From an uncultured Bacteroidia bacterium (GTDB lineage: Bacteria; Bacteroidota; Bacteroidia; Bacteroidales; UBA932): a DNA stretch of 39,050 nucleotides. The DNA lies in the NCBI GenBank assembly GCA_902784965.1, contig CACZWU010000020.1:1-39050 (forward strand). The letters are read 5' to 3'. This document shows positions 1 to 39,050 of this stretch, piece after piece (within the stretch, counting starts at the first letter, position 1; every line of letters begins with the position of its first letter). Both the position numbers and the translations under genes were made by a program. The notes beneath the pieces were generated by a model. That model saw nothing but the letters and a program-made list of their open reading frames with translations. It had not been told where the DNA came from and did not search any database.

Positions 1-30
1 AATTCATTCATGAAAACTCCACAAAATCCT

Positions 31-38
31 TACCTTTG
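31..38 (+). promoter_or_regulatory. Bacteroidetes -7 promoter element (TACCTTTG)
   Basis: TACCTTTG matches the Bacteroidetes -7 consensus TAnnTTTG and ends 17 nt before the first candidate start codon at 56. I see no clear -33 TTTG upstream, but little upstream sequence is in the window. Confidence 0.55.
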
Positions 39-55
39 CAGCAGATTATCACAGT

Positions 56-802
56 ATGTCATTTATGAAAACCGAACGCAAATCTTCTTCCTGGAAAAGT
101 TTCCTGTTGACACTGGCGGCCACGACCTTCTCTATCGTGCTTACTTTCGGCACCTCGGCCGTTATCGAGCACAGGAAGCTGAATGCCGAGAAACGGGAGA
201 TGGTGTTGATGATCATGTACGACATGCGAGAGACGCTGAAAGAAGTCGAGCAGATCGATGCGGACCTGAAAGATTTCTTTGAAGTCCAGGTGGACTTGGT
301 GGCTCATCCCGACAAGCTTGATCAAAGATATGTAGAGTTGGCTACGAAAGTTCCGGTAGCCCAGTATACCACCACGACCGAGACCATCTTCCGGTCCAAC
401 ATCGAGACCATCCGGACCATTGGAAATATTCTCTTTGTTGAGGCCGTTTCGTCGTTCTACGATTCACGGGGGCGGTACAAGACCATTGTCGTTGATGATT
501 TTATGAGCCACTCCGATCAGGCCTTATTTGATGGCAATGCCCTGGGAAATCTCAATACACCCAATTTCATTTTTTACAGTGAGGCCTTTCTCAGGTCGAT
601 GACGGTGGACTTTGAAAATTGCAAGAAGCTGATGAAGGTGACGGATGAGGATTTGGAAGTATTCAGCCGGCAGAAGGAAAAACTGATGGAAGCCACGCGG
701 TCGAAGATAGCCGAGGATGTGCAAGAGACCTCCTCCGACAGGAACGTTCGGAGTACCCGGCTGCAACAGGCCCGTGAAGAAGGGAAGAAGCAACTGAAAT
801 AA
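56..802 (+). CDS. Uncharacterised membrane-anchored protein with coiled-coil-like tail
   Basis: I cannot assign a function. The 248-aa product has a short basic N-terminus, one hydrophobic segment (about residues 15-37, with the stretch TFSIVLTFGTSAVIEH), and then a mostly charged, helical region to the end. The last 60 residues are rich in Lys, Glu, Arg and Gln and could form a coiled coil. The N-terminus resembles Bacteroidetes proteins of unknown function that begin with one membrane helix followed by a soluble domain. An in-frame ATG at 65 is an equally possible start; 56 is kept because it is first after the -7 element. The TlpA-like gene follows after 15 nt, so the two are probably co-transcribed. 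Which side of the membrane the soluble part occupies is not clear. Confidence 0.7.
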   Translation: MSFMKTERKSSSWKSFLLTLAATTFSIVLTFGTSAVIEHRKLNAEKREMVLMIMYDMRETLKEVEQIDADLKDFFEVQVDLVAHPDKLDQRYVELATKVPVAQYTTTTETIFRSNIETIRTIGNILFVEAVSSFYDSRGRYKTIVVDDFMSHSDQALFDGNALGNLNTPNFIFYSEAFLRSMTVDFENCKKLMKVTDEDLEVFSRQKEKLMEATRSKIAEDVQETSSDRNVRSTRLQQAREEGKKQLK

Positions 803-817
803 TACAACCTACAGAAT

Positions 818-1930
818 ATGAGAACTTTTTCGATTTTTATGCTGGCGCTTGCCGCCGCATGCACGCTCGCCTGCAACGGGAACGAGGCAAAGTATGAAGT
901 GAGCGCCAAGAACGCCCCGGTCGACGGGACGACGGTTTATCTGGTTGACAAGTTGACGGATGCCCCCATCGACAGCGCTGTCATTGCCGATGGTACTTTC
1001 ACGATGAAAGGAAAGGCAGCCAAAGATGCCCTCCTCTCCGTGCAGATCGACGGATGGAATTGGTCTTTCCCGCTCTTCAACGATGGAAAGCCCGTTCAGA
1101 TCAACCTGGCAGACAGTACCTTCACCGGTTCCGCCCTCAATACGAAACTGTCCGGATGTGACAAGCAGGACGGCGCTGTGTATGCGGAATTCAACCGTTT
1201 CGTCCAAGAGTACCTGGCCCTTCCCAAGGAAGAGCAGGAGGCTCGTCAGGCGGAGTTTATCACCGAATACCAGACTCGGCTTGAAGCGTATGGCGATTTT
1301 TATATCTCCATGATTGAAGAGAATATGGATAACCTTATCCCGCTCGTCTACCTGAGCCATGTTACCACTCTTGCAGGAAAGGAGAAGTTCGATGAACTGA
1401 TGGCTTCGGGTGCTCCTTTCACCCAGCATCCCTATGCAATATCCCTCAAACGCCAGATCGAGGAGTCTGCCGCCCAGGAAGATGAGGCCGAATCTGCCAA
1501 GACCGCTTTTATCGGCAAGAAATTCGTAGACTTGGAAGAGGCCGGTCCCGACGGGAAGATGCACAAGCTGAGCGAGTATGTGGGCCAGGGCAAGTGGGTC
1601 CTGGTCGATTTCTGGGCCTCCTGGTGCGGTCCCTGCAAGGCCGAAATGCCCAACGTGGTCGCGGCTTACAAGAAGTATCACGACAAGGGCTTCGAAATCG
1701 TGGGTATTTCTTTCGACAAGGACAAGGAACCCTGGGTGAAAGCCATTGCTGAATGGGAGATGCCCTGGATTCACCTCTCCGACCTCAAGTACTGGAAGAA
1801 TGCGGCTGCCGAAGCCTATTCCGTCAATGCCATCCCGGACAACCTGCTGATCGATCCCAACGGAATCATCGTCGCCCGCGGTCTTCGCGGCAGCAAGCTG
1901 GAAGACAGGCTGGCTGAGATTACTTTCTGA
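818..1930 (+). CDS. TlpA-like thioredoxin-fold lipoprotein (DUF4369-type N-terminus)
   Basis: Likely a periplasm-facing, membrane-anchored thiol-disulfide oxidoreductase. The 370-aa product starts with a lipoprotein signal (lipobox TLAC, Cys about 19). Residues about 25-125 form a beta-rich region typical of the DUF4369 domain that precedes thioredoxin domains in many Bacteroidetes proteins. A helical linker follows. The C-terminal thioredoxin/AhpC-TSA domain (about 235-370) carries the redox motif W269-C-G-P-C273 and the cis-proline segment NAIPDN. Family members keep exported proteins or cytochromes reduced, but the partner here is unknown. The start ATG is 15 nt after the previous gene. 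The 3' end overlaps the convergent GH5 gene by 11 nt. Confidence 0.9.
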   Translation: MRTFSIFMLALAAACTLACNGNEAKYEVSAKNAPVDGTTVYLVDKLTDAPIDSAVIADGTFTMKGKAAKDALLSVQIDGWNWSFPLFNDGKPVQINLADSTFTGSALNTKLSGCDKQDGAVYAEFNRFVQEYLALPKEEQEARQAEFITEYQTRLEAYGDFYISMIEENMDNLIPLVYLSHVTTLAGKEKFDELMASGAPFTQHPYAISLKRQIEESAAQEDEAESAKTAFIGKKFVDLEEAGPDGKMHKLSEYVGQGKWVLVDFWASWCGPCKAEMPNVVAAYKKYHDKGFEIVGISFDKDKEPWVKAIAEWEMPWIHLSDLKYWKNAAAEAYSVNAIPDNLLIDPNGIIVARGLRGSKLEDRLAEITF

Positions 1931-2924
1931 GCTGCAGATAAGCCTTGAAGAACCTGCCCTGGGTGGTAGGGGTGAAGTCCCAGTCGCTGAAGAGCATCGG
2001 GGCCCAGTCGGGATCGAAGCACCAGACCGTGAACGAGATGCCTTTCTTCTCGAAGTATTTCGTGATGTGTTCGCCATAGACGTCGGTCGACATCACCGGG
2101 ATATGGGCGCCCGGTTCGTCGGCCAGGCAGTATCCGATCTCCGTGCAGATGACGGGGTAGGTGTCGGCTACATAGCCGAAATCCTGCTCCCACTGCTCTT
2201 CCCACGGCTGGTCGCGCTTCATGGGGTAGGGATGGCATACGTAGGCCACGTTCTCACGGGCGATGGGCGCTTCGGCCACCGGCGTCAGGTCGTATGCCCA
2301 GTTGAAGCCAGCACACAGGCATACGGCGTGGGGGTTGTAGGTGCGGACGGTGTCGATGATCTGTTCCTGCAGCGCTTTCCATTCCGCCCAGGTGCAGGTT
2401 CCCACGCCCTCCGCCGTGATGGTGGGTTCGTTGAACAGTTCGTACAGCGCGACCGTGGGCTCGTCTTTGTAGCGTTGGGCAACGGTGCGCCAGAACCGGA
2501 AGGTCTCTTCCTGCGTGGTATTGTACATGGGAAGCATGAACTTTTCCTCCTTGAGGTTGCCGATCGAGTGCCAGTCCATGATGACATACAGGCCGTATTT
2601 TTTTGCCCATTCGATGCCCTGATCCATGGCCTGGAAGGTTTCTTCCCAGCCCATGTCATTGAGGTTGGTCGGATGGACGGCGAAGCGCACCACGTTGGCG
2701 CCCCAGTCGGCCGCCTCAGCGAAATAGCGTTCGTTCCACTGGCCGTCGCGGACCAGTTTGACCGGATCGGAGAAGCAGAGTCCGCGGAAAACGATTTCGT
2801 TCCCCTGCGGGTCGATGAAGTGGTTTCCTTTGACTTTCACCCAGGCGTCGCCGGATGAACACGATGCCGTCAGGATGAAAGACAGGACGGCGATCATTAG
2901 GGAGAGGGTAGGGTTCTTTTTCAT
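1920..2924 (-). CDS. Glycoside hydrolase family 5 (cellulase/mannanase-like) lipoprotein
   Basis: Predicted retaining endo-beta-glycanase that cleaves beta-linked glucan or mannan at the cell surface or in the periplasm. The 334-aa protein has a lipoprotein signal (TASC, Cys22) followed by one TIM-barrel catalytic domain. The acid/base Glu lies in LYELFNEP (E166), and the nucleophile Glu in ICTEIGY (E262). The barrel residues VVRFAVHP (about 78-85), MDWHS (116-120) and HPYP (231-234) also fit GH5. An upstream in-frame extension to 3044 was rejected because it lacks a signal peptide and crosses the promoter. No carbohydrate-binding module is present. Substrate cannot be fixed without a subfamily assignment. 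The gene is monocistronic and divergent from the M28 peptidase. Confidence 0.9.
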   Translation of the reverse strand: MKKNPTLSLMIAVLSFILTASCSSGDAWVKVKGNHFIDPQGNEIVFRGLCFSDPVKLVRDGQWNERYFAEAADWGANVVRFAVHPTNLNDMGWEETFQAMDQGIEWAKKYGLYVIMDWHSIGNLKEEKFMLPMYNTTQEETFRFWRTVAQRYKDEPTVALYELFNEPTITAEGVGTCTWAEWKALQEQIIDTVRTYNPHAVCLCAGFNWAYDLTPVAEAPIARENVAYVCHPYPMKRDQPWEEQWEQDFGYVADTYPVICTEIGYCLADEPGAHIPVMSTDVYGEHITKYFEKKGISFTVWCFDPDWAPMLFSDWDFTPTTQGRFFKAYLQLRK

Positions 2925-2931
2925 GGTTCTA

Positions 2932-2939
2932 CAAAGATA
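2932..2939 (-). promoter_or_regulatory. -7 promoter element (TATCTTTG) of the GH5 gene
   Basis: Reads TATCTTTG on the minus strand and ends only 7 nt before the GH5 start codon, so the transcript would have almost no leader. It lies 11 nt from the -7 element of the divergent peptidase gene, so the two promoters overlap. Confidence 0.65.
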
Positions 2940-2950
2940 CACAATTTGAT

Positions 2951-2958
2951 TATCTTTG
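2951..2958 (+). promoter_or_regulatory. -7 promoter element (TATCTTTG) of the M28 peptidase operon
   Basis: Exact match to TATCTTTG, 20 nt upstream of the ATG at 2979. This supports choosing that start over the in-frame ATG at 2946, which would lie upstream of the promoter element. Confidence 0.65.
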
Positions 2959-2978
2959 CACACACAACCAACTCCATT

Positions 2979-4253
2979 ATGAAACGGAAGAGAACCCTTC
3001 TTTTGATAACCCTTTTGGCGCTGGCCGTTCCGGCGCAAGCGCAAAGGCAGGATGAGATGCGGCAGACGGTGGAATACCTGGCCTCGCCGGAACTGGGCGG
3101 CCGCTTGCCGGCCACGGCCGGCGATACGCTGGCCTCCGACTATCTGTCAGGCCGGCTCCGCAGCCTTCGGCTCAAGCCTGTCGTCCGGGAAAAGAAGAAC
3201 AAAGGATACTATCAGGACTTCACCTACGGAAAGGGCGAGCAGCAGAAGACCACCCACAACATCGTCGCCGTACTTCCGGGAAAAGACAGGCAGCTGCGGA
3301 ACGAATACATCGTGGTCGGCGCGCATTATGACCATCTGGGCCTGGGCGGACCCGGTTCCGGATCCCGTCGCCCCGACACCGTGGCCGTACATCCTGGAGC
3401 CGACGACAATGCGAGCGGCGACGCTGTGGTCCTCGAACTGGCCCGGCATTTCCGGAAAGTCCGTTCGCCCCGGAGCATCATCTTCGTTTTCTTCGGGGCG
3501 GAAGAGCAGGGTATCGCCGGCTCCAAAAGTTTCGTGGAATGGATGAAGCAGGCCGACAGCCGGCGCATCCACCTTCCCGATGATCTCAAAGGGATTGTGG
3601 CCATGGTGAACCTGGACATGGTGGGACGCATGCGTGACAGTTCCCTGAGCATTTCCGGTACGGGAACCAGCACGGAATTCAAGGCCCTGGCGGAGCAGGC
3701 GGCCGAAGCGTCCGGCCTGCACATTTCGTGCACGCCGGACGGCTATGGACCCAGCGACCAGGCGTCGTTCGTGGCGGCCGATATCCCGGTGTTCTATCTT
3801 ACGACCGGCGGGCATATGGAATACCACACCCCGGCGGATGTCCCCTCCACCTTGAATTATGACGGCATGCAGCTGACCCTGTCCTTCGCAGAAGCGCTGG
3901 TCGCCCGGCTGGCGGGCATGCAGGCAGCGCCGGATTTCATCAACGTGCCCAGCAGCAGCACAATGAGCCATGCCCGGTTCAAGGTGACCCTGGGCCTGAT
4001 GCCCGACGTCACGGGGGCCAGCACCGTTCCCGGCCTCCGGGCTGACATCGTGATGCCCGGGAAGCCCGCCTATGCGGCGGGTCTGCGCAGTGGCGACGTC
4101 ATCCAGGAAATCGACGGGAAGCCCGTCAAGGATATCAACGAATACATGGAGCGCCTGGCGGAACTCCAGCCGGGTACCACTATTCCGGTAAAAGTGCTCC
4201 GTGGCGAGGAAACCCTCGTGTTCGAAGTTCAATTAAACCCTTCTGAGCCATGA
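2979..4253 (+). CDS. M28 family zinc aminopeptidase with C-terminal PDZ domain
   Basis: Exported zinc metallo-exopeptidase. The 424-aa product has a signal peptide (about residues 1-22, cut after AQA). The M28 domain (about 90-310) shows the expected two-zinc ligand set: H116 and D118 in GAHYDHLG, D142 in HPGADDNASG, the catalytic/ligand pair E175-E176 in FFGAEEQG, D213 in NLDMVGR and H283 in EYHTPAD. A PDZ-like domain (about 335-420, with AAGLRSGDVIQEIDG) follows, as in many Bacteroidetes M28 enzymes that have a substrate-binding PDZ tail. The upstream ATG at 2946 was rejected because it adds a non-signal sequence spanning the promoter. The stop codon overlaps the next start (ATGA), so translation of the two genes is probably coupled. 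Confidence 0.92.
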   Translation: MKRKRTLLLITLLALAVPAQAQRQDEMRQTVEYLASPELGGRLPATAGDTLASDYLSGRLRSLRLKPVVREKKNKGYYQDFTYGKGEQQKTTHNIVAVLPGKDRQLRNEYIVVGAHYDHLGLGGPGSGSRRPDTVAVHPGADDNASGDAVVLELARHFRKVRSPRSIIFVFFGAEEQGIAGSKSFVEWMKQADSRRIHLPDDLKGIVAMVNLDMVGRMRDSSLSISGTGTSTEFKALAEQAAEASGLHISCTPDGYGPSDQASFVAADIPVFYLTTGGHMEYHTPADVPSTLNYDGMQLTLSFAEALVARLAGMQAAPDFINVPSSSTMSHARFKVTLGLMPDVTGASTVPGLRADIVMPGKPAYAAGLRSGDVIQEIDGKPVKDINEYMERLAELQPGTTIPVKVLRGEETLVFEVQLNPSEP

Positions 4254-5056
4254 AAAACTGGGTATGCTGGCTGCTGGCCATTGTCATCACCTTGGCGTTG
4301 AGTATCTATCAGCGCTCGACCGGTCCGACCAATCCCAAACGCGTGACCGTTGAACTGGACGGGAATAGTTATCCCCTGAAACTGCCCCGCAGCGGGGTGC
4401 GGCACGATGCGGTCGTTACGCTGACAGGCGTGCCGTCGAATGCCGTCGCACAATTGCACTACCGACGCTATCCGACTCCGGATGCCTATACGACCGTGGA
4501 TTTCAGTTGGGAAGACGGCGTCTGGAAGGCCGCCCTGCCGGTACAGCCTGTAGCCGGGAAACTGCAGTATTACCTCACGGTCGGGGGAAAGGACTATCCG
4601 GCCGACGGGCCGGTCGTGATCCGCTTTCGGAACGACGTCCCCGCCGGCATCCTGATTCCGCATATTCTCTTCATGTTTGCGGCCATGCTCTTCGCCGTCT
4701 ATACGCTCCTGCTGGTCCTGGCTGGACGGAAATACGGCAAATGGTTGATCATCACGACGGCAACGCTGTTTATCGGCGGTTTCGTGCTGGGGCCGCTCGT
4801 TCAGCACGTGGCTTTCGGGCCCTGGTGGACGGGATTTCCCTTCGGCTCCGACCTGACCGACAACAAGACACTGGTTTCCTTCCTTTTCTTCCTGGCCGCC
4901 GTCGCCACTCTGAAGTGGAAATACAACAAGATACTGGTCTGCCTGGCCGTGCTGGTGATGCTGGTCATCTTCAGCATTCCGCACAGCACGCGGGGCTCGG
5001 AGTATGACTACGCCACCGAGCAGTTGGGAACCCGCCAGAGCAGTCCGGCCCGGTAA
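4250..5056 (+). CDS. Uncharacterised membrane protein with N-terminal beta-rich exoplasmic domain
   Basis: Function unknown. The 268-aa protein begins with one membrane helix (about residues 5-20). A beta-rich soluble stretch follows (about 25-125, alternating hydrophobic strands, no recognisable catalytic motif). Four more hydrophobic helices then come at about 139-162, 165-188, 205-222 and 225-245, with a short polar tail. It overlaps the M28 gene by 4 nt (ATGA), so it is probably made together with that peptidase and may anchor or assist it, though this is only context. The last 49 nt overlap the 3' end of the convergent gene on the minus strand. Confidence 0.75.
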   Translation: MKNWVCWLLAIVITLALSIYQRSTGPTNPKRVTVELDGNSYPLKLPRSGVRHDAVVTLTGVPSNAVAQLHYRRYPTPDAYTTVDFSWEDGVWKAALPVQPVAGKLQYYLTVGGKDYPADGPVVIRFRNDVPAGILIPHILFMFAAMLFAVYTLLLVLAGRKYGKWLIITTATLFIGGFVLGPLVQHVAFGPWWTGFPFGSDLTDNKTLVSFLFFLAAVATLKWKYNKILVCLAVLVMLVIFSIPHSTRGSEYDYATEQLGTRQSSPAR

Positions 5057-5670
5057 TACAGGTACATTGCCGTGGCGATGAGGATGTGGCTGATGTCGAA
5101 GTCGATCAGCCAGTTACCGATGTGCCATTTACCGATCAGCACGACTGGAATCAGGGACATGACCGCCGTCGCGACGATGGCGATGACGTTCTCCCGCCGG
5201 TAACCGTCTCTCCACAGCCGGATCTGCAGGGGCAGCGAAAACACGTAGAGGATGACGGCAATGTGGATTTCGGCAAAGAGGAAGTCCCGTTTCCAGAGGG
5301 TCAGCACCAGGATGACCACGCTTTCCACCAGGACGGCGATGGCCAGGGCCTTGCGGGGGGGCAGGCGCCGCACGCTGTCGGCGCGTTCAATCAGGGCCAT
5401 CGCATAACAGCTCACTGCCAGGACGTTGGATAGCCAGTTGGGAAGAAAATTCCCGTTTCCCGGCGGGAAGACATAGGCGAAGGCATGGTTCAGGATTGCG
5501 CCAAAAGTGGTACTGACAGCCATCAGCAGGAAGAACATCAGATACCAGCATTCGCTCAGGTTGGGCTTTGTCCAGCGGCGCTTGAGGCGAAGGAAGGCAT
5601 AGAGGCTGACCGCCGCGATCAACAGGTCGGTCGCCGCGGTCATGGGCTCATAGATATAGGGGAAGTTCAT
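5008..5670 (-). CDS. Uncharacterised polytopic membrane protein
   Basis: A 220-aa hydrophobic protein with about six to seven predicted transmembrane helices and no signal peptide. It follows the hemerythrin-LuxR regulator with a 4-nt gap, so both sit in one transcript. Intramembrane polar residues stand out: a His in AILNHAF, a Trp-His pair in GKWHIGNW and an Asp plus His in FDISHIL. This scatter loosely recalls alkaline-ceramidase-type (CREST) membrane hydrolases, but the similarity is too weak to assign. Tight coupling to a di-iron regulator suggests a role in the same stress response. The start ATG at 5670 is the first in frame after the upstream stop. Confidence 0.72.
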   Translation of the reverse strand: MNFPYIYEPMTAATDLLIAAVSLYAFLRLKRRWTKPNLSECWYLMFFLLMAVSTTFGAILNHAFAYVFPPGNGNFLPNWLSNVLAVSCYAMALIERADSVRRLPPRKALAIAVLVESVVILVLTLWKRDFLFAEIHIAVILYVFSLPLQIRLWRDGYRRENVIAIVATAVMSLIPVVLIGKWHIGNWLIDFDISHILIATAMYLYYRAGLLWRVPNCSVA

Positions 5671-5674
5671 GGTG

Positions 5675-6553
5675 CTATCGGGTGCGTTGCGTAGAATTGA
5701 TATCCAGCAGGTTGTTCAGGAAGGCGTAGACCGTCAGGCCGGCCACGGTCTTGATGCCGGTTTTGCGGGTGATGTTCTTCCGGTGGCTGATCACCGTGTG
5801 GACAGAGATATTGAGATGGTCGGCAATCTCCTTGTTGATCATGCCCTTGGCGACGCAGACGAGAATCTCTTTCTCCCGGGAAGACAAGGCGTTGCCTTCC
5901 TGGCTGTCGTCGATATGCCGTTCCAGGGCGGTTTCTTCCAGCAGGATATGCTTACTGATGTCGGCGGCGAGCGCATTGATCAGCGAAAGGGCCCTGTAGG
6001 CTTCCTGCTGGTCGGCATTGGCGGGCAGATGGTTCATGACCAGGCTCTTGAGGTCCTCCAGGGTTTCTTCCACGCCGGAGTGATCTTCGTCGGAAATCCC
6101 CGGATCCTCTTCTCCGACATAAGGGAATACATACTCTTCTTCATAGTCGAAGTGTTTGAGAAGCTCTTCCTTGAAGTCCGTAAAGAATTTCCAGATGGCC
6201 CGCTGCAGGTCTTCCCCACAAGGGACGATCATGCGGCCCAGGCTCGCCGCCAGATCTTTCAGGGCCACGTCCATATAATAGCTGTGCGACAAGCTGAGGT
6301 ACTTGACAATCACAGACAGATCTGCCTTCTTGAGTTCTTCTGCGGAAGGACGGTATCCTTCCTGTGAATAAACTTTGCAAATGATCAGGAAACTTTCGGG
6401 ATCGATCTGGGCATTTCTGCAAATGTCTTCCACTGTCGCTTCTCCATAGCCGAAGCAGAAGCCCATACGGGTGAATACGCCAGGAAGGGAAGGATCCTTG
6501 TCCAGGAGTTCCGACACTTTCATGGCGGGAGTAAAATCACGGGTCTTCGTCAT
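5675..6553 (-). CDS. Hemerythrin-like di-iron domain fused to LuxR-type DNA-binding domain
   Basis: Predicted transcription regulator that senses NO, oxygen or oxidative stress through a di-iron site. The 292-aa protein has three parts. Residues about 10-60 resemble the ScdA/YtfE N-terminal domain (a single Cys in GFCFGYG replaces the usual Cys pair). Residues about 80-215 form a hemerythrin-like four-helix bundle, and 222-285 form a LuxR/GerE helix-turn-helix (LSSREKEIL, KEIADHLNISVHTV). Candidate iron ligands H90, H134, E138, H158, H202 and E206 follow nearly the same spacing as H84, H129, E133, H160, H204 and E208 of E. coli YtfE (RIC). RIC proteins repair iron-sulfur clusters after nitrosative damage; here the fold appears to have been joined to DNA binding. 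The promoter is not clear. Confidence 0.85.
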   Translation of the reverse strand: MTKTRDFTPAMKVSELLDKDPSLPGVFTRMGFCFGYGEATVEDICRNAQIDPESFLIICKVYSQEGYRPSAEELKKADLSVIVKYLSLSHSYYMDVALKDLAASLGRMIVPCGEDLQRAIWKFFTDFKEELLKHFDYEEEYVFPYVGEEDPGISDEDHSGVEETLEDLKSLVMNHLPANADQQEAYRALSLINALAADISKHILLEETALERHIDDSQEGNALSSREKEILVCVAKGMINKEIADHLNISVHTVISHRKNITRKTGIKTVAGLTVYAFLNNLLDINSTQRTR

Positions 6554-6637
6554 ACCACAGAATGAATAATCATCCTGCTAATTTAGTGAAAAAAAACGAA
6601 ATGGCCGGATTATCGTTATTATCTCGAAAGAATTGCC

Positions 6638-6645
6638 TACATTTG
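6638..6645 (+). promoter_or_regulatory. -7 promoter element (TACATTTG) of the esterase gene
   Basis: TACATTTG fits TAnnTTTG and ends 19 nt before the ATG at 6665. Confidence 0.55.
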
Positions 6646-6664
6646 TTGAAAAAGGAATGCAGAT

Positions 6665-8137
6665 ATGAAAAGACTGGAAATGACTCGGAAAAGCATGCTG
6701 ATCCTATTGCTTGTCGGCGCTTGCTCTATCGGCGTGCAGGCCAGGGTAAGATTACCTCACTTGATCGGCGACAACATGGTGGTACAGCAACAGGCGGATG
6801 TCCGTCTCTGGGGGTGGGCTCAGCCGGGCAGAAGCGTGAAAGTGACGACATCATGGAGCAATCAGACCGTTTCCGTCCGGGCTGACAGGAGTGGCCGTTG
6901 GCTGGTCCAGGTTCACACGCCCCAAGCCTCCTACGAACCGCTCAGCATCACCTTTGACGATGGGGAACCCCTGACCATCCGCAATGTCCTCTCCGGCGAG
7001 GTGTGGGTCTGCGCGGGACAGTCTAACATGGAGATGCCGGTGAAAGGCTTCTGGATGTGCCCGGTCGAAGGCTACAACCAGACTGTCATTGATGCCCGGA
7101 ACCATCCGGGCATCCGAAGCGTAAAGATCCCCAGCACGATGGCTGCAAAGCCGCAGGAGGATGCTCCGTGTGAATGGCGTGTATGCTCCCCGAATACGGT
7201 GGGTGAATTCTCTGCCGTAGGTTATTTTTTCGCCCGTACCCTGAGCCAGGCACTGGACATTCCTGTCGGGCTGATCGAAGCCAATAAAGGTGGCACGCGC
7301 GTGGAGAGCTGGCTGACAAAAGAAAACCTGGAAAAATATACCGACGATCCCACGGACTCCGTTGCAATTTGCAAGAAGTGGGCGGAGTACGATTACCATC
7401 GGTCGCTGCTTTGGGGCAACGGAACCTTCAACCCTATCCTGAACGCTACCGTGAAGGGCATTCTTTTCTATCAGGGTTGTTCGAACGTGGGTGATCACGG
7501 GAACGACCAGTATGCCCGGCGCCTGAAACTGCTCGTCGATCAGTGGCGGGAACAGTTCGGGCTTGGCGAAATTCCTTTTTACTTTGTTGAGATCGCTCCC
7601 TTCGAGTATGGCGACAGCGAGAGAATCAGCGGCGCCCTGCTCCGTGAGCAACAGTTGAAGGCACAGCAGATGATCCCCAACAGTTCATTGGTCTGCACCA
7701 ACGACCTCGTCTACCCTTACGAGTTTTCCCAGATACATCCTGCCCAGAAACAGCAGGTGGGCGAGCGCCTGGCTTTTGCAGCCCTGCATCGTGATTATGG
7801 TTTCGAGGGCATCCGTTACCGGAGTTCTACCTTCAAGGAGATGAAAGTCGAGGAGGATGCCATCCTGATCCATCTGGACGACAACTATCACACCGATGCC
7901 CCATTCGAGCGCATTGAGGGTTTTGAGATAGCCGGTGAAGACGGGGTCTTTTATCCCGCCACCGCTTCCCATTTCTGGCAGCCGGGCAACGATTCGTGGG
8001 ATGAGGCCATCCGGGTCTCTTCTCCAAAAGTCAAACACCCGGTCGCCGTGCGATATTGTTTCAGGAATTTCCAGATCGGCAATCTGAAGAACGGTGCCAA
8101 TCTTCCCGTTTTCCCCTTCCGCACGGATCATTGGTGA
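6665..8137 (+). CDS. Sialate O-acetylesterase family (SGNH/SASA) exported esterase
   Basis: Secreted carbohydrate O-acetylesterase of the SGNH-fold SASA family, expected to remove acetyl groups from sialic acid or plant polysaccharides. The 490-aa product has an N-terminal signal peptide (about 1-26), a beta-sandwich region (about 30-110), then the catalytic domain. Block I is CAGQSNMEMP with nucleophile S120. Family blocks GLIEANKGGTRVESW and GILFYQGCSNVG follow, and the catalytic His lies in SQIHPAQKQQVGERLA. Many relatives have an Asp two residues before this His (DIHP); here it is Gln, so the third catalytic residue may differ. Length fits the family. It has its own promoter and is convergent with the aldo/keto reductase gene. 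Actual substrate is not determinable here. Confidence 0.9.
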   Translation: MKRLEMTRKSMLILLLVGACSIGVQARVRLPHLIGDNMVVQQQADVRLWGWAQPGRSVKVTTSWSNQTVSVRADRSGRWLVQVHTPQASYEPLSITFDDGEPLTIRNVLSGEVWVCAGQSNMEMPVKGFWMCPVEGYNQTVIDARNHPGIRSVKIPSTMAAKPQEDAPCEWRVCSPNTVGEFSAVGYFFARTLSQALDIPVGLIEANKGGTRVESWLTKENLEKYTDDPTDSVAICKKWAEYDYHRSLLWGNGTFNPILNATVKGILFYQGCSNVGDHGNDQYARRLKLLVDQWREQFGLGEIPFYFVEIAPFEYGDSERISGALLREQQLKAQQMIPNSSLVCTNDLVYPYEFSQIHPAQKQQVGERLAFAALHRDYGFEGIRYRSSTFKEMKVEEDAILIHLDDNYHTDAPFERIEGFEIAGEDGVFYPATASHFWQPGNDSWDEAIRVSSPKVKHPVAVRYCFRNFQIGNLKNGANLPVFPFRTDHW

Positions 8138-8171
8138 TCCATAGCCTGCGATAGGGCGGACCAGAAGCTGA

Positions 8172-9167
8172 TCAACATGACAGCACCTGCTCGATACGGT
8201 CTTTTTCTCCGTCAGACAGCGGACCGGCGGCCAATGTGTCCAGGCTGTTCTCCAGCTGCGCGACCGAACTGGCCCCGATCAGTACGGAGCTGACTCGTTC
8301 ATCCCGAAGCGCCCAGGCCAGTGCCAGTTGTGCGAGTGACTGCCCGCGGTCCTTGGCGATTTCATTCAAGGCCCTGAGTCTGGCAAGGGTGGCATCATTG
8401 AGCTGTTCCCGTTTCAAGGACCCTTTTCCTGTGGCGACGCGCGATTCCGCCGGAATACCATCGAGGTAACGGTTGGTCAGCAGGCCTTGGGCCAGCGGCT
8501 GGAAGGCAACAAAGCCGATGCCCAGTTCGTCCAGTTTCGCCATCAGCCCTTCTTCCGGGATTCTGTGAAACATCGAATACCTGGACTGGTTCACCAGACA
8601 GGGGACGCCCATGGCGCGAAGGATGCCGGCGGCGCGTTCCGTCTGATCCGGGGGATAGTTGGAGATGCCTGCGTACAGGGCTTTGCCCGACTGGACGGCC
8701 GAGGCCAGCGCACCCATGGTTTCCTCCAGCGGGGTTCCGGGGTCGGGGCGGTGCGAATAGAAGATGTCTACATAGTCAAGCCCCAGCCGTTTCAGGCTCT
8801 GGTCAAGGCTGGCAAGGAGGTACTTCCGTGACCCCCAGTCTCCGTAAGGCCCCGGCCACATCGTGTATCCGGCCTTGGTGGAGACAAGGATCTCGTCGCG
8901 GTACCGGGCGAGATCTTCCCGCAGGATCCTGCCGAGGATCTCTTCTGCATCACCTCCTCCATAATTGTTGGCCGCATCGAAATGCGTCACGCCACGGTCG
9001 AAAGCCCGCAGGATCATTGCGCGGCATTTGCCATAATCATCGTTGTGACTGAAGTGCTGCCACACGCCGAAGCAGATGGCTGGAAGCAGCAGGCCGCTGT
9101 GCCCGCAACGGCGGTACTGCATGGATGCGTAGCGGCCGGGATCGGCCTGATAGGAAGTGTCGGACAT
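8172..9167 (-). CDS. gpr: Aldo/keto reductase, L-glyceraldehyde-3-phosphate reductase type (YghZ/Gpr-like)
   Basis: Cytosolic NADPH-dependent aldo/keto reductase. The 331-aa protein closely follows E. coli YghZ/Gpr along its length, with the shared blocks ERY/GRY...MQYRRCG, STKAGYTMWPGPYG, GSRKYLLASLDQSLKRLGL and FYSHR. Gpr reduces L-glyceraldehyde 3-phosphate and detoxifies methylglyoxal; the same role is inferred. The catalytic tetrad is D64, Y69, K98 and H139, and the cofactor-binding end SVLIGAS is present near the C-terminus. The start at 9167 was chosen because family similarity begins there; the in-frame extension to 9290 is hydrophobic, AT-rich and unlike the family. No consensus -7 element is evident upstream. 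Confidence 0.93.
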   Translation of the reverse strand: MSDTSYQADPGRYASMQYRRCGHSGLLLPAICFGVWQHFSHNDDYGKCRAMILRAFDRGVTHFDAANNYGGGDAEEILGRILREDLARYRDEILVSTKAGYTMWPGPYGDWGSRKYLLASLDQSLKRLGLDYVDIFYSHRPDPGTPLEETMGALASAVQSGKALYAGISNYPPDQTERAAGILRAMGVPCLVNQSRYSMFHRIPEEGLMAKLDELGIGFVAFQPLAQGLLTNRYLDGIPAESRVATGKGSLKREQLNDATLARLRALNEIAKDRGQSLAQLALAWALRDERVSSVLIGASSVAQLENSLDTLAAGPLSDGEKDRIEQVLSC

Positions 9168-9252
9168 AAGCGTAATTTTAGCTAAAATACTAGAAATAAT
9201 CGATATTTGCAAAATAATACGAGAATGGTTAATTTTGAGGAAACGATTGAAA

Positions 9253-9444
9253 ATGAAAAGAATCTGCTTTTTCTCGATAGGATTACTCATTTGCTATATG
9301 ACTTTTGCGCAGCATCCCTTTCCGTCCTATAGCACCAAGGCCTTTGTGGTGGAGCTGGAGCAGGCTTCAACCCCCAATATCCTGAAGGAGCTTCGGGAGA
9401 GCGCCCTGTACCTGAGAAAAGCGGAATATCTTTTTCCTGATTGA
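9253..9444 (+). CDS. Small hypothetical exported peptide (63 aa)
   Basis: Short ORF with a signal-peptide-like start (MKRICFFSIGLLICYMTFAQ) followed by about 43 soluble residues with no recognised motif. Its stop codon overlaps the exporter start (TGATG), which suggests translational coupling. It could be a true small secreted protein, a leader ORF controlling the exporter, or the remaining 5' end of a longer lipoprotein or secreted gene whose 3' part was lost. A degenerate -7 element (GATATTTG, 9202-9209) precedes it. I am unsure that it is expressed. Confidence 0.45.
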   Translation: MKRICFFSIGLLICYMTFAQHPFPSYSTKAFVVELEQASTPNILKELRESALYLRKAEYLFPD

Positions 9445-10379
9445 TGAACCACCTCGGAGAACTCATTTCCATCGGCGTAGCCATTTCATGGACGTTCACG
9501 GCCTGGTTTGCTGACAAGGCGAGCCGGCGGGTGGGTGCCATGGTCACGAATGTGCTGCGCCTGCTACTTGCCACGCTTTTTCTGGGCGTCTTGCTCTGGA
9601 TTACTGTCGGGCGGCCTTATCCCTTGTATGCCGATAAGGACACCTGGCTCTGGCTGGGTCTTTCCGCTTTGGTGGGCTATGTGTTCGGAGATTTCTGCCT
9701 GTTCAACAGCTACATCCATATCGGTCCCCGTTTCGGACAACTCTTTATGACGCTGGCGCCGCCCATGGCAGCTGTCGCGGGATGGATATTGCTGGGTGAA
9801 ACCCTCAGCTGGAAATCTATCCTTGCGATGTCAGTAACGCTCTGTGGTATTGCCATTTCCATCCTGAGCCGCGATTCCGGGAAACATCTCAAGCTGGATC
9901 TGCCCCTCATTGGGATTCTGCTGGGCATCGGTGCCGGCGTTGGCCAGGGCGTGGGCCTGGTCCTCAGCAAGGTGGGCATGCAATATTATGAGGCGGCGCT
10001 TCCCGCGGATGCTCCCGCCATGATGGAGGGGATGCTTCCTTTCGCATCCACGATGCTCCGGGCCATCGTAGGCGGACTGGGCTTCCTGCTCATCCTCGGG
10101 TTCCAGAGGAACATAGGCAAACTGAGGGACGCCATCAAGGATCCCGTGGCCATGAAATATGCGTCGATCATCACTTTCTTCGGCCCGGCGGTCGGTGTGT
10201 CCCTCTCGCTGATGGCGGTCCGTTACGCCAATGCCGGCATCGCTTCCACCCTGATGGCGCTCACACCCGTCATCATCCTGGTGCCGGAAGTCCTGATCAA
10301 CAAGAAGAAGTTGCGCCTCAAAGAGATCATCGGCCTGGCGGTGAGCATCACGGGCGTGGCGCTGTTCTTCCTGCTGTAA
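9444..10379 (+). CDS. DMT superfamily (EamA) transporter
   Basis: Inner-membrane drug/metabolite exporter. The 311-aa protein has ten hydrophobic helices arranged as two EamA repeats: helices 1-5 over about residues 1-140, helices 6-10 over about 150-311. The first repeat ends with the typical WILLGETLSWKSILAM segment, and the second ends with PVIILVPEVLINKKKLRLKEIIG. Family members export amino acids, nucleotides or drugs, and substrate cannot be predicted. A TTG three bases upstream could also start translation, but the ATG that overlaps the preceding stop is preferred. It is convergent with the PAS gene, with 14 nt between them and no clear terminator. Confidence 0.9.
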   Translation: MNHLGELISIGVAISWTFTAWFADKASRRVGAMVTNVLRLLLATLFLGVLLWITVGRPYPLYADKDTWLWLGLSALVGYVFGDFCLFNSYIHIGPRFGQLFMTLAPPMAAVAGWILLGETLSWKSILAMSVTLCGIAISILSRDSGKHLKLDLPLIGILLGIGAGVGQGVGLVLSKVGMQYYEAALPADAPAMMEGMLPFASTMLRAIVGGLGFLLILGFQRNIGKLRDAIKDPVAMKYASIITFFGPAVGVSLSLMAVRYANAGIASTLMALTPVIILVPEVLINKKKLRLKEIIGLAVSITGVALFFLL

Positions 10380-10393
10380 GGCCGGGACGGGGT

Positions 10394-10741
10394 TTATGGT
10401 TTGGGCTTTCTGACCCGGTTGGGCAGCACTTCGGGGAGGACCATCGACAGTTCCATGAAGCCGGCGTAGTCTGCGCCGTCGTACCACGGGCATTGGAAGA
10501 TGAGTTTCTTGACACCCTCCTTCTCAACAGTATAGACATTGGTGCGAGGGTTTTCCAGCATGTCGGCCAGCAGCGAGCGGGCCGGTTCCGGATGGCAGTC
10601 CAGTACGTTCTTCCCGACCAGTTCTTCCGCACCCGGCTTCAGAAACGTCCGGCGGGATTTGGCGTTCATGTCCAGGATGGTCCCATCCTTGGCGCAGATG
10701 GTGACGGCCACGTCGGCCCCTTCAAAATAATCACGGTTCAT
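10394..10741 (-). CDS. Stand-alone PAS domain protein
   Basis: A 115-aa cytosolic protein made up of a single PAS domain with no attached output domain. The fold is visible from GADVAVTICAKDGTILDMN (first strands), through LVGKNVLDCHP, to the terminal strands YTVEKEGVKKLIFQCPWY and GFMELSMVLPE. The Cys-His-Pro motif and the strand KKLIFQCPW are shared with small single-PAS proteins of anaerobes that I recognise only in general terms. Ligand and partner are unknown. The start codon lies inside the end of the GH43 gene (11-nt overlap), so the two are translationally linked. A TTG at 10747 is an alternative start. Confidence 0.82.
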   Translation of the reverse strand: MNRDYFEGADVAVTICAKDGTILDMNAKSRRTFLKPGAEELVGKNVLDCHPEPARSLLADMLENPRTNVYTVEKEGVKKLIFQCPWYDGADYAGFMELSMVLPEVLPNRVRKPKP

Positions 10742-12278
10742 AGTCAAATCCCTGAAAAGTTGCTTTTCCGTTGCGGCAGTAGGGGCCGATGGTAACGCCG
10801 GTAAAGCCGCCGGCCATTTCGGTACTCAGCAGGCGGGCGTCCATGCGGGAGATTTCCTTGCCGTTCAGCAGGAAAGCGTAGTATTCATCGTGAGCTTCCA
10901 TATCGAGCCGGGCGTCAGGACTGGGGATCGGAACTACCGCCGGCTCGTACAGGATGCTGTGCAGGCGGATGCGCACCGCGGCTTCGGAATGTCCCTTCTG
11001 GCGGCGGACGAAGAATTCCGCGTGCCCGTTGTGCGTCTGGTAGACGACCAGGCCCGCCTCGCCGTCGCCTTGCAGGGAGACCTGCGTGCCGAAGCGGCAG
11101 GTGGCAGCTTCCTGGCGCCGCAGCAGCGCCGTGGGATGCCAGCTTCCCCAGTCGAAGCCATCTCCGTTGCCGGTCAGGGTGAGCACGCCGTCCCGGACGC
11201 TGTAATTCTCCACGATGGGGTGCTGGATATGCATCCACTCCGGGCCAATAGCCGAAAAGTCTTCATGCGGGCGGGGGCGTTCCGCTTGTTCGGGAACGGC
11301 GCTCATGCGGACGGTCATCCGTTCGGCCACGGGCTGCCCGCCGTTGACGACCGGCCAGCCCTTTTCCCAGGTCACCGGCGCGAGGAAGGTCTCGCGGCCC
11401 AGGTGATGGTAATCTCCGCCATAGCGGCGGTAAGCCAGGAAGACGATCCACCAGGAGCCGTCGGCGGCCTGGAAGAGGTCGCCGTGCCCGGTGCCCTGGA
11501 TGTTGCTTTCCTGCGCGGCCAGCGAGCAGTGCGTGAAGATGGGATTATCGGGATTCGCTTCATAAGGGCCGTAGATGTTCCGGCTGCGCGCGACAGTCAG
11601 CTTGTGCGCCAGTTCCGTGCCTCCTTCCGATATGAGCAGATAATACCAGCCGTCCTTCCTGTAGATATGCGGACCTTCCGGAAAACGTCCGCCCGTTCCG
11701 CGCCAGAGCGCTTTCCCGGGGGACAGGGTGGAGCCGGTCTGCGGGTCGATTTCGCACAGGGTGATGGTGGCGTCGGGGTTGGATACCATATAGCATTTTC
11801 CATCCTCGAAGTAGAGCGAAGGGTCGATGCCCTGCTGCTCCAGCCAGATGGGTTCGCTCCACGGGCCTGCGGGATCGGAGGCGGTGACCATGAAGTTGCC
11901 GCCGCCGCCCACGTTGGTCGTGATCATGTAGAAGGTGCCGTCGTTGTACCGGATGGTCGGTGCATAGATGCCCAGCGAGGCGTTGGAATGCTCCAGCGGC
12001 AGTTGCGAGGGCCTGTCCAGGACATTGCCGATCTGTTGCCAGTTCTGCAGGTCGCGGCTGTGGAACACGGGCACGCCGGGGAAGTAGTGGAAACTCGAAT
12101 TGACCAGGTAGTAGTCTCCGCCCACCGCCACCACGGACGGGTCGGGATGGAAACCGGGCAGGATGGGATTCCGCAGTTCCACTTCGACGGAAGACGCCGG
12201 AGCGGATTCCTGCGAACGGCATGCGGTCATTCCTGCGAGGAGCAGGAAGATCAGGAGGATAGGTATGATTCGTTTCAT
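10731..12278 (-). CDS. Glycoside hydrolase family 43 lipoprotein (beta-xylosidase/arabinofuranosidase-like)
   Basis: Inverting glycosidase anchored to the membrane, expected to act on xylan or arabinan side chains. The 515-aa protein has a lipoprotein signal (LLAGMTAC, Cys20), a five-bladed propeller GH43 domain (about residues 35-320) and a C-terminal beta-sandwich (about 335-515) of the kind found in two-domain GH43 beta-xylosidases. The catalytic set is visible: general base D46 in FHPDPSV, pKa modulator D152 in GIDPSLYFEDG and general acid E201 in RFPEGPH. The start at 12278 was chosen for its lipoprotein signal; the upstream extension runs antisense through the acyltransferase reading frame. 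It follows the acyltransferase by 17 nt but also has its own -7 element. Confidence 0.93.
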   Translation of the reverse strand: MKRIIPILLIFLLLAGMTACRSQESAPASSVEVELRNPILPGFHPDPSVVAVGGDYYLVNSSFHYFPGVPVFHSRDLQNWQQIGNVLDRPSQLPLEHSNASLGIYAPTIRYNDGTFYMITTNVGGGGNFMVTASDPAGPWSEPIWLEQQGIDPSLYFEDGKCYMVSNPDATITLCEIDPQTGSTLSPGKALWRGTGGRFPEGPHIYRKDGWYYLLISEGGTELAHKLTVARSRNIYGPYEANPDNPIFTHCSLAAQESNIQGTGHGDLFQAADGSWWIVFLAYRRYGGDYHHLGRETFLAPVTWEKGWPVVNGGQPVAERMTVRMSAVPEQAERPRPHEDFSAIGPEWMHIQHPIVENYSVRDGVLTLTGNGDGFDWGSWHPTALLRRQEAATCRFGTQVSLQGDGEAGLVVYQTHNGHAEFFVRRQKGHSEAAVRIRLHSILYEPAVVPIPSPDARLDMEAHDEYYAFLLNGKEISRMDARLLSTEMAGGFTGVTIGPYCRNGKATFQGFDYEP

Positions 12279-12283
12279 GCCAA

Positions 12284-12291
12284 CAAAGATA
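12284..12291 (-). promoter_or_regulatory. -7 promoter element (TATCTTTG) of the GH43 gene
   Basis: Exact TATCTTTG on the minus strand in the short gap between the acyltransferase stop and the GH43 start. Only 5 nt separate it from the ATG, so a transcript from it would be close to leaderless. Confidence 0.55.
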
Positions 12292-12295
12292 ATGA

Positions 12296-13396
12296 TTATT
12301 TCTTTTCGCCGAGGACGGCCCATCGGATGAACGGGATGCGGCTCAGGAGTTCGTAGAGGACCGGAGAAAGCGTAAAGACGGCTACCGTCAGGATGACGTA
12401 CATCGCCCACGGCGGCAGTTGGGTGTACATCTTCATCATATAACCCAAGGATGCGATCACCAGGTAGTGGACGATGTAGAGGCCGAAGCTGGAGCGGGCC
12501 ATGTATCCCGCGAAGGCGTCCGTGCGGTTGAAACACGCCTGGAACCAGGCCATCATGGCCAGGCAGGCCAGCCAGCCGTAGAGGCAGTTCAGCGGACTGC
12601 TGAGGTACTGGGGCGTGGTGTTATCCTGACCGAAAGTGGTGACAATCAGGATGACGCCGGCCACTGCAGCGCAACCCAGCAACGGGATCCAGATCTTTTT
12701 GATCGCGGCTTGGACGCTGTCGTGTGAGAACACGAAGTAGCCCATCAGGAACACGATCAAGTAGAAGATTGGCTTGTACAGGTTGTATAAGCCGTCTGCG
12801 GTTTCCGGCCTGGGGTTATGGATAAGCAGCTGTTCGGCTGCCCAGTAGATCACACCCAGCAGAATGATCCAGACAATGTTCAGCTTGCCGCAGGCATTCC
12901 ACAGCTTGTCTTTGGCATCCAACTTCCGCACCAGCAGCAGGATCAGCGAGAAGAGCCACAGGTCCTGGATGAACCACAGCGGACCCGTGCCGCTGATGGC
13001 CCAGAGGCAGAAGCGGGCGATGCCCGGCATCGCGTCAAAGGCGCCGGTCCTGGCCGCCACGGCCGTGTTGAAGTAGCCCGTCATCCACTGGAACACGAAG
13101 AGGCCGATGGTGGAAGGCACCAGCAGTTTCCGCGTGCGCGCCTTGAACCATTCCTTGCCGGAGCGTTTTTCCAGCGCGTAGCGGGCACTGATGCCTGCCA
13201 GGATGAAAAGCAGCGGCATGAACCAGGGATAGAGGATGTACATCACCACGTCCTGATACTGTGGATGTTCGGGATAAGGCCCGAAGCCTCCGATGCCGCC
13301 GAAGACTCCCTTGTTGTTATAGAAGTATATCACATGATAGAACAGCACCAGGAGCACCGTCACCCAGCGCAGGTTGTCGATCCAATGCTTTCTCAT
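12296..13396 (-). CDS. Acyltransferase family 3 membrane protein
   Basis: Integral membrane O-acyltransferase of the acyltransferase-3 (OafA/OpgC-like) family, which moves acetyl or succinyl groups onto extracytoplasmic glycans. The 366-aa protein starts with the family signature RKHWIDNLRWVTVLLVLFYH, in which the His in the first helix is the conserved catalytic-type residue. About ten transmembrane helices follow, alternating with short loops. Gly-Pro-Leu-Trp-Phe (GPLWFIQDLWLF) in the middle is also typical. It overlaps the AbrB gene by 4 nt and lies upstream of the GH43 gene, so it may decorate a glycan, but the acceptor is unknown. Confidence 0.9.
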   Translation of the reverse strand: MRKHWIDNLRWVTVLLVLFYHVIYFYNNKGVFGGIGGFGPYPEHPQYQDVVMYILYPWFMPLLFILAGISARYALEKRSGKEWFKARTRKLLVPSTIGLFVFQWMTGYFNTAVAARTGAFDAMPGIARFCLWAISGTGPLWFIQDLWLFSLILLLVRKLDAKDKLWNACGKLNIVWIILLGVIYWAAEQLLIHNPRPETADGLYNLYKPIFYLIVFLMGYFVFSHDSVQAAIKKIWIPLLGCAAVAGVILIVTTFGQDNTTPQYLSSPLNCLYGWLACLAMMAWFQACFNRTDAFAGYMARSSFGLYIVHYLVIASLGYMMKMYTQLPPWAMYVILTVAVFTLSPVLYELLSRIPFIRWAVLGEKK

Positions 13397-13602
13397 TTTG
13401 TCAGTCCTCCCATTGCCTGGTCGATGATGCCCTGAAAGATCTCCGTTCTCAGCAGGGCCATGCCGTTCTGATCGCCCAGGAGCATCAGCGTGTCGCCGGG
13501 CTGGATGCCATAGACCTTACGGGCGTCTTTCGGGATCACGACCTGCCCCTTGTCCCCGACTTTCACGACGCCAAAGATGTATTTGCCGTTTTGTTCTTGC
13601 AT
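13393..13602 (-). CDS. AbrB/MazE/SpoVT-type DNA-binding protein
   Basis: Small transcription regulator with a swapped-hairpin AbrB fold. The 69-aa protein has the core GVVKVGDKGQVVIPKDARKVYGIQPGD (read here in two halves: VGDKGQVVIPKDARK and YGIQPGDTLMLLGD), which is the family signature. A short helical C-terminal tail (about residues 52-69) could mediate oligomerisation. Its stop overlaps the acyltransferase start (ATGA), placing it as first gene of the acyltransferase/GH43/PAS operon. A perfect 12-bp inverted repeat covers its promoter and start codon, suggesting autoregulation. No toxin gene is adjacent, so a MazE-type antitoxin role is unlikely. Confidence 0.88.
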   Translation of the reverse strand: MQEQNGKYIFGVVKVGDKGQVVIPKDARKVYGIQPGDTLMLLGDQNGMALLRTEIFQGIIDQAMGGLTK

Positions 13603-13637
13603 ATTTGTGGGATTTGTTAGAATTTTCCCACAAATAT
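13601..13637. promoter_or_regulatory. Palindromic operator candidate over the AbrB promoter
   Basis: Perfect inverted repeat: ATATTTGTGGGA at 13601-13612 and TCCCACAAATAT at 13626-13637, separated by 13 nt. The right arm includes most of the -7 element and the left arm touches the start codon. A dimer or tetramer bound here would block transcription of the operon. Confidence 0.65.
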
Positions 13638-13638
13638 A
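13631..13638 (-). promoter_or_regulatory. -7 promoter element (TATATTTG) of the AbrB operon
   Basis: TATATTTG on the minus strand, 28 nt upstream of the AbrB start codon and inside the right arm of the inverted repeat. Confidence 0.6.
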
Positions 13639-13689
13639 ACGATTTTTGGAGAAATCAAACCCATATAGGCAAACGGGCTCTGCGATATG

Positions 13690-14292
13690 CTATTTCTTCC
13701 AGACGTGGAGGATTTCCCCGATATACATGTAGTGGATACCGTTGCCGGTCTGTTCGTACCAGGCCCGTTGTTCGGGCGGAAGCAGGTTGGCCTCGAACTG
13801 CTGGGCGTAGATCTTCCTGCATTCGATGGCCAGGTCGGCTTCGGCATAGATGGGATTGCCCAGGTCGGTGAATTCTACGGTAAGTCCGGCGCCGGTCACC
13901 TTGTCTTCGTCCCGTCCCGAAACGCGTCCCAAATAGGCCAGTTTCTCTTTCATTGAAGCCGGGAAGTGCGTAACGGTGAAGTAGTCGTTCTCCTCCATAA
14001 ACTGGTGTGTATAGCGACTGGTGGATACGTATACTGTGAAGATGGGTTTATTCCATAGTTCGCCGATGCTGCCCCATGAGATGGTCATCAGGTTCATCTT
14101 ATCTTCCTTTCCGGCCGAAACTTCCAGCCAATCCCTGTCAATCATCTGCAAGGGATTCAATTCAATCTGTGAAGGCGAGATTTCCTGCCAGGGCTTGTCG
14201 CGCAGGATCTCGGCCGTTTGTTCATTTTGGGGTGTCTTGTTGCAACTCATGATGGCAATCGCAGCGAATATAAGGGTGATAATCTTTTTCAT
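13690..14292 (-). CDS. Flavin-reductase-fold lipoprotein
   Basis: A 200-aa protein with a lipoprotein signal (AIMSC, Cys17) followed by a flavin reductase-like FMN-binding split barrel (about residues 45-200). Family features include the N-terminal NPLQMIDRDWLEVSAG, then MNLMTISWGSIGELWNKPIF, VYVSTSRYTHQF and YFTVTHFP, which contact FMN in homologues. Usual members are cytosolic flavin reductases or flavoredoxins; an exported, lipid-anchored copy suggests periplasmic redox work or a non-catalytic role. The 24-nt gap to the upstream DUF2442-HTH gene suggests that both are transcribed together. Only a degenerate -7-like element lies in the gap. Confidence 0.88.
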   Translation of the reverse strand: MKKIITLIFAAIAIMSCNKTPQNEQTAEILRDKPWQEISPSQIELNPLQMIDRDWLEVSAGKEDKMNLMTISWGSIGELWNKPIFTVYVSTSRYTHQFMEENDYFTVTHFPASMKEKLAYLGRVSGRDEDKVTGAGLTVEFTDLGNPIYAEADLAIECRKIYAQQFEANLLPPEQRAWYEQTGNGIHYMYIGEILHVWKK

Positions 14293-14316
14293 ACGCCAAA
14301 GAAAAAAGGAAGTCTT

Positions 14317-14727
14317 CTAACTCGCAATAGCAAGATACTCTTTGCCAAGTTTTTCAATGCATGACATGATTTCCTGTTCACGCTCAGGGGAAGGGGTCTT
14401 GAAACCTTTGATGTAACTGCGGAGAAGCGAGGCGTTGAATCCGTATTTCTGGGCAAAACCACTTACATTAATCTCAGGGTGAGTCAGGAAAAAGTATTGG
14501 AGACGTGTGGGTTCAGCGTCATCATAAAGGAAACTCTCAAAGCTGACATCCTCATCTAGCTCGGGCCAATGGATGCCAATGGTACTGATTTCGTATTTGG
14601 TACGTTGTTCATCAGTCGCATTCCTCAAGTGTGAATACCACAAAAGTGACTGACGATAGGTTTTCCCATCGTCTCCCAGACCATAGATCCAGTCACCATC
14701 AAACCATATTTTACTGATTGTCTTCAC
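14317..14727 (-). CDS. DUF2442 domain protein with C-terminal HTH-like domain
   Basis: A 136-aa protein. Residues about 1-70 match DUF2442, a small domain of unknown function that ends in GIHWPELDEDVSFESFL. Residues about 78-136 (INVSGFAQKYGFNASLLRSY, then GFKTPSPEREQEI) look like an Xre-type helix-turn-helix. DUF2442 proteins are often found with DUF4160 proteins in antitoxin-like pairs, but no DUF4160 gene is adjacent. Translation starts at a GTG (14727), because the nearby ATG at 14734 is out of frame. Inverted repeats around the promoter suggest autoregulation. The flavin-reductase lipoprotein follows after 24 nt. Confidence 0.8.
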   Translation of the reverse strand: MKTISKIWFDGDWIYGLGDDGKTYRQSLLWYSHLRNATDEQRTKYEISTIGIHWPELDEDVSFESFLYDDAEPTRLQYFFLTHPEINVSGFAQKYGFNASLLRSYIKGFKTPSPEREQEIMSCIEKLGKEYLAIAS

Positions 14728-14736
14728 GCTTCATTT

Positions 14737-14772
14737 CTTGCAAAGATAGGTATCAAAAATAATACCTGCAAG
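14737..14772 (-). promoter_or_regulatory. Promoter (TATCTTTG) with nested inverted repeats upstream of the DUF2442-HTH gene
   Basis: The -7 element TATCTTTG lies at 14741-14748 on the minus strand, 13 nt from the GTG start. Two inverted repeats overlap it: AGGTAT (14748-14753) with ATACCT (14762-14767), and CTTGCA (14737-14742) with TGCAAG (14767-14772). The repeats are a plausible operator for the HTH domain encoded downstream. Confidence 0.5.
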
Positions 14773-15151
14773 AAATTGCGTAAGAAAAAGCTATGATATT
14801 AGTTTCAGGAGAGTTTGTCGAAGTATCGTCCTGCTGTCAATGGCTGTCCTGTTAAGTGTACAACGATATGGCATTTCAGTGGAGATTACCCCATAATGGG
14901 AGGTAAGGACGCTGATATTAAAAATCCGTCAATGTGGCGCAAGGATACCTGCATCAGAAGGCTGTGAAAGGTCGATTTTTCGAAAATTCCTGGCGCCACT
15001 GGCCAAAATCGGGCTATGGCGCAAAGCAAGCGGCAACACAGTTTGGTTTGCAGGAGATGAGTTTGCGGCAGGTTGGCGGAAATGGAGGGAGGGATTGTGC
15101 TCGGCAGCAGAGCTGCCTGCGCATTCCCTTTGCGCCTGCGGCGGGCGTGCT
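14773..15151. other. Intergenic region without a supported gene
   Basis: About 380 bp with no credible coding sequence. A 75-codon open frame on the plus strand (14934-15161) has no signal, motif or family likeness and runs into a structured repeat. Small hairpins are present, for example TTACCCCAT with ATGGGAGGTAA (14886-14906) and GGCAGC with GCTGCC (15103-15117). The left half is more AT-rich than neighbouring genes. It may hold decayed mobile DNA or an unrecognised small RNA, but nothing proves either. Confidence 0.5.
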
Positions 15152-15287
15152 AAAGCATTGATACACAGCCGGCGGCCCAAGGGTCGCCTTGGCTGTTTTC
15201 GCTCCGCCCCCTTACGAAAGCAAGCTTTCGACGGGGTCGTAACAAAAACAGCTGGTTGCTTTGCAACCAGCTGTGTACCAATGCTTT
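15152..15287. repeat. Imperfect 136-bp palindromic element
   Basis: The ends form an 18-bp inverted repeat with one mismatch (15152-15169 against 15270-15287). Each half contains an ACAGC...GCTGT hairpin followed by a T-run pointing inward, and the centre is a short hairpin CGAAAGC-AA-GCTTTCG (15215-15230). Sequence between hairpin and centre is also similar on the two strands. This looks like a small non-coding palindromic repeat, perhaps a MITE or an intergenic repeat family; copies elsewhere cannot be checked here. Confidence 0.55.
15243..15274 (-). terminator. Rho-independent terminator of the tRNA operon
   Basis: Perfect 12-bp stem ACAGCTGGTTGC / GCAACCAGCTGT (15248-15274) with a 3-nt loop, followed on the minus strand by TTTTTGTT. 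It lies 15 nt beyond the 3' end of tRNA-Ser and forms the right part of the palindromic element. Confidence 0.75.
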
Positions 15288-15288
15288 G

Positions 15289-15375
15289 CGGTGAGTGAGG
15301 GATTCGAACCCCCGGTACGGTCACCCGCACACCTGTTTTCGAGGCAGGCTCCTTCAACCACTCGGACAACTCACC
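15289..15375 (-). tRNA. tRNA-Ser (anticodon CGA)
   Basis: Class II tRNA of 87 nt including the discriminator base. The acceptor stem GGTGAGT/ACTCACC is perfect. D-arm TCC-loop-GGA, a long variable arm and T-loop TTCGAAT are all present. The anticodon loop CTCGAAA gives anticodon CGA, reading UCG. The last anticodon-stem pair (31-39) is C-A, a mismatch. CCA is not encoded. It lies 18 nt downstream of tRNA-Pro in the same transcript. Confidence 0.93.
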
Positions 15376-15393
15376 AGGGTAAGATACCTCTCT

Positions 15394-15469
15394 TGGTCTG
15401 GATGACTGGACTTGAACCAGCGACCTCCTGGTCCCTAACCAGGTGCGCTACCAACTGCGCCACATCCAG
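15394..15469 (-). tRNA. tRNA-Pro (anticodon AGG as read), CCA encoded
   Basis: Class I tRNA with perfect acceptor stem CTGGATG/CATCCAG, D-stem GCGC/GCGC, anticodon stem CCTGG/CCAGG, T-loop TTCAAGT and an encoded CCA (15394-15396). The loop TTAGGGA gives A34-G35-G36 with G37. The C1-G72 pair, A73 and G35-G36-G37 fit proline identity. A34 is unusual for a bacterial tRNA-Pro, where G34 or U34 is usual. Confidence 0.9.
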
Positions 15470-15479
15470 AAGTGGACCG

Positions 15480-15487
15480 CAAAGATA
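15480..15487 (-). promoter_or_regulatory. -7 promoter element (TATCTTTG) of the tRNA operon
   Basis: Exact TATCTTTG on the minus strand, ending 10 nt before the 5' end of mature tRNA-Pro. Confidence 0.65.
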
Positions 15488-15527
15488 GAAATTATTCGGT
15501 TCGTTTTCAAATTTTTTTAAAATTCCG

Positions 15528-15535
15528 TAAATTTG
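15528..15535 (+). promoter_or_regulatory. -7 promoter element (TAAATTTG) of the MMPL exporter gene
   Basis: TAAATTTG fits TAnnTTTG and ends 19 nt before the ATG at 15555. It faces away from the tRNA promoter 41 bp to the left. Confidence 0.55.
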
Positions 15536-15554
15536 TCATTTCTGAACGAAACAG

Positions 15555-18500
15555 ATGGAGAGTCAGCGTCCGGGACATTCTTTTGCCGCCTTCCTGGTAG
15601 AGAAGCGGCACGTGCTTTTTGCCGTGATGCTGGCTTTGGCGGTGGTCTTTGCGCTGATGATTCCCCGGACGCGCATCAACGAAGACGTGACGACCAACCT
15701 GCCGGCCGATTCGCAGATGCGAAAGGGCCTCCAGATCATGGAGGAGGAGTTCCCGATGATGGACATCCGGATGCAGACGCTCCGGGTGATGTTCTGGAAC
15801 GAAGCGCCGGCCGATTCTTTGCTGAAGGCCATCGAAGCGATACCGGGCGTCGCCCGCTGGATGGGGACCGAACAGCGGGACAGTTGTACCCTCTACCAGT
15901 TTTCGCTTCCCCGTGACGCCAAGGGTCCGCAGATCATAGCAGCCGTGAAGGCACGCTTTGGCGACCGCGTCCTGGCGGAAGTCGACGACAACAGCCGGAT
16001 GCCCGATAACCTGATGTCCCTGCTGGTCACGGGCGTGGCCATTGCCCTGCTCATCCTCATCCTGATGTGCCCCTCGTTCATGGAATCGGTGGTCTTCCTG
16101 ATAGCCATCGGCATTGCGGTGGCCCTCAATATGGGGACGAATGCCTTGCTGCCGAACGTCTACATGATGACCCATATGCTGGCGGCCGTGCTGCAGATGG
16201 TTCTGTCGATGGACTTCGGCATCATCCTGCTCAACCGTTTCCGGCAGGAGAAGCGTCCCGACCGCACCAACGAAGAAGCCATGCGGGTGGCCATCGCCGG
16301 CGCCGCCCCCTCCATCCTGGGCAGCGGCATGACCACCATCGCCAGCCTCATGATGCTCTGCTTCATGCGGCTGCACGTCGGCATGGACCTGGGCGTCGTG
16401 CTCTCGAAGGGTGTGCTCTTCAGCCTGATTGCCACCTTCACCGCGTTGCCGGCGCTGATCCTTCGCTTCGACAGGGCCATCGTCCGTACCGAGAAGCCGA
16501 TGCTGCGGCTGCCCACCGACCCGCTGGCCCGTTTCGAGATGCGCTACCGCATTCCGCTGGCCATCCTTTTCGTCGCCATCTTCTTCGGCTCGTGGTTCCT
16601 GCAGCAACAGACCCGCATTTCGTATTCCGTGGAATGGCCTTCGCCCATTACGGATATCTTCCCGCCCAAGAACCCGATGGTGATCATCTACCGGACCGAC
16701 GATGAGGAAGCCTTTCTGCCTATCGCCGACCGCATCATGCAGGAGCCGGGCGTGCTGGCCTGCCTGAGCTATCCCAGCATCGCCCTGAAGTCGCGCACGG
16801 CGTCGGAATGGGGCGAGCTGGCGCAGTTGATGCCAGGCACGGTGGATTCGATCCCCGACGGCGCGATCGACCTGCTCTATTATGCCACCACGCATCCCGG
16901 ACGGCAGGAGCGGATGCGCCTCGACCAGCTGGAGCCGACCGCGCGGGAACTGATGACCCTGGCGGAACAATATCTGCCGGAAGGGGCGACAGCCGGCCTG
17001 TCCACGCGTTTTGATATTGACCGCCTGATGAAGCAGATGAGCGCCAGTCTGCTGAAAGAACCTAAACCTGAACCCATACAGGAGGCAGCGCCCGCCCCGG
17101 CGCCCGACACTGTCGCCGTGCAAGTGGCTGTCGATACGCTCGCCGTCGAGGCCCCGGTTGCGGACACGCTCGTCGTCCAACCTGCTGTGCTCGACACGCT
17201 CCGGGTGGAAAAAGCGGGGAAGACAGAGGCAGACAGCGCCTTTGGCGAGATCGTGTCGCTCGATCTGAACGACACCGACGCCTTGCGCAGCTATTTCACC
17301 TACGAAAGCATCACGCAGCCCCGGACAGTCGAGGAGATGTCCTCGTTCCTGACCATCGACAAGAGATATGTGTCGATGGTCTATCGCATCGCCCGGGCCG
17401 GCCGGAAGGGCCGCCCCTCGAAAATGAGCGCCTATGAATTCCTCAAGGTGCTGACGGGCACGGTGTTGACCAACAAACTCTATGCGTCGATGGTATCGGC
17501 CGACCAGAAGAAAGTGCTCTATCAGATCGAAGAGGAGTTCGACGACGTGTATGCGGCCGGCCCGACGCTGCTGGCTGACGCTGTTCCTGCGTTACCCGAT
17601 GTCGCCGATACCCTGGCAATCCAGCCTGCCGTCGAGCCCGCACCTGCCGTCGATTCCTCCCTCATCGCCCAGGTAGAGCCCGAAAACCCGTTGCAGGCCG
17701 TACCTGAACCCGAAATAGAACCCGAGCCCGAGCCCGAACCCACGCCGCTCGAACGCCTGGCCGAGATGGCGTTCTCCGGCCGGAGTTACACCTCCGCCCA
17801 ACTGTACCGGGCCCTCCACGAGGCCGGCGTCGGCGTCAGCCGCGAGGAGCTCGACCTGCTCTACCTCTATTATGGCTACAAGACCCAGCGCGACACCACC
17901 ACGCGGCTCAACCTGCTGGAACTGGTGGAGGGTGTTTCGAATCTGGCGCAGCATCCGCTGCTCGCGCAGTACCTGGATACGACGGCCCGCTCCCGCCTCG
18001 ACGGACTTCAGGCCATGCTCGACCAGGAACTGGGCGCTCTCCGCAGCGGTGAATGGTCGCTGGCCGCGGTCGTGAGTGAACTGCCGCCCGAAAGCGACGA
18101 GACCTTCGCCTTCATCGATCGCGTGCAGACGATGTGCCGCGAGCAGCTGTCCGTCGAGCCCTATTATGCCGGGTTCACGGTGATGTACAAGGAGACGAAG
18201 GAAGGATTCCCGCGGGAACTGCTCGTCCTGACGCTCCTGACCGTGGGTACCATCTTCCTGATCGTGGCCCTGACCTTCCGGTCTCTGGCGGTACCTTTCC
18301 TGCTGATTCCCACCGTCCTGTCGGCCGTCTGGCTGAACGTGTACGCCAGCGGGCTCGGGGGCCATACCTTGCTGTATCTGGCCTATCTCATCGTACAAAG
18401 CATCCTGATGGGCGCCACCATCGACTATTCCATCCTGTTTACACAATATTACCGGGATGCGCGGCGGACGGTCGGCCGGGGCGAATCGCTCAAGCAGGCG

Positions 18501-18704
18501 TACCGCAAGTCGTTCCACGCCATCCTGACTTCCGGCCTGATCCTGATGCTGACACCTGCGCTGATGTCGTATACTATCACTGATCCGACTATCATCGCCG
18601 TCCTCCGCAGTATCTCGGCGGGGGCGTTGGCTGCAATCCTGTTGATTTTCTTTGTGTTGCCAGCGACTATCGCAATCTGTGACCGCTGGGTGGTGAAGCG
18701 TTAG
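15555..18704 (+). CDS. MMPL/RND-superfamily exporter with large acidic/proline-rich insertion
   Basis: Inner-membrane transporter of the MMPL (hydrophobe exporter) branch of the RND superfamily, expected to move lipids or other hydrophobic molecules using proton motive force. The 1049-aa protein has helix 1 at about residues 18-38, then a periplasmic domain. Helices 2-6 span about 155-300 with SMDFGIILLNRFR (D220), and helix 7 lies near 333-350. A very long second periplasmic segment (about 350-880) is followed by helices 8-12 with GATIDYSILFTQYYRDAR (D957). D220 and D957 are the proton-relay-type positions. The insertion holds two Pro/Ala/Val/Asp-rich linkers, including EPEIEPEPEPEP near 715, and two helical blocks that resemble each other. 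Typical MMPL proteins are about 750-850 aa. The stop overlaps that of the convergent SDR gene. Confidence 0.88.
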   Translation: MESQRPGHSFAAFLVEKRHVLFAVMLALAVVFALMIPRTRINEDVTTNLPADSQMRKGLQIMEEEFPMMDIRMQTLRVMFWNEAPADSLLKAIEAIPGVARWMGTEQRDSCTLYQFSLPRDAKGPQIIAAVKARFGDRVLAEVDDNSRMPDNLMSLLVTGVAIALLILILMCPSFMESVVFLIAIGIAVALNMGTNALLPNVYMMTHMLAAVLQMVLSMDFGIILLNRFRQEKRPDRTNEEAMRVAIAGAAPSILGSGMTTIASLMMLCFMRLHVGMDLGVVLSKGVLFSLIATFTALPALILRFDRAIVRTEKPMLRLPTDPLARFEMRYRIPLAILFVAIFFGSWFLQQQTRISYSVEWPSPITDIFPPKNPMVIIYRTDDEEAFLPIADRIMQEPGVLACLSYPSIALKSRTASEWGELAQLMPGTVDSIPDGAIDLLYYATTHPGRQERMRLDQLEPTARELMTLAEQYLPEGATAGLSTRFDIDRLMKQMSASLLKEPKPEPIQEAAPAPAPDTVAVQVAVDTLAVEAPVADTLVVQPAVLDTLRVEKAGKTEADSAFGEIVSLDLNDTDALRSYFTYESITQPRTVEEMSSFLTIDKRYVSMVYRIARAGRKGRPSKMSAYEFLKVLTGTVLTNKLYASMVSADQKKVLYQIEEEFDDVYAAGPTLLADAVPALPDVADTLAIQPAVEPAPAVDSSLIAQVEPENPLQAVPEPEIEPEPEPEPTPLERLAEMAFSGRSYTSAQLYRALHEAGVGVSREELDLLYLYYGYKTQRDTTTRLNLLELVEGVSNLAQHPLLAQYLDTTARSRLDGLQAMLDQELGALRSGEWSLAAVVSELPPESDETFAFIDRVQTMCREQLSVEPYYAGFTVMYKETKEGFPRELLVLTLLTVGTIFLIVALTFRSLAVPFLLIPTVLSAVWLNVYASGLGGHTLLYLAYLIVQSILMGATIDYSILFTQYYRDARRTVGRGESLKQAYRKSFHAILTSGLILMLTPALMSYTITDPTIIAVLRSISAGALAAILLIFFVLPATIAICDRWVVKR

Positions 18705-19483
18705 ACCGCCGAGACCTTTCCGGCCAGGCGGAAAAAGAGCCCCGGGAACCATTTGTAGGCGAAGCAGGCCAGCATTTCTTTCCCGCCCACGCGCACCTGG
18801 CGCCTGCCGCGTACGATGCCGTCGACGCACTTGCGGGCGCAGCGGTCGGCATCCATCCCGCCGGCCTGTCCGGGATCCATCTGCCCGTGGGCCTTACCGT
18901 CGCCTTCGAGGGCGCTCAGGCTGATGGGCGTGTTGATGCGACCCGGGAAGAGGAGCGTGACTTTCATCCCGGTTTCGAGCTGGAGCGCTTCGAAATACCC
19001 CTTGAGCGCGTGTTTGGCGGCGCAATAGGCCGAGCGCTGCGGGAACCCGAAGAGCCCGGAAATGGAGGAGGTGGCGGCGATATGGGTGTCGTGGTCCCAT
19101 TTTCCGGCGGCGTGGAGAGCCTTGGCCAGGTGGACCGGGGCGAAGAAATCGACTTCCATCACCCGGCGGTCAACCGACTCGTCAGTCTCCAGGGCAAGCG
19201 AGCGCTGCGAGATGCCGGCATTGAGCACCAGATAGTCGAGCCGCCCTTCCAGGGTCGGGACCAGCGCGTCGAGGACAGGGTAGTCGGTCAGGTCGGCTTC
19301 CAGGAGGCGGATGTCGCCGGCGCCCAGGTTGGCGCACTGATTGCGGACGCTTTCCAGCCGGCCGCGGTTGCGGGCCAGCAGCACCAGATTGGCGCCCCTG
19401 CGGGCGAATTCACGGGCAAGGGCGGCGCCGATGCCCGAACTGGCACCCGTGATGAGCGCCGTTTGTCCTTGTAAGCTTTTCAT
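18701..19483 (-). CDS. Short-chain dehydrogenase/reductase (SDR)
   Basis: Classical SDR with a Rossmann fold. The 260-aa protein has the NAD(P)-binding motif TGASSGIG (12-19), the acidic turn EADLTD (62-67), NAG (88-90), and the catalytic Ser140, Tyr153 and Lys157 (YCAAK). An Arg at the end of strand 2 (LLARNR) favours NADP(H). C-terminal hydrophobic residues (about 240-260) could associate with membrane. It is the third gene of a lipid operon, overlapping the acyltransferase by 4 nt, so it may reduce a lipid intermediate such as a ketone on a fatty or sphingoid chain. That substrate is inference from context. Confidence 0.9.
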   Translation of the reverse strand: MKSLQGQTALITGASSGIGAALAREFARRGANLVLLARNRGRLESVRNQCANLGAGDIRLLEADLTDYPVLDALVPTLEGRLDYLVLNAGISQRSLALETDESVDRRVMEVDFFAPVHLAKALHAAGKWDHDTHIAATSSISGLFGFPQRSAYCAAKHALKGYFEALQLETGMKVTLLFPGRINTPISLSALEGDGKAHGQMDPGQAGGMDADRCARKCVDGIVRGRRQVRVGGKEMLACFAYKWFPGLFFRLAGKVSAV

Positions 19484-20352
19484 GGCGTAGGGGTAGGGAG
19501 GATGGAGAGCTCGCTCCGTCGGACGAAATTCGTGGGAAGGGGCATGCCGTAGACGCTGTCGCGCAGCAGGCGTCCGTATTCCTCCAGGGAGCCGCAGGCG
19601 TTTTGTTCCTCGACCGGGATGGTCGCTCCGATGCCCAGTCGGATCTCCCGGCCCCGTTTATTGAATACTTCGCTGCAGAGACGCAGCAGCCGCAGCCGCC
19701 AGTCGATCAGGCCGAGCCGGTAATAATAAAGGGAGTTGCGGTCGAAGAATCGGATGGGAATCACCGGCACGCCCGCCTTCTGGATGATCCGCAGCACGGG
19801 CTCCTGCCAGGGACGGTCGAGGATGTCGCGGGTTTTCGGATGGAGGTCCGATACGGCGCCGGCGGGGAAGAAGCCCACCGGATGGCCTTCGTGCAGCCAG
19901 GCGAGGGTCCTGCGGATGCCGGCCAAGCTGTTGGCGTTGGGCGCGATCATCCCCTTGCCCTGGGGGACGACCTCGATGAAGTTGGGCGACATGGCCCGGA
20001 TATGGGCCAGGAGTTGGTTGACCGTCACTTTGTAGTCGGGACGCCGGTGTCCGATCATGTCGATGAGCATGATGCCGTCGAGATGGCCGTAGGGATGGTT
20101 ACTGACCGTGATGAAGGGACCTTCGGGCAGGGATTCCAGCCGTTCTGGGTTCCCGATGCTGTAGTCGATGCCCACGTCGTGCAGGATGGCGTCGGCAAAG
20201 TCGGCGCCCTGGTACTGGTTGTTGCGGTCGTATAACTCGTTGACCTTGTCGACGGAGGCAAGGTGCATGAAGCGTTTGATCAGAAACAGGCCCGCCTTGC
20301 CTTTCAGCTGCGGAACGATGTGCTGGAACTCTTCGGCGGTGATGACGGGCAT
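19480..20352 (-). CDS. PlsC-like lysophospholipid/glycerol acyltransferase
   Basis: Membrane-associated acyltransferase that transfers an acyl chain to a lipid acceptor. The 290-aa protein has the block I region SNHPYGHLDG (N85-H86...D92). The His-to-Asp spacing is five residues rather than the classical H-X4-D, as in the OlsA/GlsA-like and hemolysin-related branch. The later blocks are GFFPAGAVSD (block III type, Pro-Ala-Gly in place of Pro-Glu-Gly-Thr) and VPVIPIRFF (block IV). Members of this branch can acylate amino-acid lipids or lysophospholipids. It sits between the CDP-alcohol phosphatidyltransferase (3-nt gap) and the SDR gene (4-nt overlap). Confidence 0.85.
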   Translation of the reverse strand: MPVITAEEFQHIVPQLKGKAGLFLIKRFMHLASVDKVNELYDRNNQYQGADFADAILHDVGIDYSIGNPERLESLPEGPFITVSNHPYGHLDGIMLIDMIGHRRPDYKVTVNQLLAHIRAMSPNFIEVVPQGKGMIAPNANSLAGIRRTLAWLHEGHPVGFFPAGAVSDLHPKTRDILDRPWQEPVLRIIQKAGVPVIPIRFFDRNSLYYYRLGLIDWRLRLLRLCSEVFNKRGREIRLGIGATIPVEEQNACGSLEEYGRLLRDSVYGMPLPTNFVRRSELSILPTPTP

Positions 20353-20355
20353 GGG

Positions 20356-21057
20356 TCAGTCTTTCTTGCGAGGCATCGGGTCGATCCGGGCGTAGTAGCG
20401 CGCATCCTTGATGATGGTCACGAAATAGATGATGATCAGGATGGCCAGGGCAGCGAGACCGGGATAGTCGAGGGCGTGGAAAAAGAGTTTCTTGCCGAAG
20501 ACGACGAAGACGCGTTCGAACTGCTGCCAGGGCTTGATGAAGATCAGCAGGGTGTTGAGGATGATGGCGAAGAGACGGAATTCCGTGGGGCCGAGGCCGG
20601 CGTAGGTGAGCTTGAATTCAGCTCTCAGGTGGGCGTTCATGCTGACGTTGAGGGTAAGCTGCAGGTAGACCACCAGCATGGCGAGGGCCGTGTAGAGGTT
20701 CAGGAACGGCGACAGGCCGATGCCCAGGAACATCATCGTCTCGTTGAGGCCGTCGACGGTATGGTCGATATAGTAGCCGTAGATGGGCCGCTGGGTGTGC
20801 CGGACGCGGGCCAGGGTACCGTCGAGCGAGTCGCCATACCAGTTGACGATCAGGCCGAAGGTGCTGAGCCAGAGCCACTGTACGCTGAAATGCGACAGGA
20901 TGTAGCCCACCATGATCAGGAAGGCGCCGAAGACGCCGATCCAGGTGAGCATGTCGGAGGTCATCCAGGCCGGCTGGCGTTCGGCCAGCCAGACGAGGGC
21001 CTTTTTCTCCAGGCCGTTGAGGAATGAGGTCTGTATTCTTTCCGCCTTCTTGTCCAT
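20356..21057 (-). CDS. CDP-alcohol phosphatidyltransferase family protein
   Basis: Integral membrane enzyme that exchanges CMP on a CDP-alcohol for another alcohol, forming a phospholipid head group. The 233-aa protein contains the full signature D-G-x2-A-R-x8-G-x3-D-x3-D at residues 79-102 (D79, G80, A83, R84, G94, D98, D102). About six transmembrane helices follow the family pattern: about 34-58, 60-74, 103-130, 135-150, 165-185, 205-225. Which alcohol it uses (inositol, glycerol phosphate, serine) cannot be decided. It is the first gene of a three-gene lipid operon with the PlsC-like and SDR genes. Confidence 0.9.
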   Translation of the reverse strand: MDKKAERIQTSFLNGLEKKALVWLAERQPAWMTSDMLTWIGVFGAFLIMVGYILSHFSVQWLWLSTFGLIVNWYGDSLDGTLARVRHTQRPIYGYYIDHTVDGLNETMMFLGIGLSPFLNLYTALAMLVVYLQLTLNVSMNAHLRAEFKLTYAGLGPTEFRLFAIILNTLLIFIKPWQQFERVFVVFGKKLFFHALDYPGLAALAILIIIYFVTIIKDARYYARIDPMPRKKD

Positions 21058-21077
21058 AATAACTATTTACCAGTCAA

Positions 21078-21085
21078 CAAAGATA
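21078..21085 (-). promoter_or_regulatory. -7 promoter element (TATCTTTG) of the lipid operon
   Basis: TATCTTTG on the minus strand, 20 nt upstream of the CDP-alcohol phosphatidyltransferase start. On the plus strand a weaker element TAACTTTA (21106-21113) sits 4 nt before the peptidase ATG. Confidence 0.6.
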
Positions 21086-21117
21086 CATGAAAAAATGAAA
21101 AAGTGTAACTTTACGGT

Positions 21118-23040
21118 ATGAAACGATTTTTTGTTGTTGTGCTGACCCTGCTGGCAGTGGGGCAGTTCTCCCTGGCGCAGGATGCGTCCAGGATGTTGAC
21201 CATGGAACAGGCCGTGCTGGGCACGGGCCTCCGCACCCCGGTTCCCATGACCCGCTGGACCGGCGACAAGCAGGTGATCGCGCTGGTTGAGAGCCCCCGC
21301 GGCATGATGCCGCCGCGCGAACGGCCTGCCCGTTTCGCCTATACCCGCGGCAACAATCTCTACTATACCGACAAAGCCGGCGTGGAGCACGCCATCACGG
21401 CCTACGACGCCCCGGGCATTGTCTGCGGTACGAGTGTCAGCCGCAACGAATTCGGCATCAACGGCGGCATTTTCGTCTCGCCCGACAGCAGCAAGATCGC
21501 CTTCTACCGCAAGGACGAGCGCGCCGTGACGCTCTTCCCGCTGCTCGACATCAACACCCGCACTGGCACGCTGCGCGAGATCCGCTACCCGATGAACGGA
21601 ATGGCCTCCGAACACATCGCCCTGGGCGTGTATGACATCGCCGCCGGCACCACTATCTGGCTCGACGTCACAGACTTCGACGACGAGCGTTACCTGACCA
21701 ACATCACCTGGGGCCCTGGCAGTGACAAAATTTATATCCAGGTGCTGGACCGTCCGCAGAAGCACGTGCACCTCAATGTCTACGACGCTGCCGACGGCCG
21801 CTGTCTCGGCACCCTGCTGACCGAAGAGAACGGCAAATGGGTGGAGCCCCAGGAACCCCTGATTTTCCTGGAGAGCGATCCCGACCAGTTCCTTTATTTT
21901 ACCGACAACCGCGACGGGTACAAAAACTATTACCTCTGTTCGGCCAGCGGCAAGTTCGCCCCCAGGCGCCTGACCGCCGTGGATGCCGACTGCCAGTTCG
22001 TGGCGCAACGCGGCCGCTACGTCTATTACTATTCGGCGGAAGTCTCGCCCGTGGAGCGACACCTCTTCCGCGTCGACACCAGGACCGGCAAGATGCAGCG
22101 CCTGACCCGCGACAAGGGCTGGCACAGTTGCACCATTTCGCCCGACGGCAAGTATTTCTCCGACAACTACACCTCCCTGGGCCAGCCGGCCGTCATCAAG
22201 TACGGTACTACGGACGGCAAGAAACTTGAGACACTTTGGGAAGCTCCGGCCGAGAACCCGCTGCTGACCAACTGCAAGATCGAGATGGGCACGGTCAAGA
22301 GCGCCGACGGCCAGTACGACAACTGGTACAGCATCGTCTATCCGCTTGACTTCGACCCTGCCAAGAAATATCCTGTAATCCTTTATGTATACGGCGGCCC
22401 GCACTCCCAGCTGATCACCGACAACACGCGTGGCGGCATGTCGCTCTGGGACATCTACATGGCCCAGCACGGCTACATCGTCTTCACAATGGACAACCGC
22501 GGTACGCCCAACCGCGGTGCTGCCTATGAGAAAGCCATCCACCGGCAGTGCGGCCAGGTGGAGATGGCCGATCAGATGGAGGGCATGAAATGGCTGCTCT
22601 CGCACCCCTGGGCGGACAAGGACCGCGTGGGCGTACACGGCTGGAGCTACGGCGGCTTCATGACCATTTCGCTGACGGTCAACTATCCCGAGGTGTTCAA
22701 GGTGGCGGTGGCCGGCGGCCCGGTCATCGACTGGAGATGGTATGAGGTGATGTACGGCGAGCGCTACATGGAGACCGAGGCTACCAACCCCGAAGGCTTC
22801 GCGAAGACTTCGCTTATTCCGCGTGCCAAGGATCTCAAGTCCAAACTCCTCATCTGCCAGGGCGCCATCGACGATACCGTGGTCTGGGAACACAGCCTGA
22901 GTTTTGTGGAGGCCTGCATCAAGAACAAGGTCCAGGTCGATTACTTCCCGTATCCGACGCACCCGCACAACGTCCGCGGCGTCGACCGCGTCCACCTGAT
23001 GGACAAGGTCACGATGTATTTCGAAGATTACTTGAAATAA
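21118..23040 (+). CDS. S9 family dipeptidyl peptidase (DPP-IV-like serine peptidase)
   Basis: Exported serine exopeptidase of the prolyl oligopeptidase clan. The 640-aa protein has a signal peptide (about 1-20), an N-terminal beta-propeller (about 60-390) and a C-terminal alpha/beta-hydrolase domain (about 400-640). The nucleophile is S510 in GWSYGGF, the acid D585 in GAIDDTV and the His about H617 in THPHNV. The helix that in DPP-IV carries a Glu-Glu pair reads RNEFGI here, so X-Pro specificity is not certain. Many relatives are about 700-740 aa, so the propeller looks somewhat shortened. The gene is followed by a strong bidirectional terminator shared with the SusD1 gene. Confidence 0.92.
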   Translation: MKRFFVVVLTLLAVGQFSLAQDASRMLTMEQAVLGTGLRTPVPMTRWTGDKQVIALVESPRGMMPPRERPARFAYTRGNNLYYTDKAGVEHAITAYDAPGIVCGTSVSRNEFGINGGIFVSPDSSKIAFYRKDERAVTLFPLLDINTRTGTLREIRYPMNGMASEHIALGVYDIAAGTTIWLDVTDFDDERYLTNITWGPGSDKIYIQVLDRPQKHVHLNVYDAADGRCLGTLLTEENGKWVEPQEPLIFLESDPDQFLYFTDNRDGYKNYYLCSASGKFAPRRLTAVDADCQFVAQRGRYVYYYSAEVSPVERHLFRVDTRTGKMQRLTRDKGWHSCTISPDGKYFSDNYTSLGQPAVIKYGTTDGKKLETLWEAPAENPLLTNCKIEMGTVKSADGQYDNWYSIVYPLDFDPAKKYPVILYVYGGPHSQLITDNTRGGMSLWDIYMAQHGYIVFTMDNRGTPNRGAAYEKAIHRQCGQVEMADQMEGMKWLLSHPWADKDRVGVHGWSYGGFMTISLTVNYPEVFKVAVAGGPVIDWRWYEVMYGERYMETEATNPEGFAKTSLIPRAKDLKSKLLICQGAIDDTVVWEHSLSFVEACIKNKVQVDYFPYPTHPHNVRGVDRVHLMDKVTMYFEDYLK

Positions 23041-23044
23041 AAAG

Positions 23045-23077
23045 AGAGGCTCGCGATTTTGCACGCGAGCCTCTTTT
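23045..23077. terminator. Bidirectional intrinsic terminator
   Basis: Perfect 11-bp stem AGAGGCTCGCG / CGCGAGCCTCT (23045-23055 and 23064-23074) with an 8-nt loop. On the plus strand TTTT follows; on the minus strand CTTTTTATTT follows. It lies between the convergent peptidase and SusD1 genes and can end both transcripts. Confidence 0.88.
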
Positions 23078-23095
23078 GAATGAACTGAAAGTGGA

Positions 23096-24643
23096 TTACA
23101 GCTGATCGTTGTAGTCAACTTCGTTCTTCGGGATCACATAGGTCCAGCGATTGCCGTCTTCCGGATTGATGGTGATGGCGAAGCTGGTGTGGAAACTGCC
23201 ACCCTGGGCGCGGCTCTTGCGCACGATGGGTTCGTTCCAGCGTTTGTAATCGTAGTAGTCGAATCCTTCACCCCAAAGGTCAATGCGGCGGTACAGCTTC
23301 ACTTCCTTCAGCAGGTCGGCTCCGGTCTTCGTGCATTTGTAGTCCGGGTCGAGGTTTTTGTTGATCTCGTTCATCAGGCTCTGGACCTGCGCGTCCTGGC
23401 CCAGGTGGCAGCGTGCTTCCGCTTCGGCGAGGGCCATTTCGGCGCCACGGTAGATATTGAAGCATCCGCCGCCCGGCATGAAGGCAGCCTGGAACTTGAA
23501 CTGCATGTAACCGTACACGAGGCTGGTGGAATACAGCTTGCCGCCATATTCAGCAAAGGCGCGTTTGTAGAGGGCGCCCGTGCTGCGGCCGGCCGCGTTG
23601 CATTCTGCCCATTCTTCAGGGGTAGGGCCGAGCCACATCTTGCGGCGGGCGTCGGTCTCCGGGATCTGATCGTAGAGCTCCTTGCTGATAGCCAGCGGAT
23701 AGGTACGCTGCATCGAAGAAGAAGCGTTGGAAGCTTGATAAGCGAAGTAGGCATAGTAGTAGATGGTCTGGTCTTCGGCTTCATACACACCCCAGATCCA
23801 TTCTTTCGGCGTAGAGCCGGTCCAGTTGCTGAAGCCGCCGTCCATATATTCGCTCTTGCTCATCAGCGGGTGGTTCTGGCGAGCCAGCGGCGCATACTTC
23901 ACGACGGTGTTCCAGTCTTCGCGGTTGAGGGCCGCGCGGGTGTATACGGCATAGGCCACGTCGATATCGGGTTTCCAGAATTCGTTGCCGCGGTTCAGAC
24001 CGGACTGCTGGTACAGGCTGATGGCCTGGTCGAGGTCAGCGTAGATCTGGGCGTAGGTCTCGCCCAGCGTGGAGAGCGGCATGCCATCGATACCCGGTTC
24101 CAGACGGAGGATGACACCAGAGGTCGAGCCGTTCTGGCTGTCCTGCCAGCGGTAACCGTAAATCATGGCCAACTGGGTGAAAGCGTGGGCACGGAAGGTA
24201 AGGGCCTGGGCCTTGATGAAGGCTTTCTCGGTGTCCGGACCTTCGGCATCGTCGATGTTGGCGATGATCTGGTTGGCGTTGCCAATGATCTTGTAGTAGT
24301 AGTACCAGGGATAGGTACAGTAGGTAGAACTGGCGTTCTGGTTGTACTGATGGTTCCAGAGGTTGGCCCAGCCGGTCTGGTTGCAGCGCTGCAGGTCGTT
24401 GCCGAAGTTGCCGAACCAGGTCTTGATGGTACCTTCGCCGTTGAGACCCTGGGTGCTCCAGTACTGGCTCGTCATCATCTTGCAGATACCGTTGACGGCC
24501 AGCACGGCATTGCCGGTCGTGGCGAAGATGGTCGCGGGAGAAGTGGAACTCTCCGGCGTGGTGTCCAGATACTCCTTGTTGCAGGAGACGCCCGTCAGCA
24601 GGATGGCTGCCGTGAGGAAGAAGGCTTTGAATATCTTTTTCAT
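23096..24643 (-). CDS. SusD/RagB family outer-membrane nutrient-binding lipoprotein (SusD1)
   Basis: Surface lipoprotein that forms the lid over its SusC partner and captures glycans or peptides. The 515-aa protein has a lipobox (LTGVSC, Cys21), the typical N-terminal start KEYLDTTPES, TPR-like helices, the SusD helix GNANQIIANID (about 117-127) and the C-terminal WGEGFDYYDYKRW block. A closely similar copy (SusD2) lies at the right edge. It begins 17 nt after SusC1, so the pair is one transcription unit, as usual. The ligand cannot be predicted: no glycosidase, regulator or sigma/anti-sigma gene lies next to the pair. Confidence 0.95.
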   Translation of the reverse strand: MKKIFKAFFLTAAILLTGVSCNKEYLDTTPESSTSPATIFATTGNAVLAVNGICKMMTSQYWSTQGLNGEGTIKTWFGNFGNDLQRCNQTGWANLWNHQYNQNASSTYCTYPWYYYYKIIGNANQIIANIDDAEGPDTEKAFIKAQALTFRAHAFTQLAMIYGYRWQDSQNGSTSGVILRLEPGIDGMPLSTLGETYAQIYADLDQAISLYQQSGLNRGNEFWKPDIDVAYAVYTRAALNREDWNTVVKYAPLARQNHPLMSKSEYMDGGFSNWTGSTPKEWIWGVYEAEDQTIYYYAYFAYQASNASSSMQRTYPLAISKELYDQIPETDARRKMWLGPTPEEWAECNAAGRSTGALYKRAFAEYGGKLYSTSLVYGYMQFKFQAAFMPGGGCFNIYRGAEMALAEAEARCHLGQDAQVQSLMNEINKNLDPDYKCTKTGADLLKEVKLYRRIDLWGEGFDYYDYKRWNEPIVRKSRAQGGSFHTSFAITINPEDGNRWTYVIPKNEVDYNDQL

Positions 24644-24660
24644 ATCTGTTTCGTCTTTAA

Positions 24661-27600
24661 TTAGAATTTGAAGGTCAGGCCACCCGTGAAGACGCGGGCC
24701 GTGGTGAAGGTATTGGAGGTCGTGTTACCGGCGAAGTTCTGCTGCGGGTTCAGACCCTGGCGATACGAAAGCGTGAAGGCATTCTCGCAGGCAATGGTCA
24801 GCGTGATGGCATCCATCTCGAGGCGGTTTACCCAGCGTTTCGGAAGCGTGTACGACAGGTTGACGTTCTTCAGCACGAGGTAGTTGCCCGAAACCAGCCA
24901 GCGGTCGCAGGTACCCGCGTTGTTGTAGGAATTGTAGGTATTGTTGATCTGCGGGAAGATGTCGCGGCTGATGCGGTCGGCCGACGTCTCGGTCATGCCG
25001 GCCGGAATGCCGGTCCAGCTGTTGCGGAAGAGGTCGGCGTGGCAGCTCTTCGGGGAGCCGGTGATGCTGAGCAGGTCGCCGTAGATACCGTCGTTGACCT
25101 TGCTGCCGAGGGAGTATGTGAAGATGGTGCCGAGCGAGAGGCCCTTCCAGCTGAAGTTGAAGCCGAAGCTGCCGTAGACGGTCGGGGTGGCCGTTCCGGC
25201 CCAGTCTTTCTTGCCAAAGGAACCCGTATTGTAGATATACGGAGTGCCGTTGATGATGACATAGTCGTTGGGAGACATCAGGGTCGTGGCCTTGTCGTCC
25301 GACGGAGCGGTACCGTAGATCACGTTGCCGTCTGCCTTGTTGTTGTCGGTAATATAGAAGCGCTCGTCGTCCCAGGCGTAGAGGGAACGGCCGGTCATCT
25401 GGTCGACACCGGCCCAGTGGTACACCCAGTAGGCATAGCGGTCGCCGCCTTCGACGAAGCGCTTGTTGCCGCTGATGATGCCTTCTTCCCGGTTCTCCTC
25501 AGGGAGTTTGACGATACGGTTCTTGAGGAAGGTGGCGTTGGCGAAGATATTGAAGCGGATGTCCTTGGTACGGACCATGTCGACGTCGGTCTCGATCTCG
25601 ACGCCACGGTTGGACATCGTACCGATGTTACGGGTGATGCCCGGATTGGAGCTGCCCGTGGAGGTCGGACCGGCGGAGATCGGGAGGATCACGCTGAAGA
25701 GCAGGTCCTTGTTGCGTTTGTCGAAGTACTCGATGTTGAGGTTCCAGCGGTTGAACAGGCGGGACTCGATACCCACGCCCCAGCTTTGGGCCGTCTCCCA
25801 CATCAGTTCGTCGTTGCCCAGCTGCGAGAGGTAGTAGGCACCGGCGTTGGCGTTCTGGTTGGAGGTGTAGAGGGCCTGGTAGCCGTAGTAACCGGTACCG
25901 GCGTCGTTACCCACCTCGCCGAAGTCGGCGCGGAGTTTCAGGGAGTTGACCCAGCCCACGTTCTGCATGAAGTCCTCGCGGGAGATCATCCAGTTGGCAC
26001 CCACGCTCCAGAAGTTACCCCAGCGGGCTTTCCGGGAGAAGCGCGAGGAACCGTCGCGGCGGAAGGAAGCTTCCACGTTGTACTTGTCCTTGTAGCTGTA
26101 CCGCGCGCGGCTCAAGAAACTCTCCGTACGGTAGTTGTTGGCGTAGTTGTAGATATCGGTAATCTGCGTGAAGTTGTTCAGGTTGTTGATGTTGGGGAAC
26201 ACTTCGTTGGTCTTGTAGCCGTAGAGGTAGTCGTAATTGTTCGAGTAGTTCTCGTGGCCGAGGAGCACGTTCACGTAGTGGTCGCCGAACTGGCGGTTCC
26301 AGCGCAGCTGCTGTTGGAACGACCAGTTCTTGTAGCGGTAGTCCACGCGCTTGCCGCGGCCGGAGTTGCCTTTGCCGTCGCCAATGACGGCGCTGTCGTA
26401 CGTCTGGTTGGAGCTGTGGCGCAGGTTCATGTTACCGGTCACGGTGAAGGTGAAGTCCTTCAGGAAATAGACCTCGGCGTAGGCGATGGCGTTGATGGTG
26501 TTACGGACGGTGACGTCCTGGTTGAGTTCGTTCTCCCAAATGACGTGGCGGTCGGCATACTGGTTGCGGGTCACGACCACCTGGCCGTTCTCGTCGATGT
26601 AGGAGCCGCTGTCATACTGCTTGTTGCCCGAGGCATCCAGGATGTACTGGCCCGTGTTCACGTCGTGCAGGTGCACCGGATAGATCGGGGCGATGTTGCG
26701 GCAGTACATGAACGGGTTGATGTAGGAGTTCGAGCCGTCTGAGGTGTTGTTGAAGTTCTGGTGCGTGGCGTTGACGTTCAGGCCCACTTTCAGGTAACTG
26801 GTCGGCTTCACATTGACGGAGGCGCGGCCCGAGAAGCGGTCGAAGGTAGAAGTACGCAGGTAACCGTTCTCATCGAGGTAACCCACGGAGAAGTAGTAAT
26901 CGGCCTTGTCGGAGGCGCCGTTGGCGCTCACGTTATAGTCGGCACGGTAGCCGTTCCGGATGGTCTGGTCGAACCAGTTGAGGTCGTCGAGATAGCCGTT
27001 CTTGATCGAGGCGTTCGACACGAGGTGTCCTTCGCTGTCGAAGAGGGCGTTGTCGGCCACGTTGTAGATGTTCAGGTAGAGTTTGTCGGCGATCAGGTTA
27101 TTCGCTACGTACTGATGGGCGGCGGCACGTTTGGTCGCGTCCTGTGCCGTAGCCACGATGTCGTCATACGACATGTCGAGCGTCGGATAGAGCGTGCGGT
27201 TGAAGAGCTCGAGATAAGAGATCTCCATGAACTCATCGGCCGAAGCGTAGTCGTATTCCTTCATACCGCGCTGGTACATACCCTGGTTCACGCTGGCGGT
27301 CACGTTGACGCGGCCGCTCTTGCCTTTCTTGGTGGTGATCAGGATCACACCGTTGGCGGCGCGGTTACCGTAGAGGGCTGCGGAAGCAGCGTCCTTCAGG
27401 ACGGTCAGTGACTCGATGTCGGTCGGGTTCAGGTCGGAGATGTTGCCCCCAAAGGGCACACCGTCGATCACATAGAGCGGAGAGGTGGAACCGTTGATGG
27501 TACCGTTACCGCGGATCATGATGCTCGGCTCGGAACCCGGGGCACCGTAGGAGTTGTTGACCTGGACGCCGGTCACGGTACCTTCAAGGGCCGAGGTGAC

Positions 27601-28017
27601 CGAAGAGGTCGGACGGGCTTCCAGTTTCTCGGCGTCCACATTCGAGATGGCACCCGTCAGGGACGATTTCTTGGCGGCGCCGTAGGCGATGGTGATCACC
27701 GCCTCTTCGAGGTTTTCGGTGTCGGGAGCCAGGAGGATGTTGATGACTGCGCGGCCGTTCACTTCGGCTTCCTGGTTGATGTAACCGATGGAGCTGAAGA
27801 TAAGGGTAGCATTTTTCGGCACACTAATTGTGTAGTTACCGTCAGCATCCGTCGCGGTGCCGGTCATCGTGCCTTTTACCTGGATGGAGGCAAACGGCAC
27901 ACCTTCGCCGGAGGAGGCGTCTGTCACGGTACCGCTGACGTTTATGTTTTGAGCAAGAGCGACTTGGCTCAAAACCGCGGTTACGAGGCAGAGGAGAAAG
28001 AATGACAATTTTCTCAT
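24661..28017 (-). CDS. SusC/RagA family TonB-linked outer-membrane transporter (SusC1)
   Basis: Outer-membrane TonB-dependent importer that works with SusD1. The 1118-aa protein has a signal peptide (about 1-22), a carboxypeptidase-regulatory-like beta-sandwich (about 25-105, GTVTDASSGEGVPFASIQVKG), a plug domain (about 115-235, with SIMIRGNGTI, PLYVIDGVPF and ANGVILITTKKGK), and a large beta-barrel ending in the terminal aromatic LTFKF. SusC2 at 34277 is nearly the same length (1117 aa) and highly similar throughout. Differences cluster in short patches that probably correspond to extracellular loops. The promoter is a full consensus, and its leader contains a 24-bp sequence repeated before SusC2. 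Confidence 0.96.
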   Translation of the reverse strand: MRKLSFFLLCLVTAVLSQVALAQNINVSGTVTDASSGEGVPFASIQVKGTMTGTATDADGNYTISVPKNATLIFSSIGYINQEAEVNGRAVINILLAPDTENLEEAVITIAYGAAKKSSLTGAISNVDAEKLEARPTSSVTSALEGTVTGVQVNNSYGAPGSEPSIMIRGNGTINGSTSPLYVIDGVPFGGNISDLNPTDIESLTVLKDAASAALYGNRAANGVILITTKKGKSGRVNVTASVNQGMYQRGMKEYDYASADEFMEISYLELFNRTLYPTLDMSYDDIVATAQDATKRAAAHQYVANNLIADKLYLNIYNVADNALFDSEGHLVSNASIKNGYLDDLNWFDQTIRNGYRADYNVSANGASDKADYYFSVGYLDENGYLRTSTFDRFSGRASVNVKPTSYLKVGLNVNATHQNFNNTSDGSNSYINPFMYCRNIAPIYPVHLHDVNTGQYILDASGNKQYDSGSYIDENGQVVVTRNQYADRHVIWENELNQDVTVRNTINAIAYAEVYFLKDFTFTVTGNMNLRHSSNQTYDSAVIGDGKGNSGRGKRVDYRYKNWSFQQQLRWNRQFGDHYVNVLLGHENYSNNYDYLYGYKTNEVFPNINNLNNFTQITDIYNYANNYRTESFLSRARYSYKDKYNVEASFRRDGSSRFSRKARWGNFWSVGANWMISREDFMQNVGWVNSLKLRADFGEVGNDAGTGYYGYQALYTSNQNANAGAYYLSQLGNDELMWETAQSWGVGIESRLFNRWNLNIEYFDKRNKDLLFSVILPISAGPTSTGSSNPGITRNIGTMSNRGVEIETDVDMVRTKDIRFNIFANATFLKNRIVKLPEENREEGIISGNKRFVEGGDRYAYWVYHWAGVDQMTGRSLYAWDDERFYITDNNKADGNVIYGTAPSDDKATTLMSPNDYVIINGTPYIYNTGSFGKKDWAGTATPTVYGSFGFNFSWKGLSLGTIFTYSLGSKVNDGIYGDLLSITGSPKSCHADLFRNSWTGIPAGMTETSADRISRDIFPQINNTYNSYNNAGTCDRWLVSGNYLVLKNVNLSYTLPKRWVNRLEMDAITLTIACENAFTLSYRQGLNPQQNFAGNTTSNTFTTARVFTGGLTFKF

Positions 28018-28041
28018 AATGATGTTTTAGGTTAAAATAAT
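28018..28041. repeat. 24-bp inverted repeat, left copy (SusC1 leader)
   Basis: Read on the minus strand, this 24-bp stretch (core TTTTAACCTAAAACATC) is identical to 34252-34275 on the plus strand. It ends immediately before the SusC1 start codon. Sequence on both sides differs between the two loci, so the identity is sharply bounded. It is either a recombination site or a conserved part of the SusC leader. Confidence 0.8.
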
Positions 28042-28089
28042 AATTGTATTTGGTTTGTTTTCTTATGTAGACAATCCACACAATTTGGG

Positions 28090-28120
28090 CAAAGATACAA
28101 TTTTTTCAAAAGACAACAAA
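28090..28120 (-). promoter_or_regulatory. Consensus promoter of SusC1/SusD1 (TTTG-N19-TATCTTTG)
   Basis: On the minus strand a -33 TTTG (28117-28120) and a -7 TATCTTTG (28090-28097) are separated by 19 nt, a full match to the Bacteroidetes consensus. A leader of about 65 nt follows before the ATG. It is the only promoter in the window for which both boxes are exact. Confidence 0.75.
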
Positions 28121-28126
28121 GAATAA

Positions 28127-28182
28127 GGGCGGTTTTCTTTCGGAAACCGCCCCTTTTTGACAATTTTTTGACAAAAATTGTC
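28127..28182 (-). terminator. Terminator region after mutB (two hairpins)
   Basis: Two stems lie between mutB and the SusC1 promoter. The first, next to the mutB stop, is GACAATTTTT / AAAAATTGTC (28159-28168 and 28173-28182). The second is GC-rich, GGGCGGTTT / AAACCGCCC (28127-28135 and 28144-28152), followed by TTATTC on the minus strand and by CTTTTT on the plus strand. Together they should separate mutAB transcription from SusC1. Confidence 0.7.
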
Positions 28183-28184
28183 GT

Positions 28185-30326
28185 TTAGTCTTCGAACTTC
28201 TGGTTCAGCAGCTCGATCATCTTGATGGCTGCCTTGGCGATCGGGGTGCCAGGGCCGAAGATGGCCACGGCGCCGTCGCGGTAGAGTTCGTCGTAGTCCT
28301 GGGCCGGGATCACACCGCCCACCACCACGAGGATGTCTTCACGGCCGAGTTTCTTGAGCTCTGCGATGATCTGCGGGACGAGGGTCTTGTGGCCGGCGGC
28401 CAGCGAGGAGACGCCCACGATGTGCACGTCGTTCTCGACAGCCTGGCGGGCAGCCTCTTCCGGGGTCTGGAAGAGCGGGCCCATGTCCACGTCGAAACCG
28501 CAGTCAGCATAACCGGTGGCCACCACCTTGGCGCCGCGGTCGTGACCGTCCTGGCCGAGCTTGGCCACCATGATACGGGGCTGACGGCCTTCCTTCTTGG
28601 CGAATTCGGCCACCATCTTCTTGGCGAGCTCAAACTCGCTGTCGTTTTTCACTTCTGAGGAGTAAACACCAGTGTTCATACGGATTACGGCTTTGTAACG
28701 TCCAACAATCTTTTCGCAGGCATCGGAGATCTCGCCCAGCGTGGCACGGGCCTTGGCGGCCTCGATGGCCAGGGCGAGCAGGTTGCCCGTCTTGGTCTCC
28801 ACGGCGTGAGTGATGGCGTTCAGGCAGGCCTGGACCTTGGCTTCGTCGCGGTGGGCGCGGAGGTCTTTCAGGCGGGCGATCTGCGATTCACGCACCTTCG
28901 TGTTGTCGACGTCAAGAATCTCGATGGGATCTTCGTGCTCCAGGCGGAACTCGTTGATACCGATGATCTTCTCCAGGCCGGAGTCGATGCGGGCCTGCTT
29001 GCGTGCGGCGGCTTCCTCAATACGGAGCTTCGGCACGCCGGTCTCGATGGCCTTGGCCATGCCGCCGAGGCTCTCGACTTCCTGGATGTGGGCCCAGGCC
29101 TTGTGCGCGAGCTCGTTGGTGAGGCTCTCCACGTAGTAGGAACCGGCCCAAGGGTCGATGGAACGGCACACCTGGGTTTCTTCCTGGATGTAGATCTGGG
29201 TGTTACGGGCGATACGCGCGGAGAAGTCGGTCGGCAGGGCGATGGCCTCGTCGAGCGCGTTGGTGTGCAGCGACTGCGTGTGGCCGAGGGCGGCGCCCAT
29301 GGCCTCGATGCAGGTACGGGCCACGTTGTTGAACGGGTCCTGCTCGGTGAGCGACCAGCCGGAGGTCTGGCAGTGGGTACGGAGCGACTGGCTCTTCGGG
29401 TTCTTCGGGTTGAACTGGCCCACGATCTTGGCCCACAACATACGGGCAGCGCGCATCTTGGCGATCTCCATGAAGTGGTTCATGCCGATGGCCCAGAAGA
29501 ACGACAGGCGCGGTGCGAAGGCATCGACGTCGATGCCGGCCTTGATACCGGTGCGGATGTATTCCATACCGTCGGCCAGGGTGTAGGCCATCTCGATGTC
29601 GTTGGTCGCACCGGCTTCCTGCATATGGTAGCCGGAGATCGAGATCGAGTTGAATTTGGGCATGTACTGCGAGGTGAAGGCGAAGATGTCGCCGATGATA
29701 CGCATCGAGAACTCAGGCGGATAAATATAGGTATTACGCACCATGAATTCCTTGAGGATGTCGTTCTGGATGGTACCGGCCATCTCTTCTAGCTTGACGC
29801 CCTGCTCCAGGCCGGCCACGATGTAGAAGGCCATAATCGGGAGGACGGCGCCGTTCATCGTCATGGAGACGGACATCTTGCCGAGCGGGATCTGGTCGAA
29901 GAGGACCTTCATGTCCTCGACGGAGCAGATCGACACGCCAGCTTTGCCCACGTCGCCCACCACGCGCGGGTGGTCGGCGTCGTAGCCACGGTGGGTAGCC
30001 AGGTCGAAGGCCACGGAGAGGCCTTTCTGGCCGGCAGCCAGGTTGCGGCGGTAGAAGGCGTTGGATTCCTCAGCCGTGGAGAAACCGGCATACTGGCGGA
30101 TGGTCCAGGGCTTGTTGACGTACATCGTGGAGTACGGGCCACGGAGGAACGGGGCGATGCCGGCGGCATAGTTGAGGTGTTCCATGCCTTCGAGGTCGGC
30201 GGACGTGTAGAGCGGCTTCACGTCGATATGTTCAGGCGTGTGCCAGAGCTCTTCTTCTTTATTCTTGCAGGCGCACTTGGGCGTGGCGCCCTTCGTGTAG
30301 TCGATATCGTTGAATTTCGGTCTCAT
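28185..30326 (-). CDS. mutB: Methylmalonyl-CoA mutase large subunit
   Basis: Catalytic subunit of adenosylcobalamin-dependent methylmalonyl-CoA mutase, which interconverts succinyl-CoA and (R)-methylmalonyl-CoA in the succinate-propionate pathway of Bacteroidetes. The 713-aa length fits MutB. The N-terminal TIM barrel includes the substrate-contact start [20 protein letters not shown] (about residues 93-112). The C-terminal B12-binding domain has the cobalt-ligand motif DGHDRG with H595 and later GVSSLAAGH. The linker contains [10 protein letters not shown]. It follows mutA by 15 nt and is intact, but the neighbouring small-subunit gene has a frameshift. Confidence 0.97.
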
Positions 30327-30341
30327 TGTCTGTCCTCCTGA

Positions 30342-32215
30342 TTAAAGTTCCTTGACGCCCAGTGCCTTCTGATACTCCCTGAGGGTATCGAGCACGTTGC
30401 ATTTCACATGGATGTAGTGGTTGATGCCCTGCTCCTCGAGCTGCGGACGGCACTCGGGGTCGCCGGCGACCACCACGATGGCCTTGTCGCCGATAAGCTG
30501 GGCGATCTTGGGAACGTTCTCGAGGTACTCGTCGTCGGCCGAGCAGGCCACGACGATGTCGGCCTTGGCCTTGAGGGCGGCCTCGACGCCTTCCTCGATG
30601 GTGGAGAAGCGGTTGTTGTCGACCACCTTGAAACCGGCGATCGCGAAGAAGTTGCAGCTGAACTGGGCACGGGCACGGCACATGGCCAGGTTGCCGAAGG
30701 TCAGCATGAAGGCCATCGGCTGGCGGTCGTTGCGGTCGGTGGCCAGGCGCATGGCCTCAAACGGCTGGGCGCCGCGGTAAGCGCCAAGCGGCTCGGCCAT
30801 CTTCTCGTCGCAGCCACAACCCTTGGCGTCGCAGCATCCAGCCCCGCGGGTGACGATCTCTTTGGTGATCTCGTCGCCGGCTTTCTCGAGGAAGTTCGGG
30901 AACTGGTTGGTGCCCAACAGGGTCTCGCGGCTTTGTCTTTCTTGTCGGAGACGGCCTTTACCTGCTCCTGGACGAAGCCGGCCTTGAAAGCCTCGGTATA
31001 GCCGCCCTTCTCCTCGACGTCCTTGAAGAGTTTCCAGGAAGCGTCGATGATCGACTGGGTGAGTTCTTCAATATAATAGGAGCCACCGGCAGGGTCGATG
31101 ATCTTATTGAAATGCGATTCTTCCTTGAGGATCGACTGGACGTTGCGGGCGATGCGGTTCGAGAATTCGCCGGGTGCGCGGAACACCTGGTCGAAGGGCA
31201 GCACCTCGATGGAGTCGACGCCGGCGATGGCGGCGCTCATGGTCTCGGTGGTACCGCGGAGCATGTTGACGTAGGCGTCATAGACCGTCTGGTTCCACTG
31301 GCTGGTAACGGCGTGCACGTGCATCTTGCAGGCGCAGTCGCTTTCGACGCCCCAGGCACGGACGATGTTGGCCCAGATCACGCGGCCGGCGCGGAACTTG
31401 GCGATCTCCATGAAATAATTGGAGCTGATGCCGAAGGTGAACTTGATGCGGCGGGCCACTTCCTCGGCGGTGAAGCCGCGTTCGGTGAGCTTGGCGATGT
31501 ATTCGTTGCCGATGGCTACGCCGAAGGCAAGTTCCTGCACGAGGCTGGAGCCGGCGTCATTGAAGTCATAAGCCTGTACGTTGATGACCTTGATCTTCGG
31601 GAAGTCGGCGACGGCCTTGACGGCGTTGGACAGGAAGCCGAAAGCCTTGTCCTCACAGAAGCTGCCCTTGACGGTGAGGCGGTGGAGCGGGCTGAAATCG
31701 AACGAGGCGCGGACCTCTTCCGGTTTGACGCCCTGTTTCCTGACCACGGCCAGGAAGCTCTTGAGGGTCTCCGCACTGTGCTTGGGGCAGCACTTGCGGA
31801 AGTTGATCTCCACGGCGGGGATGCAGATACCCTTGAGCAGGGCTTCCATTTCGGCCTCGGAGAGATCTTTCTTCTCACCCAGCACGAAGCCCAGCGATTC
31901 GACGCCCTTGTTCAGGATGTCGAGGGCTTCGGCATTGGCCTTTTCGATGCCCTGACACAGGCAAATGTCCTGGCGGGTGAGCCAGTTGTTGTCGGTCTTG
32001 ATGCCGCGGACGAACGGGAATTGTCCGGGCATCTCGCCCAAAGACTTGATGTCGGGCAGGTTCTCGGCCCGATAGTACGGACGGACCGGGAAGCCTTCGT
32101 GGGTCTTCCATACGAGTTTCTTCTCGTAATCGGCACCCTTCAAGTCCTTGATAATTACCGCATCCCACTGCTCTGTCGTAACAGGAGGAAATTCAGTAAA
32201 CAGTTTTTCTGCCAT
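30342..32215 (-). pseudogene. mutA: Methylmalonyl-CoA mutase small subunit, frameshifted as sequenced
   Basis: Non-catalytic partner of MutB in the heterodimeric mutase. Two frames together cover a full MutA. Residues 1 to about 428 are read from the ATG at 32215, through the TIM-barrel half with AAIAGVDSIEVLPFDQ and DPAGGSYYIEEL. The remainder is in the next frame from about 30930 down to 30342, with the degenerate B12-like domain (AIAGFKVVDNN, VVVACSADDEYL). The break is at the GCGG/C step around 30927-30931, where one missing base, probably a C on the coding strand, shifts the frame. Restoring it gives 624 aa, the usual size. The downstream part has no good start (only a TTG at 30917). It may be a true mutation, an assembly error, or less likely a programmed shift. 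Confidence 0.88.
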
Positions 32216-32271
32216 TTTTATACGATTTAGTTATAGTGTGTTTGAATTTGAGTCAAACTTCCTTAATCCTG

Positions 32272-32279
32272 CAAATTTA
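32272..32279 (-). promoter_or_regulatory. -7 promoter element (TAAATTTG) of mutAB
   Basis: TAAATTTG on the minus strand, 56 nt upstream of the mutA start. No cobalamin riboswitch fits in the short leader. Confidence 0.55.
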
Positions 32280-32291
32280 AGATTTATTTCT

Positions 32292-32299
32292 TATATTTG
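32292..32299 (+). promoter_or_regulatory. -7 promoter element (TATATTTG) of the esterase gene
   Basis: TATATTTG on the plus strand, 17 nt before the ATG at 32317. It is divergent from the mutA element 12 bp to the left. Confidence 0.6.
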
Positions 32300-32316
32300 A
32301 AATCGAAAATACCGCT

Positions 32317-33258
32317 ATGAAAAGAATTTTGATATTTTTATCGGCCCTTTGCCTAAGCCTGTCTCTTTTCGCGCAGACCCCTATCGATAGTACACGTTGC
32401 AAGCCCGACGAATCGATCGCTTTCGCACAGTATGATACCCTGACCCTGGAGATGGACCTCTATTTCCCGAACGACGACGCCGAGACCCATCCCTGCATCA
32501 TTTTCAGCTACGGAGGAGGTTTCATCATGAACAACCAGCGTCATTTCGAGATCCAGCGGCTCTGCCGGCAGCTGGCCGACGACGGTTTCGTGGTAGTGGC
32601 CAGCGACTACCGTCTGGGCCTGCGTGGCGTGAAGTTCAAGGGTCCCCTGTCGATGATCAAGCCCCTCGAGAACGCCGTGCAACTGGCCGCGGAAGACGTG
32701 ATGAAGGTTACCCGCTACGTGCTGGACTACGCCCCCGAGCTGACCGTCGACCCCTGGAAGATCATCCTGATGGGCAGTAGTGCCGGCGCCATCACCTCAC
32801 TCCAGTGCGACTTCGAGCGCTGCAACCGCACGGAACTGGCCCAGCGCTACCTTCCGGAGGGTTTCCGCTACGCAGGCGTAGCTGCCTTCGCCGGCGCCAT
32901 CTTCTCGCGCAAAGGCCTGGAATACAAGTACGACATGCCGGCCCCCACCTTCTTCCTGCACGGAACGGCCGACAAACTGGTCCCGTACAAGAAAGTCAGC
33001 TTCTTCGGTACGGGTTTCTTCGGCTCCGACCGCATTGCCCGGCATTTCAAGGAGCGGCATTATGCCTACAAGATCATGCGTTTCCAGGATGAGGGACACC
33101 GGGTAGCCGTGCGTTATTTCGCCAACTACGACGACCTCCGCTGGTTCCTCGACAAGATGGTGATCGAGGGACTGCATCTCGAGATCGACGAATCGTACAA
33201 CGACCCGTTCCGGCAGCCCTCACATTGGGATGACTATAGCCCTAACGATTTGTATTAG
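32317..33258 (+). CDS. Exported alpha/beta-hydrolase (carboxylesterase/lipase-like)
   Basis: Predicted secreted serine esterase. The 313-aa protein has a signal peptide (about 1-20, cut after FAQ), an oxyanion-hole-like motif SYGGGF (64-69, a Tyr variant of the usual His-Gly-Gly-Gly), and the nucleophile elbow GSSAGA with S155. The acid is D219 in HGTADKLVPY and the catalytic His is H261 in DEGHRVA. The triad order and spacing fit the hormone-sensitive-lipase/acetyl-esterase group. Substrate is unknown. Its stop overlaps the stop of the convergent recombinase by 4 nt, and its likely terminator lies inside that gene. Confidence 0.87.
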   Translation: MKRILIFLSALCLSLSLFAQTPIDSTRCKPDESIAFAQYDTLTLEMDLYFPNDDAETHPCIIFSYGGGFIMNNQRHFEIQRLCRQLADDGFVVVASDYRLGLRGVKFKGPLSMIKPLENAVQLAAEDVMKVTRYVLDYAPELTVDPWKIILMGSSAGAITSLQCDFERCNRTELAQRYLPEGFRYAGVAAFAGAIFSRKGLEYKYDMPAPTFFLHGTADKLVPYKKVSFFGTGFFGSDRIARHFKERHYAYKIMRFQDEGHRVAVRYFANYDDLRWFLDKMVIEGLHLEIDESYNDPFRQPSHWDDYSPNDLY

Positions 33259-34181
33259 AGATTTTTGCAGATATCATTCTCGACTTTCGAGAGACTTTCA
33301 GCCAGGATGGCCATGTCCTGGCTGATTTTTTTGTTGGTAATCCTGGCGTAGATCTGCGTGGTGCGGATGTTCGTGTGCCCGAGGATGCGGCTCAGGGTTT
33401 CGACCGGCATGCCCCGGTTGAGTGCCAGCGTGGCGAAGGTGTGCCGCCCCACATGGAACGTGAGGTGTGTGCGGAAGCCGCAACGACGCTCCAGCGCATG
33501 CAGGTGACCATTGCAGCAATTGTTGCTGGGCACGGGAAACAGCTGTCCTCCCGGTGACGCGTCCCTGTATTTTTCGATGAGCCGCAGCGGCACATCGAGC
33601 AGCCGCACGTCCGATTCAACCCGCGTTTTGTGCCGACGCATTACGATCCACCAGTTCCCGTCGAAGAGTTGCCGGAGGTGCTCCGTGCGCAGGTTCCGGA
33701 TATCGATGTACGACAGGCCGGTGAAGGCAGAGAAAAGAAAAAGGTCGCGCACCAGTTCCTCTACTCCAGAGACGGCCGGCTCCTGCATCAACCGCACCAG
33801 TTCCTCTTCTGTGAGATAGCCCCGGTCCACGGGCGTGTAGGCATTGACATATGAGGCGAAAGGGTTGACCATCAGCAGGTTCTCTTCGCGGGCCAGCGAG
33901 AGCACGTGCTTGAGGGTAATCATGTAGCCCCAGACACTGTTGGGTGACAGATGCCGCTGCACGCGCAGCCAGGTATCGAAGCCGGTGACGAAAGAGGCGC
34001 GCAGGGAACTGAGCGGGATGTCGTCCCGCCGGCACTGTTCCCGAACGTATCTTTCCAGATGCCCGTACACGGTCTGGTATCGCGCAAAACTGCCCCAGGC
34101 GCGGCTGTTGCCCACCCGCCGGGCATATTCGGCATTGTGGCGCGCAAAATACGCCAGCACCCCGATCGTGGTCTTTCTCAT
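33255..34181 (-). CDS. Bacteroidetes-type tyrosine recombinase (IntDOT-like active site)
   Basis: Site-specific DNA recombinase. The 308-aa protein has an N-terminal SAM-like core-binding domain (about 5-105) and a catalytic domain (about 120-300). Visible catalytic residues are K185, H243 and R246 (HVGR), H269 (ILGHTN) and the nucleophile Y278 (TTQIYAR). The first catalytic Arg, normally within TGLR, is Ser157 (FTGLSYID); the CTnDOT integrase IntDOT likewise has Ser at this position. Size and lack of a DNA-binding arm domain fit chromosomal invertase-type enzymes of Bacteroidales rather than large integrative-element integrases. It starts 95 nt from SusC2, in divergent orientation, and lies inside the segment bounded by the 24-bp inverted repeat. 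No other mobile-element genes are nearby. Confidence 0.92.
   Translation of the reverse strand: MRKTTIGVLAYFARHNAEYARRVGNSRAWGSFARYQTVYGHLERYVREQCRRDDIPLSSLRASFVTGFDTWLRVQRHLSPNSVWGYMITLKHVLSLAREENLLMVNPFASYVNAYTPVDRGYLTEEELVRLMQEPAVSGVEELVRDLFLFSAFTGLSYIDIRNLRTEHLRQLFDGNWWIVMRRHKTRVESDVRLLDVPLRLIEKYRDASPGGQLFPVPSNNCCNGHLHALERRCGFRTHLTFHVGRHTFATLALNRGMPVETLSRILGHTNIRTTQIYARITNKKISQDMAILAESLSKVENDICKNL
33298..33332 (+). terminator. Intrinsic terminator of the esterase gene, inside the recombinase coding region
   Basis: Perfect 10-bp stem TCAGCCAGGA / TCCTGGCTGA (33298-33307 and 33316-33325) with an 8-nt loop and a following run of seven T. It lies 40 nt past the esterase stop and within the 3' part of the recombinase gene on the opposite strand. 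Only the plus-strand direction has the T-run. Confidence 0.8.
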
Positions 34182-34251
34182 CCGTAGTAGATACTAATTT
34201 GTCCTAAATTTAACACCATTTTTCCATATTTCAAACTATTTCCCATCGATG
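34182..34251. promoter_or_regulatory. Divergent recombinase/SusC2 control region with degenerate promoter
   Basis: AT-rich gap between the recombinase start and the 24-bp repeat. Facing SusC2, the best -7 candidate is TAATTTG (34195-34201), one base short of TAnnTTTG and at nearly the same distance from the ATG as the SusC1 element. A symmetric TAAATTTA (34205-34212) could serve either direction. No exact -33 box pairs with them. Transcription of SusC2 in the present orientation therefore looks weak. Confidence 0.4.
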
Positions 34252-34275
34252 ATTATTTTAACCTAAAACATCATT
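34252..34275. repeat. 24-bp inverted repeat, right copy (SusC2 leader)
   Basis: Perfect copy, in opposite orientation, of 28018-28041; it ends one base before the SusC2 ATG. The two copies bound a segment of about 6.2 kb. Confidence 0.8.
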
Positions 34276-34276
34276 T

Positions 34277-37200
34277 ATGAGGAAACTTAGAATTGTGTTT
34301 ACCTGCCTTTTGACTGTTTTGGCACTGGGAACCGCCCTGGCGCAGAACATCACGGTCAAGGGTGTGGTGACTGACTCCGCCACCGGCGAAGGTGTTCCTT
34401 TTGCCTCGATCCAGGTAAAGGGCACGATGACCGGTACCGCCACCGATGGAGACGGCAACTACTCCATCGACGTCCCCAAAAATGCAACGCTGATCTTCAG
34501 CTCCATCGGCTACCTGAACCAGGAAGTCGCCGTCGAGGGCCGCTCGCTCATCAACGTGATCCTGGCCACCGATACGGAGAACCTCGAAGAAGCGGTGATC
34601 ACCATCGCTTACGGCGCCGCCAAGAAATCGTCCCTGACGGGTGCCATCTCGAACGTGGGCGCTGAAAAACTCGAATCCCGCCCGACCTCCTCGGTCACCT
34701 CGGCCCTCGAAGGTACGGTGACCGGTGTCCAGGTCAACAATACCTACGGCGCCCCGGGTTCCGACCCTTCCATCATCATCCGTGGTAATGGTACCATCAA
34801 TGGTTCCTCCAGCCCGCTCTACATCATCGACGGCGTTCCGTTCGGCGGCAACATCTCCGACCTGAACCCGGCCGATATCGAGTCGCTGACCGTCCTGAAG
34901 GACGCTGCTTCCGCAGCCCTCTACGGTAACCGCGCCGCCAACGGCGTGATCCTGATCACCACCAAGAAGGGCAAATCGGGCCGCGTCAACGTGACGGCCA
35001 GTGTTACCCAGGGTGTGTACCAGCGCGGTATTCCCGAGTACAATTATGCAACGGCCAACGAATTCATGGAGGTTTCATACAAAGAGCTCAAGAACCGTAC
35101 GCTCATTCCGTCCGCCATTACCGACGCCGAAATCATTGCGAAGTACCAGGATGCTTCGGCGCTGGCTGATGCCGCCAACTATGCGGCCAACAACCTGATC
35201 GCCGACAAACTCTACCTAAACATCTACAACGTGGCCGACAACGCCCTCTTCGACAGCAACGGACACCTCGTGTCGAATGCGTCCATCAAGAACGGCTACC
35301 TCGACGACCTCAACTGGTTCGACCAGACCATCAAGAATGGCTATCGTGCCGACTACAACGTGACGGCCAGCGGCGCCAGCGAGAAGAGCGACTATTTCTT
35401 CTCCATGGGTTATCTCGATGAGAACGGCTACCTGCGCAATGCGACCTTCGACCGTTTCTCGGGCCGTGCCTCTGCCAACGTGAAACCGACCAGCTACCTG
35501 AAAGTGGGTCTGAACGTCAACGCCACGCACCAGAACTTCAACAACATGGATGCCGGTTCAAGTGCCTACGTGAACCCGTTCATGTACTGCCGTAACATCG
35601 CCCCGATCTATCCGGTGCACCTGCACGATATCAATACGGGTGAGTATCTCCTCGATGAATTCGGCAACAAACAGTATGATGGCGGTTCCTACGTCGACGC
35701 CAACGGCCAGGTGGTCGTGACCCGTAACCAGTATGCCGACCGCCACGTCATCTGGGAGAACGAACTCAACCAGGACGTCTCCGTCCGTAACACCATCAAC
35801 GCCATCGCCTATGCCGAGGTCTATTTCCTGAAGGACTTCACCTTCACGGTGACTGGCAACATGAACCTGCGCCACAGCATCAACAAGAGCTATGACAGCG
35901 CGGTCATCGGCGACGGTAAGGGCAACGGCGGCCGCGGAAGCCGTACCGATTATTACTATAAGAACTGGTCCTTCCAACAGCAGCTGCGCTGGAACCGTCA
36001 GTTCGGCGACCACTACGTGAACGTGCTCATCGGCCACGAGAACTTCGACTATCGTTACGACTACCTCTACGGCTACAAGACCTCCGAGGTGTTCACCGGC
36101 ATCAACAACCTCCGCAACTTCACGGAAATCACGAACCTCTACAGCTACGGCAACTACTACAAGACCGAATCGTACCTGAGCCGCGTACGCTACAGCTACC
36201 AGGACAAGTACAACGTGGAAGCTTCCTTCCGCCGCGATGGTTCCTCTCGTTTCTCCTCCCAGGCCCGCTGGGGTAACTTCTGGAGCGTGGGTGCCAACTG
36301 GCTGATCTCCCGCGAGGCCTTCATGCAGAATGTGGGCTGGGTCAACACCCTGAAACTCCGCGCCGACTTCGGTGAGGTAGGTAACGACGCCGGTACCGGC
36401 TACTACGGCTACCAGGCTCTCTATTCCTCCGGACAGAATGCCAACAAGGGTGCTTACTGGCTGAGCCAGCTGCCGAACCCCGAACTGATGTGGGAGACGG
36501 CCCAGAGCTGGGGTGTCGGTATCGAGTCCCGCCTGTTCAACCGCTGGAACCTGAACGTCGAGTACTTCGACAAACGCAACAAAGACCTGATCTTCGACGT
36601 GTATCTGCCGTACTCCGCAGGTGCCATCTCCACCTCCGGCAACCCGTACATCACGAAGAACATCGGTACGATGTCCAACCGTGGCGTCGAGATTGAAACC
36701 GACTTCGACGTGGTCCGCACCAAGGATGTCCGCTTCAACATCTTCGCCAACGCCACCTTCCTCAAGAGCAAGATTATCAAGCTCCCGGAAGAGAACCGCG
36801 AAGACGGTATCATCGATGGTACCAAGAAGTATGTCGAAGGCGGTGACCGCTATGCATACTATCTGTATCACTGGGCCGGTGTCGACCAGATGACGGGCCG
36901 TTCCCTCTACACCTTCGACGACGAGAACTGGTATATTACCGATAACAACAAAGAAGACGGTAATGTCATCTATGGTAGCAAGACCGACAAGAAGGGCAAC
37001 GAAAACAGCGTGATGAGCGCAAGCGACTACACCGTGATCAACGGAACGCCTTACGTGTACAAGCCCAGCTCCTATGGCAAGCGCGACTGGTGTGGTACGG
37101 CCACCCCGACCGTCTACGGCAGCTTCGGCTTCAACTTCAGCTGGAAGGGCCTGTCCCTCGGTACGGTATTTACCTATTCGCTGGGTGCCAAGGCCTATGA

Positions 37201-37630
37201 CAGCATTTACGGCAGCCTCGTGAGCGTCGGCGCTACGCCGAGCAGCGTCCACCACGACGTGTTGAAGAAGGCTTGGGACGGCATCCCGGCCGGTATGACC
37301 GAGTCTTCGGCCGACCGCATCAGCCGTGACATCTTCCCGGTGATCAACAACACCTACAGCTCCGACAACGATGCCGGTACTTCCGATCGCTGGTTGATCT
37401 CCGGCAACTATCTCGTGCTGAAGAACGTCAACCTGACCTATTCTCTGCCCAAACGTTGGGTCAATCGCATCGAGATGGATGGTATCAACGTGACCGTTTC
37501 TTGCGAAAACGCTTTCACCCTCACGCACCGTAAGGGTATGAACCCGCAGCAGAACTTCAGCGGTACGGTCGGCAACAACACCTATGTGACCGCCCGTGTG
37601 ATCACCGCAGGCCTGACCTTCAAATTCTAA
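34277..37630 (+). CDS. SusC/RagA family TonB-linked outer-membrane transporter (SusC2)
   Basis: Paralogue of SusC1 with the same domain order: signal peptide (about 1-22), carboxypeptidase-regulatory-like domain (GVVTDSATGEGVPFASIQVKG), plug (SIIIRGNGTI, PLYIIDGVPF, ANGVILITTKKGK) and beta-barrel ending in LTFKF. Its length is 1117 aa. Identity with SusC1 is very high in the plug and barrel strands, with a 59-bp stretch that is identical at DNA level (34886-34944). Changes cluster around residues 260-300 and in the loops near residues 780-790, 870-900 and 1000-1010. The signal peptide DNA is clearly diverged. SusD2 follows after 19 nt. Confidence 0.96.
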   Translation: MRKLRIVFTCLLTVLALGTALAQNITVKGVVTDSATGEGVPFASIQVKGTMTGTATDGDGNYSIDVPKNATLIFSSIGYLNQEVAVEGRSLINVILATDTENLEEAVITIAYGAAKKSSLTGAISNVGAEKLESRPTSSVTSALEGTVTGVQVNNTYGAPGSDPSIIIRGNGTINGSSSPLYIIDGVPFGGNISDLNPADIESLTVLKDAASAALYGNRAANGVILITTKKGKSGRVNVTASVTQGVYQRGIPEYNYATANEFMEVSYKELKNRTLIPSAITDAEIIAKYQDASALADAANYAANNLIADKLYLNIYNVADNALFDSNGHLVSNASIKNGYLDDLNWFDQTIKNGYRADYNVTASGASEKSDYFFSMGYLDENGYLRNATFDRFSGRASANVKPTSYLKVGLNVNATHQNFNNMDAGSSAYVNPFMYCRNIAPIYPVHLHDINTGEYLLDEFGNKQYDGGSYVDANGQVVVTRNQYADRHVIWENELNQDVSVRNTINAIAYAEVYFLKDFTFTVTGNMNLRHSINKSYDSAVIGDGKGNGGRGSRTDYYYKNWSFQQQLRWNRQFGDHYVNVLIGHENFDYRYDYLYGYKTSEVFTGINNLRNFTEITNLYSYGNYYKTESYLSRVRYSYQDKYNVEASFRRDGSSRFSSQARWGNFWSVGANWLISREAFMQNVGWVNTLKLRADFGEVGNDAGTGYYGYQALYSSGQNANKGAYWLSQLPNPELMWETAQSWGVGIESRLFNRWNLNVEYFDKRNKDLIFDVYLPYSAGAISTSGNPYITKNIGTMSNRGVEIETDFDVVRTKDVRFNIFANATFLKSKIIKLPEENREDGIIDGTKKYVEGGDRYAYYLYHWAGVDQMTGRSLYTFDDENWYITDNNKEDGNVIYGSKTDKKGNENSVMSASDYTVINGTPYVYKPSSYGKRDWCGTATPTVYGSFGFNFSWKGLSLGTVFTYSLGAKAYDSIYGSLVSVGATPSSVHHDVLKKAWDGIPAGMTESSADRISRDIFPVINNTYSSDNDAGTSDRWLISGNYLVLKNVNLTYSLPKRWVNRIEMDGINVTVSCENAFTLTHRKGMNPQQNFSGTVGNNTYVTARVITAGLTFKF

Positions 37631-37649
37631 TGTAATGAAAATGAAAGAT

Positions 37650-39050
37650 ATGAAAAAGATATTCCTCTCTTCTCTGATGCTGGCCGTTTTCCTTTTGGCG
37701 GGTACTTCCTGCTCCAAGGAATATCTGGAAACGCGTCCGGAAAGTTCCGCTTCCCCGGCCACGATCTTCGAGACTACCGACAACGCGGTGCTGGCCATCA
37801 ATGGTATCTGCAAGTTAATGACCACCCAGTACTGGAGTGTCCAGGGCCTCAACGGCGAAGGTTCCATCAAGACCTGGTGGGGCAACTTCGGCAATGACCT
37901 GCAGCGCTGCAACCACACGGGTTGGGCCACTGTTTGGAATCACCAGTATAATGATAGTGCCAACAGCCGTTATGCTTCTTACCCCTGGTGGTACTACTAC
38001 AAGATCATCGGCAATGCCAATCAGGTGATCGCGAACATCGACAATGCCGAAGGCCCGGAGGCTGAGAAACAGTTCATCAAGGCCCAGGCCCTGACTTTCC
38101 GTGCCCACGCTTTCACGATGCTGGCAGAGATGTACATCTACCGCTGGTCTGAGACCAACAACGGTGCCGGCAAGGGCCTCGTCCTTCGTCTGGACACCTC
38201 CACGGGTGACATGCCGCTTTCCACCGCCGGTGAGACCTATGCACAGATCTACGCCGACCTCGATGAGGCTATCAGCCTGTATACTCAGTCCGGCCTCGAC
38301 CGTGGCTCCGATGAGTTCTACAAACCGAACCTTGACGTGGCCTATGCCGTCTATGCCCGTGCCGCCCTCAACCGTGAGGACTGGTCGACGGTCGTGAAGT
38401 ATGCGCCGCTGGCCCGTAAGAACCACCCGCTGATGAGCCAGAAAGAGTATATGGACGGCGGTTTCAGCGACTATACCGGTACCACCCCGAAGGAGTGGAT
38501 CTGGGGTGTGTATGAGGCATCCGACCAGACCCTCTATTACTATTCGTTCTTTGCTTATCAGGCTTCCAACGCTTCTTCTTCGATGCAGCGTACCTATCCG
38601 CTCGCCATCAGCAAGGAGCTCTACGACCAGATTCCGGAGACCGACGTGCGTCGCAAGATGTGGCTCGGCCCGACGCCGGAGGAGTGGGCTGAATGCAACT
38701 CTGCCGGCCGCAGCACGAAGACCCTCTACAACCGTGCAAAGAAAGAATATGCCAGCAAGCTGTACTCCACCAGCCTGATCTATGGTTACATGCAGTTCAA
38801 GTTCCTGGCATCCTTCATGCCGGGCGGCGGTTCTTTCAACATCTACCGTGGTGCGGAGATGGTGCTCGCCGAAGCTGAGGCACGCTGCATGATGGGCGGA
38901 CAGGACGCTCAGGTCCAGGCGCTCCTCAACGAGCTGAACAAGAACCTCGACGCTTCGTACAACTGCACCAAGACGGGTGCCGACCTGCTGAAGGAAGTCA
39001 AGCTGTATCGCCGCATCGACCTCTGGGGCGAGGGCTTCGACTACTACGAT
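37650..39050 (+). CDS. SusD/RagB family outer-membrane lipoprotein (SusD2), cut by the window edge
   Basis: Partner lipoprotein of SusC2 and paralogue of SusD1. The frame is open to the end of the window (467 codons visible). The lipobox is LLAGTSC, and the mature start KEYLETRPES parallels SusD1. The shared helix GNANQVIANID and the end of the visible part, RIDLWGEGFDYYD, also match, so about 45 residues are missing. In-frame ATGs at 37635 and 37641 are alternative starts; 37650 is preferred because it aligns with the SusD1 start, including the preceding GAT. Confidence 0.93.
   Translation, partial: MKKIFLSSLMLAVFLLAGTSCSKEYLETRPESSASPATIFETTDNAVLAINGICKLMTTQYWSVQGLNGEGSIKTWWGNFGNDLQRCNHTGWATVWNHQYNDSANSRYASYPWWYYYKIIGNANQVIANIDNAEGPEAEKQFIKAQALTFRAHAFTMLAEMYIYRWSETNNGAGKGLVLRLDTSTGDMPLSTAGETYAQIYADLDEAISLYTQSGLDRGSDEFYKPNLDVAYAVYARAALNREDWSTVVKYAPLARKNHPLMSQKEYMDGGFSDYTGTTPKEWIWGVYEASDQTLYYYSFFAYQASNASSSMQRTYPLAISKELYDQIPETDVRRKMWLGPTPEEWAECNSAGRSTKTLYNRAKKEYASKLYSTSLIYGYMQFKFLASFMPGGGSFNIYRGAEMVLAEAEARCMMGGQDAQVQALLNELNKNLDASYNCTKTGADLLKEVKLYRRIDLWGEGFDYYD

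Follow-up and report, generated by a model that had tools for sequence, protein, structure and literature searches.

Two SusC/SusD operons face away from each other in the genome of an uncultured Bacteroidia bacterium, and each begins beside one copy of a perfect inverted repeat. This raises the question of whether the copies are recombination sites, inversion between which would hand a single promoter from one operon to the other, or simply a leader shared by SusC genes. The window, i.e. the whole stretch of 39,050 nucleotides that was analysed, is contig C20 in full; its source genome (G000) comprises 1.87 Mb in 59 contigs and is 78% complete. From sequence comparison, we consider it probable that positions 28018–34275 form an invertible cassette, in which a resident tyrosine recombinase would swap sites in the SusC leaders and one inner promoter would serve either operon.

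Layout of the locus and its one-sided promoter

From left to right, the locus consists of flank A, SusD1 and SusC1 (−), mutB, mutA, an esterase (+), a tyrosine recombinase (−), and SusC2 and SusD2 (+), with the following features:

18701–23118 (−): flank A landmark genes, encoding a short-chain dehydrogenase, an acyltransferase, a CDP-alcohol phosphatidyltransferase-like protein and a 683-aa protein without a Pfam match
23096–24643 (−): SusD1
24661–28017 (−): SusC1, at the promoter end of the segment, adjoining flank A
28018–28041 (−): left copy of the inverted repeat, proposed recombination site and SusC1 leader
28090–28119 (−): Bacteroides-type promoter match TTG-N19-TATCTTTG, within the segment and facing outward, toward SusC1
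28125–28154 (−): terminator-like hairpin (hairpin scan) in the interval between mutB and the promoter
28185–30326 (−): mutB, methylmalonyl-CoA mutase large subunit
30342–32215 (−): mutA, methylmalonyl-CoA mutase small subunit, in two frames here
32317–33258 (+): esterase-like alpha/beta hydrolase
33255–34181 (−): tyrosine recombinase, proposed invertase (Phage_integrase and Phage_int_SAM_5 domains)
33298–33325 (+): terminator-like hairpin (hairpin scan) 3′ of the esterase, before SusC2
34252–34275 (+): right copy of the inverted repeat, proposed recombination site and SusC2 leader
34277–37630 (+): SusC2, at the recombinase end
37635–39050 (+): SusD2, truncated by the contig end

Domain matches and gene coordinates agree with the first-pass annotation in placing a tyrosine recombinase, mutAB and the esterase between the repeat copies, with a promoter facing SusC1. 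The mutA gene occupies two overlapping frames in the window, against a single frame of ~628 aa in most relatives; the split may be an assembly error or real.

Both copies of the 24-bp repeat, ATTATTTTAACCTAAAACATCATT, match exactly, as had been claimed; the left copy abuts the SusC1 ATG (28017) directly, and the SusC2 ATG (34277) lies one base beyond the right copy. Its last 23 bases, allowing up to three mismatches, occur twice in the window, compared with no copies in 100 shuffles, and these same two places are the sole copies in the genome assembly (1.87 Mb, 78% complete). The sharp loss of identity described on both sides of the repeat is likewise present. When the two window ends are compared, the 80 nt preceding the last 22 bases of the leader are 48% identical and the first 75 nt of the SusC genes 61% identical, against 79–82% beyond. 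In a related genome, G051, the two SusC genes are identical over their last 99 readable bases. This identity, together with the step from 61% to 79–82% in the window pair, points to possible gene conversion within the pair.

Promoters were called with the pattern TTG-N(17-20)-TAnnTTTG, facing outward and with TAnnTTTG 80–90 bp upstream of the SusC ATG; TAnnTTTG is a Bacteroides promoter box (PMC4747536). An E. coli-type promoter scan, which returned 6 sites against 2.3 expected, was discarded for promoter calls in favour of this box. Across the window and the related genomes described below, the pattern is matched at 13 of 14 mutB ends (shuffled regions hold the box in 7–19% of cases) and at one of ten recombinase/esterase ends, which are shorter (shuffled, 1–5% per region for the nine without it). 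Both exceptions come from G053, in which no recombinase was found: this genome has no match at the mutB end and one at the esterase end. The promoter is thus one-sided in 9/9 recombinase-carrying genomes with both ends readable; in the window, no TAnnTTTG box was found in the interval between SusC2 and the recombinase gene. Terminator-like hairpins in the region number 8, with 6.7 expected by chance; a hairpin 3′ of the esterase recurs in G007, G022, G055 and G006, with none found in G043, G051, G042 or G054.

The cassette and its flanks in related genomes

Of the genus genomes, 34/40 have mutB matches with E ≤ 1e-100, and surroundings were taken from 20 of the 34. The same mutAB–esterase cassette is present in 13 of these 20 (G007, G022, G006, G023, G054, G017, G051, G042, G055, G002, G053, G052 and G043; truncated in mutA in G017), with mutB identities of 96–98% over the full length or 95–100% in pieces; the other seven loci have mutAB in a different arrangement. 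A whole or partial recombinase accompanies the cassette in 10/13 relatives. It is whole in eight (G007, G022, G006, G054, G051, G042, G055 and G043), occupying the identical position in all eight, lies in two contig pieces in G052 and is broken in G023. No recombinase was found next to the cassette of G002 or G053, and the G017 contig ends before the position of this gene. In G023 (contig C58, L085), the broken recombinase lies at 4432–4891 and that end has no SusC; the switch in this genome may be locked. In G043 (L094), the sequence beside the recombinase start (5713) lacks the site and resembles the leftover of a SusC plug region; the close relative G054 retains the site.

Landmark flanks, defined by clustering of neighbouring proteins, were used to read the orientation of the cassette. 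Flank B borders the mutB end in G007, G022, G055, G002, G043 and G006; G052 has it at the recombinase end. The neighbour of the mutB end in the window and in G052 is flank A, which is found at the recombinase/esterase end in G007, G023 and G002, separated from the esterase end in G002 by ~14 kb of other genes. A further neighbourhood, C, lies at the recombinase/esterase end in G055, G043, G006 and G053. The window contig ends inside SusD2, so flank B is not visible in the window itself; G052 is on three contigs, with both key junctions inside contigs and no N in the stretches used. The assignment covers the cassette genomes except G042, G051, G054 and G017; from SusC signal-peptide type, weaker evidence than the flanks, G042 looks unflipped and G051 flipped.

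The opposite orientation, which the first-pass annotation had suggested seeking in related genomes, is therefore present, with flanks A and B swapped between cassette ends. Judged by these flanks, both orientations occur among close species, which requires at least one inversion. A tree of cassette DNA, with good support for 3/11 inner branches, places the window, G052 and G023 together in a supported group, with G007 next to it. A single past inversion would account for both flank-placed flipped genomes (the window and G052), since these share the supported group with G023. Contig ends near the cassette (G051, G042, G054 and G017) were considered as a sign of live inversion and set aside; the G051 ends share 99 identical bases, and a plain repeat suffices there.

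The point at which the orientations diverge can be located by comparing the two sides of the leader separately. Over the 80 nt that precede the 22-nt leader core, mutB ends are 56–71% identical to each other whatever the flank, whereas mutB and recombinase ends are 37–51% identical; among recombinase ends, the window and G052 share 60% and other pairs 44–45%. The first 75 nt of SusC behave differently. The flank-B gene of G007, at the mutB end, is 92% identical to that of G052 and 89% identical to that of the window, both at the recombinase end; the corresponding values for the flank-B gene of G022 are 87% and 85%. The flank-A genes of the window and G052 share 87%, and these mutB ends are 59–65% identical to flank-B mutB ends. 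The agreement extends into the body of the protein, the flank-B SusC of G052 (recombinase end) being 93% identical over residues 351–1118 to that of G007 and 92% to that of G055 (both mutB end). On these comparisons, what lies left of the repeat goes with the cassette end and the SusC start goes with the flank, which places the break within ~20 bp.

Not every comparison fits this pattern. Left of the core, recombinase ends other than those of the window and G052 are not alike, and two SusC genes also stand out. Among flank-B SusC starts, that of G055 shares 62–73% identity with those from the window, G052 and G007, and 59% with the one from G022. The flank-A SusC of G007 opens with 75 nt that are 60–62% identical to the flank-A SusC genes of the window and G052, with 58% identity to the window gene further on; by these values it is not the counterpart of the flank-A SusC of the window. 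Its first 36 nt are the same as those of the flank-B SusC of its own genome, giving a 58-bp repeat. Overall, SusC bodies at the cassette locus fall into at least four families, with residues 1–110 being more alike.

Leader, proposed recombination site and recombinase

The 24-bp repeat represents one variant of a leader motif found more widely before SusC genes. Matches to the TonB plug domain number 17 in G000, and the best TTTAAYCTAAAA match in the 60 nt before these gene starts has no mismatches in both window SusC genes, one mismatch in two further leaders, two mismatches in another two and at least three in 11, one of which is truncated by a contig end. Sequences resembling TTAACCTAAAA lie ~20 bp upstream of other TonB-receptor gene starts in G000. 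A second, related leader, TAACCTAAAATTTCATCTATGTTCG, was found with up to two mismatches in 18/40 genus genomes (downstream context viewed in G000, G006 and G010), and a copy of the 20-bp core with one mismatch precedes a 141-aa non-SusC gene in G043 and G054. The genome-wide search proposed in the first-pass annotation thus gave a divided answer: the 23-mer, at up to three mismatches, was found only at the two window sites, but looser core matches precede other TonB-receptor genes. The strict pattern TTTTAAYCTAAAAN(2-3)TCAT occurs in 3/7 genomes searched, always at cassette ends (two in the window, two in G007 and one in G022), and was not found in the other four (G002, G050, G012 and G020). 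From the spread of leader matches in G000 and the restriction of the strict pattern to cassette ends, the recombination site appears to be a special form of the leader, such that leader and site coincide.

Two other contigs of G000, L182 (C47, from base 29) and L183 (C33, from base 1), open at the same SusC leader and signal peptide, as would result had the assembly been interrupted by a second SusC repeat or shufflon.

Within the site, TAAYC has the same variable base at the two ends in 9/9 recombinase-carrying genomes with both ends readable (4 C, 5 T; permutation p=0.008, or p=0.05 when the window, G052 and G007 are counted as one). These nine include G006 and G055, which have no SusC beyond the recombinase-end site; in G053, which lies outside this count and has no recombinase, the base differs between ends. 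The bases after TAAAA agree in 3/7 genomes with SusC at both ends. Agreement at TAAYC would be expected of a crossover region that needs a match, albeit in a small sample.

Nine aligned recombinases share invariant K185, H243, R246, H269 and Y278, and have Ser or Ala at the position of the first catalytic arginine; a comparable change at this arginine is present in IntDOT. An AlphaFold2 model of the recombinase, which was left out of the argument, has a mean pLDDT of 65 and a pTM of 0.46, with residues 244–295 below 50. The resident protein has three further matches in G000. Paralogous recombinases, ~50% identical and flanked by inverted leader copies with the same core, are found in G010 and G006. 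In contig C46 of G010 (L186), three SusC starts share 46–54 bp (1332–1379, 2703–2750 and 8203–8256) in both orientations around a paralogous recombinase, and this is likely a second type of shufflon. Contig C99 of G006 (L185; 6.9 kb) carries a SusC-like gene and a paralogous recombinase, with inverted copies of the second leader at 55 and 6815, and ends just past each SusC start.

The proposed switch, its rivals and its relation to known systems

In the mechanism that we propose, the resident tyrosine recombinase would join and swap the two inverted sites, each of which lies in a SusC 5′ leader (core TTTAAYCTAAAA). The one promoter within the cassette, at the mutB end, would read out across the site into the adjoining SusC/SusD operon, and the operon at the recombinase end, having no such promoter, would probably be silent. 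Inversion would then exchange the active and silent operons, giving two states from one promoter inside and two operons outside. Expression of mutAB and the esterase is probably independent of cassette orientation, because their start regions lie inside the cassette. The inversion switch put forward in the first-pass annotation draws support from the opposite orientation in relatives and from the one-sided promoter; catalysis by this enzyme, switching within a population, its rate and the change of expression are inferences.

Other explanations can be weighed against this mechanism. The 24 bp could be a mere conserved SusC leader, left by an inverted duplication and with no recombination there, an alternative that the first-pass annotation itself had raised. 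It is right in so far as similar leaders precede other TonB-receptor genes of G000 and the related leader recurs across the genus; however, it leaves unexplained the exchange of flanks and SusC genes between the cassette ends with a break at the repeat, the persistence of the core at the recombinase end of G006 and G055 without a SusC, and the presence of an identical repeat beside SusC starts that are only 61% identical. We regard it as quite improbable. Alternatively, the cassette may have flipped once or a few times, through a rare rearrangement or ordinary homologous recombination involving the inverted SusC pair, and become fixed in each species, with the recombinase having some other job. 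The window SusC genes are indeed similar over 3.3 kb, and the tree needs one flip for both flank-placed cases. Nonetheless, a crossover inside SusC would keep SusC starts with cassette ends, whereas the observed starts follow the flanks, with the break within the ~20 bp before the ATG; the constant position of the recombinase in the eight relatives with the whole gene and the maintenance of the one-sided promoter wherever a recombinase is present also make this history unlikely.

A third explanation accepts inversion and assigns it to a recombinase encoded elsewhere, the resident gene being a bystander or regulator. The lack of the first catalytic arginine in the resident enzyme and the three further matches to it in the genome would be compatible with this, as would the action of B. 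fragilis invertases on distant sites (PMC4747536). The linkage of gene and site, and the strict site pattern, which among the seven genomes searched was seen at cassette ends alone, argue against it, and we give it very little probability.

Control of the B. fragilis SusC/SusD shufflons by Tsr0667 was reportedly described by Nakayama-Imaohji in 2009. The site motif of Tsr0667 is AGTYYYN4GDACT, which on direct reading is absent from the 24-bp repeat; the window therefore has another site sequence. These shufflons operate under the tyrosine recombinase Tsr0667 (PMC4747536, PMC11852207, PMC5729914) and have in common with the window inverted repeats at SusC starts and a tyrosine recombinase, which in the window is encoded inside the segment and may act on the sites (PMC5729914, PMC4747536, PMC12632263, PMC10939037, PMC11852207, PMC3090145). 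A further likeness, for the window as judged from its sequence, is that inversion of a large segment would place one or other SusC/SusD pair behind a promoter. A shufflon is marked by inverted repeats that lie at or beside the starts of at least two SusC genes; these are present here, and sequence together with the between-species comparison indicates that inversion changes the SusC/SusD pair downstream of the promoter. The arrangement differs in that a single segment has the two SusC/SusD pairs beyond its ends, holds the promoter and recombinase inside and carries mutAB and the esterase as cargo. It also differs from shufflons with several inversions among at least three sites, G000 having only two (up to three mismatches). 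Simple invertible promoters of Bacteroides (Mpi and Tsr19; PMC4747536) similarly have a TAnnTTTG-box promoter within the inverting segment, but the window segment is 6.2 kb long and contains genes, and two alternative targets replace on/off control. The window cassette is thus a variant of the Bacteroides SusC/SusD shufflon; it is not described in the titles and abstract openings among the literature matches listed, a coverage outside which subscription papers mostly fall.

The locus would extend SusC/SusD switching to an uncultured genus known here from metagenome assemblies only, with a core metabolic operon carried on an apparent surface-receptor switch. It provides a candidate site and enzyme that are testable in E. 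coli, and since each of the four junctions is known to single-base precision, switch states could be read from existing metagenomes. More tentatively, the cassette may be a genus-wide receptor platform, in which the mutAB housekeeping operon is built into an invertible element and at least four SusC/SusD families have been exchanged at its ends via the conserved leader; we hold this as a possibility rather than an expectation. If so, mutAB would make the switch and its recombinase hard to lose, and one short sequence would act at once as a leader, as a site of recombination and as a docking point for incoming receptors.
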